NCBI RefSeq assembly: GCF_036699995.1
Contig: NZ_CP144906.1
Location: 3,483,001-3,547,000 of the forward strand
Direction of reading: 5' to 3'
Length of the DNA: 64,000 nt
Origin: Clostridium beijerinckii
GTDB lineage: Bacteria; Bacillota; Clostridia; Clostridiales; Clostridiaceae
The notes under the pieces are model-generated. The model saw only the letters and a list, made by a program, of their open reading frames with translations. It did not search any database and was not told the origin of the DNA. This document shows positions 1-64,000 of the stretch, piece by piece. The translations under genes and the position numbers were made by a program. The stretch's first letter is position 1; every line of letters begins with the position of its first letter.

Positions 1-347
1 TTCAAATTAAAAATATAATCCATGTCACATATAAAACAAGCTAGCAAAGGTAAGCATTCTTTCTTGTTGTCGGTATTTAATAAATTTATAATAAAATTAA
101 ATTTATTCTTTAATGATATGTTATTATTTTCAGCTAAAGCCGCTAGTTTATCATGAAAATCTTTTATTTCCTGTATCAATTCCTCAATTCCTTTATTATA
201 ATTAAGGATTATTTCATTATCACTAGGCTTTTCTTCATCTTGCTTACATAAATAATCCAAAAACTCACTCTCATTTAAATTTAATAATTCTGCATCAGTT
301 AATTTGTTTTTATTATCATTATATATTAATTCTTGATTTTTTCCCAA
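1..347 (-). CDS. Unknown protein, N-terminal part (runs off the left edge)
   Basis: The reverse strand opens at a TTG (345-347) preceded by GAGGTGAAAATA, a good ribosome-binding site, and stays open for 115 codons to the window edge. The visible N-terminus is acidic and helical (MGKNQELIYNDNKNKL...). Its last visible part, LPLLACFICDMDYI, matches LPLVICFLCDKNYI in the protein encoded at 575-1372, so the two are paralogs in tandem on the same strand. No domain is recognised. The function is unknown; the CFICD-type core is the best handle for a family search. The reading frame is certain, the function not. Confidence 0.7.
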   Translation of the reverse strand, partial: MGKNQELIYNDNKNKLTDAELLNLNESEFLDYLCKQDEEKPSDNEIILNYNKGIEELIQEIKDFHDKLAALAENNNISLKNKFNFIINLLNTDNKKECLPLLACFICDMDYIFNL

Positions 348-574
348 TATTTTCACCTCATTCTATATAAATCCTACCATTTTGACAAAAAACTCTCAAC
401 AAAAATTAATTACAATTTTTATCCGATGGCTGGCATCTTGTCCTCCCTCACTCAAGTTAGAAATAACAGCCATACACTCACGGAGTGAGAGCACTTGATT
501 ATATAAGTTCAACTAAATTCATCTAGAGTATAAAACTCCACCTAATAAGTTTCAGTTTATAAGTAATTTAGAAC

Positions 575-1372
575 TCATTTGTGCGCAGAAACTATGTTAT
601 ATAAGTAATTACTTACTATAATTTCAAATTCTTTATCCACTTCTTCATTTAGAATTTTTTTTAGTAAATTATAAAATTCTCTAACGTGTTCAACTTCTTT
701 TATGAAAGCTTCTTCATTAAACCTAAGCAACTTTTTTGTAATATCAATTAAATATTTAGATCCATCTTCATCTCCTATAGATAGTTTTTTCATATAGATT
801 TTATAATCTATAGTTTTAAATTTGAGATTATCGTAAATAAAGCATCTAACATATTTTTCACTATTATCATATAAAGCTTTATGTTTAAAACCATCTCTAC
901 TAATTTGGATGCAGTTGCAATTTTCATATGTTGCGGCTACCAAAGACTCTAAATTATAAAAAGGCTTTATAATTTTACATTCATAAGAATCTTTAAGTAT
1001 TTCTTTTTTTTGTATATATTTAAGTCTCTCAATAAATTTCTCAATATTTGTTCTTAATAGCACATATGCTGCTATATCCCCTTTTACTATGGAACTTATA
1101 TCCTCATGTTTAAGTCTATTAATATAGTTTTTATCACACAAAAAGCAAATTACTAATGGCAATAACTCTTTATTTGATATCTGCTTTTTTATATTAAGCA
1201 TAAATTTCACTTCATTATGAAACTCTATTTTATTCCTTTTTATAATTTTATATAGCTTAGTATTATAATTTATAATTTTATCTTCCAATGTGGATGGCTC
1301 TAATAATTTTATACTTCTGAATGTTGGTTCTTCACCAATTGCTTCTTTAAAAATCTTCTCAATCTCATTCAT
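575..1372 (-). CDS. Unknown protein, paralog of the gene at the left edge
   Basis: A 265-residue protein. The open frame extends 11 codons further up to 1405, but the internal ATG at 1370-1372 has GAGGT seven bases before it, so that start is chosen (MNEIEKIF...). The protein is Lys/Glu/Ile rich and lacks a signal peptide or membrane segment. Residues around LPLVICFLCDKNYINRL resemble the partial gene at 1-347, so this is a local duplication. No catalytic motif is visible. The gene lies at the edge of a stretch rich in restriction and defence-type genes; a defence role would be guesswork. Confidence 0.65.
   Translation of the reverse strand: MNEIEKIFKEAIGEEPTFRSIKLLEPSTLEDKIINYNTKLYKIIKRNKIEFHNEVKFMLNIKKQISNKELLPLVICFLCDKNYINRLKHEDISSIVKGDIAAYVLLRTNIEKFIERLKYIQKKEILKDSYECKIIKPFYNLESLVAATYENCNCIQISRDGFKHKALYDNSEKYVRCFIYDNLKFKTIDYKIYMKKLSIGDEDGSKYLIDITKKLLRFNEEAFIKEVEHVREFYNLLKKILNEEVDKEFEIIVSNYLYNIVSAHK
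577..592. repeat. 16-nt direct repeat, copy 1 (other copy 3815-3830)
   Basis: ATTTGTGCGCAGAAAC overlaps the last codons of the 575-1372 gene. A near copy, ATTTGTGCGCGGAAAC, lies at 3815-3830 in the same orientation just after the MmeI-like gene. One mismatch in 16 bases, with a GC-rich core that is rare here. It may be a trace of a recombination or insertion; nothing else supports an attachment site. Confidence 0.3.
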
Positions 1373-1507
1373 TCTAATTACCTCATTGCATATATAATCA
1401 TTCATTTCTTAACTTTAGCTTAAATTCATATTAGAAGTTTTATTTGTTTTTCCTTTAAAAATTAGCTTGAAACAAGATTAGCATTTTATGATTGTTTGAA
1501 CAATTAA

Positions 1508-1545
1508 CTTGAATTCTAATTTTTTTATAAAATTTAGAATTCAAG
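1508..1545. terminator. Hairpin, possible bidirectional terminator
   Basis: Twelve paired bases (CTTGAATTCTAA with TTAGAATTCAAG) around an AT-rich loop. It lies upstream of the reverse gene 575-1372 and upstream of the forward gene at 1878, so it does not end any gene that is intact now. It may have served a lost neighbour. Confidence 0.35.
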
Positions 1546-1671
1546 TGGATTTACTTTATTCTTCTTCAAAAGTAGACTAAACACATCAAGTAAAACTTTA
1601 CTTAGGTGGATTTTAATTTCCCATCTGAATCTTGGTTGAACTTATAACCACAAGGGTCACAATGTACCCTC

Positions 1672-1690
1672 AAGAGGTACCCCGTCTAGA
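1672..1690. repeat. 19-nt GC-rich motif, copy 1 (inverted copy 57598-57616)
   Basis: AAGAGGTACCCCGTCTAGA. Its reverse complement matches 57598-57616 (TCTAGACGGGGTACCCCTT) at 18 of 19 positions. Such a GC-rich match is not expected by chance in this AT-rich DNA. The second copy sits exactly between an intact gene and a truncated one. Confidence 0.4.
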
Positions 1691-1877
1691 GTCGCGCTGT
1701 TGTTAACTCCACTTGAAGGAATGATAGTATTACAGTGGTCAAACATCAGATAAATTAATTATAGAAATTTCAAAGAGGTGAATATTAATTGAAACTAAAA
1801 CTGGAACTTTAAACAATGATTTATTTAATCCTATAAATTTAAAAATATATACAAATCAATAAAAGGAGGCCTTTACC

Positions 1878-2030
1878 ATGAATCTTATTCTAGCAATAGT
1901 ACTTACAATTATAATTTATAAGGTGTATCACAAAATGTTCGCTGTTACATATTTCGGATTTTCTTCTTTCATTGGAGAGATATTTGGAATATTCATATTT
2001 TCATTTATTCTTTGCTCTACACTACTGTAA
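1878..2030 (+). CDS. Small hydrophobic membrane protein, 50 residues
   Basis: ATG at 1878 follows AAAAGGAGGCCTTTACC, a near-perfect ribosome-binding site, and the frame ends at TAA 2028-2030 after 50 codons. The product has a hydrophobic N-terminal stretch (residues 2-14), a short basic turn (YKVYHK) and a second hydrophobic stretch (about 33-50), so it should span the membrane once or twice with almost no soluble part. It resembles many orphan clostridial small membrane proteins. The function is unknown; a toxin-like or regulatory peptide role is possible but not shown. Confidence 0.55.
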   Translation: MNLILAIVLTIIIYKVYHKMFAVTYFGFSSFIGEIFGIFIFSFILCSTLL

Positions 2031-2397
2031 TGTTAATACTTAAAATTTAAGAATAATAATCTTGGTCTAGTATTAAAAATTTGCTAGTGGTAAAAAAAAT
2101 AACCTCTATAGTTTGAGTAACTATTGGGGTTCATTTTTACATTTTTATTACTTCTTAGAGTATAAGAAATTTTATAGAGATTAATTACTAGATTCAAACT
2201 TTAATAATAGATATTGTGGGTAATTTTCACCTTCAAAATTATTACTTCTATTAAATCTCATCCTAAATAGCTACAAAATCTTAGATTGTTGCTTAGGTTC
2301 TATAACATAATTCCGTACACAAATTTAAAATCCCTTTGTATTCTCTATATGTAAAGAGAAAAGAAATAAAATATAATTATAAAAAGGAGAATATATC
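2031..2397. other. Intergenic, weak terminator and promoter region
   Basis: Holds an imperfect hairpin at 2099-2131 (AACCTCTATAGTT / AACTATTGGGGTT) that could end the small gene at 1878, and the leader of the gene at 2398. No open frame with a ribosome-binding site was found. Confidence 0.4.
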
Positions 2398-2673
2398 ATG
2401 AAATATACTGAATCTGAAATCTCTGATATATCTAAAGAAGACATTGAAAACTTTAATAATGATAGAAGATATATCTATGAAGCTCACGATCACTTACTAA
2501 AAAAACTTTTTGGTTTTGTACCTGAAAATCCTAGTGATTATTTAGTTGAACGACAAGTGTATGCCGAAGCAATGAAGGAAGTGCAGAAAGAATTTCAACT
2601 TGAAGAGGGTGACCCAAGATTAGTTTTATTTATATTAGAACAACTTAGTCGTTCACCTAGATTTATTGATTAA
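2398..2673 (+). CDS. Unknown acidic protein, 91 residues
   Basis: ATG at 2398 follows AAAAAGGAGAATATATC. The product is soluble, acidic and probably helical (MKYTESEISDISKEDIENFN...), without Cys pairs, signal peptide or membrane segment. It ends 29 bases before the next gene, which has its own ribosome-binding site, so the two are probably cotranscribed. No family is recognised. The clean start, codon use and spacing make it a real gene. Confidence 0.6.
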   Translation: MKYTESEISDISKEDIENFNNDRRYIYEAHDHLLKKLFGFVPENPSDYLVERQVYAEAMKEVQKEFQLEEGDPRLVLFILEQLSRSPRFID

Positions 2674-2702
2674 TCCCCCAAAATAGAAAAGAGGTAAAAG
2701 AG

Positions 2703-3509
2703 ATGTATACATGTACTCATTGCAAAAATAAATTTAAAAATAAGCCTTTAATTGGATCTAATAATAAAAAATACTGTAGCATAAGGTGCATTCCAAATTC
2801 TTTAATAGATGAAGCCTATTCATCTGAATACTTTAATCTTATTGAAAGTATAAATGATATTGACTCAAGAATATCTGGTATTAATGATATTGATGATAGA
2901 TTTGAATTAGAGAATGAAGTGAATGATCTTAGTACTTCTTACATTGCAGATATGTTTGGAGATGATGAAGGACTTTTTTATAAAGGACAAATCTATACTG
3001 AACTTAAAAGCTTAGATAAACTATATGATAAAATTCACAACATATTTATGGAAAGAAAATTACAATTAAGACGTGCAGTAATAATTTATTGGGATGACTT
3101 ACTTAGTATTGTTGGAAATGAAATATATAGCATTATATTAAAATGCTTTCATGAGAAGATGAAAAGTGTTTCTTATGAAAATCTGCATTATTCTTGTATT
3201 TACTCCAAAAACAGTACTGAACTTGGTTGCTCTATAGATAAGCTATATGTAAAGACATTAAGACAAGCTCATGCCATAAAAAAAATTTACTATGAAAGTT
3301 TTAATCAATATAAATCTAAATTAACAGATAAACAACTTGATTCTCTATCAATTACCAATAACTGCATAGATATTCAACCCCTTGCTTACTGCTTTATATG
3401 TAAAGAGTGGGAACCTTGGGATGACTTTTCCTTTGACGAAAAGTTAAATGTTTATAAATGTGGTGTATGGTCTGATTGTTCTAAATATGATGATTATTAT
3501 AACGATTAA
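2703..3509 (+). CDS. Unknown protein with Cys clusters at both ends, 268 residues
   Basis: Start ATG follows AGAGGTAAAAGAG. The N-terminus carries CTHC at residues 4-7 and CSIRC about 18 residues later (YCSIRC), a treble-clef or zinc-ribbon-like pattern. The C-terminal 40 residues carry CFIC and later C...C around YKCGVWSDC, which could form a second metal site. The middle is acidic and helical. Probably a zinc-binding protein, with nucleic-acid or protein binding as the usual role of such domains (inference). It follows the 91-residue gene in a probable two-gene unit ended by the hairpin at 3641. Confidence 0.6.
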   Translation: MYTCTHCKNKFKNKPLIGSNNKKYCSIRCIPNSLIDEAYSSEYFNLIESINDIDSRISGINDIDDRFELENEVNDLSTSYIADMFGDDEGLFYKGQIYTELKSLDKLYDKIHNIFMERKLQLRRAVIIYWDDLLSIVGNEIYSIILKCFHEKMKSVSYENLHYSCIYSKNSTELGCSIDKLYVKTLRQAHAIKKIYYESFNQYKSKLTDKQLDSLSITNNCIDIQPLAYCFICKEWEPWDDFSFDEKLNVYKCGVWSDCSKYDDYYND

Positions 3510-3640
3510 TATTCAAGAAACTCAAAATATTATTCATCATATTAGCTTCAAGATAATTATTCATTTAATCAGCATATAAATTTTCATATGGAATTTAACT
3601 CTAATGGTACTTCTAGTTTTTATTCTTTTAATCTAAACAA

Positions 3641-3678
3641 AGAACACGCATCTTATTGAATAATAAGATATGTGTTCT
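3641..3678 (+). terminator. Hairpin terminator after the Cys-cluster gene
   Basis: AGAACACGCATCTTATT pairs with AATAAGATATGTGTTCT around a short loop and is followed by an AT-rich tail. It lies 132 bases after the stop at 3509, and 190 bases past the stop (3872) of the convergent MmeI-like gene, so it may serve both. Confidence 0.65.
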
Positions 3679-3814
3679 CAATTGCTTTATTAAATTATTC
3701 CCTGAAGTGTTTGATTTTATCTGTTTTTCCTTGCTATAATATACTTTAAAATAAAACAACATCGTCATAATTATTAAGGTTTAATCTTGTTTTATTTGAT
3801 ATTTTAATTGGATA

Positions 3815-3830
3815 ATTTGTGCGCGGAAAC
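3815..3830. repeat. 16-nt direct repeat, copy 2 (other copy 577-592)
   Basis: ATTTGTGCGCGGAAAC, one mismatch from 577-592, same orientation, 41 bases beyond the stop of the MmeI-like gene. The pair brackets the small forward genes. Confidence 0.3.
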
Positions 3831-3871
3831 ATTTATGCATCATGTGTCTTTGTACATATGAATGTTTGTTA

Positions 3872-6613
3872 CTACTTCTGTACTTTTGAAGCATTATTAA
3901 TCAATGATTCTTTGTAACATTCTAAAAGAACGCCTACCCTCTTATCATCATTATCTAATACTTTATTTGAATAAAATTTTTCTATAAGCTTGTCCAACTC
4001 ATTATGTGCTTTAAGAAGCTTTTTAGGCATTGAAATTGGATCGTAGAGTTCAGATAATGTTCTATATTTATTTTCATCTCTAATCGATAGTATCTTCGTA
4101 ACAACTTCTCTTATATCACATTTATTTTTGTTTGTTAGTTTGCAAAAAGGAAAGGTATTATAACATAGTTGAACTGAGTATCTGTAATCTCCCTTTATTC
4201 TTCCACCAATCCTTTTAACCCATGCCATATGCATAGATGACATAAGTATTCCCATTACATAAAGTTCGTTACTATGAATAGCTATACAAGAATCATGTAC
4301 TATATCCGCTTCACTGAATAATGACATAGGAATATACTTCCTTCTTTCAGATGAGTGTCGTGGTATACATATATAATTCCTATTAGGTTGTCTTATCTCT
4401 CCAAAGGCATAAGGAATCTCTGATAATTTCCTTGTTGCCTCTCTACTACTTGCTTCTCTATATTTCTTTACATTCGTAACTCTTTTTCTTATGAATTCTA
4501 TTTTATTTATAAGATGTGTATTTTCATCATTTATCCATAAGCACCATCTAAACCTTCCATTTATCATTTCTTTTGCACTTATCAATCTTCTTATAATTTT
4601 TTCTCCATACTCTGGGTAAGCTTGATTAAAAAAATCCTTTTCTTCTTTTGTTAATATAAGACTCTTATTATCATTTGGCATATTTCCCATTGCTGCATAT
4701 GGTGTATTCTCTACATCTAATCTATCTAATGTCCCTTTAACTATTAAATTTTCACCATCTACTAAATAGCAATTTATATTTTTTGCTTTTATTCTCAGAG
4801 GTTCGGATGAGACATCAGTGTAATCATATATATACTTTTTACTTCTTGGCTTCTTTGAAAAACATATAATAACTACAAAAACTACTGCATTATAACTTAA
4901 TCCATTTTTCCATTTAAATGATCTATGAGCAAAATTAATAACAATGTTTTTGTTAAATAAATAGCTCCAAAGAGGTTCAATTTGCTCTCCTTGAATAATG
5001 GAATTTGTAGATACGAATGCTACTTCTATATTTGTATCCTCAATATAATCTGCTGCCTTTTTATACCACGCACTTACATAATCAAGAACCCCATGTTTCT
5101 TTATTTTTTCAAAGACCAGATTCATGTCTTTTTCCTGCTCTTTATTTCTATCTTGCTTCGATATAAAAGGTGGATTTCCTACTATATAGCTTATATAATC
5201 CGGTTTTACGCAATCTTTCCAATCAATCTGTAATGCATTAGTATTAAATATATTTGCTGCTTTCTTCAATGGGATTCTTGCATAATATCTTCCAAGTTCT
5301 TTTGATAGTTCCATATTCATTTGATGATCAGACATCCATAATGCCACTTTTGCAATTAGTGACGATAATTCATCAATTTCAAATCCATACATCGAATCAA
5401 CATCTAAAATATTTAGTAATCCTATAACATTTATATCCTGCAATTGAACAAATCCTTTAATGCTATTAATTTTCTTAATTATTTCTAATTGCAATCTTCT
5501 TAATTCTCTATAAGCTAAAACTAAGAAGTCACCACAACCACATGCAGGATCTAATATTTTAATTTGTGATATATCTATGAGTAATCTTTTTAATAAATTT
5601 TGATCACTTCCACTCTTCTCGAACCTCTCATATAAATCATCTAAAAACAATGGATTTAGAACTTTAAATATATCCTTTTCAGCTGTATAATGGGCTCCTA
5701 AACTTTGTCTCTTCTCTTTATCCATAGAGTTTTGAAATATTGAACCAAAAACTACTGGTGAAATACCACTCCAATTAAGTCTACAGCAATCTATTAAAAT
5801 TTTTCTTGTACTTGAATCAAAAAAGGCTGTAGGTAATCTGTCTCTAAATAACCCACCATTTATATACACCAACTTATCTAAATTAGGGTTTATATTTTTT
5901 TGCCTAAACTCATTATCTGTATTTAATATATCGAAAATACTATTTAATTGAGCACCTAAATCTGAACCATCTTCCTTTGTATTATTCACTATATAATGTT
6001 CAAACGCTCCTTTTGTCCATATTTCTGTATCATCCGCAAAGAAACAAAATAATAATCTTACTAGCAGTACTCCCAGATTATGACCTGTATAACCATTATT
6101 CATTAATGCATCATGTAGTTTACCAATTTCAGTTCCTGCATCAATATTCACCGGATCTTCTTCTTTAATATTAATTGAATCGTAATCACTTATAAAATTA
6201 AATAAATGCAGTTTTGTATATAATTCATTTAGCTTAAATTCGTATTCTTTACTTTCATCTAAATCATATAACTTGAAGTTTTCAAAATCTGATACAATTA
6301 TATATTTAGGCAACTCATTTTCTTTTAATCCTGAAAAATACTTTAGTGCTTGGGAATAAGCTGTATCTAAGTTTTTGCCCTTTGATTTATGCTCAACTAT
6401 TAATTTCCCCTTCCAAAACAAATCGATAAAGCCATTTCCATTCTCTGTTGCTACAAACTTTTCAAATGCTGCAACTCTTCTTCTTGAAATACCAAATACC
6501 TGAAAAAAATCATTCCAAAAACTTTGTGCCTCTGCCTTTTCATTACTTTCTAATTTCCACTCTCTTGCAAATTGAATAGCCTTCTCTTTCATCTCATTAA
6601 ATGAAATAGACAC
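3872..6613 (-). CDS. MmeI-like (type IIL/IIG) restriction-modification enzyme
   Basis: A 913-residue single chain that should both cut DNA and methylate adenine. The N-terminus carries the nuclease pattern D64-X9-E74-X-K76 (in FIDLFWKGKLIVEHKSKG), the spacing known for MmeI. A helical linker follows, then the N6-adenine methyltransferase: motif X GAHYT near 307-311, motif I LDPACGCGDF at 354-363, and motif IV NPPF at 480-483. The last 300 residues would hold target recognition. The length matches MmeI (about 920). Start is GTG at 6611-6613, with GGGGGAG six bases upstream; the nearby ATG is out of frame. No separate methylase or specificity gene is adjacent, as expected for the family. The recognition sequence cannot be read from the protein. 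Confidence 0.85.
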   Translation of the reverse strand: MSISFNEMKEKAIQFAREWKLESNEKAEAQSFWNDFFQVFGISRRRVAAFEKFVATENGNGFIDLFWKGKLIVEHKSKGKNLDTAYSQALKYFSGLKENELPKYIIVSDFENFKLYDLDESKEYEFKLNELYTKLHLFNFISDYDSINIKEEDPVNIDAGTEIGKLHDALMNNGYTGHNLGVLLVRLLFCFFADDTEIWTKGAFEHYIVNNTKEDGSDLGAQLNSIFDILNTDNEFRQKNINPNLDKLVYINGGLFRDRLPTAFFDSSTRKILIDCCRLNWSGISPVVFGSIFQNSMDKEKRQSLGAHYTAEKDIFKVLNPLFLDDLYERFEKSGSDQNLLKRLLIDISQIKILDPACGCGDFLVLAYRELRRLQLEIIKKINSIKGFVQLQDINVIGLLNILDVDSMYGFEIDELSSLIAKVALWMSDHQMNMELSKELGRYYARIPLKKAANIFNTNALQIDWKDCVKPDYISYIVGNPPFISKQDRNKEQEKDMNLVFEKIKKHGVLDYVSAWYKKAADYIEDTNIEVAFVSTNSIIQGEQIEPLWSYLFNKNIVINFAHRSFKWKNGLSYNAVVFVVIICFSKKPRSKKYIYDYTDVSSEPLRIKAKNINCYLVDGENLIVKGTLDRLDVENTPYAAMGNMPNDNKSLILTKEEKDFFNQAYPEYGEKIIRRLISAKEMINGRFRWCLWINDENTHLINKIEFIRKRVTNVKKYREASSREATRKLSEIPYAFGEIRQPNRNYICIPRHSSERRKYIPMSLFSEADIVHDSCIAIHSNELYVMGILMSSMHMAWVKRIGGRIKGDYRYSVQLCYNTFPFCKLTNKNKCDIREVVTKILSIRDENKYRTLSELYDPISMPKKLLKAHNELDKLIEKFYSNKVLDNDDKRVGVLLECYKESLINNASKVQK

Positions 6614-7049
6614 TCATTGCTCCCCCTCAAAAATGCTTTGACCTTCATTTATAATAAATAAGTCTTAATTACTAATATGTAATTAACTGGTATATATATT
6701 CATGAAAATAGCTTTGTGAGAATAAAAATAAACCTCTATAGTTTACACAACCATAGAGGTTTATTCTTTGAGAATTACTTTAGTTACTTGCGGTTAATCA
6801 ATTAAGCTATTTGCAAGTCGTTCGTAAACTCACAAGTATTACCCTAGATATCCTAATTAGGGATATTTAACTTCCAAAATTTTAATTCTTCCGATTACTT
6901 CTTAAATTAAGTAATATCTGTACTTATGAGGATAATAGGCAATTATTATTCCACTTTATTTTTGCCGAGACAATACTTTAATCAACCAACTTGTACTTGG
7001 AAATATTTATACCTCAGAGGTCGCTGCACGATTTAGGAGTGTTTGCTAT
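6614..7049. other. Intergenic, one terminator, nothing else recognised
   Basis: Between the MmeI-like gene and the decayed tail of the WYL regulator. It contains the hairpin at 6727-6765. No frame with a start and ribosome-binding site is seen. Confidence 0.5.
6727..6765 (-). terminator. Hairpin terminator of the NERD/WYL transcription unit
   Basis: AATAAACCTCTATAG pairs with CTATGGTTG-side bases to CCATAGAGGTTTATT, about 14 bp of stem, followed on the reverse strand by a T-rich run. It is the first strong stop after the reverse genes at 7328-10009. Confidence 0.65.
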
Positions 7050-7327
7050 TAGTCAAACAGTTCATCTAATTTCTTATACAGTTCTTTTATTGTAGCTTTC
7101 TCTTGTTTTTTTAACGTTGCACCTCAACCCAAAAATTTATACTTATTTTCTGAAACTATGATTTCCTGTTTCGCTATTTCATTTTTTAATTTCAAAATCA
7201 TTTCAGCTTCCAAACGCTTTTCCTCTAATTTTTTCTGCCCATCCTTTATGGCCTCTAAACATCCTAACTCTTGTCTTTCTTTCTCTTTTCTTTCAACTTC
7301 TAGCCTTTCTTTTTCTATTTTGTCTTC
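7050..7327 (-). pseudogene. Decayed coiled-coil tail in frame with the WYL regulator
   Basis: Directly after the TAA at 7328-7330 the same frame continues as a charged coiled coil (EDKIEKERLEVERKEKERQE...) for about 67 codons to a TGA at 7124-7126, then for a few more codons (ATLKKQEKATIKELY) to a third stop near 7067. Coding composition on both sides of the stops suggests that the regulator once carried this tail and lost it by nonsense mutation, or that a fragment of another gene was fused here. No start or ribosome-binding site belongs to it. Confidence 0.5.
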
Positions 7328-8164
7328 TTAGACAAGTTGTTCTTCCATTACTAATGTATCTTTATGTTGTTCATTAATAAACTCTATTTCAAAATCATCA
7401 GTATCTGCTTTTTCTAACTGAGCAGAAAAAGAAATATTTCTATGCGTTTCTGAATTATCAAATTTAATAACATAAGACGAATTCATAGAATCTACTTCAA
7501 TAATTCTACCTGTACCAAATGATTTATGAATTATTCTATCAATTCTCATATGCTTTAAAGTTTTAGTATCATCCCTTTTTCCTATAATGTAATACTTGCC
7601 CAAATCACAGGCAAAGCTATATGGAATCATTGTATACTTTTTAATTTTGTCATCATAATCTTTATATGTAAAAGAGATTTTCTTTTCTTTTGCAATGGCA
7701 CTCCTTATTTTTTTAACATTCTCTTCTATAATTCTATCTTTACCATTGTCTGTTTTATCGAAAACCAACATAGCCTTTAACTTTTTAGCTTCTTTAGGTG
7801 GAAGTGCCTTTAAAAGACTATTCCTAATAATAGACATTTTAGTTTCCATAAAGGCATTGGACTGAATTAAAGCTGAAATTATAAGTACTACATCATCTGC
7901 ACTTATCAAATCATCTGTTCTTATTCTATTATCGTTTTTAAGATCTTCAAAATCTCCACCATCTTTAATTATGTATCTTTTACCATCATTCTCTATATCC
8001 ACATTAAAATAACGTTTTAGTTCAGATACATAATTCTTTATTGTATCTAATGATACATTGAATTCATCGGCTAATTCTCTTTTTGTTACCGACTTACCTT
8101 CATTGATTAAGCGATAAGTATCAAATACACGTCTTACTTTTTTTGCGCTCTCATCCTTTGGCAT
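7328..8164 (-). CDS. WYL-domain transcriptional regulator
   Basis: A 278-residue regulator. The open frame reaches 8209, but ATG 8162-8164 follows GGGGGAGGGACTGCT, so the protein starts MPKDESAKK. Residues 10-55 form a DeoR-like winged helix-turn-helix (SVTKRELADEFNVSLDTIKN). The second half is a WYL domain (ISFTYKDYDDKIKKYTMIPY, then GKYYIIGKRD and MRIDRI), which in characterised relatives binds nucleic acid or nucleotide ligands and controls phage-defence genes. It lies between an MmeI-like enzyme and a NERD helicase on the same strand. An in-frame TAA separates it from a decayed coiled-coil tail. Its targets are unknown; defence-gene control is inferred from context. Confidence 0.8.
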   Translation of the reverse strand: MPKDESAKKVRRVFDTYRLINEGKSVTKRELADEFNVSLDTIKNYVSELKRYFNVDIENDGKRYIIKDGGDFEDLKNDNRIRTDDLISADDVVLIISALIQSNAFMETKMSIIRNSLLKALPPKEAKKLKAMLVFDKTDNGKDRIIEENVKKIRSAIAKEKKISFTYKDYDDKIKKYTMIPYSFACDLGKYYIIGKRDDTKTLKHMRIDRIIHKSFGTGRIIEVDSMNSSYVIKFDNSETHRNISFSAQLEKADTDDFEIEFINEQHKDTLVMEEQLV

Positions 8165-8221
8165 AGCAGTCCCTCCCCCAAAAAATACCTCATGTCCAAA
8201 TTGTACCATCCTAAAACATGT

Positions 8222-8341
8222 TTATCTTACAGCATGCAGCCTATTTGCAGTAACAACCATTCCTTTAGCTTTTCCATCTATCTACATAGATCTATTATCC
8301 ATAAATTCATCAAGCATTGTTTCAACTTTTTGAAAAATCCC
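8222..8341 (-). pseudogene. Remnant resembling a type I restriction HsdR subunit
   Basis: The reverse strand after the stop of the NERD helicase reads KVETMLDEFMDNRSM, a stop, then IDGKAKGMVVTANRLHAVR and another stop. The run KAMVVTSSRLHAVR is characteristic of the helicase part of type I HsdR proteins, so this 40-codon piece is probably all that is left of one. It happens to be in the same frame as the upstream gene. No start codon is available. Confidence 0.45.
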
Positions 8342-10009
8342 CTAAATCAACCTATATTCCATCTCTTTCTTAAATGCCGCTCTCTGCTTTCTATTTAAAG
8401 TTTCACTATCTATTATCATGATTACATGCACTCTTGCTCTTGACATAGCAACGTATAATAATTTCTTAATCTCATCATTATTTAAGAAATCTTCTTTGAT
8501 ATCTGGAATGATTATTATGTCATTTTCAAGACCTTTATACTTTCTTACTGACTCTACCATAACATTGCTATATTCTCTGACTGCTTTTGAATAGCTGACT
8601 TTTTTTCTAGCGTTAGTCATTAGTATTGTAATATTTTCATCCTTAATTTTCTGAAGCCTCAAATCCTTTAATGTGCTTTTTAATTTTTCCATAACATCAG
8701 CTTGAGATTCTCCAACCATTATTTCTGGTTTAAGTCCATTTATTCCATTTAATATAATACTATTTTCATCTACATCTATAACTTTTAAAGAGCTTAAACA
8801 AATTTCATCTGTATTTCTCATGTTTCTTTTTAAATTGTATCTAACACCAATATCTAAAAAACTTATATCAGTTTGCCCAAACTTTTCATAAAGCATTTGT
8901 AATTCATCATAAAATACATATAGGCTGGCATTATCATCTAAAAAATTATATAGAGATTTAAACCATTCTTCTTTAAAATCTTGTCCTTCATCAACTAATA
9001 TGGTATCAAACAATATATGTTTCTTTTCTTTATTCTCACTGCAAACTTCAAGATAGTGACTCATCATTTCATCATAGTCACCATTTTCTTGAAACTCATC
9101 ATAATACTTTGGATGATATTCTTTTAAATATTCTTCTGCAAATATATGAATTCCATATACTTCAAATTCCCCTTGAGCCTCTTCTCTTACTTTATTAAAT
9201 AACATATTATTATAACAAACATATAAAGCCTTCTTTTTAGCCTTGCTGTCCTTTAATGCCTTCTTTATAGCTAAAACAGTTTTTCCAGTACCTGCATGCC
9301 CTTTTATTGATATAAATCTATTGTCTTCTAATTGTTCAAAACACAAGGATTGCTCATTGTTTAAAGTTATATATCTTGAATTTAGCTTTTCACATTTTCT
9401 TGATAATGGTATACTCCCTTTAATATCAGGTACCAGCACTTTCCTTATTTTATTATAATCAGATAGCATTATAGGATTAATATCAAAATGCTCTTTATCA
9501 GCTCTATACTTAAAAATATTAATCAAGCTCTCTTCTATATTTTTAAAAGAATTCATATCTAATACAACTTCTTTAGGCATACTCATAGGTAATCTGAGCT
9601 TTTTTAGCTCAATATCTGGAAACCATACTGCTGTTGTAATATATGCATTTAGTTTCTCTCTTTTTAGCCTTGAAATAAGCTGATATTTGGTCGTATTTGC
9701 CTGCTTTTCTGGATCTTTAATAGTATTTTTTATATTATTTTTATCAATGCTTGTCCATTCACCATTTTCAAAATTTATTATTCCGCCTTTAACTTCTAGG
9801 GCTAATATTCCATAATTATGATTTAAAATGATAAAATCACATTCCCCGTTAGATTTATTTATACATAATTTGTCCTCTGTTACCCATCTTAATGAATATA
9901 TAACAATCCAATCATCATTCAATTCATTTTTTAAAATATCAAATACTTCCTTTTCACTTTGACTTAAGTAATCTCCTTCGTTTAATTCAAAAGGAATCAT
10001 AATTGCCAT
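8342..10009 (-). CDS. NERD-domain nuclease/superfamily I helicase
   Basis: A 555-residue protein. The N-terminus is a NERD (nuclease-related) domain: GECDFIIL with D58, then LEVKGG with E72 and K74, the acidic pair and lysine typical of PD-(D/E)XK folds. A UvrD/Rep-like helicase follows: Walker A GHAGTGKT at 237-244, Walker B DEGQDF at 340-345, an arginine-rich motif near NMRNTDEICLS, and the C-terminal VAMSRARVHVIM motif. Such proteins are thought to degrade or unwind foreign DNA and are frequent in defence islands. Start ATG follows GGAGGTGAATACTT. It is 177 bases upstream of the WYL regulator on the same strand, probably cotranscribed. Its substrate is not known. Confidence 0.8.
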   Translation of the reverse strand: MAIMIPFELNEGDYLSQSEKEVFDILKNELNDDWIVIYSLRWVTEDKLCINKSNGECDFIILNHNYGILALEVKGGIINFENGEWTSIDKNNIKNTIKDPEKQANTTKYQLISRLKREKLNAYITTAVWFPDIELKKLRLPMSMPKEVVLDMNSFKNIEESLINIFKYRADKEHFDINPIMLSDYNKIRKVLVPDIKGSIPLSRKCEKLNSRYITLNNEQSLCFEQLEDNRFISIKGHAGTGKTVLAIKKALKDSKAKKKALYVCYNNMLFNKVREEAQGEFEVYGIHIFAEEYLKEYHPKYYDEFQENGDYDEMMSHYLEVCSENKEKKHILFDTILVDEGQDFKEEWFKSLYNFLDDNASLYVFYDELQMLYEKFGQTDISFLDIGVRYNLKRNMRNTDEICLSSLKVIDVDENSIILNGINGLKPEIMVGESQADVMEKLKSTLKDLRLQKIKDENITILMTNARKKVSYSKAVREYSNVMVESVRKYKGLENDIIIIPDIKEDFLNNDEIKKLLYVAMSRARVHVIMIIDSETLNRKQRAAFKKEMEYRLI

Positions 10010-10086
10010 AAGTATTCACCTCCATGGTATATATTATAACTTATGATTACTAATTGCATCAAAACAACTTTATTGAATTTTAAAAA

Positions 10087-10119
10087 AGAATGATTCGTTA
10101 ATAAATAACAAACCATTCT
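10087..10119 (-). terminator. Hairpin terminator after the small Cys protein
   Basis: AGAATGATTCGTTA pairs with TAACAAACCATTCT (two mismatches) and is followed on the reverse strand by TTTTTTAAAATT. It would end transcription of the reverse genes 10250-11616. Confidence 0.55.
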
Positions 10120-10151
10120 AAATATATATCTTGATATTTCAAATATTATAA

Positions 10152-10248
10152 GTATATATGTTGCAATAATAAAATTATATTGGGAATGATTCTAGGTTAA
10201 GTAACTATCCAAACGTAAAATGTATAAGGCTAATTACAACATATATGT
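10152..10248. repeat. MITE-like element, copy 1
   Basis: About 97 bp with inverted ends TATATATGTTGCAAT and ATTACAACATATAT. The ends match three other short elements in the window (11734, 37190, 49902). The interior differs from theirs, so this is the most divergent member. It ends at the stop codon of the small gene at 10250. Confidence 0.45.
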
Positions 10249-10249
10249 T

Positions 10250-10408
10250 CTAGAATTCAATTATTTTAAAACACTTCTTACATAAATGTATCTTCTTGCC
10301 AGCAAATGTTATTTTTGATTTTACTGCTGCACCTTCATGGCAGATTTCGCATTTTTTTAACAAACCCTTATCATTCTTTAACTCATTGAGAGTTTTTATT
10401 TTGATCAT
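10250..10408 (-). CDS. Small protein with two CxxC pairs, 52 residues
   Basis: ATG at 10406-10408 follows AAAGGAACAG at a good distance, and the frame ends at TAG 10250-10252. The product (MIKIKTLNELKND...) has CEIC at residues 20-23 and CKKC at 43-46, a compact zinc-ribbon arrangement. It starts 14 bases after the stop of the cell-wall-binding gene and is probably on the same transcript. Small zinc-ribbon proteins often bind nucleic acid or partner proteins; here the role is unknown. Confidence 0.6.
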   Translation of the reverse strand: MIKIKTLNELKNDKGLLKKCEICHEGAAVKSKITFAGKKIHLCKKCFKIIEF

Positions 10409-10422
10409 AAAACTGTTCCTTT

Positions 10423-11616
10423 CTAGCTGATTCTTATATTAGCAGTTTCCATATAATCAACAGCTGTTTCTATTTTATAACCGTTCCTATCAAATTCTGA
10501 TGGATGAAATGCTTTATATAATGTCCCTTGCTCCATACCTTGCATAATGCTAAAATTATATTTTTTTCCATGGTAATAATACTCGTAACTTCCATCATGA
10601 GTTGGTTGTCCATGACTTGAAAAATCTTTTAACGCTACATCTTCAAGCGATTTCTCTTCTATCCATTCATCTGAATTTAATTGGCTTGGATGATGCCCTT
10701 GTAAAAATTGCTTGTAGCTTCCATCTTCAAAAATCAGTATTTCACCTGAATTGTTTACTCTATTTCCATTAAATAAATAGCTGGTAATATCGTAACCTAC
10801 TTTGCCATCCTTGTGTATTTTCTCATATGCCCCATCAATCCCACTTGTTGGACCTGGCGGCGTAAGTGTCGCCGCTGCTCCTTTGTATTCAGAAATTATT
10901 TTTAGTGCATCTTCTATTGTAAATTCTTTTTTAACTTCATTTGATTCAGTTGTTTGATTGTTATTAGAGTTGTGCTTTTCAGAACTGTCATTTGAGTTTG
11001 TACTTCTGTCAGTATTGCTGCTATTAGAAGTATTACCCTGTTGTGTATTGCTACTACTTGTTTGAGCATTATTTGTTTGATTGTTAACAGTGGTGTCATT
11101 TTCTTGTTCATTGTCAACATTCAGTGTATTATTGTTCGGTATTGTATTTGACGTTGTGCTTCCTTTGTTATTACTATTGTTAGTGACACTTGTTTGATTA
11201 GTATTATTAGTATTAGTTTGAGTGCTGCTAGCATATCCTAACCATTTTCCTGCTGCATCAAATTTAGATATTTTTCCATCTGTCACTACAGCACTTGTTG
11301 CCATTGTCCCATTAGGTTTAAGATAATACCAAGAGCCTCCATCTTGAATCCATCCAGTCTGCATTACTCCACTAGGTGAGAAATAATACCACCCTCCACT
11401 ATTTAGCCATCCAGTTTTCATATAGCCATTACTGTCAAAGTAATACCATGTACCACCAATAGTTCTCCATCCTTTTGAATAACTGTTTCCTTCAGTATTC
11501 CCCCAGCCTCTGCTGTCTTGTCTCCACACTGCAGATGCCCCAGTTGCAGATAATGCAAAAATACTTTTTGCTGCTACTAACATAGCTATAACTTTTTTTA
11601 AACTTTGTTTTTTCAT
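10423..11616 (-). CDS. Secreted protein with cell-wall-binding repeats, Ser/Asn/Thr linker and unknown C-terminal domain
   Basis: The true start is ATG 11614-11616 after GGAGGTAAAAAGA, giving 397 residues. A signal peptide (MKKQSLKKVIAMLVAAKS, cleavage near GASA-VW) is followed by four or five aromatic repeats of the choline-binding type (TWYYFDSNGYMKTGW, GWYYFSPSGVMQTGW, SWYYLKPNG). A 110-residue low-complexity Asn/Ser/Thr/Gln linker leads to a roughly 150-residue C-terminal domain starting EFTIEDALKIISEY. It should be exported and bound to the envelope. Its promoter shares a 30-base motif with the promoter of the dynamin-like operon, which suggests joint control. The C-terminal domain is not recognised. 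Confidence 0.8.
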   Translation of the reverse strand: MKKQSLKKVIAMLVAAKSIFALSATGASAVWRQDSRGWGNTEGNSYSKGWRTIGGTWYYFDSNGYMKTGWLNSGGWYYFSPSGVMQTGWIQDGGSWYYLKPNGTMATSAVVTDGKISKFDAAGKWLGYASSTQTNTNNTNQTSVTNNSNNKGSTTSNTIPNNNTLNVDNEQENDTTVNNQTNNAQTSSSNTQQGNTSNSSNTDRSTNSNDSSEKHNSNNNQTTESNEVKKEFTIEDALKIISEYKGAAATLTPPGPTSGIDGAYEKIHKDGKVGYDITSYLFNGNRVNNSGEILIFEDGSYKQFLQGHHPSQLNSDEWIEEKSLEDVALKDFSSHGQPTHDGSYEYYYHGKKYNFSIMQGMEQGTLYKAFHPSEFDRNGYKIETAVDYMETANIRIS

Positions 11617-11687
11617 TCTTTTTACCTCCGTTAATATTCTGCATTTCAAATTTCCTTCTATATGAAGTGACTTGATAAGTTTATATT

Positions 11688-11718
11688 AACGGATAAGTAT
11701 GGACATTTTTTGTCCTTT
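11688..11718 (-). promoter_or_regulatory. Shared operator/promoter motif, GGACA-N5-TGTCC (copy 1)
   Basis: On the + strand AACGGATAAGTATGGACA continues through TTTTT to TGTCCTT; the inverted repeat is 11701-11715. It lies about 72 bases before the start at 11616. The same block occurs at 21503-21533 before the dynamin-like operon, identical at 27 of 31 positions from AACGGATA to TGTCCTT. Confidence 0.6.
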
Positions 11719-11733
11719 TAAGTATTTTTATTT

Positions 11734-11870
11734 GTACATGTTGCAAAAATTATTCTTCATCATAATTCTATAAATCACGTAATGAAAAGTGATGCTCCAA
11801 ATCTTGAGTTTGGACAGCAGAACTTTCTAAGCAATCTTTAGCCATAATTATGAATTGAAACATATATATT
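11734..11870. repeat. MITE-like element, copy 2 (longest)
   Basis: Begins GTACATGTTGCAAAAATTAT and ends TGAATTGAAACATATATATT. The first 45 bases, including CTTCATCATAATTCT, match the elements at 37190 and 49902. The interior carries about 50 bp not found in them. It lies between the dynamin operon and the cell-wall-binding gene and so could affect read-through. Confidence 0.5.
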
Positions 11871-11881
11871 TTTTTAGTATT

Positions 11882-12367
11882 TTATATATTCATTATATTT
11901 CTAAATTCGTCACTGCTTACATATCTCTCTAAGATTTTAATTTCTAAGCTGTCTAAAGATTTATTTTTGCATTGTATTTTGAATTCTTCAATTATAGTGT
12001 TTTCTTCCTTAATATGATACTCTTTAACTTTCTCCAAACTGTTAAAAATATCTTTCAATTTATTTACTGATTCTCCAACAATAAGTTTGTTTGTTTTTAA
12101 ATCACATAATATCTCATTAATATCCTTACCATCTCTATTGTTAACCCTTTTAGTTATATTCTCCGAAATACTTTTCTTAAGTAGAAGCATTTGTTTTTCC
12201 TCTGCTTTTTTTCTTAAATTTATTGCATATACAATAGTATTCTTGTGGTTTTTAATTTTCTTATCTAATGATTTTCTACATTCTTCTATATCCAAAGCTT
12301 CTATTACTTCAACATCTCGCTCACTATAAACACAGTATTTTTTAAGTATATCTTCAAATTCTAACAT
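11882..12367 (-). CDS. Small coiled-coil protein, last gene of the dynamin-like operon
   Basis: Start ATG at 12365-12367 follows AGGTGATTATA (a GTG three codons earlier overlaps that site and is less likely). The 161-residue product is soluble, rich in Lys/Glu/Ile and probably all helix. No membrane segment, Cys pair or nucleotide-binding motif is seen. It begins 15 bases after the repeat-protein gene and is the sixth member of the run that starts at 21415. Its role is unknown; a helical adaptor for the GTPases would fit, but this is inference. Confidence 0.65.
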   Translation of the reverse strand: MLEFEDILKKYCVYSERDVEVIEALDIEECRKSLDKKIKNHKNTIVYAINLRKKAEEKQMLLLKKSISENITKRVNNRDGKDINEILCDLKTNKLIVGESVNKLKDIFNSLEKVKEYHIKEENTIIEEFKIQCKNKSLDSLEIKILERYVSSDEFRNIMNI

Positions 12368-12382
12368 TATAATCACCTACTT

Positions 12383-13615
12383 TTAGCCTTCAATCATTAC
12401 ATTTAAAACTTTATATGTATCCTTTAATAAATTTAAATAACGTTCATTTGATTTAGATATTTCAATTAACTTTATAACCGTTTCATTTGTTAATTCTTTA
12501 TAAGTATTTGTTATTCCCTTATATTCCTCTACATTTCCTTCAGTTATTTCTATCAAATCGTCTAACCCTGATCCTAGTTCACTCTTTAATTTGTTTATCG
12601 CTTCCTTATTATCATCTAATTTTCTTGATAGCGCTTCATTCGTATCTTCTAGTTCAGCCTTTATATCCTCTATGATTGATTTATCCTTAATTTTTATTAA
12701 TATATCTTCTAATAACCTTTTATCTTTTACTTGCTCTAAGATATTTTCTATTATTGTTCTATCTTTCATCTCTGATAGCATGTTTTCCAGTATTGCTCTA
12801 TCCTTTACTTCTGTCAGAATATTTTCTGCCACCGTTCTATCTTTTACTTCTGCTAAGATGTTTTCTGCTACTGTCCTATCTTTCATTTCTTCTAGAATGT
12901 TTTCCAGTACTGCTCTATCCTTTACTTCTGTCAGAATATTTTCCACCACAGTTTTATCTCTTACTTCTGCTAAGATGTTTTCTGCTACTGTCCTATCTCT
13001 CATCTCTGTTAGAATGTTTTCCAGTACCACTCTATCCTTTACTTCTGTCAGAATATTTTCTGCCACCGTTCTATCTTTTACTTCTGCTAAGATGTTTTCT
13101 GCTACTGTCCTATCTTTCATTTCTTCTAGAATGTTTTCCAGTACTGCTCTATCTTTTATTTCTGTCAGAATATTTTCCACCACAGTTTTATCTCTTACTT
13201 CTGCTAAGATGTTTTCTGCTACTGTCATATCTTTCATTTCTTCTAGAATGTTTTCCAGTACTGCTCTATCCTTTACTTCTGTCAGAATATTTTCCACCAC
13301 AGTTCTATCTGTTACTTCTGCTAAGATGTTTTCTGCTACTGTCCTATCTCTCATCTCTGCTAGAATGTTTTCCAGTACTGCTCTATCCTTTACTTCTTTT
13401 AACAAATCTTCTTTAAACCTTTCAAGTTTTTCTTCTTTATAAATTCTTTCTTTGTTTAAATTTTCTTCATAAATTTTGAATGCCATAAAAGCACCAATAA
13501 TAATCACTATATTTATACCTGCTAATATTGATTTATTTCCTATATCATATGTCATCTCAACAGCTGCCGTAGATATCAGCCCTGTCACTATTGCTTTGAT
13601 TACTATATTTAACAT
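12383..13615 (-). CDS. Membrane-anchored protein with nineteen 13-residue repeats
   Basis: A 410-residue protein starting after GGAGGAATA; its ATG overlaps the stop of the preceding gene by one base (TAATG). Two hydrophobic stretches (residues 3-19 and 31-47) anchor the N-terminus. Residues 74-320 are 19 tandem 13-mers of the form E-V/M-K-D-R-T/A-V-x-E-N-I-L-A/T/E, grouped as triplets of 39 residues; each has the spacing of an amphipathic helix, so a long rod or coiled coil is likely. The last 90 residues are non-repetitive coiled coil. I recognise no family. In a three-dynamin operon it could be a membrane-tethered scaffold or spacer. Confidence 0.75.
   Translation of the reverse strand: MLNIVIKAIVTGLISTAAVEMTYDIGNKSILAGINIVIIIGAFMAFKIYEENLNKERIYKEEKLERFKEDLLKEVKDRAVLENILAEMRDRTVAENILAEVTDRTVVENILTEVKDRAVLENILEEMKDMTVAENILAEVRDKTVVENILTEIKDRAVLENILEEMKDRTVAENILAEVKDRTVAENILTEVKDRVVLENILTEMRDRTVAENILAEVRDKTVVENILTEVKDRAVLENILEEMKDRTVAENILAEVKDRTVAENILTEVKDRAILENMLSEMKDRTIIENILEQVKDKRLLEDILIKIKDKSIIEDIKAELEDTNEALSRKLDDNKEAINKLKSELGSGLDDLIEITEGNVEEYKGITNTYKELTNETVIKLIEISKSNERYLNLLKDTYKVLNVMIEG
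12656..13396 (-). repeat. Coding tandem repeat, 39-bp unit, 117-bp higher-order unit
   Basis: Nineteen 39-bp units inside the 410-residue protein. Unit types cycle in threes (KDRAVLEN, KDRTVAEN, RDKTVVEN), so neighbouring 117-bp blocks are closer to each other than neighbouring 39-bp units. Near-identity at DNA level points to recent expansion by recombination or slippage, and copy number probably differs among strains. Confidence 0.85.
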
Positions 13616-14607
13616 TATTCCTCCAACGCACTACTACTTAATGCTTTACTCAATTTTTTTATTTCATCTGATAAAAAGCCATCTATTTTTAATATTCCAC
13701 TATCCATTAATGCTATATATCTCTTACTTTTTATTTTAATATCTACAATTTTTATAAGTCTTGCCTGAAAATTGTTCATTAAATAATCATCTAAACTCTT
13801 TTTCACACTATCAATTGATGATAACAGCTTATTTACAATCAAATAATTGTCTGTAAAATTATTCGGCTGTAAATAATCTATAACCATTTTTTTAGCTATT
13901 TTTTCATATTCTAATTTTGCCATCAGATCTATTCTGTGTAAAAGCTCATTTATTTTATCTTCCTGTAGTTCATTAGAACTTAAAATATTTATAAAATCCA
14001 TGGCAATGGCTATCCTAAAACTATCTTCAATTAAATTAGTTTCTAATATCTGCTTATCCTTTTGAATTAACTTACTTTCAATAAAGATTCTTTCATTATA
14101 ATAACTATTAAATTTTATCAGTATATCTTTCATTTCTTTAAGGTCATTTACTTTTCTGACCTTATGAAGTTTATTATCAATAATACGATTTTCAATACCG
14201 CTTAGACCCTTCTCTCTAAATATTATAATTAGTGAATTGTCCACACTGTATTTCTTATTTAATCTCTTAATAATTCTAATAGTATTATTTTTAATCCTAT
14301 AAGGGTGAATGCACTTTATAGAAAGTGCATCACTGCTATAATTTACTTCATAAGAATCTATACTTTCTTTTTCTATATATACTAATTCATAATCTTCTAA
14401 ATCCTCTAAAGGCTCTTCTACATAAAACAACTTCTTTAATATAGGATAATATTCATCAGCTACAATAGTTATAAATTTAGTTCCATCAACATCAATTTTT
14501 TCATTTTCTGCTGAGACGGCTACTTCACTCAAACCATCATTAAGATATGTCTTATATATATTTTCAAAGTTTTTCTTTTGATATAATAAATTTCTTAAAA
14601 TCTCCAT
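13615..14607 (-). CDS. Unknown protein of the dynamin-like operon, 330 residues
   Basis: The gene overlaps its neighbours by one base on each side (TAATG at both ends), so translation is coupled to the third dynamin-like GTPase before it and the repeat protein after it. The product is soluble, mixed alpha/beta in its first 150 residues (FITIVADEYYPILKKLF; DNSLIIIFREKGLSG) and helical afterwards. No P-loop, metal site or membrane segment is visible. It is not recognised; its strict coupling says it works in stoichiometry with the GTPases. Confidence 0.65.
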   Translation of the reverse strand: MEILRNLLYQKKNFENIYKTYLNDGLSEVAVSAENEKIDVDGTKFITIVADEYYPILKKLFYVEEPLEDLEDYELVYIEKESIDSYEVNYSSDALSIKCIHPYRIKNNTIRIIKRLNKKYSVDNSLIIIFREKGLSGIENRIIDNKLHKVRKVNDLKEMKDILIKFNSYYNERIFIESKLIQKDKQILETNLIEDSFRIAIAMDFINILSSNELQEDKINELLHRIDLMAKLEYEKIAKKMVIDYLQPNNFTDNYLIVNKLLSSIDSVKKSLDDYLMNNFQARLIKIVDIKIKSKRYIALMDSGILKIDGFLSDEIKKLSKALSSSALEE

Positions 14608-16937
14608 TACACTATCAACTCATCAATCCATTGTTTGTAATTCTTAAGCTCCTCCACCAAAGCAGTCTTAGCTTCGAGTTTATTAGTTATTTCCTGTCTT
14701 TCACCAGTACTTTGATCGATTGATTCTTTCATAACCTGTAATCTTTTGTTAAACTCATTTCCACTTTTAATCAATATTTGTTGTGTCGTAAATTTAAAAA
14801 TATCCTTTACCTTAATAATTGTATTCTCTGCCTCTTCAGTAAAAATTCTACCTGCTTCATTCTTATAATGTTCTTCTAATGCCTTGCTTTTATTTTCATA
14901 ATACTCTTTTTCTTTTCTCACTAATAATAATTTTTCACGTTCTTCACTTATTGCTATTTCTTTTTCTATTTCTCTCTTTCTTCTTGCTGCTTCAGTTATT
15001 GAGATATTTCCATTCTCTATTTCAACTTCTAATCTAGCTTGTCTACCTTTAACTTCTCTCTTGGATTCTTCCAATCTTTCCATTTCATCTATCCATATTT
15101 GTTTTTTAGTTTCATTTTCTACATACGCAACTTTTGATGGCTTTATACTTTTCCCTAAAGCTCCTCCAACTTTTTCACCGATTCCACCAATAGAAATGGA
15201 ATCTAGTATTTCTAGCAGCTTTCCACCTTTTTTTCCTTTGGCAGATTCAATTACTTTTCCTGCTTTCTTCATTCCTTCTTGAGCAACTTTTATGCTCTTC
15301 GTTGCATACTGCGCCAATTTCACAGAATCCTTAGCCATATCTGCAGCCTTTAATGCTGCTGGCGCTGCTGCTGCTGGAGTAAAAAATATTAATGCTATAT
15401 CAGCTATCTCTCCAATTGTCCTACCAATAATTCTACCTGTTTCTTCTCCGCCATCTTCTGCTATCTCATCATACTCTGGAATATAACCACCCTTAGTTAA
15501 AATCTGTTCCTTAATTTGGTTATACTCTTCATCATTCTTACTAATATTATCTTTTATCATAGCAATCTTATCTGATGTAGCAGCCACCTCATCTTTTATA
15601 GCTTCTATTTCAATACCAGCTCTTAATCTATCTTCCCTTAATTGTCTTAAATCATCATCACAAGTTAAATCTAATTCTTCAATGGTTGGTAAATGAAGCT
15701 TAGCCTCTAATTTAAGATCCAATTCAGTATTTATACCTTCTAGTTGAACATTATTCTCTAAATAAATGTAATTTATTAACTCATTAATTGTCTTATCTAA
15801 ATAGGCTTTGACTTTATTATTTATTTTTTCAGATGCTTTATTAAAAGTTAATGATAATAATTCTTCATCAATTTCTTCACTAGAAACTAGTACCTCTACT
15901 ATTTCTGCTTCTTCTTCCTGATATATATTTTTAATGTTATTTTCAATCTTAACTTTATTTTCTTCTACAATCTTATTAAAGTTTTTAGTTATATCCTCTT
16001 CGTCCATATTCATTGTGTTTATCTTGTTATTTAATTTTTCAATTTTGGCACTTAATTTCTCGCCATCAACCTCAGATAAGCTTCTTATTAAATCTAGTTC
16101 TTCTAAAAGTTCCTCTAATCTTTTTTCAAATATTACACCTAATTGTCTCTTTGCATTTTCCTTTATCTTCTTCTCATTATTGCATTTTACTGCAAAATTA
16201 ATATTCTCTCTTATAGCATCAATTAATGCACTATCTTCATATGCAGCCTTTGAGCCAATTGGTTGTGCACTGGCTTTAATATTAAGTTTATTTTCTAAAT
16301 CTGCTTCAGCTTCCAAAACAAACTTATTTATATAATCAGTTTCTTTATTTATATACTTTCCATCTATTTCATCATCAATGTGAGTCAATATAAAGAATAT
16401 GTCACTTGTGTACTTTTGGATTTCCTGTATTTTTTGAATATCATAATCAGTTAATGCTTTATTGAATACATATAAAACTAAATCTGATTTTCTAATTACT
16501 TCCTTTGTTATTAGTTCATGTTCTTCATAAGTTGTATTTGTTCCTGGAGTATCTATTAAATGATAATTATCTAATAGATATTCACTTTCTACTGGAATAG
16601 TTATACTTAGTATACTTTTATCATAGTCTTCAACATTCTTAGCATACTTTTCAACATTTTCATTTGTTGCGTCTATATGCTTAACTTTTCCATCATTGTA
16701 CTTAACTTCTATGTATTTTGTATTAGATTTTATCAAGTCTATAAAAACTGGTGTACACTCTAAATTAGAGCTAGGTAAAAAGTTATTCTTATTTATCAAT
16801 GCATTAATAAAAGTACTCTTTCCTGAACTAAATTCACCTGTAACTGCTATAATTTTATCGCCATTATTAATTTTATTAATGTACTCTCTTATTAGTTCTT
16901 CACTTATTCCATATTTAGAAAAATCATTAATTTCCAT
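14607..16937 (-). CDS. Dynamin-like GTPase 3, with a hydrophobic mid-segment
   Basis: 776 residues. GTPase signatures: G1 GEFSSGKS at 34-41, G2 Thr in CTPV near 62, G3 DTPG at 129-132, G4 THID at 185-188. Long coiled-coil stretches follow. Around residues 500-535 a glycine/alanine-rich hydrophobic segment (IADIALIFFTPAAAAPAALK) stands where dynamins carry their membrane-inserting paddle. Bacterial dynamin-like proteins bind and remodel or fuse membranes on GTP hydrolysis, and some protect against phage-induced membrane damage. It starts one base after the stop of the second GTPase and overlaps the 330-residue gene. It differs clearly from its two neighbours in sequence, so the three are probably hetero-partners. 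Confidence 0.85.
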   Translation of the reverse strand: MEINDFSKYGISEELIREYINKINNGDKIIAVTGEFSSGKSTFINALINKNNFLPSSNLECTPVFIDLIKSNTKYIEVKYNDGKVKHIDATNENVEKYAKNVEDYDKSILSITIPVESEYLLDNYHLIDTPGTNTTYEEHELITKEVIRKSDLVLYVFNKALTDYDIQKIQEIQKYTSDIFFILTHIDDEIDGKYINKETDYINKFVLEAEADLENKLNIKASAQPIGSKAAYEDSALIDAIRENINFAVKCNNEKKIKENAKRQLGVIFEKRLEELLEELDLIRSLSEVDGEKLSAKIEKLNNKINTMNMDEEDITKNFNKIVEENKVKIENNIKNIYQEEEAEIVEVLVSSEEIDEELLSLTFNKASEKINNKVKAYLDKTINELINYIYLENNVQLEGINTELDLKLEAKLHLPTIEELDLTCDDDLRQLREDRLRAGIEIEAIKDEVAATSDKIAMIKDNISKNDEEYNQIKEQILTKGGYIPEYDEIAEDGGEETGRIIGRTIGEIADIALIFFTPAAAAPAALKAADMAKDSVKLAQYATKSIKVAQEGMKKAGKVIESAKGKKGGKLLEILDSISIGGIGEKVGGALGKSIKPSKVAYVENETKKQIWIDEMERLEESKREVKGRQARLEVEIENGNISITEAARRKREIEKEIAISEEREKLLLVRKEKEYYENKSKALEEHYKNEAGRIFTEEAENTIIKVKDIFKFTTQQILIKSGNEFNKRLQVMKESIDQSTGERQEITNKLEAKTALVEELKNYKQWIDELIV

Positions 16938-16938
16938 A

Positions 16939-19173
16939 CTAAACTACACTCTCCCTTATTGTTCTCACATTATCTATTGATTCATTTAATGCAACAATTT
17001 CTTCTGATATCTCTTTAATTTTCATATCTAATTCTTCTGGTGATACTTTGCCTGCAAATATTAAATTTTCAATAGCTTCATTTTTAGTCTCTATTTTTCT
17101 TTCTAATGATATTAAAGCCATCTCAATTATTTTATATATAGTGCCACTATTCATATCTAATGAAGTTTTAGTTTCTTCAGCTAAATCTGAAATATATCCC
17201 TTAATAGATTTTTTATACTTTCTTAAATTAACACTTACTAACTCCTGCTCTCTATTAAATCGCTCTTTTTGCAGGTCAATTTCTCCATTATAGAAATTTT
17301 CCATTTCTTTTCTAAAATTAATTTCTGCTTCACTTTGCAGAATATCCAAAATCTTGCTTCCCTTTACATCTCTTTCTTTTTCTCTTAATAGTGATTCTTT
17401 TTTCTTAATCTTTTCCTCATATTCTTCATTGATATCTAGTTTTTGTTTTCTTTTTAAATTAATTTCACTCTCATCATATTCTTCATATTCTCTTTCAACT
17501 GGCTTTTTCCCAAAAAAGAAATCAATACCCTTTCCAAATAAACCATCCCTTGAAACTCTTTCTGTTCTTAATCTCTTATCTCTATATACTTGTCCCTCTC
17601 CAACTTGAAGTATTCTATCTCTTTTTTCATTTTCTAATCTTTCCAAAGCTCTTCTCTGTCTCTCAACTTCTTGTCTTAATTCATCGTTTTCGCTGCTTTC
17701 TCTAGCGAGCCTTTCCCATTTAAGCCTCTTTTCACTTAGTTCTTCTTTTTTCTTTGCTATCTTCTCTTCAATATCATCAAAATAGCTCTTGTCAATTTCA
17801 TTTATTGATACAACACTTTTCCCATCAATATTAAGTTTTACTTCGATTGCGTTAACAAGTTTGCCCTTAATCATATCAAAGTCTTTTTGATCATCTATAT
17901 ATAAATCAATTATCTCTTCAAACTTTCTGATCAATTTTTTTTGAGTTCCATCAACAGTATTTTTAATTTTACTTGTAATATTTTCTGTCATATTGCTAAA
18001 ATCTGTGATTCTTAATGCAAATGATGATTTTACATCCTTTAAATCTTCATCTACTCCTTGTTCCAATTTTCCTGCCTCTGATTCTATGAAATTTCTAGAA
18101 TTATTTATTTCTGACTTTACAAGCTTCCTTATAGACTTTTTTCTTTCCTTAAGATCATTTTCTAACTCTTCTAGTTCACTCTTTGCTCTTGCAATATCCT
18201 GTTCTAGCTTGTCATTCTCTGTATTGTAAATCCCAAATTGTTCTTTTTTTAATTCCCTGCACTCATTTAATTTTGATAATATGCTTTTTATTGGTGCTTC
18301 TAGTCTGTCCCTAATATTATCATCACTTGTTAAATAATCTGCCAGCTTTTTCTTAAACTCCAGCACCCTTGCTGTTTCTCTCTTATGAGAGTCTTTTTCA
18401 GCAATTCCTTGCTTTTCAAGTCTAGCTGATATAGGATGTACAAACTTATCTTTAACATCTGCTCCAGCAATATTTATCTTGCGTTTTAAGTCAATTATAG
18501 TATCTTCTATTGTACTTTCAGTTTTGTCCTCCATATCAATTTTGTTTAACACAAGAAAAATTCTATCCATCTTGTCATTAACATCTCTCAAAAAGTTAAA
18601 CTCCTTTTGTGACCCTGGTTTATCATAAGAAAATAAGAATATAGACGCATCTGAATTTGCTACATGAGATTTTGCTGTTTTTGTATGAATATAGTGTGTT
18701 GAGTTAAATCCTGGAGTGTCCACTATCTCAACTCCATCTTTTAATATCTCAGAATCTAAATATAGAACAACTTCGGCAATCTTATCCTCAACATCCTTAA
18801 TCTCATTGTTTCTAGCTGAATATTTTTTTATTTCGTTAATTTCGACAACCTCAACTCTACCATCCTTAAATATTATTTCAGCCTTATTTTTTAAAGCTTC
18901 AGTATGAGCATATTTAAGTCTAGTTATAGTTGCTGTACTTGCAAGCTCATCCTCAACAAGAATTTCTTCTGAAAATCCCATTAATGCATTTAAAAATGTA
19001 CTTTTTCCATTACTAAAATGCCCAAAAATAGATATTACAAATCTATGATTTTCTAAGTTTTTAATTTTTTCATCTAAAAAATTTACTGTAGCTTCATCTT
19101 TAATGTTTTCTCTAATAAGTTTTACTGCTTCAACAACCTTATCTTTTTTCTCTTTGTACTCTTTTAGTTCCAT
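16939..19173 (-). CDS. Dynamin-like GTPase 2
   Basis: 744 residues. G1 GHFSNGKS at 51-58, G2 in ASTATIT near 78-84, G3 DTPG at 152-155, G4 NKID at 210-213, all canonical. The rest is almost entirely coiled coil, with a basic glycine/phenylalanine patch (DGLFGKGIDFFFGKKP) that could touch membrane. Start ATG follows GGAGGGCTAAG, which overlaps the stop of the first GTPase with one base between stop and start. Paired dynamin-like genes are known (DynA/B, LeoA-type loci, Cj0411/0412), but three in one operon is unusual. Function is inferred as membrane remodelling under stress. Confidence 0.85.
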   Translation of the reverse strand: MELKEYKEKKDKVVEAVKLIRENIKDEATVNFLDEKIKNLENHRFVISIFGHFSNGKSTFLNALMGFSEEILVEDELASTATITRLKYAHTEALKNKAEIIFKDGRVEVVEINEIKKYSARNNEIKDVEDKIAEVVLYLDSEILKDGVEIVDTPGFNSTHYIHTKTAKSHVANSDASIFLFSYDKPGSQKEFNFLRDVNDKMDRIFLVLNKIDMEDKTESTIEDTIIDLKRKINIAGADVKDKFVHPISARLEKQGIAEKDSHKRETARVLEFKKKLADYLTSDDNIRDRLEAPIKSILSKLNECRELKKEQFGIYNTENDKLEQDIARAKSELEELENDLKERKKSIRKLVKSEINNSRNFIESEAGKLEQGVDEDLKDVKSSFALRITDFSNMTENITSKIKNTVDGTQKKLIRKFEEIIDLYIDDQKDFDMIKGKLVNAIEVKLNIDGKSVVSINEIDKSYFDDIEEKIAKKKEELSEKRLKWERLARESSENDELRQEVERQRRALERLENEKRDRILQVGEGQVYRDKRLRTERVSRDGLFGKGIDFFFGKKPVEREYEEYDESEINLKRKQKLDINEEYEEKIKKKESLLREKERDVKGSKILDILQSEAEINFRKEMENFYNGEIDLQKERFNREQELVSVNLRKYKKSIKGYISDLAEETKTSLDMNSGTIYKIIEMALISLERKIETKNEAIENLIFAGKVSPEELDMKIKEISEEIVALNESIDNVRTIRESVV

Positions 19174-19174
19174 C

Positions 19175-21415
19175 TTAGCCCTCCGCGTTAATTAATTTTT
19201 CCATATCATTTAGCTTATCTAAATTTTTATCTTTATCTATCTTTAACTCATTTATCCCCTCTACAACCTGGTTGTATTTTTCATCGAGAGTCTTCTCAAA
19301 TGCATTAATATAGTAATTTGCCTGCTCAGTAACTTCATTCTTAATATAGTCATAATACTCACCTAATATTTCATTAAACTTACTTAGCATAATCCCAAAA
19401 TATTTACCTAATAATTTACTAAAATATATGTAAAGATCTTCTTTCTTGTTTTCAACAAAAACCTGTTTACTATTACTTATACGTTTTTCCATATTCTCAG
19501 CTGCTTGTTTCCTGCTAGCTTTTAAGCTATCTATGCCAATCTGCAATTTACTAATTTTTTTATTAATATTCTCTGCTTTTGTCTTATCCTCAAGTAAGCT
19601 ATCAATCTTATCTTGGTATTCTTTCTCTCTTTGTCTATAGTAATCAATTATATTGTTACGTTTCTTCTCCCAGGCTATTCTTTTACTGTGATCTAACCCA
19701 TCAGGAACTTTAACATCATATTCTTCAGTAAAAAGCAGCCATTTCCGTCTAGTCCTAGTCTCTGTCCTATATTTCTGAACTGGGTCAGGCCTCTTACCTA
19801 ATCTTGATATTTCATTTTCCATATCAACTTTGTCAACTCTTATTTTTGCTTCTATGTTTTGAATTTCTTTGCCATAATTAAGGTTATACTTACTTAATAA
19901 TTGCTTATTATTTCTTAATTGTTGTTCTAAATCCTTAATACTTTTTTCTAAGTCCATTAAAGTGCTATCGTTATTATTATTCGTATACTCCAAATTCACT
20001 TTAACTTCATCGTTCTTTGTGGTGAAATTTATTTCTCCACTTTTGTTAAATATCTTCTTAAATTCTTTATTAAAGGTATAGCTTAATAGTGAATTTATAT
20101 TTTCCTTATATTTATTAACATTTATGCTATAAGGTTCTATACAGTTATTAATAATATTCTGAACATACTTTTCTAATTTCTTTTCAATTCCATCGTTTAA
20201 GTCTTCATAACACTTAATATTATCGTTTATATATAGAAGTATTTGTTTTTTACCTTTACTAACTTCATCTTTTATATCAGAATCCATGGTCCTTGCAAAC
20301 TCTTCATTGGATTCCATTAGCTGTCTAAGGGTAGAGTTTATTATTGCTCTTCTATTTTCAAGAATTAATTCTTTTTGAAGATTAATCTTATTTAAAACAT
20401 CATCTATATCTTTCAAACCTTCAGCTTTATTTTTCTGCAATTCCTTTTTAAATTCTTCTAATAATATTAAAATTCTTTCTTTTATGTCTTCATAAAATGC
20501 TTTTGATCTATTATCCTTGCTTAAAAATCTATTTAAATATTCTCTAAAGTCATTAAAAGATGACCTTTCTAAATACTCTTCTTGAGTTAATAATTTATTT
20601 ACTTCAGAATCGCTCTCTTTAATTACCTGATTAAATAAATTTACATCTCGTCCCCATAAATAATCTCTGCTATCTAATGCAAATACCTTTATATTGTCTA
20701 TGGAATTTTCTTTTAAAGTAGTCTTAACTGATTCTACAACTCTATTAATTTTTATTAGCGCTTCTTCTTTTGACCTGGAAGAATATAATTCACTAATTTT
20801 ATTTATAACTAATATGATTTCCTTTGTTTTTATTCTTCCAAATTCTTTTAGATTTCCTTGTAGTAAGTTAAGTTCTGTTCCTGTTAACCCTTTATAATCA
20901 ACTAATACAATTGTTGCATGTGCTTCCTTCAATACCTCTTTTGTGATAAGTAACTCTTTTTCTCTTATCCCCTGAAGGCCTGGAGTGTCCATAAGTAAAA
21001 CTTCTTTATCGATTCCAATTATAGGATAACTTATATTTACATTCTTAATATTTTTATTATCATTTCCATTCTTATCCAGGTAAGATTTTAATTCTAAATA
21101 ACTATTTTCTTTACTTAAATTTATAGTTTTTGGCTTGATATCATCATAACTTATTTCAGCCAGCATTTTTTCACTGTTTTTTATTATAGTTAATACTCCA
21201 GTAGCCTCTTGTGCTGATGAATATAGTACTCTTTTCCCAATAATTGAATTTAAAAATGTACTTTTTCCAACAGAAAATTCACCTATTACTGCTATTTTAT
21301 AACTATCATCATTTAATAAATTCTCTATTTCTTCAATATCTTTTTCATAATCGCTATCTATACTTTGAGATATTTCTCTCAAAAGCTCAATTGCTTTATT
21401 ATATAACTTTGTCAT
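19175..21415 (-). CDS. Dynamin-like GTPase 1, first gene of the operon
   Basis: 746 residues. G1 GEFSVGKS at 45-52, G2 Thr in ATGV near 72, G3 DTPG at 143-146. G4 reads NKIS (205-208) instead of NKxD, which may loosen guanine specificity. Long coiled coils flank a basic segment (RTETRTRRKWLLFTEEYDV) near residue 550. Start ATG follows GGAGATAAACATAAG. About 100 bases upstream lies the GGACA-N5-TGTCC motif. Two WYL regulator genes are the next genes upstream on the same strand. It should act with the two following GTPases. Confidence 0.85.
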   Translation of the reverse strand: MTKLYNKAIELLREISQSIDSDYEKDIEEIENLLNDDSYKIAVIGEFSVGKSTFLNSIIGKRVLYSSAQEATGVLTIIKNSEKMLAEISYDDIKPKTINLSKENSYLELKSYLDKNGNDNKNIKNVNISYPIIGIDKEVLLMDTPGLQGIREKELLITKEVLKEAHATIVLVDYKGLTGTELNLLQGNLKEFGRIKTKEIILVINKISELYSSRSKEEALIKINRVVESVKTTLKENSIDNIKVFALDSRDYLWGRDVNLFNQVIKESDSEVNKLLTQEEYLERSSFNDFREYLNRFLSKDNRSKAFYEDIKERILILLEEFKKELQKNKAEGLKDIDDVLNKINLQKELILENRRAIINSTLRQLMESNEEFARTMDSDIKDEVSKGKKQILLYINDNIKCYEDLNDGIEKKLEKYVQNIINNCIEPYSINVNKYKENINSLLSYTFNKEFKKIFNKSGEINFTTKNDEVKVNLEYTNNNNDSTLMDLEKSIKDLEQQLRNNKQLLSKYNLNYGKEIQNIEAKIRVDKVDMENEISRLGKRPDPVQKYRTETRTRRKWLLFTEEYDVKVPDGLDHSKRIAWEKKRNNIIDYYRQREKEYQDKIDSLLEDKTKAENINKKISKLQIGIDSLKASRKQAAENMEKRISNSKQVFVENKKEDLYIYFSKLLGKYFGIMLSKFNEILGEYYDYIKNEVTEQANYYINAFEKTLDEKYNQVVEGINELKIDKDKNLDKLNDMEKLINAEG

Positions 21416-21502
21416 TCTTATGTTTATCTCCTTAATAATTTTTAATGAATATTTTTAATTCCTTAAAACTCTTCCTTATAAAAGTTATTTCATAACTATA
21501 TG

Positions 21503-21533
21503 ATAACGGATATGCATGGACATACTTTGTCCT
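21503..21533 (-). promoter_or_regulatory. Shared operator/promoter motif, GGACA-N5-TGTCC (copy 2)
   Basis: AACGGATATGCATGGACA, TACTT, TGTCCTT; inverted repeat at 21518-21532. It lies 88 bases before the start codon of the first dynamin-like gene and matches the block at 11688-11718. A perfect 5-bp inverted repeat in a conserved 31-base context suggests a binding site for a dimeric regulator, plausibly one of the two WYL proteins next door. Confidence 0.6.
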
Positions 21534-21615
21534 TAATATATTTTTTCTATTTTACTTTTAAAAATATTCTTAATTCTATACTTGAATAACTATTGGTAAT
21601 TCTTCAGCATATTCT

Positions 21616-22604
21616 CTATTGTTTTTTCATCTCATCCCTATATTGCTGTGGTCTTGTAACTTCTAAAAACTCTTTTTGTGAAAGCAGCCACCTTTTTACC
21701 CCTTCTCCATATACCTCTGCTTCTATTATTGCTTTTTTATTTTCATCATCATATCCTATGACTTTGGCCGTTGGCAGTCTATCGAGGACTGCCTCTAAGG
21801 AATCTCCCCAAAACTTAAATTGTATCTTCATCAATTCACCTGTATACATGAATTGAATTCTTTTTCTAAATTCTCCTTCTTCGAATCTATCTCTATCATA
21901 TAAAGGAAATTTGTTTCCATCTTCTACAATCTGATATTCTTCAAATCTATCAACTCTAAATACGATCGAATTATCCCCACTCTTTCCATCAACATAACAA
22001 ATTAAATAAAAATAAAATTCACTAAATATTAATCCAAGAGGCCACAATACATATTCTTTAATTTTTCCATCTTGTCTTCTGTATTTTACTTTTGCTTTTC
22101 TTTTATTTCGAACACAAGTATTAATCTCCCATAAAAAATCAATTAGATCTTTATTATGAGTAGGTGGAATATAATGAAATTCTTCATTTCTAATGGTATC
22201 TCTAAATAATTCTCTGTCTTCACATTGACTATCTAATATATCTAATATTCTTGTTATTTCCTGCTTTGAAAAAGCTCTAGATTCAAGAAGAATTTTAGCT
22301 AGTGCAAATATATCCCTATCTCCGAACTTAAACCCTCCACGTTTGGTGACTTTATATATTGGTTTTGCCTTATTTTTATGACTATCAACTATTATAGTTC
22401 TGCCCATTTTCAGGTCTTTTTCTAAAAAGTATCTTAATTCATCAATATCTCTTTGTATTGTTTTGTAAACAACATTATATTCTTTAGACATATCTTCCTT
22501 GGTCAAAGCTTCACCTTTATGAAGTTTCTCATATATATCTAGTATTCTATGGGTTTTAAAGTCACTGTCTCTTTTCTTATTTTCCTCTTTTTTTCTTCCC
22601 CCAC
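21616..22604 (-). pseudogene. WYL regulator with a frameshift in an A7 run behind its start
   Basis: The WYL domain is intact (KYRRQDGKIKEYVLWPLGLI, then FRVDRFEE), and the protein closely resembles the neighbour at 22720-23712. A plausible start is GTG 22602-22604, nine bases after GGAGGA, but the frame from it breaks at an A7 run (T7 at 22588-22594 on the + strand). With eight A it would read MGEEKKEENKKRDSDF, run through the missing helix-turn-helix (HRILDIYEKLHKGEALTKED) and join the long frame. Without slippage only a shortened protein from TTG 22506 could be made. So: a broken gene, a slippage-controlled gene, or a sequence error. The stop is at 21616. Confidence 0.6.
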
Positions 22605-22673
22605 TTTATATCTTCCTCCATTCACTTCTTTAACTAATCTAGACTAGACTTAAGGTAAAACTAATCTATAAAA

Positions 22674-22715
22674 CTAAAAATTCATATCACTTTTTTCGAT
22701 GATATGAATTTTTAG
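22674..22715 (-). terminator. Hairpin terminator after the second WYL regulator
   Basis: CTAAAAATTCATATCA pairs with TGATATGAATTTTTAG, a 16-bp stem with a T-rich loop, four bases after the stop at 22720. It separates that regulator from the frameshifted one downstream. Confidence 0.75.
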
Positions 22716-22719
22716 TAGC

Positions 22720-23712
22720 TTACCTATAAAGCATTCTCATTCCTTCAATAGCTTCTTTCATTTCTTCCCTAAAATTATCTGGGCCCAGAACCTCAACAAA
22801 TTTCCCTTGACTCAATAGCCACATCTTTATACCCTTACCAAACATTTTTGCTTCAATTATGTATTTGCCATTATCTTCTTTAATAATCTTAGCATTAGGT
22901 AATCTATCTAATACAGCCTCTATAGAACCACCTTTAAATCTAAACTTTATTCGTTCTAATTCTCCAGACTGCATAAATTGTATTAGTTTTCTAAACTCTC
23001 CATCTTCAAATCTCTTACTGTGATCTACCTTATAGTTTTTATCTGTAGTAATAAGTTCCCTAATCCTATCTACTCTAAAGATAGTAGGATATTCGTCACT
23101 TCTTCCCTCTATAAAACCTATAAGATAAAAATAGTATTCGGAAAACATAAGCCCTTGTGGATATATAATTCTCTTTGACATTTCTTCTTGCATCTTTCCA
23201 TCTATACCAAGCTTGCAGTATCCTATTTCTAATATTTTTTGCTTTTTAATTGCATCGCTTATTTGCCACAGCTTGTCTAGAAGTTCTGTACCATGTCGCG
23301 GTGAAACGTAATTCACTAATTCATTTCCTATAATAAACTTAATATTTTCTTTACCTTCACACACACAATTATCAATCAGATTATTCATCATACCTTTTAT
23401 CTCGTTTTTTACAAAGCCTCTACTTTCTAACAAAACTTTAGAGATTGCTAGTACTTCTTTTTCATTTAGAGTTTTACTATGCTTTCCTTTTAGGATATAT
23501 CCATCTTTCTCTGCTATAACTTCTTCTCCAATTAACTCTCCATTAGAATCTTTAGATTCTTCAGAAACAAAATCTTTAATTTCTTTTATATATCTATAAA
23601 AAGTTCTTTCATTAATTTTAAATTTGTTTAATACATCATCCTTTGTAACTACTTTCCCATCTTTTAATTCATTATAAATAAATAACAACACATATGATTT
23701 AGATTCTTCCAT
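22720..23712 (-). CDS. WYL-domain transcriptional regulator
   Basis: 330 residues. The N-terminus is a winged helix-turn-helix (VVTKDDVLNKFKINERTFYR, residues 20-45); residues about 150-240 form the WYL domain (YPQGLMFSEYYFYLIGFIEG, FRVDRI); a C-terminal dimerisation region follows (SIEAVLDRLPNAK). It is a paralog of the frameshifted gene at 21616-22604 and has a decayed third copy at 26278. WYL regulators (for example BrxR and CapW) repress phage-defence operons and release on a nucleic-acid or nucleotide signal. Position suggests that it controls the dynamin-like operon. The ribosome-binding site (AGGAAAGG) is weakly spaced. Confidence 0.8.
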   Translation of the reverse strand: MEESKSYVLLFIYNELKDGKVVTKDDVLNKFKINERTFYRYIKEIKDFVSEESKDSNGELIGEEVIAEKDGYILKGKHSKTLNEKEVLAISKVLLESRGFVKNEIKGMMNNLIDNCVCEGKENIKFIIGNELVNYVSPRHGTELLDKLWQISDAIKKQKILEIGYCKLGIDGKMQEEMSKRIIYPQGLMFSEYYFYLIGFIEGRSDEYPTIFRVDRIRELITTDKNYKVDHSKRFEDGEFRKLIQFMQSGELERIKFRFKGGSIEAVLDRLPNAKIIKEDNGKYIIEAKMFGKGIKMWLLSQGKFVEVLGPDNFREEMKEAIEGMRMLYR

Positions 23713-23771
23713 ATTAAATACGTTAACCTTTCCTATTTTACCATTTATATTATATTATTACACATTTCTCC

Positions 23772-24356
23772 TTAAATTTCATCTTTTTTTAGTTTATTCT
23801 TGTACATTTCTGCATCAGCCTCTTTTATCAAATCATTAATAGACATTTTCTTTTTTATTTCCTGCTTATATTCATAAAATCCATAACTTAGGCTTAAATT
23901 ATAAATGGTATTATTTTCATTAAATCCATCTACCTTTTTGCAGATTTTATGCCATATATTATTTACTTCTTTCATAGTTGTTTTTGGGAAAACTATCAAA
24001 AATTCATCTCCTCCCATCCTGATTATGAAATCAGTTTTTCTTATACTCTCTTTTAGAATATTTGTTACATTTATTAATAAGTTGTCCCCTTCTTCATGAC
24101 CAAAAGTATCATTTACAATCTTTAATCTATCTACATCAACAAAGCACACTACAATATTCTTCCCATTGCTTTTTGATGAGTAAAACTCTTCACTTAACAC
24201 TTCTAAGCCTGCTCTTCTATTTAATACTCCAGTCATCACATCTGTATTTGCATAATAACTTAGCTTTTCTCTTTCCGAATATAGTCTTTTTAATATCTCA
24301 TCCTTCTGTACTAATAATTTAATAAGTGCTTTTTTATCCATATTTTCATAATCCAA
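23772..24356 (-). CDS. GGDEF-domain diguanylate cyclase
   Basis: 194 residues, starting at a TTG (24354-24356) behind GAGGTAGGG. A short helical N-terminus leads into a full GGDEF domain: active-site GGDEF at 115-119, substrate-binding FVDVDRLKIVND near 72-83, and an inhibitory I-site RKTD at 106-109, five residues before GGDEF. It should make cyclic di-GMP from GTP and be feedback-inhibited. No sensor domain or membrane segment is attached. The promoter has the inverted repeat TGACA-N5-TGTCA. A decayed duplicate lies at 26485-27093. Confidence 0.85.
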   Translation of the reverse strand: MDYENMDKKALIKLLVQKDEILKRLYSEREKLSYYANTDVMTGVLNRRAGLEVLSEEFYSSKSNGKNIVVCFVDVDRLKIVNDTFGHEEGDNLLINVTNILKESIRKTDFIIRMGGDEFLIVFPKTTMKEVNNIWHKICKKVDGFNENNTIYNLSLSYGFYEYKQEIKKKMSINDLIKEADAEMYKNKLKKDEI

Positions 24357-24418
24357 TCAAAATCCCTACCTCAACATTGATATTTGCTAAACTTTACCTT
24401 TAATTATACACAATGCGA

Positions 24419-24433
24419 TGACAATAACTGTCA
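24419..24433 (-). promoter_or_regulatory. TGACA-N5-TGTCA inverted repeat before the GGDEF gene
   Basis: TGACAATAACTGTCA, 63 bases before the TTG start. The same site with one change lies before the duplicated GGDEF pseudogene (27156-27170). The core GACA-N5-TGTC is the same as in the dynamin-operon sites. Confidence 0.5.
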
Positions 24434-24457
24434 GTGTGAATTAGAAAAATAAAAAAA

Positions 24458-24497
24458 TCTAAAGTAGAATTATTTAACTATAAACTTCTACTTTAGA
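24458..24497 (-). terminator. Hairpin terminator after the gene at 24716
   Basis: TCTAAAGTAGAA pairs perfectly with TTCTACTTTAGA; on the reverse strand a T7 run follows at once. A textbook intrinsic terminator. Confidence 0.8.
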
Positions 24498-24715
24498 CTA
24501 CTATCTTTTTTGTATTTTGAATAATATGAACCGTATTATTGATGTTAATGATAATGGTGAACTTTTCAATTTCTATAATCATTTCATTAATTAAGTAATA
24601 TCAATAATCCTAATTGCATTATTTCTTATAACTTGATGTATATGTAATAACATAAATCCTTATTTAAAACTTATTCGATAAATTTTAAGTTATAATTACT
24701 GTAGTATTAATACCA

Positions 24716-25456
24716 TCATATCCTGCTATTATTATTCTTTACTAAATATTGTTGATAGCTTAAGCAACAATCATTATACTTCGTTTCATCTTTAAAATTC
24801 CAGCACTGAGGGTGATAATGCTTTATTATACATATTGACTTATGTCCTACGTTCCATTCATTGATCCAATCATTGTATTTATCTAAATTAAGATTTGTGT
24901 TCAATTGCTCTTTTGGTATTAGCATTTCTAGTATATACATTACATTAGCTGTCACAATAATATCAGGATTAATTAATTCTATTTCCTTCAAAATCAAATC
25001 TTTGTCCTTCTTTGCAAAATCCTCAATCTCTGACATATTTGATACAGATGCTCCAAATGTTTTTTTCAAATTTAATATAGCAATATTCTTTAAATTACCA
25101 CTTTCTATCTTTTTATGTATTTCATTAAAATCAGTTATATTATTAATATCTGTATTTAATAGTCCTTGTGACCATAAAAATATATTTCTCCAGGTAGCAT
25201 ACTGATTTAGTTTTTTAACATCTTTTCTTAACCCAAAAGCTAAATTCATATTTCCATCATCATCTTTTTCTTGCTCACCGTTAGGTTCTTTCAAAATAAA
25301 TAATATTTTCTTCCCTGTTTCATCCCATGTATCATTATCAACTATTCCGTCTTTAACATATTTTTCAACATCATAGACATTTCTGTCCCTTCCTTCTTTT
25401 TGCCACTCTCTTTCCCATAATTCAAATAATTCACCCAAATTTTTTATATGGTTCAT
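24716..25456 (-). CDS. Uracil-DNA-glycosylase-fold-like protein (tentative)
   Basis: 246 residues; ATG follows GGAGACATTATT. The order of motifs recalls the uracil-DNA glycosylase superfamily: ILFILKEPNGE near residue 50 (the GEAPG-like position), NPDIIVTANVMYILEM near 165-180, and KHYHPQC near 222-228 with a His-Pro close to the C-terminus. Strict active-site identity cannot be claimed. No membrane segment or signal peptide. It is the last gene of a reverse group with two small unknown genes and lies between an intact and a decayed WYL/GGDEF pair. It could be a base-excision or defence-type nuclease relative. Confidence 0.5.
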   Translation of the reverse strand: MNHIKNLGELFELWEREWQKEGRDRNVYDVEKYVKDGIVDNDTWDETGKKILFILKEPNGEQEKDDDGNMNLAFGLRKDVKKLNQYATWRNIFLWSQGLLNTDINNITDFNEIHKKIESGNLKNIAILNLKKTFGASVSNMSEIEDFAKKDKDLILKEIELINPDIIVTANVMYILEMLIPKEQLNTNLNLDKYNDWINEWNVGHKSICIIKHYHPQCWNFKDETKYNDCCLSYQQYLVKNNNSRI

Positions 25457-25511
25457 AATAATGTCTCCTTATATCTTAAATTATTAATTTTCTGTATATA
25501 CTTTGTTTAAA

Positions 25512-25808
25512 TTATTCTCCAATTAGAATTATTTCGATTTTATCTTTTAAAATTTCATCTTTCACTTCCTTCATATTACAGCATATCTCTTCACATTTAA
25601 ATTTACCTTGAATTAATTCAAAAATTTCATTTACTCTACTAAAATTTAAATATTCATACGATTTAATGATTATTGACATACTAAATATTCCATAATCTTT
25701 TTCTTTTAAATAGTTTCCAATAGCATCCTGAGCAGCTTCTAAATGATTATCCATATCATAAATCTTACTCATTCCTATACATGGCAAAATTCTCATCTGT
25801 AAAATCAT
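25512..25808 (-). CDS. Unknown protein, 98 residues
   Basis: The frame opens 11 bases after the stop of the preceding gene with a weak site (AGAAGAA). The product has mixed secondary structure (YGIFSMSIIIKSYEYLNF) and two Cys near FKCEEICC. No family is recognised. Close spacing suggests cotranslation with the 143-residue gene upstream. Alternative internal starts exist (MRILPC, MSKIYD). Confidence 0.5.
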   Translation of the reverse strand: MILQMRILPCIGMSKIYDMDNHLEAAQDAIGNYLKEKDYGIFSMSIIIKSYEYLNFSRVNEIFELIQGKFKCEEICCNMKEVKDEILKDKIEIILIGE

Positions 25809-25819
25809 TTCTTCTACAC

Positions 25820-26251
25820 TTATTCAGAAACATACTGATAAATTTCATTTCTCAAGCTTTTAGCTAGTTCATATAAAAATGATATAATACTACTACCTTC
25901 AAATTCAGTATTATAAAAATCCATTCCAGCCAATATATTAGCAATATAATGACACTTCCAATTACACTCTTCTTCCTTACCTAACAGATAGCAATCTACA
26001 AAATCAACGAATAACCCAAGACTTGATAATGGTATATATTTTTCATAGAAAGAGTATTTTAATAAAATCCTTTCGAGTATTTTTTTCTTTCTATAGTTAT
26101 TCATACATTTTAATTTAATAACTTGTTCCATTTTTGCATCTATATTATTCTTTTGGTATAAATTATAGATTTCAATAAATTCCTTATCTGCTTCTTCATT
26201 AATATTATCAAGATCATTTTCTTGACTATTCATATTACTTCTCATATTCAC
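25820..26251 (-). CDS. Unknown helical protein, 143 residues
   Basis: Start is GTG 26249-26251, nine bases after AGAGGTAGT; an in-frame ATG follows two codons later and is equally possible. The product is soluble and helical with a Lys/Asn-rich N-terminus (ENDLDNINEEADKEFIEIYN) and a conserved-looking core (FVDCYLLGKEEECNWKCHYI). No known motif. It forms a pair with the 98-residue gene. Confidence 0.5.
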   Translation of the reverse strand: MNMRSNMNSQENDLDNINEEADKEFIEIYNLYQKNNIDAKMEQVIKLKCMNNYRKKKILERILLKYSFYEKYIPLSSLGLFVDFVDCYLLGKEEECNWKCHYIANILAGMDFYNTEFEGSSIISFLYELAKSLRNEIYQYVSE

Positions 26252-26277
26252 ATCATCACTACCTCTATTAGAATATT

Positions 26278-26460
26278 ACCTATAAACTTTTCCTATTTCT
26301 TCTTGCATCTTTTTATCTATACCTGGCTTACAATATCCTATCTTTAATATCTTTTGATTTTCTATCGCATTACTAATTTGCCACAGATTGTCCAAAGTTC
26401 TACATCATGTGTGGTGAAACATAATTTACCAATTTATTTTCTATGATAAATTATATCATC
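26278..26460 (-). pseudogene. Decayed third copy of the WYL regulator (fragment)
   Basis: About 180 bases match the middle of the 22720-23712 gene on the same strand (the part reading TELLDKLWQISDAI...KLGIDGKMQEEM) at roughly 75-80 percent, with a deletion near 26400 and stops. No start, helix-turn-helix or WYL core is left. It is followed by a decayed GGDEF copy in the same order as the intact pair, so the pair was duplicated together. Confidence 0.7.
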
Positions 26461-26484
26461 TCATATTTGATGATAATATGCTAT

Positions 26485-27093
26485 TTATAGTATATTATTC
26501 ACTTTTTCCTTAAATCTCCTAATCCTTATCTTATTTTTGTACATTTCTGCATCAGCCTTTCTTATTAAATCGTTAATAGACATTTCTTTTTTTATTTCTC
26601 GACTGTATTCATAAAATCCATAACTTAAGCTTAAATTGTATTTATCATTATTTTTATTGTTCATCTCTACAGCTCTACAAATTTTATATCATACATTATT
26701 GACTTCTTTCATTGTTATATTAGGGAAAACTATCAAAAATTCATCTCCTCCCAACCTGATTATGAAATCAGTTTTTCTTATACTCTCTTTTAGAATATTT
26801 GTTACATTTATTAACAAGTTGTCCCCTTCTTCGTGGCCAAAAGTATCATTTGCAATCTTTAATCTATCTACATCAACAAAGCACAATACAATATTTTTCC
26901 CATTGCTTTTTGATGAGTAAAACTCTTCACTTAACACTTATAAACCTGATCTTCTATTTAATACTCCAGTCATCACATCTGTACTGGCATAATAGTTTAA
27001 TTTTTCTTTTTCTAAATACAGTTTATTTAAAATGTTATCCTTTTGTATCAAAATTTTGATAAGAGTTTCTTTGTCTATATTTTCATACTTCAC
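26485..27093 (-). pseudogene. Decayed duplicate of the GGDEF gene
   Basis: Strongly similar to 23772-24356 over its whole length. The copy would start at GTG 27091-27093. An in-frame TAA near 26940 replaces an Arg codon and a TGA near 26687 replaces the Trp of NNIWHK. The GGDEF motif is still readable (RLGGDEFLIVF) between the two stops. The C-terminus is replaced by an unrelated basic tail. The upstream inverted repeat is kept. A fragment of 82 residues could be made but is unlikely to work. Confidence 0.8.
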
Positions 27094-27155
27094 TTAACAT
27101 CTCTGCTTTAATATTTCTATACTGTAAACTTTTCTTTAATTATACTTTGTTATAC

Positions 27156-27170
27156 TGACATTAACTGTCA
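27156..27170 (-). promoter_or_regulatory. TGACA-N5-TGTCA inverted repeat before the GGDEF pseudogene
   Basis: TGACATTAACTGTCA, 63 bases before the pseudogene start, the same distance as in the intact copy. Both arms survive although the gene behind is dead, so either the duplication is recent or the site is still used. Confidence 0.45.
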
Positions 27171-27392
27171 GTATGAATTTTAAAAAATAAAATTTTCATA
27201 ACATAAAAAATCCTATGCCTTTAGATATAGATTTTTTCAAATTATAAAATAAAACATAATATAATTTGCTTATTAATTTCTCTATTATTTCAATGTGATG
27301 AGTGTGTTGAATAAATTTATTAAGTCATAACTTAGATATTTTTTGTGACCCTTTTTCATTAAGAATAAATCAAATCTTAAATTAAAGTAAAA

Positions 27393-27424
27393 GAGGCAAT
27401 AATCTTTTCCTTGATTACTGCCTC
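27393..27424 (-). terminator. Hairpin terminator of the McrBC-like operon
   Basis: GAGGCAATAATC pairs with GATTACTGCCTC (one mismatch) 13 bases after the stop at 27437, with a T-rich run on the reverse strand. Confidence 0.7.
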
Positions 27425-27436
27425 ATAAAAAATAAT

Positions 27437-29242
27437 TTAATTAATACCATATTCTTCTGCACGTTCTAATAATTCGAGTATAGCTAACTCTAAACTTTCT
27501 TCTGCATTTTTTAATACTTCAGGAGTAAATCTCACAAATTTCAAATTATGATCTTCTACTTCATCAATTTCAATATCTAGATCTGTTCTTCTAGGATAAA
27601 ATATCAACACTCTCATAACTGGCCTAATAGAATTTTTATATTTAGATCCTTTTTCTCCTTCTTTTATAAATAAATATCGTGTTGAGCAATTATCTCCATA
27701 AGCTGTTAATTGTTTTATAACATTTGAATTTGCTTCTCTTTGATATTTAATATACTTTGTAGCCCAAAGACCTTTTCTATCTCTATATTTAAACTCTAAA
27801 ATTATACTTCCTATATAGACATCGCTTTTATAAACATCTATTCTTCCATCTGGTTGTCTATTACTAGCTGTAATATATAATGGTGTTTTATATATTGATG
27901 ATTCACTACTGTAATTTGGCATGCTATCATCATATGTTAAGTTCATATAAATATCATCTTTTTTAAATGAAAGCCTTGTACTTGATTCTAATTCGGGTAT
28001 TAAAACTTTATTGGATTCAATAGTTTGATCAAATAACCATCCACTATCTATTCTAAATCCAAGTTTCTCTCCTATTAGAATTCTACTTATCTTCACAAAG
28101 CACCACATTTCATATAATTTATCTGTTCTTTTCCATTGAAATGCAAATTTATTATCTAAAGTAATAGTAAATTCATTTCCTTTTAATTGTTGGTATAATT
28201 TATAAATTAAATTATATCTTGAATCAAAAAACAATGTATGTGGAAGATTAATTTCAATTTTATTTGAGACACTTTTGAACCATTCTACAGAATTTAATAT
28301 ACTAATTGAATTCTTCATTTTTGTGGCTAAATTCATTAACTTTTTTACATATTCAATAGTTCTTTCTTCGTCTTTTATTTTATTCTCATTATTTTTGTAT
28401 CTTTCTAATTTTTTTATATTGATTTTCTTTTTATATACAAAATTTTCACTGGCCTCAATAAAATCTTTTAAAAACATTCCAATTTCTATAACTATTTTTT
28501 TTATCCATTGATTCTCAGGTAAGTCATAATTCAATTCAATTGTCGGTTGTTTTAAAAATCCTTCCTCTAAATCTCCTTGCAAATAACCCCTTATAGTTAT
28601 CTCATCAATAGATTTAGCCTCATCTTCTCTTACAGTTTTATATATTTTTTTTATTTTATAATTCGGTTTAATTTTCAAATCTTCTAAAGCTGCCATTACA
28701 TTAAAAAATTTGCTTTCTATAATAAAAAATTTGTACAAATCTATAGGCAAATCATCTATAAAAACTTCACCAATTGATATATTTTTTTTAATTAATTCAA
28801 ATGCAAGTCCATTAATTTCTTCTTCTAAATCATCCTTAACTATTTCTAGTTCCTTTTCTGTAAATAATTTAGGATCTACTTTCATTTTAGAATAAAACTT
28901 TTTATTATGTATTTCAACAATTATTCTAAATGTTCCAGGTATTAATGGAAAATTATCAACAGTATATAGATCAATTAAATTATTAGAAGGTTCTATATAT
29001 ACATCCCCATCATCTTCTTTTACAATATCATTATTAAGTGTTTCTATTCCATCAATATAAAGCTTGGCATTATTATCTTCACATCTAAATAGTAATTTAG
29101 TACTAACATTCTCCTTTATTACTATTGCATCTTCCAAATTATAAAAATCCATTTCTTGATCAAAAAATTTTGCTTGTTGTGGACTGTTATTTTGTGTAAT
29201 TTCTATTAAAAATTCATTATTATCTTTATATTGTATATCCAT
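27437..29242 (-). CDS. McrC-like nuclease subunit (DUF2357, PD-(D/E)XK)
   Basis: 601 residues. The N-terminal two thirds have the look of a DUF2357 protein (beta-rich, then helical). The C-terminal nuclease core is visible: D465 and D469 in PDGRIDVY, then E483 and K485 in LEFKYRDRKG, followed by a Gln/Tyr motif (VIKQLTAYGD). In McrBC-type systems this subunit cuts modified or foreign DNA when driven by the McrB motor. It overlaps the McrB-like gene by 17 bases, the usual arrangement. Which DNA modification or signal it recognises is not visible. Confidence 0.8.
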   Translation of the reverse strand: MDIQYKDNNEFLIEITQNNSPQQAKFFDQEMDFYNLEDAIVIKENVSTKLLFRCEDNNAKLYIDGIETLNNDIVKEDDGDVYIEPSNNLIDLYTVDNFPLIPGTFRIIVEIHNKKFYSKMKVDPKLFTEKELEIVKDDLEEEINGLAFELIKKNISIGEVFIDDLPIDLYKFFIIESKFFNVMAALEDLKIKPNYKIKKIYKTVREDEAKSIDEITIRGYLQGDLEEGFLKQPTIELNYDLPENQWIKKIVIEIGMFLKDFIEASENFVYKKKINIKKLERYKNNENKIKDEERTIEYVKKLMNLATKMKNSISILNSVEWFKSVSNKIEINLPHTLFFDSRYNLIYKLYQQLKGNEFTITLDNKFAFQWKRTDKLYEMWCFVKISRILIGEKLGFRIDSGWLFDQTIESNKVLIPELESSTRLSFKKDDIYMNLTYDDSMPNYSSESSIYKTPLYITASNRQPDGRIDVYKSDVYIGSIILEFKYRDRKGLWATKYIKYQREANSNVIKQLTAYGDNCSTRYLFIKEGEKGSKYKNSIRPVMRVLIFYPRRTDLDIEIDEVEDHNLKFVRFTPEVLKNAEESLELAILELLERAEEYGIN

Positions 29243-31100
29243 AAATTTTCAACTCTTTCGCCTTTTGCTTTATACAATTCCTAGATTTGTTAAAATTTGA
29301 TATTTCCTCATATTCATCCAGCTTATCAATAATTATGCTATTGCTTATATTATCATCATTTTTATTATAAGTGCCCACTAACTCCTGCATTTGCTCTTGT
29401 GAACCCCTAATTTTAGTTAAAACCCTTTGTAATATTTGTAAATCAAATGCTTCTTCTCTAGTTAAAATACTATCATTAGGAATGTTTTTCAAATATAAAT
29501 CGATTTGCCTTACTATTCTAAAACCTACACCTAAATTTTTATTAGTCTTATTTATTTCTATATTTAATATATTTAATAAATCTAATTCTCTCTCTTTTAA
29601 TGTAACTTCTGATTGAATTACTTTATATTGATTATATTCAGTAAACATAATTTCAGGACTTCTTATTTGCTTTTCAAATTTCACATCTTTTATTTTAGTA
29701 AGTTCTTGTGCACTTAAAGTAATGACATTTGCCCTATCCAAAACCTTATCTGAAAAATGATATGTTGATTCATCTATATTAACTGTTCCTGCAAATAAAA
29801 TATTATCTCTTATTGTAATCTGCGATGGATATTTATCTGCATTATATAATTTATTTTCTAAATCGCTATTATATAATGTAACTTTTCTTTTCGCTGAATC
29901 CATCTCTAAAATAGATAAAAACTGAGAAAAATAATATTCTACTCTAGCTAAATTCATTTCATCAAAGCAAACAATATAAATCTTATCAATATTCTTATCT
30001 GCTTGTACTAATGTATCAATTAAACTTGCATCACCTGGTTTATATACATTATGAATAGAGTCTACATATCCTAATAAATCTCTATCATCACACCACGATG
30101 GTCTAACTGGTATTATGTTTAGTTGAGAAGAATCTAATCCTAGTGCTTCTCCATACATTTGTACTAATTTACTTTTACCTGTTCCGCTCATTCCAGATAA
30201 TATTACCAAGTTAGAAGATTTCATAGCTGTATGAAAATTAATTAAATCTTTTTCATAATATACTAATCCAGCCTCTTTAGTTCTCTTAATAAAATTGTTA
30301 ATAAAATTTTTTTCTTCTACCTTCTCTTCTTGCTCTTCTTCTAAATTTACTTTAGTTTCTTCTATTTCCTCTTCAAATGCTATTCCTTGTTCTATTGCAC
30401 GCTCCATTTCCAAGTAAACATCTGTACCAACAAATAATATATTCCTAATTTCCGGACTTTGGATTATGTTCAAAAAAAGCTCCTGATTTATATCAGCATG
30501 CTTTAAATATTCAAATTCAAATTTAACCTTTCCTCTTGAATAAACATGACCGTTAAAATTCCCTATTACCTTCACATCTTGTTCATCTTTCCACGCAATT
30601 ATTGATGGTGTATCTGACACTTCATTAGAAATTCCATCTAGCTGATCTATAAATTCCTTCCTACTAACTGAATTTATAAATTCATCAAATTTCCTGTAAA
30701 AATTATTTACAGTAAATAATGGCACCGGAATATATTTTGAAGCATTTTTATAATTAGTAGGCTTTTTTACTTGTTTAACATCTTTAACTACAAAATTCTC
30801 TCCTTTTTGGACTGGTTTAAATATTAATAATCTTGTTGATAAGAAATTTTTTAATCGGTAAACTCTCTCTTCCTCTGAAAGTGTTATATCGTCTTCAAAG
30901 TCACAATCTTGTATATCAGATGTATATACTGTAAAATACCTATTATTTGGGAAACTCTCTGGTTGATCTGATATTAACTTTATAGCAAATTGTAAAGAAT
31001 TATACTTATTTATAAAAACACTATCCTTCCACGCCCCTCCATACATTTCTTCAGCATCTGCTAAAGTTCCTACCATGTATATATCCCAATTTTTATTCAT
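29226..31100 (-). CDS. McrB-like AAA+ GTPase/motor subunit
   Basis: 624 residues; ATG follows AAAAAGGAGAATTAAATAG. The N-terminal 250 residues would be the recognition part (starts MNKNWDIYMVGTLADAEEMY). An acidic coiled linker (EEEIEETKVNLEEEQEEK) leads to the AAA+ domain: Walker A GMSGTGKS at 303-310, Walker B VCFDEMNLARVEYY with D380-E381, and the McrB-type element AGTVNIDEST at 438-446 in place of the sensor Asn. McrB proteins use GTP to move DNA and activate McrC. It lies between the coiled-coil gene (4 bases upstream) and the McrC-like gene. Confidence 0.85.
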   Translation of the reverse strand: MNKNWDIYMVGTLADAEEMYGGAWKDSVFINKYNSLQFAIKLISDQPESFPNNRYFTVYTSDIQDCDFEDDITLSEEERVYRLKNFLSTRLLIFKPVQKGENFVVKDVKQVKKPTNYKNASKYIPVPLFTVNNFYRKFDEFINSVSRKEFIDQLDGISNEVSDTPSIIAWKDEQDVKVIGNFNGHVYSRGKVKFEFEYLKHADINQELFLNIIQSPEIRNILFVGTDVYLEMERAIEQGIAFEEEIEETKVNLEEEQEEKVEEKNFINNFIKRTKEAGLVYYEKDLINFHTAMKSSNLVILSGMSGTGKSKLVQMYGEALGLDSSQLNIIPVRPSWCDDRDLLGYVDSIHNVYKPGDASLIDTLVQADKNIDKIYIVCFDEMNLARVEYYFSQFLSILEMDSAKRKVTLYNSDLENKLYNADKYPSQITIRDNILFAGTVNIDESTYHFSDKVLDRANVITLSAQELTKIKDVKFEKQIRSPEIMFTEYNQYKVIQSEVTLKERELDLLNILNIEINKTNKNLGVGFRIVRQIDLYLKNIPNDSILTREEAFDLQILQRVLTKIRGSQEQMQELVGTYNKNDDNISNSIIIDKLDEYEEISNFNKSRNCIKQKAKELKIYGYTI

Positions 31101-31104
31101 CTAT

Positions 31105-32208
31105 TTAATTCTCCTTTTTCAAATATTCTCTTAATTTTTTATACGAAGTAAATTCTTTAATCTTATTTGAGTCAATTTTTTCTTCAACATTTATTTTATC
31201 TAAATAAGATATATCATACGATAATACCCAAACCTCATTACACTTATTAATAATATCTTTAAAATTTTCTAATTTATTTGGTTCTACTGTACAAATATCA
31301 TAATTATCTATTTCTTTTATTTCTTTTGAATATATTTCTCCAAAAACTACAACTTTCTTTATCTCCTTTTTCCGTCTTTCCTGTTCAATATTTTCTAAAA
31401 GATTCAACTTAGTTTTTAACTTCTCATTGGCGTCCTTTAAAAGCTCTATCGTAGATAAATTTCTATTTATATCTCTTTCTTGAGATGCGTTTATTACCTT
31501 AAGCTCATCATATTTCTTTTTAATACTATAAAATTCATTTTGATACTTTTCATTTTCTTTAATATTAACTTGATTTTCTTTTTTTACTTTTTCATTTTCT
31601 TCTTGTAACATTGTTTTTTCTTTTTTTAAATTCTTTATATCAGATGTCATTTTTTTATTATTATCCTCTAATGTTGCTCGTTTTTTTTCTAGTTCAAGAA
31701 CTTTCTTTTTTAAAACATCCATATCTTTATTTAATTTTTCTATCTGTTCACTATAATCATTATTTATTAATTTCTCGTTATTTTTATCTTCTCTAAGTTG
31801 CGCTTTTTCTAATTGATTATCTTCTAATAATATATCCTTAATTGTTGCTAAATCAGTTTCACGGCCTCCTATCTTTAATTTATTACTGCTGCTAAAAGAT
31901 AGAATTTGCTCTAATAATTTAGCCATCTTAATCTTATCTTCTTTACTCATAATATTTAAACTACTAGCTTCTTCTATTTCCAATTCTATATTTTCTTTAG
32001 AATCATTGCTAAAATATTCATTGATCGAAGCTTTATATTCAACGTTTGATAGCTCTTTAATTATTAGCTTTTTTGGAGGTGTCATAACTCCATTTTTATA
32101 TTGTATTGTTCTAAATCCTTTTATTTTTAACTTAACATTCTTAGCAATATTTATTAAATTTTCATTACTTATTATTTCTAACAAGTAACTTACCATTTTG
32201 TCATCCAC
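31105..32208 (-). CDS. Coiled-coil accessory protein of the McrBC-like operon
   Basis: 367 residues from a GTG start (32206-32208) behind GGGGGAG. Residues about 130-275 are an almost uninterrupted coiled coil (QIEKLNKDMDVLKKKVLELE...). The C-terminal 90 residues form a small alpha/beta domain (KVVVFGEIYSKEIKEIDNYD; NEVWVLSYDISYLDK) that looks nucleotide- or protein-binding but has no P-loop. It is the first gene of the three-gene unit. McrBC relatives with long coiled coils are known (coiled-coil nuclease tandem systems), so it may be a regulatory or sensing subunit; membership in that class is inference. Confidence 0.65.
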   Translation of the reverse strand: MDDKMVSYLLEIISNENLINIAKNVKLKIKGFRTIQYKNGVMTPPKKLIIKELSNVEYKASINEYFSNDSKENIELEIEEASSLNIMSKEDKIKMAKLLEQILSFSSSNKLKIGGRETDLATIKDILLEDNQLEKAQLREDKNNEKLINNDYSEQIEKLNKDMDVLKKKVLELEKKRATLEDNNKKMTSDIKNLKKEKTMLQEENEKVKKENQVNIKENEKYQNEFYSIKKKYDELKVINASQERDINRNLSTIELLKDANEKLKTKLNLLENIEQERRKKEIKKVVVFGEIYSKEIKEIDNYDICTVEPNKLENFKDIINKCNEVWVLSYDISYLDKINVEEKIDSNKIKEFTSYKKLREYLKKEN

Positions 32209-32464
32209 TTTAACTCCCCCTCATTATACAATTATATATACTTTTTCTATATTTTTCTACAATATCAACTTTATTCATAAATAAGTGCTAATTAAAATCC
32301 CAAAAAGCAAATATCATAAAATATATACTCTGCTGCCTTCTTGTATTATATGGATATATTATTTCTATGACTAACTCAATTAAAATTAATCATTTTATCC
32401 AAACTTACTTTCATCAATCTCTCACTTGCCTCGAGCAGTACCTTCGTAATTTATCTTTTCCAAA

Positions 32465-32653
32465 CTAATACTTCTGACCTACTATCTCCCCCCACATTAA
32501 TATGAATTCCCACATAAAGTTTTCTATCTTTTGTTTCGTTATTTCATTAGCTTGATCTTCTATTTCATATCACTAATCACAACCATAACTATTACCGTTA
32601 TCAATTCTTAGCACTTCCTTTATAATAATTTTTCTTCTCCAAATTGCTTTCAT
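32465..32653 (-). pseudogene. Small broken frame, two stops in the middle
   Basis: The reverse strand reads from ATG 32651-32653 (MKAIWRRKIIIKEVLRIDNG), meets TAG-TGA, and continues in frame for 33 codons ending FILMWGEIVGQKY at 32465. Codon use after the stops looks coding. There is no clear ribosome-binding site. Probably the rest of a small gene; the family is not recognised. Confidence 0.3.
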
Positions 32654-32772
32654 ATATACGTTATATAGAATTTAACCATATATACTATATGTAGAGGTCA
32701 ATTTAACATTAAACACAATATGTGTAAAATAATTCATTAAATTTATAGATTTTATGTATGAAGGAGGTTTAT

Positions 32773-33345
32773 ATGGATTTTAATTATATCGAAGCTTTAG
32801 TTACTAGGTGCAAGGATAATGATGAAGGAGCAAAAGAAAAATTAGCTGAAGAATTTAGGCCATTAATTTATAATATCTCAAAAAGAACTTTCATTGATGG
32901 ATATAACTCATATGATATTATTCAGGAGTGCTATCAATCACTTTTTAAATCTATTTCTATGTATAACTTAGACAAGCATAGATTCGTTGCTTATGCTACC
33001 AATGCGATTAAAAATAATATAAATGATTTGATTAAGAGAATTAAAACCAGAAGCTCTACTGAAGGTAATAATGCTCTAAGTTTGCATGATAATTTTGAAA
33101 AGGACATCCCGTCACAAGAAATCTCTCCTGAGACTTCATTATGTGAAATGTGTGATTATGAAGACTTAAGACTAGCTCTAAAAAATTTAACTAAAGATGA
33201 GAAAGAACTTATAGATTTTGTATTCTTTAAAAATTATACAGTTCTGGATTATGCCCATATAAAAAATATGTGCTATTCTACTGCTATTGTAAGAAAGAAA
33301 AATATTCTAAGAAAAATCCACAATAATATTTCATTTTATTATTAA
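32773..33345 (+). CDS. Sigma-70 family RNA polymerase sigma factor (small, TcdR/UviA-like size)
   Basis: 190 residues. An ATG at 32758 is rejected because AAGGAGGTTTAT, a perfect ribosome-binding site, lies between it and ATG 32773-32775. Region 2 is at residues 20-85 (NSYDIIQECYQSLFKSISMY, RFVAYATNAIKNNIND); region 4 is at 125-180 (LKNLTKDEKELIDFVFFKNY...VRKKNILRKIHNN). Size and layout fit the small clostridial sigma factors that direct toxin or bacteriocin genes, but also other group 4/5 factors. No anti-sigma gene is adjacent. A strong terminator follows, so it is a single-gene unit; its target promoters are unknown. Confidence 0.75.
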   Translation: MDFNYIEALVTRCKDNDEGAKEKLAEEFRPLIYNISKRTFIDGYNSYDIIQECYQSLFKSISMYNLDKHRFVAYATNAIKNNINDLIKRIKTRSSTEGNNALSLHDNFEKDIPSQEISPETSLCEMCDYEDLRLALKNLTKDEKELIDFVFFKNYTVLDYAHIKNMCYSTAIVRKKNILRKIHNNISFYY

Positions 33346-33357
33346 AGCTAAACGTCT

Positions 33358-33395
33358 AACAGCTCCAAGGTTAATTTTTTATCCTTGGAGCTGTT
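33358..33395 (+). terminator. Hairpin terminator of the sigma factor gene
   Basis: AACAGCTCCAAGG pairs perfectly with CCTTGGAGCTGTT around TTAATTTTTTAT and is followed by ATTATTA. Confidence 0.8.
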
Positions 33396-33452
33396 ATTAT
33401 TACAATGTGATTTATATTATATTCCAATAGTTTTAAATATTAAATATACACT

Positions 33453-33663
33453 TTATTCAAAACTAAAATTATTTATAACTTCAGTAGTTTCCTCCACATA
33501 GCTATCAACCACTTGATCAATTCCATCACAAATATATCTAAGGCTACAGCCCTGACATTTATCTAGTATCCCATTCTCTAACAAAGAACATTTTAACTCA
33601 TCCTGAAAAGTAGAATTTCTAATTGCTAAAGCTATAAATGAAATTAAAAAGTATTCATCCAGA
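33453..33663 (-). pseudogene. Fragment of a Cys-rich protein
   Basis: A 69-codon reverse frame without a start codon ends at TAA 33453. It reads ...FQDELKCSLLENGILDKCQG, then CSLRYICDGI and an acidic tail. The pattern C-x2-C-x6-C and clear codon bias look coding, but the frame is closed by a stop just before its first codon. Likely the 3' end of a lost gene. Unrecognised. Confidence 0.35.
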
Positions 33664-33799
33664 CATTAACATATGTGTCAGTACCATAGTTAATATTGCT
33701 ATAGATTATTACCATAATCACATTGTAAATGAAGGCGGTACTCAATAGAAAACAAATTAATGGATTATGGGCTTCAACAATAAACTTAATACCATAATA

Positions 33800-35191
33800 T
33801 CAACCAAGCTTGGAATGTGAATTTTTATTTTCTCCTTGAATTAAGTTTAATTTATTCATCTTTTTTATCTTACGATATATAAAAATTAAAGATATCATTG
33901 CAGCAAGAAAATCAGCTAATGGAACAGATACAAAAATACCAGTGATTTTAAGAAATATTGGGATGATTAAAATTAATGGTATTAAAAACAAAAATGGTTT
34001 CATTATTGATAAAAATAATGCTGGCTTAGGTTTTCCAATATACTGAAAAAAGCTTGAAGCAATTACTTGAACACCTACTAAAGGACTCATAAATATCATT
34101 ACTCTTAAAATAGGAACAGTCAATGCTATTAATTGATTATCAGATGTAAAAGCACCCGCTATTTTATTTGTAAAACTAATAATTATAATTAAAAATACCA
34201 ATGAAATTATAACTGATGCTAAAATTGCAAGCTTTAAGCTTTGTTTTACTCTATCGAATTTTTTAGCACCATAATTAAATCCTATAATAGGCTGAAGGGC
34301 TTGTCTAATTCCATACATAGTAATGGTAATAAACCCAAATACACGATTATATATACCAATTGCAGAAACATATAAGTCAGATCCGCCATAAACTTTTAAT
34401 GAATTATTTAATACTATGGCTAGAATTCCATAAGCCAGTTGAGTCATAAACGTAGATAATCCTAAGGAAATCGCTTCCTTTAATAACTTTATATTAATTG
34501 TTAAATTTTTAACTTTCACCCCTAAAATTTTGCTATTAAAACAGATGTATACTAGTAAAAATATGAAACATATTATTTGCGAAATGTCTGTAGCAATTGC
34601 AGCTCCTTTTATCCCATATTGAAGTCTTGTAACTAATATATAATCTAACGGAATATTAATTACAGGCCCTATTATCATGCTTATCATAGCAATATTAGCA
34701 TGTCCCTCTGATTGTATGATGCTATTGGCAACAATACTAAAAACGAAAAAAACACTGCAATATAAAGTAATTCTAAAGAATGTTACAGCATAGGGTAGTA
34801 TATTTTCCAAGGAACCAAAGATATATAACATAGGTCTTATGAAAACGAGTCCTATAACCATAATTAAAATTCCTAATAAAACAGAGGATGTTAATGCGGT
34901 CCCCACAGCCTTTTCTGCTCTTAGTTTATCTCCTGCTCCAAGACTTCTAGACGTTATAGAAGCAATTCCAACTCCTATCATTTGAGAAAGCGCCAGTATT
35001 ATTTGCTGAATAGGAAAGACTATAGTTAAAGCTGCAATTCCCAAGCTACCATTAGGCTGATTACCTATAAAAATTGCATCAATAATGTTATACAATACAT
35101 TAGCTAAAAATACACTTATAGCAGGAATAGAAAACTTAAAGAGTAATTTTTTGATACTACCTTCCAGAATAAAATTTTCAAGTTCAGTCAT
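33800..35191 (-). CDS. MATE family efflux transporter
   Basis: 463 residues, ATG after GAGGAGGTAATAAT. Twelve hydrophobic helices in two halves, with the MATE landmarks LANVLYNIIDAIFIGNQPNG near residues 28-47 and GFNYGAKKFDRVKQSLK near 300. MATE carriers export cationic drugs or metabolites in exchange for sodium or protons through the cytoplasmic membrane. The gene lies just downstream of an AraC-type regulator on the same strand (58-base gap), so drug- or metabolite-induced expression is likely. The substrate cannot be told from sequence. Confidence 0.9.
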   Translation of the reverse strand: MTELENFILEGSIKKLLFKFSIPAISVFLANVLYNIIDAIFIGNQPNGSLGIAALTIVFPIQQIILALSQMIGVGIASITSRSLGAGDKLRAEKAVGTALTSSVLLGILIMVIGLVFIRPMLYIFGSLENILPYAVTFFRITLYCSVFFVFSIVANSIIQSEGHANIAMISMIIGPVINIPLDYILVTRLQYGIKGAAIATDISQIICFIFLLVYICFNSKILGVKVKNLTINIKLLKEAISLGLSTFMTQLAYGILAIVLNNSLKVYGGSDLYVSAIGIYNRVFGFITITMYGIRQALQPIIGFNYGAKKFDRVKQSLKLAILASVIISLVFLIIIISFTNKIAGAFTSDNQLIALTVPILRVMIFMSPLVGVQVIASSFFQYIGKPKPALFLSIMKPFLFLIPLILIIPIFLKITGIFVSVPLADFLAAMISLIFIYRKIKKMNKLNLIQGENKNSHSKLG

Positions 35192-35249
35192 ATTATTACC
35201 TCCTCTTACTTTTCTTTATTATAACAATCCGCGTAAAAGATTTTTTGAC

Positions 35250-36125
35250 CTATCTTGCTGTTATCGGAATAAAAAGATATGCATCAATATTTTTTTGATT
35301 AGGTACAAAACCATTGGGATAAAACTCATATGCGTAATTATCGCACGGGACATACAATTCATCATTAAGTAAGCTAAACCAGTTTCTCTGTATCTGAATC
35401 TGTATCTTTTCGATTATATTTGTTAAGGAATATACTGCATAATCATTCTCCGGTATATATTTATGTACTAATTGAGCATCTTTCCTGTCAATCTGACTAA
35501 AATATCGACTATCAATTCCAGCGATAAAATCGAACTCATAACTCCTCACTTCTTCATTTTTACAAAAATCCAATCCGTAAACCCCATCAATTTGATTATA
35601 TATTTTATCCAATTGCACTTTTTGAGCAGTTTGATTAAAAATACGTGCAACATCATGTTTTTTATTATCCCCATGATACAATAATCCTGTTATCTCAAAA
35701 GAATTTTTATGTATTATTTGATATTCTGTTGCTGTTTCATATGACATCACCCTCTCGATGTCTTCCTGTGTAATTGAATATTTATATAAATTTAAATATT
35801 CAATCTTATTGTCACGATAATCCCTTGGTGTAATACCAAAATATGCCTTAAACATACGGGTAAAACTTTCCTGAGAACTATATCCACACATTATAGCTAT
35901 ATTCAATATACTATCTCTTGTCTCTAATAATCTCATCGCTGCAATTGTAAGCCTACGCTTCATTTGATAATCCCCAATATTCTCTCCCAACACTGCTTTG
36001 AATAATCTAGCATAGTGAAATTTAGAAAAATTAAACTGCTTCGCAAGTTGTTCTAATGAAACTCCCTCAAGCAAGTGTTTTTCTAAATATTCAATTGCAT
36101 CCAAAACATAATTCTTTGTATTCAT
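35250..36125 (-). CDS. AraC family regulator with GyrI-like effector domain
   Basis: 291 residues, ATG after GAGGTGATGTT. Residues 8-105 hold the two AraC helix-turn-helix units (SLEQLAKQFNFSKFHYARLF; NIAIMCGYSSQESFTRMFKA), placed N-terminally as in Rob/BmrR-like fusions. Residues 125-291 form a GyrI-like small-molecule-binding domain (ITGLLYHGDNKKHD; VPCDNYAYEFYPNG). Such proteins bind drugs or metabolites and activate efflux genes. The MATE gene directly behind it is the probable target. Confidence 0.85.
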   Translation of the reverse strand: MNTKNYVLDAIEYLEKHLLEGVSLEQLAKQFNFSKFHYARLFKAVLGENIGDYQMKRRLTIAAMRLLETRDSILNIAIMCGYSSQESFTRMFKAYFGITPRDYRDNKIEYLNLYKYSITQEDIERVMSYETATEYQIIHKNSFEITGLLYHGDNKKHDVARIFNQTAQKVQLDKIYNQIDGVYGLDFCKNEEVRSYEFDFIAGIDSRYFSQIDRKDAQLVHKYIPENDYAVYSLTNIIEKIQIQIQRNWFSLLNDELYVPCDNYAYEFYPNGFVPNQKNIDAYLFIPITAR

Positions 36126-36427
36126 AACATCACCTCATAGATTTTTCTTAATTACTTGATCTAAGCTTATATGACATAAAACTTAAAGCTACCAATGTTG
36201 CCTTTTCTAGATTTGATGGATATAATTACCCTATCTTAGAGAAAAAAAAGTACCTATGTTTTTCGCAGAATAGTACTAGAATATCATATCATTATTATAC
36301 TACAATTTTTTATTATTTTTCCTATATTTTCCTCAATTATAATTTACTGTTTTAATAATATACATGTTAATCAAATTTCAAAACTGTTTTCATTATCCCA
36401 AGCCCTCCCCCATCAAATGTAATGTAA

Positions 36428-36567
36428 TCACAATACGTAACCTACGTTTATTGAAAAAATAACCATTGCTATCAATCCAAAGGCTATAATAAATATTACA
36501 GATCCATCTATTTTTTACAAAAGTCTTCTCTCTTTTTTAATTCAATTCTTATTTCACTCCTAATCAT
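36428..36567 (-). pseudogene. Small membrane peptide gene with a one-base break in an A run
   Basis: From ATG 36565-36567 the frame reads MIRSEIRIELKKREDFCKK and stops. One more A in the A6 run would continue as IDGSVIFIIAFGLIAMVIFS to TGA 36428, giving a 46-residue single-span membrane protein. The start has no good ribosome-binding site. Either a dead small gene or a homopolymer error. Confidence 0.3.
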
Positions 36568-36706
36568 TTAACAAACACACTCTATAATTTCATTACGCGA
36601 TTAAAATTTTTCTCCACTAATATTTAAGACGTATTTTCCTATCTTAAACCACATAAAAATCGAACTTTTTTAAGCCAACAGCCTTCAAACCCGTATTATT
36701 CCAGCA

Positions 36707-36760
36707 TATTCTTCAGAATATTAGAATATCAGAATATATATTCTAGTATTCTGAAGAATA
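36707..36760. repeat. Large AT-rich palindrome
   Basis: TATTCTTCAGAATA pairs with TATTCTGAAGAATA, and the inner TTAGAATAT/ATATTCTA extends the stem; AGAATATATATTCT follows twice. It could be a terminator, an RNA hairpin or a small mobile-element end. No gene on either side explains it. Confidence 0.45.
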
Positions 36761-36911
36761 AATATGGTGGAGAATATATATTCTTTACCATATAAGAATA
36801 TTGACTAAATGTTTTGAGCTTGTTTTAAATATCTCTCTAAATTTTACAAAGCCTTATGAAAATTCTTGCGCCCTATTGCTTAGCAGCTTAGTACATTCAT
36901 AAAAATAAAAA

Positions 36912-36950
36912 AAGAATACCAAAAGCTCTTATTGCTTTAAGTATTCCTTT
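36912..36950. terminator. Terminator-like hairpin
   Basis: AAAAGAATACCAAAAGC pairs with GCTTTAAGTATTCCTTTT (few mismatches), with A and T runs on both sides, so it could work in either direction. Confidence 0.5.
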
Positions 36951-37189
36951 TAATAATATTTACCTATTATATAATATGCATTTACAAATTTGTTAAAACT
37001 TGAGTTCATATCTTTACTAGAAATTATAAATATATTTTCATAGCTTTTCGGAACAAAATATTTATGATTTCGGTGATGCATACGCATAAGTATATTATAG
37101 TTGAGTTATCTATAATGCTCATTTCTTCTCACTATTTGTTGTATCCATCAGCTGCGTGAAGCTCAATAATTTATTTTATATCTAATTAT

Positions 37190-37299
37190 TTATATATATT
37201 GCAATTCACAATGCACATTTCACAATTCACAATTGCGGCTAAAATTCTTGTAATATTTTTATAATTATGATGAAGAATTATTTTTGCAACGTATATATA
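37190..37299. repeat. MITE-like element, copy 3
   Basis: Reverse complement of the 49902-49988 element over nearly its full length (ends TATATATATTGCAATTCACA and TTTTTGCAACGTATATATAA; shared interior AAAATTCTTGTAATATTT). It has an extra 25-base stretch of CACAATTCAC repeats near its left end. It lies just upstream of the YvrJ-like gene. Confidence 0.6.
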
Positions 37300-37368
37300 A
37301 TAATTTCATTAACTATTTTAAAATTGTTTATGTACATTCATATATCCATTAAAAGGAGGTGGATATAT

Positions 37369-37569
37369 ATGCAGGTAACTGATTTAATTAATCTTGTGGC
37401 TAACAATGGCTTTGCTATAGCTGTAGCAGCATATTTGCTAATACGCTTAGAAAGACAAATTGATAACTTATCCTCATCAATTAATAGGTTAAATACTATA
37501 ATATCAGCTAAACTTGGAGTAGCTATTGATACTGATAGTCCTAATGATGATTCTCATAACGTAGCTTAA
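37369..37569 (+). CDS. YvrJ-family small membrane protein
   Basis: The long frame begins at 37267 inside the MITE, but ATG 37369 follows AAAAGGAGGTGGATATAT, so the protein is 66 residues (MQVTDLINLVANNGFAIAVA...). A single hydrophobic helix (residues 12-26) is followed by RLERQIDNLSSSINRLNTII, the layout of YvrJ and of BhlA/UviB-like holin-type peptides. The tail is acidic (DTDSPNDDSHNVA). Role unknown: phage- or bacteriocin-release has been proposed for relatives. Two broken copies of the gene with its downstream hairpin lie at 43855 and 49861. Confidence 0.7.
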   Translation: MQVTDLINLVANNGFAIAVAAYLLIRLERQIDNLSSSINRLNTIISAKLGVAIDTDSPNDDSHNVA

Positions 37570-37572
37570 GAA

Positions 37573-37678
37573 AAAGGCAATAAACATTATGAAGTGCCCT
37601 CCAAATATTAAATATGAGTGTATCATATTTCTAATATTTTGGGGGACACTTCATTAATTTTCAATGTTTATTGCCTTT
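37573..37678. terminator. Nested 106-nt hairpin after the YvrJ-like gene
   Basis: Outer stem AAAGGCAATAAACATT with AATGTTTATTGCCTTT; inner stem GAAGTGCCCTCCAAATATTA with TAATATTTTGGGGGACACTTC (one bulge). Much larger than an ordinary terminator. The inner part is conserved behind the broken copy at 43855, so it travels with the gene. Confidence 0.65.
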
Positions 37679-37876
37679 AAATTTGTTTAATTATATCCTA
37701 TTAATCTATTCTTCCAGATTAAGTTCAAATTCATCATTTGTATCTTTAATGTCACCATACTTAAGTAATTTATCCAATATAAGTGAAGCCTTATGCGCCA
37801 TCGGTCATCCAAATGAAGGATTAGTCTAATGCCTTGTTACAGCTTGCACCTTTTTCATTTATGATGCAGCTAATTA
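37679..37876. other. Intergenic with a short gene fragment
   Basis: The reverse strand has a 31-codon frame (ATG near 37803) reading MAHKASLILDKLLKYGDIKD and an acidic end, without a ribosome-binding site and with a stop just before it. It looks like the C-terminus of a lost protein. Confidence 0.3.
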
Positions 37877-38656
37877 TTATTCAAACTCATCCATATTGGC
37901 TGTCACTATTCCCTCTGCGCCTTGCCCTTTATCTATTTTTCCAAACCTTTTTAATGAAGAATCATATTCATCTTTAGAAACTTCCTGTCCATTTACATAA
38001 TAAGTTGCACCTCCATTTATAAATCTACCTGCATTATCCCAACATGAATATACTTCTTTGCATTTATTATTTTCTAATTTATATCCTCTGGCATAATTAC
38101 TTCCTTGATTTCCACCACAAATGAAAAATACTTTCTCTGAACTACTATATCCATAATAACCACCATGAGAATTTTCTATTTGTTCTACGTTCACATTTCC
38201 ATTATCATATGTAACTACAAATAATGATTCCCCAGCTAATCCCAAACCACACTCTGAGTTAAATAACATCTCTGAAGTACCATCTTGATTTATATCCAAA
38301 ATTATAGGGTTATATATTGAAGTTGTATTTGTAGTTTTTTTAATCCAATCTTTATCACTTAATAAACTCTCATATTTCTTTATTTCTTCTGAAGGCTCAT
38401 TAATATATGCTCCATTTGAATTTAAATAGTATCCATCAATAATTATGTCATGCAGCATATAACCATCATAATCAAAATAATACCATTTTCCATCTATTAA
38501 GCTCCAACAATTTTTAGCATATGAATTACCTTCTGTATACCACCAACCTTTAGAATCGCTTTTCCACTGTGCACTTGCACCTATTGGATTTAATGCTAAT
38601 ACTGAAGCTACTATTAATGCACTTGCTATTATTTTTGTTAACTTTAATCTTTTCAT
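37877..38656 (-). CDS. Secreted protein with cell-wall-binding repeats and FG-GAP-like C-terminal domain
   Basis: 259 residues, ATG after AAGGAGGATAATTC. Signal peptide MKRLKLTKIIASALIVAS... ending GASA-QW, then WWYTEGNSYAKNCWSLIDGK and WYYFDYDGYM, repeats of the choline-binding type. From residue 90 a domain reads YNPIILDINQDGTSEMLFN, a calcium-loop-like DxNxDG pattern found in VCBS/FG-GAP proteins. Its ending (EVYSCWDNAGRFINGGATYY) is echoed in a decayed fragment at 39493-39575. It belongs to a group of five such genes behind an ECF sigma fusion. The ligand is unknown. Confidence 0.8.
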   Translation of the reverse strand: MKRLKLTKIIASALIVASVLALNPIGASAQWKSDSKGWWYTEGNSYAKNCWSLIDGKWYYFDYDGYMLHDIIIDGYYLNSNGAYINEPSEEIKKYESLLSDKDWIKKTTNTTSIYNPIILDINQDGTSEMLFNSECGLGLAGESLFVVTYDNGNVNVEQIENSHGGYYGYSSSEKVFFICGGNQGSNYARGYKLENNKCKEVYSCWDNAGRFINGGATYYVNGQEVSKDEYDSSLKRFGKIDKGQGAEGIVTANMDEFE

Positions 38657-38806
38657 GAATTATCCTCCTTACTCACGTTAACCTTCTTTTATAATAAAGT
38701 CAGGTTTCTATTTTAATATAACTTAAAACTTAGATTTAATGCCGTAAAAGCAACTATATATCCACTAGGACTTAATTAGATATGTTTGTAATATAGTATT
38801 GTAAGA

Positions 38807-39433
38807 TTAGTCAGTATATTTAAAATTCTTTATTCTCTCCTTATTACTCCATTCCACCAAATTTCTCCCACCATCTAGTTCATAAACCTTATTATTATCC
38901 TTGTCAATAAAAATTGTGCTAGGCTCATAATCTTGTGGAGTTTCTATAAGTTTAAAACAAATACCATCATTTATATGAAAATCTTTATACCAATCAATAC
39001 TCATGTTTTTCCCGGATGAATTAACTTTTACTTCCTGATTAGATTTAATATCCATCTTTTCATAAATTAATTTCTTATACTGTTCAACTTCATCTTTTGT
39101 TACACCTTCTACCCATTCTCCATATATTCCAATAACATATCCATCAATTACTGTATCTTTCGCCATCTCACCATTACTATAGCAATAATACCAATTATCA
39201 TAATATTTATTTCTATCATTTATCCATCCAGTTTTCATATAACCATTAGAATCAAAATAATAACTTTTTCCATCTATCTGTGTCAATCCTTTAGCATATG
39301 AGCTACCTTCTGAATACCACCAACCTGTAGAATTTTCTCTCCACTGCGCACTTGCTCCTATTGAATTTAATGCCAATACTGAAAGCGCAATTAATGAACC
39401 TTCTATTATTTTTGTTAATTTTGTAGTTTTCAT
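38807..39433 (-). CDS. Secreted cell-wall-binding-repeat protein
   Basis: 208 residues. Signal peptide MKTTKLTKIIEGSLIALSVL with cleavage near GASA-QW; the conserved block WWYSEGSSYAKGLTQIDGK; repeats SYYFDSNGYMKTGWINDRN and WYYCYSNGEMAKDTVIDGY up to residue 105. The C-terminal 100 residues are a small domain (YKKLIYEKMDIKSNQEVKV...) of unknown type. Start follows AAAGGGGAAATAATTA, the same leader as in its paralogs. It should be exported and held at the envelope. Regulation with the neighbouring paralogs is likely from their common leader. Confidence 0.8.
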   Translation of the reverse strand: MKTTKLTKIIEGSLIALSVLALNSIGASAQWRENSTGWWYSEGSSYAKGLTQIDGKSYYFDSNGYMKTGWINDRNKYYDNWYYCYSNGEMAKDTVIDGYVIGIYGEWVEGVTKDEVEQYKKLIYEKMDIKSNQEVKVNSSGKNMSIDWYKDFHINDGICFKLIETPQDYEPSTIFIDKDNNKVYELDGGRNLVEWSNKERIKNFKYTD

Positions 39434-39492
39434 TAATTATTTCCCCTTTAACATCATTATTTTGTTTTCTTACTTAATTATTACATGGATAA

Positions 39493-39575
39493 CTAAGTAA
39501 CAGTCTGTCCATTTTCATAATAACCAAGCTTTCCATATACACCTTCATCATCCATGCATGAATATACTTTTTCAA
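39493..39575 (-). pseudogene. Remnant of a paralog of the 37877 protein
   Basis: Reads KVYSCMDDEGVYGKLGYYEN and GQTVT then stop, matching EVYSCWDNAGRFINGGATYY and NGQEVS in the 37877-38656 product. The rest of the gene is gone. Confidence 0.6.
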
Positions 39576-39616
39576 AAATGATTATTCTTTAATTTGAAAT
39601 CAACAAAATCCGATAT

Positions 39617-39826
39617 CTAATCAAAGTAGCCAAATTTGACATCATCTGATTTTAAATATTTCTTAATATTTTCTTGAAAACCTTTTTCTTCTTCCTTTGA
39701 ATCCATTATATAAATTTTCTTTAAATTATTTAATTTTTCAAAAGCAGAAAAATCAGTTACTTGATCAAAACTCATTGCCAAGTTTTCTAAATTATTGCAA
39801 TTAGTTAAATAATTATATAACCCTGT
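39617..39826 (-). pseudogene. C-terminal remnant of a leucine-rich-repeat protein
   Basis: A 69-codon frame without start reads LYNYLTNCNNLENLAMSFDQ, VTDFSAFEKLNNLKKIYIMD and a charged end to TAG 39617. The N-x-L-x-x-L spacing is that of bacterial leucine-rich repeats. Upstream stops show that it is only a fragment. Confidence 0.5.
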
Positions 39827-39842
39827 TTATATAGTTCACACT

Positions 39843-40460
39843 TTAAACTGGTACGCATACACCATCTTCTCCTGCACGATATCCATCTTTAGTACAATTA
39901 GTCATCATATCTCCACTCACATAGAAATAGTACCATTTTCCATCTATTAGTTGCCATCCTTTTGCCCATGCATTATCTATCCTATACCTCCAATTATCAA
40001 AAAGAGCATTCTGTTTTTTTACCCATCCGCTTGTAGGCATTTGAGTTAGTGCTCCATCTGCTCCAACATAATATTCATCAGGATAATCAACTATTATTGA
40101 ATTAGATTTCATAATTCCATTTGCACCAAAGCTATACCACTTTCCGTCTATTTGCTTCCAACTACTCCCTCGCTCTGGTGTAGCTACTGCTGGAGAGCCA
40201 TCTGAATTGAAATAATACCAATTTCCATCTATCTTTTGCCACCCAGTAGCCCAAGAATCACCTATTCTATACCATCGATTGTATGTATATGAATTTTTTA
40301 CACTTATCCATTCTCCTTTTTTATCTGACTTTGTATTCTCAATTACTTTCCCTGATTGCTTGCTTACTGTTTCTGCTTGAGCTTCTAATGGCATTAATGT
40401 GATTAGTGAAGATGCTAATAATAAATTAGCTATTATCTTTGTTAATTTCATAGTTTTCAT
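39843..40460 (-). CDS. Secreted protein made almost entirely of cell-wall-binding repeats
   Basis: 205 residues. Signal peptide MKTMKLTKIIANLLLASS... (cleavage near AQA-ET). Then at least five repeats: TGWQKIDGNWYYFNSDG, SWKQIDGKWYSFGANGIM, GWQLIDGKWYYFYVSGDMM, with linkers RWYRIGDSWATGW and NWRYRIDNAWAKGW that repeat each other. No separate catalytic domain is present, so it may act only as a wall-bound decoy, adhesin or structural protein. The leader and signal peptide resemble those of its neighbours. Confidence 0.8.
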   Translation of the reverse strand: MKTMKLTKIIANLLLASSLITLMPLEAQAETVSKQSGKVIENTKSDKKGEWISVKNSYTYNRWYRIGDSWATGWQKIDGNWYYFNSDGSPAVATPERGSSWKQIDGKWYSFGANGIMKSNSIIVDYPDEYYVGADGALTQMPTSGWVKKQNALFDNWRYRIDNAWAKGWQLIDGKWYYFYVSGDMMTNCTKDGYRAGEDGVCVPV

Positions 40461-40564
40461 TAATTATTCCCCTTTACTCATACAATACTTTACATTTACT
40501 CACTTTTTATATCATTCAGTTAATCTCAATTTTTCATCACTTATTCTCTTAATTCTTGCATTTA

Positions 40565-41191
40565 CTATTGAATCCAAGCACCATCAGCACCTAATTGATA
40601 TCCATCTATTGTTGTATCATGTGCCATTTCTCCATTACTATAGCAATAATACCATTTGCCATTATCATAAATCCAACCAGTTTGAACTATTCCATTTTTA
40701 AAGTAGTACCAATATGGATAATTCGCATCTTGAGACCAGCCATTAGTCCCGAACCATCCATGTTGCCCACTATAGTTACCTCCACAAAACTCAAATTCTG
40801 CATATATATTTCCATCCTTTAATACAGTTAAACTTCCACCACCAGTACCTCTATATTCGTTATAAATACATTTTGAATTTAATCCATAATAATAATGATT
40901 TTTAATGTATTGTTTATTTTTGAAATTATATATTTTTTCATCTATAAGATTAATCTTAGTATCTTCGTAATCGAAATGTTTTTTTACTGTTGTTTCCTCT
41001 TCAAATTCAAGATCGTCTGTCGTTAGACTTAGACCATTTTCAAGAGTAGGATTAATCCCTCGTACTATTTCAGCTTTTGCTTTTTCAATATTAACGTTAT
41101 CTTCTGCATTAGCATAAATCGAATTAGATACTGCTAAAGACATTGCTATAATTGTTAAAGATATTGTTTTTACTAAATTATTTTTAATCAT
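40565..41191 (-). CDS. Secreted protein with C-terminal cell-wall-binding repeats
   Basis: 208 residues. Signal peptide MIKNNLVKTISLTIIAMSLA (cleavage near ANA-ED). Unlike its neighbours the unique domain is N-terminal (residues 30-135, FEEETTVKKHFDYEDTKINL...), and the wall-binding repeats close the protein: YWYYFKNGIVQTGWIYDNGK, WYYCYSNGEMAHDTTIDGY. The signal peptide is also of a different subtype, so it joined the cluster separately or diverged. Start follows AGGGGAGAAATAATA. Role unknown. Confidence 0.75.
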   Translation of the reverse strand: MIKNNLVKTISLTIIAMSLAVSNSIYANAEDNVNIEKAKAEIVRGINPTLENGLSLTTDDLEFEEETTVKKHFDYEDTKINLIDEKIYNFKNKQYIKNHYYYGLNSKCIYNEYRGTGGGSLTVLKDGNIYAEFEFCGGNYSGQHGWFGTNGWSQDANYPYWYYFKNGIVQTGWIYDNGKWYYCYSNGEMAHDTTIDGYQLGADGAWIQ

Positions 41192-41327
41192 TATTATTTC
41201 TCCCCTGTTACGAATTTACTCAACGCTAAAAAGTATTGAGTAAATCTTACTTAGATTTAAACTCTATAAAAAATGCTATCAATAAATTACCAAATAAAAA
41301 TACTTACATTAATTAGTGTATCTAAAT

Positions 41328-42077
41328 TTACTTAGATAGAGTTTTTATTTTAGCTCTATATTGATTAGTTAATTGCTGAGCCATATCTATTCCTTGTGGA
41401 AAAGTACTTTCATTTACCGTATACGCTATAACAACCAACTTATCAGCAGAATCAAAATAAAATCTGATATTAAATCTTGTTATTCCTTCATAATATGAAT
41501 ATGTTACACATTTTTTCTCAGGATTTGACTTCCAATCCGCATACATGTAAAGCATATCACCGCTTGTTACATTTTTAATTTCTGTATTTCCATAAGCAGC
41601 CAATACTTCACTTAATGAACTACCAATTTTAATTCCTTTGCTTGTTTGACTTTTATCTTTCCCATACTCAGAATCTTTTTGACTTAAATAACATCCCCAG
41701 CCTTTTACGTAATCATTAGCATAAAACCAGTCAATTATATTTTTATATCCTTTTAATGAATTAGTTGTATCAGTTCCTTCAAAATTAAAATCTTCCCTTG
41801 ATAATGTTCCTGTACCAGTTTTAATTACTGCTCCACTAGCATCTAATGTATTACCATCAACTATAGTATTAGCTTGCATATAGCCACTATAATCAAAATT
41901 ATAGTATTTTCCATCTATATTTCTCCAACCTATAGCCCAAGAATCATCTCCTTCTGAATACCACCAACCAGTATTATCTTTCCTCCACTCTGCACTTGCT
42001 CCTATTGGATTTAATGCTAATACCGAAACTGCTATTAATGAACTTGCTATTATTTTTGTTAATTTTACGTTTTTCAT
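41328..42077 (-). CDS. Secreted cell-wall-binding-repeat protein with SmpA/OmlA-like domain
   Basis: 249 residues. Signal peptide MKNVKLTKIIASSLIAVS..., cleavage near GASA-EW; WWYSEGDDSWAIGWRNIDGK and YYNFDYSGYMQANTIVDG repeats to residue 85. The C-terminal part contains KGIKIGSSLSEVLAAYG followed by beta strands (KCVTYSYYEGITRFNIRFYF), resembling the fold of small lipoprotein SmpA/BamE-like domains; this is a guess from pattern. It is the gene closest to the ECF sigma fusion (91 bases downstream of it), so it is its most probable target. Confidence 0.75.
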   Translation of the reverse strand: MKNVKLTKIIASSLIAVSVLALNPIGASAEWRKDNTGWWYSEGDDSWAIGWRNIDGKYYNFDYSGYMQANTIVDGNTLDASGAVIKTGTGTLSREDFNFEGTDTTNSLKGYKNIIDWFYANDYVKGWGCYLSQKDSEYGKDKSQTSKGIKIGSSLSEVLAAYGNTEIKNVTSGDMLYMYADWKSNPEKKCVTYSYYEGITRFNIRFYFDSADKLVVIAYTVNESTFPQGIDMAQQLTNQYRAKIKTLSK

Positions 42078-42168
42078 TGATTATTTCCCCCTTGATAATT
42101 GTTTTTATATTTTTGTTTTCATTATTTAGATACTTGAACTTACTATTTGGTTTTATTATTTTAATATT

Positions 42169-43578
42169 TTATTTGCATTTTTTAATACGACGGTGTACAT
42201 AAAGTTTTCCATTATTGCCTATTGTGGTAATTTCTAGATTTAATTCCCCTTTTAATCCACTATTATCTATTATCTCTACTGTTGTATTTCCTTCCTTCAA
42301 TGGATTAATTTCTATTTGCTTTTTATCTGGTTCATTAATAATTCCAACAATATTTTCATCATATCCGCTAACTTTAGCAATAGTTCCGTCTGTAAAAACT
42401 TTTGATGCAATAAATTTATCTCCTTCTTTAGATTCAGTATGTATTGAAAGACATTCATCCATCTTTTCTAATTTTATATTGCCTTGTTTTCCATTCACAT
42501 CAGTTATTTTAATATCTTCTTGTCCATTTCCAACATTTGCTTTAATATCTTCGCCTTCAGTTTCATCATAATCTGTTCTTATTATTTCTACACAGCTATA
42601 GTCAGGAAGATTATTTGCTATCGCTATGTCACCATCAAGAATATCTACTGAACTAACCCCATCCTCCATTTTTAATTCGCTATATGTAATATAAAAATGT
42701 TCCCTTTTATCTATTGGTTCAGGTTTTGTATTTGCATATATTACACCTGCTATTGCAACTGTTGCACTAACCCCTGCTATAGCTGATTTAATTCCAAAAA
42801 CTTTTTTAGTCACTTTTGCTGTCCCACTGATTTTGCTTGATAAACTTGCATTAGAAATTTGATGTACAGTGCCAATTACAGAACTTCCACTTATACCATT
42901 AACTATATCTTTCAGTAGTATATTAGCTTTGTCTAAAGAAATTTGTTCAATTCCTAGCTGATTTTGGAGAAGTAATAATAATACTGGTACTCCTGTTCCG
43001 TATAATTTGGTTCCTTTTTTCTCCCAGGTATCTACTTCTGCTTTAATCTTCTTTCGTGCATAATTTAATCTGCTTTTAACTGTTCCTTCTGAACATTCCA
43101 TATCTTCTGCTACTTCTGATAATGATAATTCATCAAAATAGTATAAATACACTGCTGTTTTTTGTTCTATGGGCAAATTATCAATTATATCTTTTATTAT
43201 TTTTTGCTTTTCTTTGCTATCTAAAATTTCTTGCGGTAAGAATTCTTCATCTTCCTCAAATTGAGTTTCAAACAAGTCTTTTCCTTCTTCTGATAATAAA
43301 ATTTCTTTCTTATTCTTTTCAAAGTATCTGTTCGCTTTATTAATTGCTATCCTATTTATCCAACTTTTAATAGCATATGGATCTTTTATAGTTCCTATTT
43401 TGCTATTTACAGTCAAGTATGTTTCCTGCATTAAATCAAAACTTGTATGTTCATTTTTGGTGTAACTGTAAAGTAAGTTATATACTTGTTTATTAGTTTC
43501 ATTATAAATAATTTCAAATGCACTAATATCCCCTTCCCTAAGTTTTTCAGCATAATGTGCCAATTCATTATTGTTCAT
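42169..43578 (-). CDS. ECF sigma factor fused to a membrane segment and exported domain
   Basis: 469 residues. Region 2 at about 12-80 (FEIIYNETNKQVYNLLYSYT, SFDLMQETYL, AIKSWINRIAINKANRYF), region 4 at about 120-172 (LPIEQKTAVYLYYFDELSLS, EVAEDMECSEGTVKSRLNYA). After a hydrophobic patch (VPVLLLLLQNQLG) and a Ser-rich linker, one transmembrane helix lies at about 262-282 (AIAGVSATVAIAGVIYA). The last 180 residues, outside the cell, look beta-rich and Ig-like (TTVEIIDNSGLKGELNLEIT). Sensor, tether and sigma factor are thus one chain; release by proteolysis could free the sigma part. The downstream wall-binding genes are likely targets. The ATG follows GGGGGAAATATATCT. Confidence 0.8.
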   Translation of the reverse strand: MNNNELAHYAEKLREGDISAFEIIYNETNKQVYNLLYSYTKNEHTSFDLMQETYLTVNSKIGTIKDPYAIKSWINRIAINKANRYFEKNKKEILLSEEGKDLFETQFEEDEEFLPQEILDSKEKQKIIKDIIDNLPIEQKTAVYLYYFDELSLSEVAEDMECSEGTVKSRLNYARKKIKAEVDTWEKKGTKLYGTGVPVLLLLLQNQLGIEQISLDKANILLKDIVNGISGSSVIGTVHQISNASLSSKISGTAKVTKKVFGIKSAIAGVSATVAIAGVIYANTKPEPIDKREHFYITYSELKMEDGVSSVDILDGDIAIANNLPDYSCVEIIRTDYDETEGEDIKANVGNGQEDIKITDVNGKQGNIKLEKMDECLSIHTESKEGDKFIASKVFTDGTIAKVSGYDENIVGIINEPDKKQIEINPLKEGNTTVEIIDNSGLKGELNLEITTIGNNGKLYVHRRIKKCK

Positions 43579-43854
43579 AGATATATTTCCCCCATTAATT
43601 ATGGTATTTTACATAATTTATTACATTTTACTATATATATTTCACTAGTGGTACATATTTTATTAATTGTATAAATTATATTAATTGATATATATAACTT
43701 ATCTCATTTATTTTTACTTCTCTTTAGCCTGACTAATTATTTTATTGTAGATAATTCTTTTTGACTCATATGATAAGCTTTCAGAAAATATTAAATTTTG
43801 GAGAAGTATAGTTATAAGGAAACTCGACTCACATTCGTTCGCTGGATACTCACA
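43579..43854. other. Intergenic, sigma-gene promoter region
   Basis: Upstream of the ECF sigma fusion. AT-rich, without open frames having a ribosome-binding site. Ends at the sharp boundary of the YvrJ remnant. Confidence 0.4.
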
Positions 43855-44043
43855 GATAACTTATCCTCATCAATTAATAGGTTAAATACTATAATATCAG
43901 CTAAACTTGGAGTAGCTATTGATACTGATAGTTCTAATGATGATTCTCATAACGTAGCTTAAGAAAAAGATAATAAACATTATAAAGTGCCCTCCAAATA
44001 TTAAATATGAGTGTATCATATATCTAACATTTGGGGGCACTTC
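43855..44043 (+). pseudogene. Broken YvrJ copy with its hairpin (copy 2)
   Basis: From GATAACTTATCCTCATCAAT onward the DNA is nearly identical to 37461-37655: the last 35 codons of the YvrJ gene (to TAA 43960-43962) and the inner hairpin GTGCCCTCCAAATATTA. The start, ribosome-binding site and membrane helix are missing; the homology breaks sharply at 43855. So a 190-bp piece was copied or the rest was deleted. Confidence 0.85.
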
Positions 44044-44145
44044 AACTCTCTGATAAATCACTATTTATCTGTATCTTTAGCCTATATTCTTAATTAACTT
44101 TTATTTTTAGGAAATTCCTTTCTACTTATATTTCTCTGTAAATGA

Positions 44146-44502
44146 TTAGTTGTTTTCATTAGATATATTTTCTTTTTTTATACAAGGTTTCATCATAGAA
44201 AACAGCTCATCAATATTTTTTTGATTTACATTCCAATTAAATATTTGTGTTTGTAATCTACACTCTGATTTAATAGTTACTTTTGTTGTATATTCATTAA
44301 CACTTTCTAGAGTCAAAATAATATCTTCTCCCCATGACTTCATACTCATTTTGCCTTTAATTATAAAACCATAGCCATTATACTCAGTAACACATTTTAT
44401 GATTTCGAATTTATTTTTTTCATTAATTCCATATGACAGAGTATCTTTTAGTGTATCAATTGGAATTTCAACAATTCTTTTAGTTTGTACTTTTTTGCCC
44501 AT
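44146..44502 (-). CDS. Unknown protein, 118 residues
   Basis: ATG after GGAAGGAATAAGTA. The product has an alpha/beta pattern (KRIVEIPIDTLKDTLSYGIN; GYGFIIKGKMSMKSWGEDII; TKVTIKSECRLQTQIFNW) that recalls the helix-grip (SRPBCC-like) fold, which would bind a small ligand. This is pattern-based. No signal peptide. It stands 128 bases downstream of the histidine kinase on the same strand and may be cotranscribed. Confidence 0.5.
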   Translation of the reverse strand: MGKKVQTKRIVEIPIDTLKDTLSYGINEKNKFEIIKCVTEYNGYGFIIKGKMSMKSWGEDIILTLESVNEYTTKVTIKSECRLQTQIFNWNVNQKNIDELFSMMKPCIKKENISNENN

Positions 44503-44630
44503 TACTTATTCCTTCCAAATTAATTCTATTTCAAGTAATTATCAATATTAGCCTTTTTCTTACAAGGCGGTTTCTATGATTACTATTTATCTTCACAGCT
44601 TATATCCAATTTAAACTAACATCTATCTTT

Positions 44631-46463
44631 TTAACTCTGTAGAGAGTATATATCTGAAAATTCTATTTGTATTTTTTCTATATTAGTTTTAAATAGAATT
44701 TTATCTTCCTCTTCTTCATTTTTAATCAATTCTACTGGTAATTCTATTATAAATTCACTACCTTGTCCTTCAACACTTGAAACACTTATTTTCCCACCAT
44801 GCATTTCAACAAAAGATTTAACAAGATATAATCCTATTCCAGTTCCCTCACATTTTCTTGAAAGAGTGTTATCCACTTTACCAAAACGTTCAAATATAAA
44901 ATTAAGTTTGTCCTTTGGAATACCATCCCCTTCATCCCTTACTTTAACGTTAACACTTGTTTGTTTATCTATAAACTCAACATATATATTTCCCTTAGAA
45001 TGACTATATTTAAGAGCATTCGATATTAAATTAAGCATTATACGCTCCATCATATCATGGTCAAATCCCATGATCTTTTCCTCAACGTTTGTATCAAATA
45101 TAAGTGTTATATCTTTATCATTGACATAAGATGCCACAGATTGAGTGATCTCTTCGATAATATTTACAATATTGCCATTTCTTTTTTTCATTCTAATAAA
45201 TCCAGAATCAGAATTTAACTTAGTTACATCTAAGAAATTATTTATTATTCTAATCAGTCTTAAACAATTTTGTTTCATTGTTTTAAAGTATGATTTACAT
45301 TTTTCTATGTTTTCCAAATTATAATTGTAAAAATAAATATTTACAGTTTGAACTGCTGAATAAATTACATTAACAGGTGTCTTAAGCTCGTGAGACATAT
45401 TAGTAAAAAAGTCCATTATAAGATTGTTAAATTCTCTTGACTCATTAAGTAACTTTAGATTTTTTTCTATATCTTCTTGTAGCGATTCAACTTTCTTTTC
45501 AGATGTTATATCTCTTAAAAATGTCAAAACTGATGGTTTCCCTTTATAAGTAAAAAAAGATGATGTATTAATCACCGGAATGAATTCACCATCACAATTT
45601 AATATGCTCTCCTCACTTGTAATCTTTACAAGCTTATTATGGCTAATTCTCGAATATTTTTTTTTAATATCTTTGTTAACTTCCGATAAATAATGATTAT
45701 AAAAGTTCTCTCCCTTTAAACCTAATAATTTAGTTGCACTTGCATTAGCATATATAACTTCTCCATTTGTATGTACAATAATTGAGTTTAATGAATTTTC
45801 AAATAACATATCATAACAAATTTTATTATTTAATAATAGAGATTCCATCTCTTTTTTTTCATTGCTTAATGTATTAAGAGTTTCATCTTTCTTTTTATTA
45901 TTTTCAGCTTCAATATTAACATAATATCCCAAAATCCACGCAACAAGAATAAACACACCACACATTATTAAATCTTTTTGAAAATATACATTAACTCCAT
46001 TCTCTAAGGGAGCATATAATAAATCTGCTCCAAGAATAACACCACAAGAAAAAAGTGATGTTACTATTCCACATTTAGAACCATATTGAATAATTGAATA
46101 TATTATTAATAACAGAAATAAATATTTGCATTCACTTTGATATGCTTTGGATAAATATATAGGTATGGATATAATAAATATAAAAATAATGTTATCTATT
46201 AACCATGAATTTTTTAATATAATTCTTTTTTGTAAGACTATACCAGTAATTATTAAACACAAAATGAAATTTATTCCAATAAAAAGCGAAGAAAAAATTG
46301 ACATATATATATTAAATTGAGTATTTTCGTGTATATATAAGCTTGACCAATACTCTGGCAAATTCATATGTATTATTATGCTACTAAATACTATAATTGC
46401 AATTTTAATAAAACACATCATTATTTTTAATTTGTTATTGTGTTTACTTGTATAAGTATCCAT
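44631..46463 (-). CDS. Membrane histidine kinase with PAS domain
   Basis: 610 residues, ATG after AAAGGAATATAGCC. Residues 15-185 form six or so membrane helices; a coiled stretch follows; PAS at about 215-325 (MLFENSLNSIIVHTNGEVIY); HisKA with the phospho-accepting H358 in SHELKTP; HATPase boxes N (MLNLISNALKYSHS), G1 (VRDEGDGIPKDK) and G2 (GTGIGLYLVKSF). It autophosphorylates and passes the phosphate to a response regulator, but none is encoded nearby. It lies behind agrD, where agr loci carry their sensor, yet it has classical HisKA/PAS parts rather than the AgrC kinase type. It could sense the peptide or an unrelated signal. Confidence 0.85.
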   Translation of the reverse strand: MDTYTSKHNNKLKIMMCFIKIAIIVFSSIIIHMNLPEYWSSLYIHENTQFNIYMSIFSSLFIGINFILCLIITGIVLQKRIILKNSWLIDNIIFIFIISIPIYLSKAYQSECKYLFLLLIIYSIIQYGSKCGIVTSLFSCGVILGADLLYAPLENGVNVYFQKDLIMCGVFILVAWILGYYVNIEAENNKKKDETLNTLSNEKKEMESLLLNNKICYDMLFENSLNSIIVHTNGEVIYANASATKLLGLKGENFYNHYLSEVNKDIKKKYSRISHNKLVKITSEESILNCDGEFIPVINTSSFFTYKGKPSVLTFLRDITSEKKVESLQEDIEKNLKLLNESREFNNLIMDFFTNMSHELKTPVNVIYSAVQTVNIYFYNYNLENIEKCKSYFKTMKQNCLRLIRIINNFLDVTKLNSDSGFIRMKKRNGNIVNIIEEITQSVASYVNDKDITLIFDTNVEEKIMGFDHDMMERIMLNLISNALKYSHSKGNIYVEFIDKQTSVNVKVRDEGDGIPKDKLNFIFERFGKVDNTLSRKCEGTGIGLYLVKSFVEMHGGKISVSSVEGQGSEFIIELPVELIKNEEEEDKILFKTNIEKIQIEFSDIYSLQS

Positions 46464-46494
46464 ATGGCTATATTCCTTTCAATAAATAATTATT

Positions 46495-46538
46495 AAAAGT
46501 AAAAATTGTCACTTGAATTTATGACAATTTCTACTTTT
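46495..46538 (-). terminator. Hairpin between agrD and the kinase gene
   Basis: AAAAGTAAAAATTGTCA pairs with TGACAATTTCTACTTTT (17 bp, one mismatch). Ten bases after the agrD stop, so most agr transcripts should end here and the kinase gene would be made from read-through or its own promoter. Confidence 0.7.
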
Positions 46539-46548
46539 AACATTGATA

Positions 46549-46695
46549 TTAATTATTATTAATATCTCTTAAACATTTCGGTTCTTCTGGTTGATATAAT
46601 CCCCAACCACATGCTGACGCAGAAACTCTAAGTGCCATTCTTTCACAAATATTTGATGTAAATTTAATTAACAAAGTTCTAAAAATATTATTCAT
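46549..46695 (-). CDS. agrD: AgrD-like cyclic peptide precursor, 48 residues
   Basis: Too short for routine gene finding but clear: ATG 46693-46695 lies nine bases after GAGGAG (an ATG nine bases earlier is too close). An amphipathic leader (MNNIFRTLLIKFTSNICERM) is followed by the core SASACGWGLYQPEEPKC and a charged tail (LRDINNN). AgrD peptides have the same three parts; the Cys of ACGWG would form the thiolactone, and PEEPKC resembles the conserved P-x-x-P recognition region of clostridial AgrD. AgrB at 47389 would cut and cyclise it. The mature peptide is probably five residues or so starting near Cys29; exact ends are inference. Confidence 0.85.
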   Translation of the reverse strand: MNNIFRTLLIKFTSNICERMALRVSASACGWGLYQPEEPKCLRDINNN

Positions 46696-46727
46696 TAATT
46701 TCATCTCCTCTGCATTCTATATTTATA

Positions 46728-47195
46728 TTAAAGATAATTTGGAATGACTTTCTTATTTTTTAGTACAAATTTCAAAGTTATGATTGACATTATAAATATA
46801 ATTAAGCTTGGAATCCCATATAGTAATCTTGTCATTGGCTGTAAAACAGAAATATCTGTATCTACATTTAAGCCACTTAGTAATAACATGTTCATAGTCT
46901 CACTTAAAGAAAGCATAAAATATAATAAAAAAGTTCCTAGCAGATTTTTTATTAACGGTATATCAATAATAAACATAACAATAATTATAGTTAGCATTAT
47001 ACAAATATCTGTATTTACTCCATAGTATATAGGTAAACATCTTATAATAAAACACAATATAGCTAATACTAAACTTGAAAGTATGTATTTAAACATATCA
47101 ATAGTTTTTCTAGAAAATATGTGTATCCCCCACATCAAAATAAATGTTTCTGGAATAAGTCTAAAAAAGAAATCTACGCAAGTAAGTCTAAACAT
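46728..47195 (-). CDS. Membrane protein of the agr locus, resembles an AgrC sensor half
   Basis: 155 residues, ATG after GAGAGGAATGTA. Five hydrophobic segments (for example YILSSLVLAILCFII, CIMLTIIIVMFIIDIPLI, LIIFIMSIITLKFVL) and almost no soluble part. It sits between agrB and agrD, 32 bases before agrD. Its layout matches the membrane half of AgrC-like sensors without the kinase half, so it could be a truncated sensor, a peptide transporter helper or an immunity-type protein. No catalytic residue is visible. Confidence 0.6.
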   Translation of the reverse strand: MFRLTCVDFFFRLIPETFILMWGIHIFSRKTIDMFKYILSSLVLAILCFIIRCLPIYYGVNTDICIMLTIIIVMFIIDIPLIKNLLGTFLLYFMLSLSETMNMLLLSGLNVDTDISVLQPMTRLLYGIPSLIIFIMSIITLKFVLKNKKVIPNYL

Positions 47196-47388
47196 TACAT
47201 TCCTCTCTTTTCTTTAATATTTTATATATTTAAAAGTTAAAGTATTTTCTATATTAATCACTATTTTAAATTATTTTTTACATTTTCTCCTTTTTGCATT
47301 GTCATCTTCCACAGGCTTATTTTCATGTATATTTTAACAATCATATTTCTACTATAAAATGATTGTTTTGTTTATCCTATTTTTAAAA

Positions 47389-48072
47389 TTACTTTGTCTT
47401 TGGTTCCACGTATGTTCCCATTCCCTCAATTATGTATTTTACGGCGGAGTCAACTTTGTTTAAAAAGTTTATTCCATTTTTAGTAAGAGTAATAGTCTGC
47501 CATAAGACTCCAACACTAATACTTTCTATTAATTTTATGTAATACAATTCTGAAAATTTTTCGTTGAGCATGAATAAAATTATTATTATAAATAAAAAAA
47601 TAAATATAGCAAAAATAGATTTCCTCTTAAATTGCTTTCTAGTTTCAATATTTTTAATAGGCTTCTTAATACTATCTACAGGTGCATTTCTAAAAACTGT
47701 TATAAATGCAAATATTATAATACCACCGCTTATTACTGCTACAGTAATACTATTTATGCTGTAAAATATATTATTAATTAAAATTCCAGCTAATACTGCT
47801 GAAAATGTTCCTATTATAACACATCGACTTGATGAGGATGCATGTACACCGCCTGAATATTTTCTAAGAATACTGGAAGTAATAGAAAATATTAAAGCTT
47901 CATAAAACACTCCAAAAAGTAACCCAGCAATTATGACCCATAAGATAGCAAATAGCATTTGAAACAAATTTATTGCTCCATATACGATTATCTGTTCTTG
48001 TTCTTCATTAACATTCAAAAATAACTTTGCATTATTACCAATTTTAGTTGCTATTTTTTCAGCTAGAGACAT
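47389..48072 (-). CDS. agrB: AgrB, processing protease of the agr peptide
   Basis: 227 residues, ATG after GGGATGAGCGAAA. The catalytic pair is H77 and C84 in RKYSGGVHASSSSRCVIIG, the same numbers as in Staphylococcus aureus AgrB. Five or six membrane helices follow. AgrB removes the C-terminus of AgrD and helps close the thiolactone ring at the membrane. It is followed by the 155-residue membrane gene and agrD on the same strand. No agrA response regulator gene is seen in the window, so the output of this quorum system is encoded elsewhere. Confidence 0.9.
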   Translation of the reverse strand: MSLAEKIATKIGNNAKLFLNVNEEQEQIIVYGAINLFQMLFAILWVIIAGLLFGVFYEALIFSITSSILRKYSGGVHASSSSRCVIIGTFSAVLAGILINNIFYSINSITVAVISGGIIIFAFITVFRNAPVDSIKKPIKNIETRKQFKRKSIFAIFIFLFIIIILFMLNEKFSELYYIKLIESISVGVLWQTITLTKNGINFLNKVDSAVKYIIEGMGTYVEPKTK

Positions 48073-48425
48073 TTTCGCTCATCCCTTTATTTTTAATAAT
48101 TATTTCATGATTATTATGCATAATAAAACAAACATAATAACAATGATTAAAATTATGCAAGTTTCTTTATGCCACTTAGTATATAGACAAACAACATATT
48201 GCTTACTAAATTAATATAGATAATAATAGAGCAGAAAAATCAAATTGGCTTTCTATATTAATTACCATTTTACCTTTTTACAACTTTAAGCCTTATCAAA
48301 TTAATTTACATATTTTGTTTATATATCTTATAATAAGCACATTTTTATAATAATGTAAATAGAAATGGAACAAAACGTCAAAATATTGGAATAAACGGAA
48401 ATTTATTGGATAAATATGTATAAAG
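48073..48425. other. Intergenic, agr promoter region
   Basis: Between agrB and the IS701-like element. Very AT-rich. A reverse open frame of 88 codons crosses the IS boundary and is not credible. No gene seen. Confidence 0.45.
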
Positions 48426-49805
48426 CTATAATAGTGCAAAAACACTTGAATAATTTTACAACTGAATAAAATAAAAAAACATCTATGATAAATCCTTGTT
48501 ATAATTGAGTTACCACACAACAATGACAGCAAGGAGCTATACATAAATGTTTCAGAACACAATTATATCAGATGAGCTATCAATATACAATTTTTTAAAA
48601 CAACTAAATTTTGATTTTTACTTAACTAAGCCTCAATTAAGGCATTTAGAAAATATAATGAATGCTATGATATCAAAAGGTTATAACGGTAAAATTTCCG
48701 ACATAGCGGAGCTTGTTCCTTCGAAACATCGAACTAGTATTACTAGATTTTTTTCAAATAGTAATTGGAATGAAAAACTTTTAGAAAGAGCATTAAAAGC
48801 ATATATCATAGAACTTATTTGGGCTAAATCAAGAGAATCCAAACAGCCAATATACTTTATTATTGATGACACTATTTCTGAAAAGACAAAGCCCTCGTCA
48901 AAGGCTAAAAATCCAATTGAAAAGTGTTCGTTTCATAATTCTCATTTAAAAGGTAAGAATGTATATGGTCATCAAATAGTAGTTTCTTTACTATCGTGTG
49001 ACGGATTAGTGCTACCATACTCAATTGATATCTATGATAAAGAATATATGAGTAAAATAGAATTAACTCAAAAATTAATTACAACACTTCCAAAGCCTGA
49101 AAATAAAGGCTATGTGTTAGCAGATAGTTGGTATAGTTGTAAGGATATTTTTAATGCTTCTGAAAAAGCCGGCTATAGCTATATTGGTGCTTTAAAAACT
49201 AATAGGGTCATTTTTCCGTATGGCCATGAAAGACTAGGAATAAAACTTCATAAGTTTGCTACATTATTAAAGATTGAAGACTTTGACCTCGTCACCGTCA
49301 AAGACAAGCAATACTACATTTACAATTATGTTGGCAACTTAAAAGATAGAAAGAATGTTTCTATTGTTTTAAGTTATCCTAAAGATGCTTTCCAAAAAGA
49401 TGGCGCATTGAAAACTTTTATTTCCTTAGAGAAATCATTAGCACCGTTAGATATTTTAACTCAATATACCGACCGATGGGCAATCGAACCATTTTTTAGA
49501 GATTGCAAAACGTACTTAGGACTAGATGGATATCAAGTAAGAAGTGGAAAAAGCATTAATAGATATCTAATTATAATGTTAGTAAATTATACTTATTGCA
49601 AAATATACTGTATTGATTCTCTTCACTTTAATACTGGATATAAAGCTGCTAAAAAAAATTTAGAAAAGTCCAAAGTAATATATATTTACAAAGCTGCCGC
49701 AAGCGGTACGCCGATAGAAAAAATTTTTGAGTCATTAAAAATAGCTTAAGAATCTGTTTTTTTATTCAACTGTAAAATTATTCAAGAAAAACTGCACTAT
49801 TATAG
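48426..49805 (+). mobile_element. IS701-like insertion sequence with 7-bp target duplication
   Basis: 1380 bp. The ends are inverted repeats: CTATAATAGTGCA on the left and its complement TGCACTATTATAG on the right, with the match continuing imperfectly inward (CTTGAATAATTTTACA on both ends). TATAAAG flanks the element directly on both sides (48419-48425 and 49806-49812). It encodes one intact transposase. Complete ends, duplication and gene indicate a recent insertion that could still move. Confidence 0.9.
48547..49749 (+). CDS. IS701-like DDE transposase
   Basis: 400 residues, intact. DDE triad: D107/D108 in FIIDDTIS, D193 in VLADSWYSC, E314 in DRWAIEPFFRDCK. The N-terminus (KHRTSITRFFSNSNWNEKLL) is the usual helix-turn-helix-like region of this group. 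The frame fills the element from 121 bases inside the left end. It cuts and joins the IS ends. An ATG at 48547 is used; the upstream AGGAGCTATACATAA is a good ribosome-binding site. Confidence 0.9.
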   Translation: MFQNTIISDELSIYNFLKQLNFDFYLTKPQLRHLENIMNAMISKGYNGKISDIAELVPSKHRTSITRFFSNSNWNEKLLERALKAYIIELIWAKSRESKQPIYFIIDDTISEKTKPSSKAKNPIEKCSFHNSHLKGKNVYGHQIVVSLLSCDGLVLPYSIDIYDKEYMSKIELTQKLITTLPKPENKGYVLADSWYSCKDIFNASEKAGYSYIGALKTNRVIFPYGHERLGIKLHKFATLLKIEDFDLVTVKDKQYYIYNYVGNLKDRKNVSIVLSYPKDAFQKDGALKTFISLEKSLAPLDILTQYTDRWAIEPFFRDCKTYLGLDGYQVRSGKSINRYLIIMLVNYTYCKIYCIDSLHFNTGYKAAKKNLEKSKVIYIYKAAASGTPIEKIFESLKIA

Positions 49806-49860
49806 TATAAAGTTTATAGATCCAAGCAAACGCCCTTTTGTTCTTTCGTTACTGTACAAT

Positions 49861-50030
49861 TTATCGGTTATCATCATCAATTAACAAATTAAATAATATA
49901 ATATATATATTGCAAAAATAATCCTTCATCATAATTCTAGAAATATTACAAGAATTTTAGCTGTAATTGTGAATTGCAACATATATATCAGCTAAACTTT
50001 GAGTAGCTATTGATACAGATAGTTCTAGGG
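49861..50030 (+). pseudogene. Broken YvrJ copy split by a MITE (copy 3)
   Basis: The left part (TCATCATCAATTAAC...AATAATATAAT) and the right part (ATCAGCTAAACTTTGAGTAG...GATAGTTCTA) are the YvrJ gene of 37369 at 37469-37545, but 85 bases are inserted between them. It also carries point changes and lacks start and stop. It ends at the TetR gene. Confidence 0.8.
49902..49988. repeat. MITE-like element, copy 4, inserted in a YvrJ remnant
   Basis: About 85 bp, ends TATATATTGCAAAAATAAT and GAATTGCAACATATATAT (imperfect inverted repeats, TTGCAA/TTGCAA). The undisturbed sequence at 37490-37512 reads ATACTATAATATCAGC, so the insertion point is the ATAT and a TATA-type target duplication is likely. 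There is no coding capacity; a transposase must act in trans. Confidence 0.75.
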
Positions 50031-50034
50031 AGTA

Positions 50035-50601
50035 TCAATAAAAATCTTTCGATACTGCTTCTGTCGCTTTATTAATAAAAGCAGCAATTTTACTTGGACT
50101 TTCCTTCATCCCACTATTGACCCACTTTTCTATTACTGCTATAGTGCCATATGCGGTAAATGTGTACCAATTATCAAATAGTTTTTGATCAATATATTTT
50201 TCTTCCTTCTTCCATTTCTCAATATTTAATTCGTGGCTGATATAAATAATACGTTTCAATAATTCTTTATCCCCGTTCTCTGAAAATAATACTCCACATA
50301 TATTGCTATTTGCTTTTATATACTTACAAATTTCATATGATAGTTTTTCATAAGTTTCAAGGTTCAAAGTACGTTCCGCAACCTGCCTGATTTCTTCATA
50401 TAACTCACCTTCAATATTTGAAAGAAGTTCAAACTGATTCGCATAATGTGAATAAAAAGTATTGCGATTGATATCTGCTTTTTTGCATATATCTGTCACT
50501 GTAACTTTGCTGATAGGACGCTCTTTCATAAGTTCCAGTAAACTGTTTTTTATAATCATTTTTGTATATTTCACCCGGCGGTCTGCTTTTTCGTATGCCA
50601 T
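50035..50601 (-). CDS. TetR family regulator
   Basis: 188 residues. The helix-turn-helix is at about 15-60 (MIIKNSLLELMKERPISKVT, VTDICKKADINRNTFYSHYA), a strongly TetR-like sequence. The C-terminal ligand domain resembles the DhaS/TetR_C_8 type (YHITFTAYGTIAVIEKW-like end: NWYTFTAYGTIAVIEKWVN). About 960 bases away a perfect palindrome ATTTGAACGTTCAAAT stands before the carotenoid-like membrane gene; it is the only strong operator-like site nearby and the regulator would naturally have faced it before a TnpB fragment landed between. Regulation of that gene is inference. Confidence 0.8.
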   Translation of the reverse strand: MAYEKADRRVKYTKMIIKNSLLELMKERPISKVTVTDICKKADINRNTFYSHYANQFELLSNIEGELYEEIRQVAERTLNLETYEKLSYEICKYIKANSNICGVLFSENGDKELLKRIIYISHELNIEKWKKEEKYIDQKLFDNWYTFTAYGTIAVIEKWVNSGMKESPSKIAAFINKATEAVSKDFY

Positions 50602-50696
50602 AATACCGTTGCCAAAACCTTATAAAACTTTATAAAACTTGTTTAATTCCCTGTTTAATGTGTTTTATTTTGTGATTCTAAAAGAATATACTACTT

Positions 50697-51283
50697 TCAT
50701 TGAAGTAATCTAATCTGCTTTTCAAGTTTTATAATGTTGCTAGTTTTGACAAACTTCCTCCCTTCTTTATTTAACTCATATTTTCTTGATATTTTGCGCT
50801 GCAACCTACGTAATCTTTTTTCTAATTTATTAACTAATCGTGTTTTATTTATATTTCTAAAAGTCATTCCATTAGTACATATAGCTAGGTCTTTAATTCT
50901 AACATCTATGCATATTGATTCAGTGGTTAATTCCATTACTAGTGGTTCTTTTTCTACGCCTACAGATAAATACCAATACTTACTATAAAAACTTACTCTT
51001 GGATTCGTATACTTAACACCAATTGGTATTTGTTCGGCTGTTCTAATCCCCCCACTTTTTAAATTAAAACCATATTGGCTTTGACTTTTAGTTTTATATT
51101 GTCATTATAGAATGATGTTTTAGACCTTCTTCTGCTTTTTAACCTTGGTCTATCTGTTAGTCCTTTAAAAAATCTTTTGAAAGCTTCACAACCATCCATA
51201 GGGCTTCTACTTCAACTATTAACTTATTCATATATAAGTTAAGTTTTCGTATAGAATCCCTATACTTCTTAATCTTCTTCATT
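50697..51283 (-). pseudogene. tnpB: Remnant of an IS200/IS605 tnpB gene
   Basis: The readable frame at 50697-50936 gives ELTTESICIDVRIKDLAICT, GMTFRNINKTRLVNKLEKRL and RRLQRKISRKYELNKEGRK, the RuvC-I region of TnpB (GIDLGIKDLA in intact ones). Upstream the N-terminal half is present but broken by stops and shifts. The C-terminal half with the zinc finger and the last catalytic residue is missing. No end sequences or guide-RNA region were identified. Confidence 0.8.
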
Positions 51284-51563
51284 TTAAGTATTAGCCATAA
51301 TCTCAGTAATAATTCCACATTTACTACATAGATTTTCTATAATTTCAAATCCCAAAAATATTTTCTTGCCTTAACCAAAAAAAATGATTGAGTTGTTCTT
51401 TTTAATGTTTTCTAAAGCTTTATTTGCTATTTATTTACCTTCCCTAAATAATTCAGTGAACGAACAACACTTATCTGATTTGTAAGATATCGAACGTAAT
51501 GTTATCGAACTGCCTGTTGATTAAGTAGCACTGTGTACTTATAATATATTTAACATCTAACAT

Positions 51564-51579
51564 ATTTGAACGTTCAAAT
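51564..51579. promoter_or_regulatory. Perfect 16-bp palindrome, probable TetR operator
   Basis: ATTTGAACGTTCAAAT, 29 bases before the start codon at 51609. The position over the promoter and perfect symmetry fit a repressor site for the TetR-type protein at 50035-50601. Confidence 0.55.
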
Positions 51580-52153
51580 AAATTATAATTTTAAATGGAG
51601 GTAACACAATGGGAAATATAACTATAGTACCTGTGTGGATTATTCAAGATATTTTAGTTCTAATCATCGCCGCATTAATGGTCTTCTATATAATTAAAAA
51701 CGAAGAACGTCCAAAGATTGTATTAATTCAATTCATATGTTTTGTTTTTTTCTACGCCTCAGCCTTTGAAAATGTTGCGGCAACTATGGGAGTTATGGGG
51801 AAAGAAGGTTTTTACTCATATGGGCACAGTATCCTAATGATATTCAATATACCAATAACTGTTCCAATTATCGAGTTTCTTATAGTTTACTCAACGTTGC
51901 GTGTTTTAAAGATGGTCAATATACCATCATGGAGTAAACCATTTATTGTTGGACTCATGGCTATGATTTTTGACTTTTCCATGGATCCGGTGGCCATTAA
52001 ACAGATTTTTCATACAGCGGAAGGAGTTATTGGAAGGTGGAGCTTTATTCCTCTTCCTGGTGAACCTTTAATATATGGTGAACCTGTCATGAATTTTACA
52101 TATAAATGTCAAGCTAGAAATGTAACTTTTTGATCATTTAAGAATGTGGTTTT

Positions 52154-54194
<2,041 letters not shown>

Positions 54195-54774
54195 AATTAC
54201 CCCCAATAAATATTGGGTAATTATAATTTATAAAAACTAATTTGTACATTCTTAAATGATCATTTCCTTACATTCTTATCTTATCATTTATATTACAGGA
54301 TGGATTTACATAGGTGGGTACTGGACTGTATTCATATTACTAGGTGAATGGTGGCATAAAAAGAAAAACTATAGTAATCTAATTGGATACATATATCCGT
54401 TTTTGGCTGCAATTCTTTCTCTAGCCTGTTTAGTTTCACCTATATCCAACTTTTTTAATTATATGGGACCATTTTTCTCCAGAGCTTCTAATATGCAATG
54501 GGTAATGTTGATCTCTCTTTCTGTAATTTCAGTGGGAGTTTTAGTGTTAGCTTTCATCAAGTTCTGGGATCGTAAGGTCATTAGTTCTATGGATTACAAA
54601 AAAGATTTTCCTATCATGTTTACATTCCTAGGTTTTCCTCTAGTTAATACTTTATTTTGTATTATTGGTGGATATATGAATATACTATGGCTTGTTGTCC
54701 TTGCACAGGTGTTATTATTGCTATGCTGGAGTGGAATTCATATTTTGAGTAAAAAAGTTATTCTCAAGAAATGA

Positions 54775-55148
54775 AGTGCCCTAGCAGGTTAGATAAATAT
54801 TTGCACAATAGAATTTTACACCGTCTTATTCCATTGAGCCATTAATTAGCAACCAATGAAAATCTCGGATGTCATCTATAAACAGGGCAAAAAAATCGGG
54901 CCGAAAAACGCATTTTTCAGTCCCGATTTTTTCTCATTTTCCACTTTAAAACCACTACATATTGTGGCTTACCTGTTTCACTTGCCCTTAGAACCACTAT
55001 TCGTCATCAAAATTATCGTCTCCACGTGTCACATTACTGGAAACAATTCAATAATGTTTTTAGCATTCTTGACATTTTTGATAACATTTTTAAAAAACCT
55101 CATTTATTTATAGTACAGTTCACAGTAACAGTTGTAAGTTATATACAT
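54775..55148. other. Intergenic with a strong bidirectional terminator
   Basis: Between two convergent genes. Contains the hairpin at 54890-54932. A forward frame here (about 85 codons) crosses the hairpin and lacks a good start. Confidence 0.5.
54890..54932. terminator. Bidirectional terminator
   Basis: AAAAAATCGGG with CCCGATTTTTT, and inside it GAAAAA with TTTTTC. A run on the left, T run on the right. It serves the carotenoid-like gene from the left and the racemase gene from the right. Confidence 0.8.
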
Positions 55149-55838
55149 CTACTCTATCGAAAATAACGCCGCTTTTTCTGCATGAATTAATGTTGTATCA
55201 AATAATGGTGTTTTGGTATCTCTTTGTTGAACTAACAAACCTATTTCTGTGCATCCCAATATTACTCCTTGTGCTCCTTTATTAGTTAACTTATCTATAA
55301 TATTTAAATAAACCTCTTTGGAATGTTTGGATATAATGCCTACACATAATTCATTGTAAATAATTTTATTTACAGTTTCTATATCTTCTTTATCTGGAAT
55401 CAATACTCTAATCCCATCTTCAATCAACTTGGATTTATAAAAATCTTGCTCCATAGTATACTTTGTCCCTAATAAAGCGATTTTTGTAATATTTTCTGCC
55501 TTTAATACTTGTGCTGTTACTTCTGCAATATGTAATATAGGAATGCTGATAGCTTCCTGAACTTTGTCAGCCACTTTATGCATAGTATTAGTACATATAA
55601 CTATAAAGTCCGCACCTGCTTTTTCTAAAGTAAGAGCTGCTTCTGATAAAATCTGTGCACTTGCTTCCCACTCTCCAGTTGATTGACATTTCTCTATTTC
55701 ATGAAAGTCAAGACTGTATAATAAGCATTTAGCAGAATGTAATCCCCCAAGTTTCTCTTTAATAACATTATTTAGAACTTGATAATATGTGACTGTGCTT
55801 TCCCAACTCATTCCTCCAATTAAACCAATTGTTTTCAT
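55149..55838 (-). CDS. Aspartate/glutamate racemase family protein
   Basis: 229 residues. Two catalytic cysteines as in cofactor-independent racemases: C82 in VICTNTMHK and C196 in ILGCTEIGLL. The N-terminus MKTIGLIGGMSWESTVTYYQ is the hallmark of the YgeA-type amino-acid racemases, distinct from MurI. It interconverts L- and D-aspartate or a broader set of amino acids in the cytoplasm. ATG follows GGGGCGATAAGTAAAA. It stands alone, convergent to the split membrane gene. Confidence 0.9.
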   Translation of the reverse strand: MKTIGLIGGMSWESTVTYYQVLNNVIKEKLGGLHSAKCLLYSLDFHEIEKCQSTGEWEASAQILSEAALTLEKAGADFIVICTNTMHKVADKVQEAISIPILHIAEVTAQVLKAENITKIALLGTKYTMEQDFYKSKLIEDGIRVLIPDKEDIETVNKIIYNELCVGIISKHSKEVYLNIIDKLTNKGAQGVILGCTEIGLLVQQRDTKTPLFDTTLIHAEKAALFSIE

Positions 55839-55968
55839 TTTTACTTATCGCCCCAATCTTTAATATATATTATTAAGCTACTTATATTCTAACAATATAA
55901 TACTATTGTAGCATAATATGCAATGGTTAATTTATTTAATTTTTGTTATTTGAATTTGAAACCTTATA

Positions 55969-56856
55969 TTAACTCTTCATCGTTTCTTTACTCAGATCTA
56001 TAAAAGCTCTTAATGCCCTTGAAACCCATTTATCCCTATGATATACCATTTGCGTAGCCAAATAAAAAGAATCTTCCCACCAATTAAGTTCTATTAATTC
56101 CTTTCGTTTCAGCTCCTCCTGAGCAGCAATCTTGGGAAGCAACGTTATTCCAAGTCCGCTCATTGTCAATTGTTTGATTGATTGGATACTGCCCATTTCC
56201 ATTATTGATTTCGGAGTTATCCCAGCATCATTGAGACTTTGTTCAAAAAGATTTCGGTAACCGCAGCCTTTTTCTGCAACAACTATGTTACAGTCAGCAA
56301 TATCTTCAGGATAAACATATTTCTTGAAAGTGAGTGGATGTCCTGGGGTTGCTAATAAAACTAAAGGTTCAGGAAATTCCAATTCTGTAATTAACTCAGA
56401 ATCATTGATTTTCTGACCAATGATAAAAGCAACATCAATCTGATTTTCTCTTATCAATGTTTTACATTTGTTATTGCCTTCCATTTTTAGAATAATTTCA
56501 ATCTCCGGATAACGCTCATGAAATTCCTTTAATATAGGAGGCAGCCTTACAGCACAAAGTGATTCATTAGCCCCTATTGTCAAAGTTCCCTTTACTACAT
56601 CTGATGTAATTAAAGTGCTTTTTGCTTCATCACAAAGTTTAATTATTTGCTTAGCATAAACATGAAACTTTTCCCCTTCTGAAGTCAAAGATATACTTTT
56701 CCCTAATCTTTCAAACAAATTAACACCTAATTCTTTTTCCAACAGTTGTATCTGAGCAGTGATAGCAGATTGCGAATATCCTAGCTCAAATGCTGCTTTG
56801 GTAAAATTACTCAGTTTAGCTACGGTAATAAATGCATTTAATTGACGAAATTCCAT
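55969..56856 (-). CDS. LysR family regulator
   Basis: 295 residues from ATG 56854-56856, after GGGGGATATAGA (the frame extends five codons up). Winged helix-turn-helix at residues 3-60 (NAFITVAKLSNFTKAAFELG, YSQSAITAQIQLLEKELGVN). The effector domain follows at 90-290. It is divergent from the LysE-type exporter gene 130 bases away, the classical LysR/target layout, so it probably activates that exporter in response to its substrate. Confidence 0.88.
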   Translation of the reverse strand: MEFRQLNAFITVAKLSNFTKAAFELGYSQSAITAQIQLLEKELGVNLFERLGKSISLTSEGEKFHVYAKQIIKLCDEAKSTLITSDVVKGTLTIGANESLCAVRLPPILKEFHERYPEIEIILKMEGNNKCKTLIRENQIDVAFIIGQKINDSELITELEFPEPLVLLATPGHPLTFKKYVYPEDIADCNIVVAEKGCGYRNLFEQSLNDAGITPKSIMEMGSIQSIKQLTMSGLGITLLPKIAAQEELKRKELIELNWWEDSFYLATQMVYHRDKWVSRALRAFIDLSKETMKS

Positions 56857-56986
56857 TTCTATATCCCCCAAAAATCAATCATTTATTTTGATTGTTACAA
56901 TTTAAACTATTGATTTCACTAATTATTAGTAGCATGATATCATATTGTTACTATCTTTTCAAATTTAATCATTAAGGAGGTAAGCT

Positions 56987-57601
56987 ATGTTCAATTTATC
57001 TGCACTTTTATCTTATGTTCTTGTTTCAACTTTTACGCCTGGTCCAAATAATATTATGTCTATGACAAATGGTACTAACTTTGGATATAAAAAAACATTT
57101 AAATTTGTTCTAGGTGCTACAACTGGTATGGCTTTGATTATGTTATTGTGTGGTTATCTTAACCTATTTTTATTTAAACTTCTTCCCAACATAAAGTTGT
57201 CTATGGAAGTATTTAGTTCGGCATACATAATATATTTAGCTATCAAGATACTCAAAAGTAATTCTAACCCAAATGCAATTAATGATTACAGCATCAACAC
57301 ATTTAAATCTGGAATGCTTATGCAATTCATGAATCCTAAAACAATACTTTATGGTATAACGGTAACTTCAATTTTTATAATCCCCTACTATAAATCGAGC
57401 ATAATATTATGCTTATTTGCTATATTCCTCTCATTAGTAGGATTTATATCGATGTCCTGCTGGACTCTTTTTGGTGCATTATTTCAAAAAATTCTTAGCC
57501 GTCATAGAAAGTTATTTAATATTGTTATGGCATCTCTCCTAATATATTGTGCATTATCAGTTCCCGATTTTAAACTTCTAATTCATTTATCTGATGTCTA
57601 G
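56987..57601 (+). CDS. LysE family amino-acid exporter
   Basis: 204 residues, ATG after AAGGAGGTAAGCT. Five to six hydrophobic helices and the LysE/RhtB signature FTPGPNN at residues 16-22. Family members export basic or neutral amino acids through the cytoplasmic membrane. Divergent from a LysR gene. Its stop TAG lies inside the 19-nt motif shared with 1672-1690, and a decayed aminotransferase end follows at once. Confidence 0.85.
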   Translation: MFNLSALLSYVLVSTFTPGPNNIMSMTNGTNFGYKKTFKFVLGATTGMALIMLLCGYLNLFLFKLLPNIKLSMEVFSSAYIIYLAIKILKSNSNPNAINDYSINTFKSGMLMQFMNPKTILYGITVTSIFIIPYYKSSIILCLFAIFLSLVGFISMSCWTLFGALFQKILSRHRKLFNIVMASLLIYCALSVPDFKLLIHLSDV

Positions 57602-57616
57602 ACGGGGTACCCCTTT
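57598..57616. repeat. 19-nt GC-rich motif, copy 2 (inverted copy 1672-1690)
   Basis: TCTAGACGGGGTACCCCTT at the junction of the LysE stop codon and the aminotransferase remnant; 18 of 19 bases equal to the reverse complement of 1672-1690. Confidence 0.4.
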
Positions 57617-57772
57617 GAATTATTAAAATGTGCATTGAAAAATGGTATAGCTTTTATTTCAGGCGAAGCATTTTTCCCAAATGGTGGTCATAAAAATACC
57701 TTACGCCTGAACTACACAAATATTAATGAAGAGAAAATAAGAGAAGGAATTATGATTCACTGTATCCATTAA
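57614..57772 (+). pseudogene. C-terminal remnant of a PLP-dependent aminotransferase
   Basis: A 52-codon frame without start reads FELLKCALKNGIAFISGEAF, FPNGGHKNTLRLNYTN and INEEKIREGI to TAA. The pattern G-x-F-F-P-N-G-G-x-x-N-x-L-R-L-N-F/Y is the C-terminus of class I aminotransferases and MocR-type proteins. The first 350 residues are gone, with the break at the GC-rich motif. Confidence 0.75.
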
Positions 57773-57871
57773 TAAGTGATACTCCATTTTCCTTACTCTC
57801 TTATTATATTTAGGCACAATCAAATAAATAACAAGTCCATTCGCCAGTGTCTTTTTTATTGACAAAGTAAA

Positions 57872-58591
57872 CTATACTAAATTTTTATAGTCAGCTAGCT
57901 TACCTTCAAAATTGATAACTTGACCATTGTGATTTTTTTCATCCAAAGCTAAACCTACAATCCATTCTGCAGCTTCTTCAGGCATTTTTACACCCTTTCC
58001 TGTTGTATGATTATTCAAATCAGTTGAAACGGCACCGGGCATCACTGCAAATATCTGTACCGGAAGAGCACTCTCATCAATGCTAATTCCCCAAGACTTT
58101 GTCATTATATTAAGTGGTGCTTTTCCAGTTAGGTATGCAAAAGGGTTCATATTAGGAAATGGCATTGGTTCAATTGGAATTGAAACATTGACTATTTTGC
58201 CATGGTTCTCTATAAGAATGGGTAATAATCCTTTCGACAGCTCAAATGGACCAAGAAAATCTACTGTATAAGTTTCTAAAAGCTCTTCTTTTGTAAATTC
58301 CCAGCTAGGGCGTTTAATAAGTGGTCCAGATATGCCTGCATTATTAACCAATAAATTAAGCTTTTTATATTCATTTGAAACTCGCTGTACTGCCTCTTTT
58401 ATACTTTCACTATTTGAATAATCTATTTTTATTAAATCAACAGGACCATACTTAGCAAGTTCTGTTATTGCATTCTTGCCACGGCCTTCATCTCGAGCAC
58501 CAACTAAAACGTGATATCCTTCTTTTAATAATTTTTTAGAAATTTCAAAACCTATTCCTTTGTTGGCACCAGTAACTAATGCTGTTTTCAT
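57872..58591 (-). CDS. Short-chain dehydrogenase/reductase
   Basis: 239 residues from ATG 58589-58591 (GGAGATGCTTACT before it; the ATG nine bases earlier is too close to the site). Rossmann motif TGANKGIG at 8-15, NNAG in LLVNNAG near 83-86, catalytic S137, Y153 and K157 (YLTGK). GARDEGRG at the second strand suggests NADP(H). Substrate unknown; it resembles carbonyl-reductase-like SDRs. Divergent from a LysR gene that probably controls it. Confidence 0.88.
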   Translation of the reverse strand: MKTALVTGANKGIGFEISKKLLKEGYHVLVGARDEGRGKNAITELAKYGPVDLIKIDYSNSESIKEAVQRVSNEYKKLNLLVNNAGISGPLIKRPSWEFTKEELLETYTVDFLGPFELSKGLLPILIENHGKIVNVSIPIEPMPFPNMNPFAYLTGKAPLNIMTKSWGISIDESALPVQIFAVMPGAVSTDLNNHTTGKGVKMPEEAAEWIVGLALDEKNHNGQVINFEGKLADYKNLV

Positions 58592-58725
58592 AGTAAGCAT
58601 CTCCTTTTTTTAACTTGTGTTTCTTTAGTATGGTTCTAATATTAATGTATAATCGCTTGATTCGGAAGTTCAAATAGGTTAGCATGGTATTAACTAAAAG
58701 TTTATGCAAAAAGGAGATTCTTTAA

Positions 58726-59619
58726 ATGAATGAACAATTGAATGCTTTTATTCAGGTAGCAGAGTCTGGTAGCTTTTCCAAGGCTGCTGAAAAACTATTT
58801 GTTTCCCCAACGGCTGTGATGAAACAGATTAATTCCCTTGAGAAGAAAGTGGGTGTACCTCTTTTCATCCGCACAAACCATGGTGTTGAACTGACTGATG
58901 CAGGAAAATCCTTCAATAAGGATGCGGAATTTATTTTGCAGTATTTTCAAGAAGCACTACTGCGTACACGTAATACAACGCATGTAGATAAGCATATTAT
59001 TCGGGTTGGGACCTCTATACTTAATCCCTGTAAGGTTTTACTGGATCTTTGGAATGAAATCAGTAATCAACATCCCCAGTTCGAAATAAAAATCGTCCCT
59101 TTTGAGGATGATGCATATACATTACCAAACACTTATCGTAACATTGGCAAACATTTTGATTTCATAGTAGGACCATTCCTAACAGAAAATTGGAATGATT
59201 ATTCTCATACACTTAAGCTAGGAACTTACCGTTTTTGCTTTGCTGTATCTCGCAAACATCGGCTTGCTTCTAAGAAAAAACTTTCTATAACAGATTTGTA
59301 TGGAGAAAAGTTGGTTGTAATGAAAGGTGGAACTAGTGCATCCATTGATGAAATCAGTGAATTTTTCATAAAGAACCATCCTGAAATTCATATTAAAAGT
59401 GTTCCTCGTCTTTATGATATTGATGTATTCAATCGCTGCGGGCAAAATAACCTTATCCTCTTAACATTAGATGCCTGGTCAGATATTCATCCCTCCTTAG
59501 TGACCATCCCTAGCGATTTGGATTTCACTATACCTTATGGCTTGTTCTACCCCTTAAATCCATCCAAGGATGTGATTGAGTTTTTAGAAATAATAAAAGA
59601 AATGCAAACTAATCATTAA
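58726..59619 (+). CDS. LysR family regulator
   Basis: 297 residues, ATG after AAAAAGGAGATTCTTTAA. Helix-turn-helix at 2-60 (NAFIQVAESGSFSKAAEKLF, VSPTAVMKQINSLEKKVGVP) and an effector domain from 90 on. It is divergent from the SDR gene with 134 bases between the starts, so the two share a control region. Confidence 0.88.
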   Translation: MNEQLNAFIQVAESGSFSKAAEKLFVSPTAVMKQINSLEKKVGVPLFIRTNHGVELTDAGKSFNKDAEFILQYFQEALLRTRNTTHVDKHIIRVGTSILNPCKVLLDLWNEISNQHPQFEIKIVPFEDDAYTLPNTYRNIGKHFDFIVGPFLTENWNDYSHTLKLGTYRFCFAVSRKHRLASKKKLSITDLYGEKLVVMKGGTSASIDEISEFFIKNHPEIHIKSVPRLYDIDVFNRCGQNNLILLTLDAWSDIHPSLVTIPSDLDFTIPYGLFYPLNPSKDVIEFLEIIKEMQTNH

Positions 59620-59703
59620 TTTTAAACAATACTGCCTTCTAATGTATTGCTGATAGTTCCGATATTTTAGTGTCTTAAAGCATTTTTTCTTAGCATAGTA
59701 ATC

Positions 59704-59925
59704 TTACATATTTTTTACAATAGAAAAAGCCTTAATCACTGTTTTACTGGTAATTAAGGCTTCTTGTCCAATCACATAATCTTTTAAATTTTGTGGTGTT
59801 AGTTCTACTTGAATTATTAGCGAGATAGCAAAATCATTACTACAAATTATCAAGGGATTTGTATAAGTTCCCCCATTACTACATACCATCTTATCAACAT
59901 ATTCAGCAATAACACCTGAGAATCA
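59704..59925 (-). pseudogene. Fragment of an unknown protein
   Basis: A reverse frame reads FSGVIAEYVDKMVCSNGGTY, TNPLIICSNDFAISLIIQVE and EALITSKTVIKAFSIVKNM to its stop, with a TGA directly before it and no ribosome-binding site in front of the internal ATG. Codon use looks coding, so this is probably the C-terminal end of a lost gene. It contains the hairpin 59727-59762 (AAGCCTTAAT / ATTAAGGCTT), which may instead be the terminator of the LysR gene. Confidence 0.35.
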
Positions 59926-60230
59926 ATGTAATTCTTATACTTTTTTTCTTCAAGTTCTTTCTCTTTTTCTACGACTATGATATCCCCTCACCCATCTTCA
60001 TATTTATTTCTGTATCGCCCATATTTATTGTCTAGTTTCTGTAATATATCTTGAATAATTTCTTGAAGCTCCTTGAAAATAAAAATGCTCTTACCATATT
60101 TCTAAGGTAAGAGTTTTCAATAGAATAATATATACATTTTCTATCATTTCAAAGAAAATCCCGTTATTTATGATACGGTTCACCGTAACGGACATAAAGG
60201 AGACTTTTCTATATTGCATATGTGCATAAT
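59926..60230. other. Intergenic with terminator and a short coding-like scrap
   Basis: A reverse stretch near 59985-60080 reads ELQEIIQDILQKLDNKYGRY and stops; too short to place. The hairpin at 60083-60117 is the likely terminator for the reverse genes upstream. Confidence 0.35.
60083..60117 (-). terminator. Hairpin terminator of the amidohydrolase/NTF2-like unit
   Basis: AAAAxGCTCTTACC pairs with GGTAAGAGxTTTT, 8 bp perfect core, with A and T runs on the two sides. Confidence 0.55.
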
Positions 60231-60842
60231 TTACATTTTAGTGCTTGAGTTAACCAACCAATTTTCAACTCTTGCAAGTAGTGCTTCTCTTAACTCTGGT
60301 CTATCATCTCCTGCAAGATCTTGATCTATTTCATATCCATCACTGCCAATTACTTTAGATAAATTTGCATAACTGTCACGAGAGTTAGGATTAGGTTTCA
60401 TATCTTCAGGTGAAGCAGGGATTAAGCAATCTTTCTCATAGATTGCTTCCATTGAAGCAATCTTCCAGTGTGAGTCTTCTTTTACTATTGTATATACAAG
60501 CCTAACATATGAAGTAAGGTCCATTTTAACACCATTTATTTCTTTCCTTGTCTGTATAGAGGCCATGCATACCGCTGCTGCCTTTCCATCATTTAACCAC
60601 ACCAAAGTATTATTAAGTTTGTGAGGAGCTACAGTCTTCATCTTACTAGATGCATTAACAAAACCATGTCCATCTCCTTTATACCATGAAACAGTGACGG
60701 TGGAATCCTTAGTATAACATTCGTGCATTTGATCCCAAAGAGCATTGTCACGGCAGAATCTTTCAAACTCAATTAATTCCCTTACTGCAAATTTGTCTAA
60801 CATTACATTTACTGTAGAAGTTTCTAACTTCTCAAATAACAT
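60231..60842 (-). CDS. NTF2/SnoaL-like protein
   Basis: 203 residues from ATG 60840-60842 behind GAGGGAACTGAT (the frame is open 11 codons further up). Residues 10-145 have the SnoaL-like nuclear-transport-factor-2 fold: helix RELIEFERFCRDNALWDQMH, then YTKDSTVTVSWYKGDGHGF and the strands LVYTIVKEDSHWKIASMEAI. Such domains act as isomerases, dehydratases or ring-hydroxylase partners. The gene starts 43 bases after the amidohydrolase stop and is cotranscribed with it, so both may act on one substrate. Confidence 0.75.
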   Translation of the reverse strand: MLFEKLETSTVNVMLDKFAVRELIEFERFCRDNALWDQMHECYTKDSTVTVSWYKGDGHGFVNASSKMKTVAPHKLNNTLVWLNDGKAAAVCMASIQTRKEINGVKMDLTSYVRLVYTIVKEDSHWKIASMEAIYEKDCLIPASPEDMKPNPNSRDSYANLSKVIGSDGYEIDQDLAGDDRPELREALLARVENWLVNSSTKM

Positions 60843-60885
60843 ATCAGTTCCCTCATTTCTTATAATAATTATCATCTATAAAGGA

Positions 60886-61980
60886 TTATTTAATAATCTC
60901 TTCTCCACCAATCCAAACCTGTTTAATGTTTTTTATGTCATTAATATTTACAGTCGGATCACCTTCTATCAAAAGAAGATCTGCTCTATAGCCAGTCTTA
61001 ATAATTCCTCTATCATTCATGCCAAAATACTTTGCTGGCATACTTGTTGCACTTTGTAATGCTTGAATAGGAGTAAAACCAGCATCAACCATTAGTCCAA
61101 GTTCATTAATAAGTGAAACCCCATAGGGTGCAGAATATGGAGTTGTTGGGTCGTCAGTGTTAGAATCACTTCCAGCTATAATTGTCACATCAGCTTTATA
61201 AATTCTTGCAACTGCTTCCTTAACATAATCATAATTCAATGGCGCGTTGGGATTAAACTTTTTAATTGATTCAACAATTCCTTTCATTGTTACCATAGTA
61301 GGAACTGACACAGTGCCGTTTTTTTTCATCAACTGAATAACCTCTTCTGTTAAAGGTTCAGCAAAGGGAATATGTGTTACCACATCCACTCCTCCTTCTA
61401 TTGCAGCTTTAAAAGCATTAGAAGAAGTTACATGTGCAATGACTTTTTTATCATAAATGTGAGCCTTTGCCACAATGGCAGTAAGAATTTCCGGTGGAAA
61501 TAATGTATCTTTAACACTTACACCTTGGCCTTCTATAATAACTTTAATGTAATCTGCACCATATGATATCTGTTCGTTAACAAAACGCTCCGCATCATCT
61601 GCACTTGTTACAAAAGCAGAATCAGGGTAATTCATTTTAGCTGGGACTTGGCTTCCTTGAGCGAAACCTGGACTATAACTGCTTCTTATATCAGGTAAAC
61701 CAGGTAAGTTTTTCAGTCTATGAACTACTTCCGGCGAACGTGTCCCCATATCCATCATAGTTGTAACACCATATCTTGAGGCTTCCTCTAGGTTCTTAAT
61801 TTGATATAAATGAATGTGGGCATCTATGAGCCCTGGAAGCAAAGTGCATCCATTTCCATCAATTTCAATATCTCCATCTGTTTTATCAGTAATATATCCG
61901 TTTTCGATTACCACTTTATCCTCATCTATACACTCAATACCATTGAAAATTTTTATATTTTTTATTAGAGTAGTAGACAT
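60886..61980 (-). CDS. Metal-dependent amidohydrolase (imidazolonepropionase-like)
   Basis: 364 residues, ATG after AGGAGGTACTAAAA. Metal ligands are all visible: H55 and H57 in DAHIH, K146 (carboxylated Lys position, YIKVIIEG), H183 in IAHVTSSN, H203 in VTHIPF and D272 in AGSDSN. The C-terminal GYRADLLLIEGDP is typical of the family. It hydrolyses a C-N bond in a cyclic or peptide-like substrate (prolidase- or imidazolonase-type); the substrate is unknown. No signal peptide, so cytoplasmic. First gene of a two-gene unit, divergent from a PucR-type regulator. Confidence 0.88.
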   Translation of the reverse strand: MSTTLIKNIKIFNGIECIDEDKVVIENGYITDKTDGDIEIDGNGCTLLPGLIDAHIHLYQIKNLEEASRYGVTTMMDMGTRSPEVVHRLKNLPGLPDIRSSYSPGFAQGSQVPAKMNYPDSAFVTSADDAERFVNEQISYGADYIKVIIEGQGVSVKDTLFPPEILTAIVAKAHIYDKKVIAHVTSSNAFKAAIEGGVDVVTHIPFAEPLTEEVIQLMKKNGTVSVPTMVTMKGIVESIKKFNPNAPLNYDYVKEAVARIYKADVTIIAGSDSNTDDPTTPYSAPYGVSLINELGLMVDAGFTPIQALQSATSMPAKYFGMNDRGIIKTGYRADLLLIEGDPTVNINDIKNIKQVWIGGEEIIK

Positions 61981-62255
61981 TTTTAGTACCTCCTATAAAA
62001 TAGCAATATTTTTAAGGCTAACACTATTAAATTTAACCTTTTTATTAATACTGGATAATCACCTGCAGTATAATTTTCAGTATTTTTCATTAACTCATTA
62101 TGCTCAAGCACAATACACTTCAGATAGCTGTCTTGCCTTACATTTCTGATTATAATATAATGTAAGAGCCCATACAATGTACTCAAATTTGAATTTTATC
62201 TCGTATTAAAGCTATAAATTGTGCTAAAGCACAATTAAAATATTAGGAGGTTTCC

Positions 62256-63488
62256 ATGAAAAAAAACTTCGATATAAATGATCTAAACGAAATAGATATA
62301 AAGCTTGCACTTTACATGCAAGATCTTTTTGATGGATTTTGTTCTAACAAAGGACTTCAATATCTTATAGATAAGGCAAGGGAAAAGTTTGCAAGACCAT
62401 TGATATTAATTGATACAAGCGGAAAGCTCTTGGCAGGTTCTTATGATGCAGAAAATGTTTTTCAATTTGTTCAAGGTGAAAATAAAAATCTTTACCTAAC
62501 AGAAGACACTTTATCACAAATATGTTCAGATAAAACAGATGATAATATCGAAAAAGAGAACACTTCAAAACGAAACCTAATATCTTCTATAAAAATTGAC
62601 ACCATAGAGATTGGTAAATTTGTTGTTTACGAAAACAGCATTCCCTTTCAAGATATTGATTTCATGCTAATAGACAAAGTTAGCCCACTTATATGTGCTC
62701 AATTACAAAAGAACATTCTTTTAAATTTGGATAACAATAATCTCCCAAATTACTTATTAGCTGACCTTATAGAAGGAAAGCAGATTGATGAGTCTATTAT
62801 AAAAAATAAACAACACTATTTGAAATGGGCTAGGACAGAACATCTTTACATTATGGTTATTGGAAGTAACAGACAAGAAACTTTTGACAGTCAGATTTCT
62901 GCCATTTTTAGAACCTTGAAATCTTATATTCCTGTTGGACAGTGTATTGTTCACGCTCCTGGAATTGTAGCTTTTCTTGATCAATTGTTATTTGATAAAC
63001 TTTTTAACTCTCAAAATAGCGAATTTAATGACTTCTTGAGCAAAAATAATCTATATGCTGGAATCAGCCAAAAATACACTCTTTTGAGTGGTTCAAAAAA
63101 ACACTATTTGAATGCTGTTAAAGCAATGGAGATAGGATTAAAAAGAAACATGCATTGCTCTTTTTTTGAAGATTGTACCTTGCATATTATCTATGAATTG
63201 ATTTCAAATAAATATGATCAGATGGATTTTTGCCATCCGGCTGTCGCAATGCTTATGCTTTATGATAAAGAGAATGGAACAGATTTTCTAGAAACATTGA
63301 AGCAGTATATCTTTTATTCTTCTTCTCCAGGAGAAGCTGCAAAAATATTAAATATTCATCGAAATACTTTATTCTACCGTATCAACAAAATAAAAGATAT
63401 GACTGGTATAAGCTTAGAACATGGTGACGAAATATGCAAAATTTTTTTATCTATTAGACTATTAGAGATAAAAGTAGAAACACCCTGA
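62256..63488 (+). CDS. PucR/CdaR-type transcriptional regulator
   Basis: 410 residues, ATG after AGGAGGTTTCC. The C-terminus is the PucR helix-turn-helix (SSPGEAAKILNIHRNTLFYR, INKIKDMTGISLEHGDE). The N-terminal part (LQYLIDKAREKFARPLILID) looks like a GAF/V4R-like sensor, the middle like the GGDEF-related PucR linker. Relatives control purine, amino-acid or sugar-acid use. It is divergent from the amidohydrolase unit with 275 bases between, so regulation of that unit is likely. Confidence 0.82.
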   Translation: MKKNFDINDLNEIDIKLALYMQDLFDGFCSNKGLQYLIDKAREKFARPLILIDTSGKLLAGSYDAENVFQFVQGENKNLYLTEDTLSQICSDKTDDNIEKENTSKRNLISSIKIDTIEIGKFVVYENSIPFQDIDFMLIDKVSPLICAQLQKNILLNLDNNNLPNYLLADLIEGKQIDESIIKNKQHYLKWARTEHLYIMVIGSNRQETFDSQISAIFRTLKSYIPVGQCIVHAPGIVAFLDQLLFDKLFNSQNSEFNDFLSKNNLYAGISQKYTLLSGSKKHYLNAVKAMEIGLKRNMHCSFFEDCTLHIIYELISNKYDQMDFCHPAVAMLMLYDKENGTDFLETLKQYIFYSSSPGEAAKILNIHRNTLFYRINKIKDMTGISLEHGDEICKIFLSIRLLEIKVETP

Positions 63489-63514
63489 TCATAATATTGA
63501 AGATATAATCAAAG

Positions 63515-63551
63515 AAAAAAGTGCTCCATCCAGCAAAGATTAGCACTTTTC
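63515..63551 (+). terminator. Hairpin terminator of the PucR-type gene
   Basis: AAAAGTGCT pairs with AGCACTTTT, 28 bases after the stop at 63488. Confidence 0.65.
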
Positions 63552-63578
63552 CTAAGACTTATTATTTATAACATAGAT

Positions 63579-63632
63579 CTAATCCGATATTGTTCCAACA
63601 TACTCTAATGAAACAATATCGGAATCAGATTA
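63579..63632. terminator. Long hairpin in front of the metG end
   Basis: TAATCCGATATTGTT pairs with AACAATATCGGAATCAGATTA (one bulge). It lies 39 bases after the metG stop on the reverse strand and is probably its terminator. Confidence 0.55.
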
Positions 63633-63670
63633 ATTATAACATAAATTTCAAAAAGTACATCATTATTCCA

Positions 63671-64000
63671 TCAATATTGATATTCCATTTTCTTAAAGAA
63701 ATCTACCTTAGGTTCAAGAAATTTAAACTTATGGTTATCAGCATCTTCAAAATAAGAAGTAATAGGTTCAAATATTTTATCCCAATTCCATAGTTCATCA
63801 TCTATATTTAGATAATCTTTAAACATTTCACATCCTTCTGGTGCTATAGGGTGTATTAGTATTGCTATAACTTTACAAGCGTAAAAACAATCTGCTATTA
63901 CGTTTCTTTTTAATTCCTCATTTTTAATATTACTAGCCCAATGTTTATTTACTTCCCTTATATAATCGTCAAGAACATATGCTATTCTATGAAAATCTTG
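63671..64000 (-). CDS. metG: Methionyl-tRNA synthetase, C-terminal part (runs off the right edge)
   Basis: The reverse strand is open from the edge to TGA 63671-63673, 109 codons: QDFHRIAYVLDDYIREVNKH ... IADCFYACKVIAILIHPIAP EGC (split here), then MFKDYLNIDDELWNWDKIFE. This is the helical anticodon-binding domain of class I aminoacyl-tRNA synthetases, with the HPIAPE/MetRS-type pattern. The catalytic half is outside. It ends without the extra C-terminal dimerisation domain found in longer MetRS. A core gene, the only sure one in the window. Confidence 0.8.
   Translation of the reverse strand, partial: QDFHRIAYVLDDYIREVNKHWASNIKNEELKRNVIADCFYACKVIAILIHPIAPEGCEMFKDYLNIDDELWNWDKIFEPITSYFEDADNHKFKFLEPKVDFFKKMEYQY

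Follow-up and report, generated by a model that had tools for sequence, protein, structure and literature searches.

Organization of the operon

The window, i.e., the whole analysed stretch of 64,000 nucleotides from Clostridium beijerinckii, contains six open reading frames on the minus strand, tightly packed between positions 11882 and 21415 in the order D1-D2-D3-U-R-S. Two regulator genes lie upstream of them.

22720-23712, minus strand: second WYL-domain regulator (WYL plus WCX), upstream of the first WYL gene
21616-22506, minus strand: WYL-domain regulator, directly upstream of the operon (WYL 38 bits, cut-off 21.8)
19175-21415, minus strand: D1, dynamin-like GTPase, 746 aa, LeoA-like (Dynamin_N 64 bits, PADLOC LeoA 74 bits)
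16939-19173, minus strand: D2, dynamin-like GTPase, 744 aa, LeoA-like (Dynamin_N 99 bits, PADLOC LeoA 67 bits)
14607-16937, minus strand: D3, dynamin-like GTPase, 776 aa (Dynamin_N 80 bits)
13615-14607, minus strand: U, 330 aa, probable pseudo-dynamin without G1 and G3
12383-13615, minus strand: R, 410 aa, two N-terminal membrane segments, a rod of 19 repeats of 13 residues and a further C-terminal part
11882-12376, minus strand: S, small last gene, 164 aa from GTG 12376 or 161 aa from ATG 12367

From D1 to S, the genes are separated by 1, 1, -1, -1, and 6 nt, the last spacing being 15 nt if S starts at 12367. The six-gene operon with tiny spacings reported in an earlier note on this DNA is thus confirmed. 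A WYL gene is also found directly upstream of the operon in three other loci (L030, L044, and L065); L044 comes from Planococcus sp. ISL-109. Promoter-like sites were not enriched with respect to shuffled sequences (65 vs 73.5), and nothing was drawn from them. Long plus-strand reading frames across R were taken for repeat artefacts.

Three dynamin-like GTPases

D1, D2, and D3 belong to the dynamin superfamily. All three exceed the gathering score of Dynamin_N (PF00350), which is 27, and carry a G1 motif (GEFSVGKS in the first, GHFSNGKS in the second, and GEFSSGKS in the third) together with the G3 motif DTPG, as the earlier note had read them. A loose pattern for a G4-like motif was detected in 17 of 22 D1, 21 of 23 D2, and all 15 D3 sequences; the short D3 frames of L040 and L065 were excluded from these motif counts and from the tree. 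Judged from their motifs, the three proteins are apparently active GTPases.

In the tree, D1 of the window and D1 of 21 other loci form a single group (support 100/99), and the clade of canonical D2 does not include the window-type D2 trio. The grouping of D3 has a support of only 87/94 and may contain unrelated rows; 29 relatives cover at least 81% of D3. The nearest solved sequences of D2 are BDLP and IniA, and the D3 family profile is nearest to 5owv chain A, from a bacterial dynamin pair (E 8e-22). A conserved glycine-rich, partly hydrophobic stretch at residues ~485-600 of D3 may insert into the membrane.

U, a candidate pseudo-dynamin

The earlier note had described U as an unknown protein of 330 residues. 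The gene is real, and the fold predicted for a canonical relative suggests that it probably encodes a divergent dynamin-like protein rather than an unrelated unknown. A P-loop is absent from all 27 U proteins. Family profiles do not recognize the window U as a dynamin: it gave nothing above the curated cut-offs of Pfam and NCBIfam, and no match in PADLOC. The canonical relative, encoded at the same operon position, is predicted to fold into a G domain and a helical bundle, closest to bacterial dynamins. Its best structural match by Foldseek is chain C of 5owv, the Cj-DLP pair; compared with whole dynamins, it gives low TM-scores (0.25-0.34 by query length). In a Z-scored structure search, which barely probed the helical half, Ras-like GTPases reached a Z close to that of dynamins; by itself, this search thus supports a G domain. 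The assignment to the dynamins rests on the top rows of Foldseek, the helical bundle behind the G domain, and the operon position.

The predicted model of the window U is poor (pLDDT 60) and found no Foldseek match at E 0.001; the best structural match of its helical bundle, taken from that model, is 5owv chain A. Profile comparisons of window-type with canonical U, and of U with D2 or D3, were not significant, and a PDB sequence search with U detected no GTPase relationship. U as a GTPase detectable by sequence was therefore rejected after the D2/D3 comparison and the PDB search had failed, only the fold of the canonical relative being in favour. A BTHB-domain protein was rejected as well, the score of 20 bits not reaching the cut-off (25.6). 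From the structure predictions, the most likely identity of U is a fourth dynamin without GTP binding, and for the window's own U this is weakly suggested.

The repeat rod and the small last gene

Residues 1-19 and 25-43 of R form hydrophobic segments, and 19 consecutive units of 13 residues follow over residues 74-320, in agreement with the two-helix repeat protein noticed before. A stronger period of 39 residues underlies the repeats, and Tandem Repeats Finder reported 5.8 copies of 117 nt (91%). Pfam matches of R to acyl carrier protein phosphodiesterase and others were taken for repeat artefacts. N-terminal membrane segment(s) and a region of very variable length occur in 15 of 15 R frames from other loci. 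The proposal that the repeat protein is a tether is supported by this architecture, which resembles a membrane tether in the window and in the 15 other R-bearing loci. The counterparts of S in the other complete loci are likewise small last genes, of 62-164 aa.

Distribution and co-inheritance

The order D1-D2-D3-U-R-S, whole or partial, recurs in 16 other loci from Bacillota (one of them on a plasmid), a Psychromonas, and a Bacteroidales, and all six genes are present in 10 of the 17 loci, window included. Loci were counted only if their genes matched D1, D2, and D3 in order; the remaining dynamin loci were taken for other kinds of dynamins, and fragments or broken loci (L031, L033, L041, L042, and L049) were excluded from all counts. 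Because the same order is found in unrelated genomes, it is not due to chance. Distances co-vary, and D3 and R are absent together. D1, D2, and D3 are old, co-inherited, distinct subunits, and the multi-component dynamin system postulated earlier is borne out as one co-inherited set.

The distribution is patchy. Of 398 sampled phylum genomes, with two candidates scored in each, the window's own was the only one to yield full-length D2, and D3 was found in 6 of 189 Selenomonadaceae (five candidates scored per genome). One genome search scored 15 candidates per genome. Scans of IMG/VR yielded no relative with the D3 profile (0 of 62 pattern matches) or the D2 profile (0 of 35), and 50,697 phage records contained one partial match, to the D2 of L044; a phage origin of the operon was rejected on these grounds.

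Homologs lying mostly away from dynamin genes would, according to the earlier note, speak against a common machine. A profile of canonical U detected no second copy outside the operon in the 19 carrier genomes and no U away from it in the 398 phylum genomes (five candidates scored per genome). In Selenomonadaceae, however, U, often as U-R or U-R-S, lies apart from dynamins in 15 of the 21 genomes that carry it; the R and S ends are still conserved in several of these loci, and Dynamin_N found no match at E 1e-6 in 8 of the 15 genomes. The U tree, from which L120 and L128 (partial), L027, L055, L086, and window-type U were excluded, places 13 of these 15 stand-alone copies in one clade (100/98), joined to dynamin-linked U at 98/97. 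As the placed copies form a single clade, they are read as one derived split and not as a refutation.

Proposed function and alternatives

Bacterial dynamins known so far mostly come as side-by-side pairs (according to the portions of PMC6104087 and PMC4159319 considered here). Adjacent dynamin-like genes in one operon, as expected of heterotypic assembly of the Cj-DLP type, are present in the window. The Campylobacter jejuni pair Cj-DLP1/Cj-DLP2 (PDB 5owv, 5oxf) is likewise encoded side by side and forms a hetero-oligomer on the membrane; it comprises two active dynamins only, and the same portion of PMC6104087 mentions no pseudo-dynamin or anchored rod. A figure legend of that paper shows a putative beta-lactamase-like gene in the Cj-DLP operon. 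IniA (PDB 6j72) and Nostoc BDLP (2j68) share the G domain and helical bundle but are known as tandem pairs, IniA with IniC and BDLP1 with BDLP2 (figure legend, PMC4159319). The arrangement had been called one without a known name, and no named arrangement in PADLOC-DB 2023 or NCBIfam matches it. Since the set reappears in distant bacteria, it represents a real and apparently undescribed machine.

With a probability of about 0.5, the products of the six genes form a single hetero-oligomeric dynamin machine that is located on the cytoplasmic membrane and protects against damage or invasion. D1, D2, and D3 would be its three distinct active GTPases; U, without a nucleotide site, would not cycle and would nucleate or regulate them as a fixed partner. 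The membrane segments of R would anchor the assembly, its long helical rod, of species-dependent length, holding the machine at the membrane, and S might be a small adaptor. The trigger would be membrane damage or invasion, most likely phage entry or lysis and possibly pore-forming compounds, and in some hosts the WYL regulators may increase expression. The GTPases would then assemble, tether, and reseal the membrane, and lysis would be delayed or prevented. More tentatively, three active subunits and a dead one, all four from the dynamin superfamily, may be combined with a repeat rod free to evolve in length as ruler or tether, forming an anti-phage system that has passed between phyla and reached a plasmid.

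The same machine might instead respond to another trigger and serve general membrane maintenance or repair of antibiotic damage, like DynA or IniA, which is a less likely but serious alternative. The neighbourhood speaks on both sides. The earlier note expected defence genes around the operon: the window copy has restriction genes nearby, as well as another triple-dynamin cluster, type III R-M adjoins another copy, and defence genes are clear in the flanks of the window and L038 and suggestive for L086. They are not clear at the other loci scanned; the scan covered 88 of 97 listed flank proteins and, in a further round, 80 of these 88. Ordinary genes occupy many of the scanned flanks: L032 has polyphosphate kinase as a neighbour, L095 xylose-isomerase-like and molybdopterin proteins, L040 SpoVAD, and three two-dynamin variants DUF7005. 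An antisense gene of 178-179 aa follows all six variant loci, which fits a resident locus. Against maintenance stand the patchy occurrence, the plasmid-borne copy, the defence genes beside the window copy and L038, and a phage-integrase-family gene upstream of L034. A defence role is plausible, and the system probably guards membranes against phages or damage.

The same anatomy of GTPases and a membrane protein could also serve abortive infection, the dynamins and anchored rod breaking the host membrane upon phage sensing. This is unlikely, as none of the six proteins matched a pore or toxin domain in Pfam, PADLOC, or NCBIfam, and Bacillus subtilis DynA, which is linked to phages, delays lysis (PMC8844932). 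DynA resembles the proposed machine as a bacterial dynamin that guards the membrane, its protection against phage lysis being a property of DynA, but it is a single fused double dynamin (passage in PMC6104087). With the DynA equivalog NF052648, whose cut-off is 1600, D1 scores 40 and D2 73 bits, and D3 gives no match.

The Leo genes constitute a defence system called Eleos. An unusual member of this system is quite improbable here, despite the multi-gene dynamin operon and the matches of D1 and D2 to the PADLOC LeoA model. With the NCBIfam LeoA subfamily, which has a cut-off of 325, D1 and D2 reach 18.1 and 18.9 bits and D3 gives no match, and the LeoBC model misses D1-D3 at E 0.1, yet matches cluster B next door. 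The PADLOC library matches neither U nor S, and R by chance only. LeoABC is a pair in which LeoB and LeoC together make one dynamin, so that the partner is split in two, and it has no U, R, or S (as far as the cited part of PMC4159319 goes). By family cut-offs, the operon is neither LeoABC/Eleos nor DynA, and the searches made here brought up no name for it.

Two independent neighbouring modules, a dynamin trio and U-R-S, are highly improbable: the dynamin-free Selenomonadaceae loci would fit them, but the stand-alone copies form one clade joined to dynamin-linked U, in the other genomes searched U was found in the operon only, distances co-vary, and D3 is lost together with R.

Significance

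With a dedicated membrane rod and a probable pseudo-dynamin next to three apparently active dynamins, the conserved set is a richer assembly than the known pairs. It becomes testable why several dynamins share one operon, which role a dynamin without GTP plays, and whether the length of the rod sets the distance at which it holds membranes. If the proposed machine is true, a pseudo-GTPase and a molecular ruler or tether would be built into a bacterial dynamin assembly.

Composition of the operon

The positions and tight packing of the six genes (D1-D2-D3-U-R-S, minus strand, 11882-21415), described in the earlier note, are confirmed on the window sequence. D1, D2 and D3, proposed there to be three GTPases with G1 and G3 motifs, indeed exceed the Pfam cut-off for dynamin-like GTPases, with both motifs complete. 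R likewise begins with the two expected hydrophobic segments; its 13-residue unit occurs 19 times across residues 74-320, with a 39-residue super-period superimposed. The PADLOC LeoA model is matched by D1 (74 bits) and D2 (67 bits); D3 has no PADLOC match, and no name for U, a probable pseudo-dynamin of 330 residues, or for R and S is present in PADLOC-DB, NCBIfam or Pfam. Two WYL regulators lie upstream of the operon.

Recurrence of the gene set

A protein search with D3 yielded 61 proteins, of which 30 (query included) cover at least 81% of D3 at E < 1e-55. An alignment of the window D3 and 29 of these proteins, scanned against one genome per species, detected at least 79 loci (best 80 matches), and genes were called on these loci and on one plasmid locus in order to read gene order. 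On the earlier note's question of whether the six genes stay together, the row is found, whole or partial, in at least 16 loci beyond the window. Among the matches listed, the full set with long D frames is present in 10 of 17 loci, the window counted.

Loci sharing the gene row with the window
L027, Lysinibacillus capsici plasmid pFN9A: all six genes, long D frames
L030, Clostridium aestuarii: all six genes, long D frames
L032, Epulopiscium: all six genes, long D frames
L035, Bacillus FJAT-42315: all six genes, long D frames
L044, Planococcus: all six genes, long D frames
L047, Psychromonas (Pseudomonadota): all six genes, long D frames
L052, Propionispira: all six genes, long D frames
L057 and L095: all six genes, long D frames
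L040 and L065: all six genes, D3 frame shortened
L034, L036 and L037: gene row ends at the contig end
L038, Pseudoflavonifractor capillosus: S not found
L086, Bacteroidales: S not found

Within the range of the searches, the system is missing from relatives of the window's genome: full-length D3 has no match among 67 other genomes of the genus, nor has full-length D2 among 397 others of the phylum. The plasmid pFN9A has conjugal transfer genes, yet its PLSDB type is non-mobilizable. Upstream of the L034 row is a gene of the phage-integrase family.

Inheritance of the subunits

In a tree of 81 dynamins, all 22 copies of D1 form one group (support 100/99). D3 is separated as one group from D1 and D2 (87/94), within which 21 rows of other kinds may fall. 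For D2, two changes are required, since the copies of the window, L030 and L032 stand apart. The same subsets recur within D1, D2 and D3 (window, L030 and L032; L027, L044 and L035; L038, L057 and L095), and L040 pairs with L065 in both D1 and D2. Spearman correlations of pairwise distances, which come from related pairs and so are no measure of significance, are 0.77 for D1-D2, 0.86 for D1-D3 and 0.90 for D2-D3, and 0.53-0.67, on the same terms, for U with each D. The system is inherited as a unit, and the window copy falls in a minority sub-type together with the C. aestuarii and Epulopiscium copies.

Six Oscillospiraceae-named loci (L045, L050, L051, L053, L055 and L098) carry the variant D1-D2-U-S, and both D3 and R are missing from their gene rows. 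This joint absence suggests that D3 and R work together; the six loci are one clade and hence count as one event.

At the start of every other R reading frame (15 of 15), one or two membrane segments are predicted. Lengths range from 252 to 1,286 residues, excepting L034, which is cut by the contig end. The C-terminus of many R proteins carries a motif resembling NxKDxxLhxxhh (h, a hydrophobic residue), such as LNKKDMDILESLMR and MTAKDVELIENLARKLR, of which the window R has no clear instance. A continuous helix rises 0.15 nm per residue; by this arithmetic, which is not a measurement, a rod made of one such helix would reach about 55 nm in the window and about 185 nm in L035.

U apart from dynamins

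The linkage of U to dynamins was tested with a profile of canonical U (A8), searched in carrier, phylum and family genomes. The single match is the operon copy in 17 of 19 carrier genomes, most of them profile members by construction, and none of the 19 has a second copy outside the operon; the L030 and L032 genomes, with a window-type U, gave no match. Matches were also absent from 398 phylum genomes, for a profile that misses the window's own U as well. The family of L038 gave one match in 400 genomes, an already known carrier, and Selenomonadaceae, the family of L095, gave 21 in 189.

Gene order was read in 18 new loci from these 21 genomes. Homologs of U away from dynamins, which the earlier note considered adverse to a joint system if they were the majority, do occur: 15 of the 18 have no adjoining D gene, whereas in three (L111, L112 and L115) D1-D2-D3 directly adjoin U and R follows it. 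The dynamin-free loci include U-R-S (L113, L123 and L126), U-R (L119, L124 and L127) and U without R (L116 and L118). All six Selenomonadaceae genomes of the 189 with a full-length D3 match carry U. In the genomes of the 15 dynamin-free loci, of unstated completeness, Dynamin_N at E 1e-6 was absent from eight and present in seven. The 13 dynamin-less copies placed in the U tree form one clade (100/98), joined with six dynamin-linked copies at 98/97. The most economical interpretation is that the dynamins were lost or moved elsewhere once, and that U-R-S persisted afterwards. The dynamin-free U-R and U-R-S cassettes provide a natural test of U, R and S alone.

Neighbourhood

The claim that defence genes surround the operon stands for the window copy and for L038, and PDC-S27 matches lie near L086, but many other scanned flanks hold ordinary genes.

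Neighbours of the operon in the window
3872-6613: MmeI-type IIG restriction-modification enzyme (1,064 bits; all five of five MmeI domains in Pfam)
7328-10009: WYL regulator, then NERD-helicase protein (174 bits with RTasNERD-Hel, a reverse-transcriptase-associated model)
10423-11649: cell-wall protein with choline-binding repeats, flanked by the NERD-helicase gene and the operon
27437-32208: McrBC-like set of three genes (a DUF2357/PDDEXK_7 nuclease, an AAA protein matched by PDC-M26A, and a 367-residue unknown)

The genes upstream of L038 encode the methylase and restriction subunits of a type III system, a PADLOC Orf5/HEC-06 match and a HEC-07-like protein, whose gene is 96 nt from D1. Of the 11 three-dynamin loci scanned for their upstream gene, four (window, L030, L044 and L065) have a WYL gene immediately before the operon. 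In L040, a patatin-like phospholipase gene (8870-10918) lies 16 nt downstream of the six-gene copy, and its product is a possible extra lipid-acting partner.

A possible class of triple-dynamin operons

A second, different triple-dynamin cluster starts 1.4 kb left of the window (L022 6495-11564; G000:C1:3476495-3481564), with dynamins of 552, 580 and 543 residues and then a small protein of 129. Two of its dynamins match both LeoBC and LeoA in PADLOC and the third LeoBC alone, so that the cluster is Eleos-like. A third cluster of the same genome (L023 5041-11854; G000:C1:4360041-4366854) encodes dynamin-like proteins of 841, 590 and 601 residues, between which a 233-residue coiled-coil-looking protein is found. 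With the operon, these clusters bring the dynamin-like genes of this genome to nine, arranged as three dissimilar triples. Three-dynamin rows of other types occur in L024, L029 (plasmid pFN9B), L039, L072 and L081, one type being common to L029, L081 and L024.

Most bacterial dynamins are side-by-side pairs, according to PMC6104087, which also describes the C. jejuni pair as a membrane-binding 2:2 tetramer for which tethering is proposed. LeoABC is likewise presented, in PMC4159319, as a pair with one partner split, and DynA delays phage lysis (PMC8844932). No triple-dynamin operon with such partners was found described in open-access titles and abstract beginnings, which is weak evidence of absence, and the system of the window apparently has no existing name.

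The multi-dynamin system is real and conserved, and operons with three dynamins apparently make up a class rather than a single system. Membrane protection is the likely role of the system; that phage is the threat countered is a fair bet, no more.
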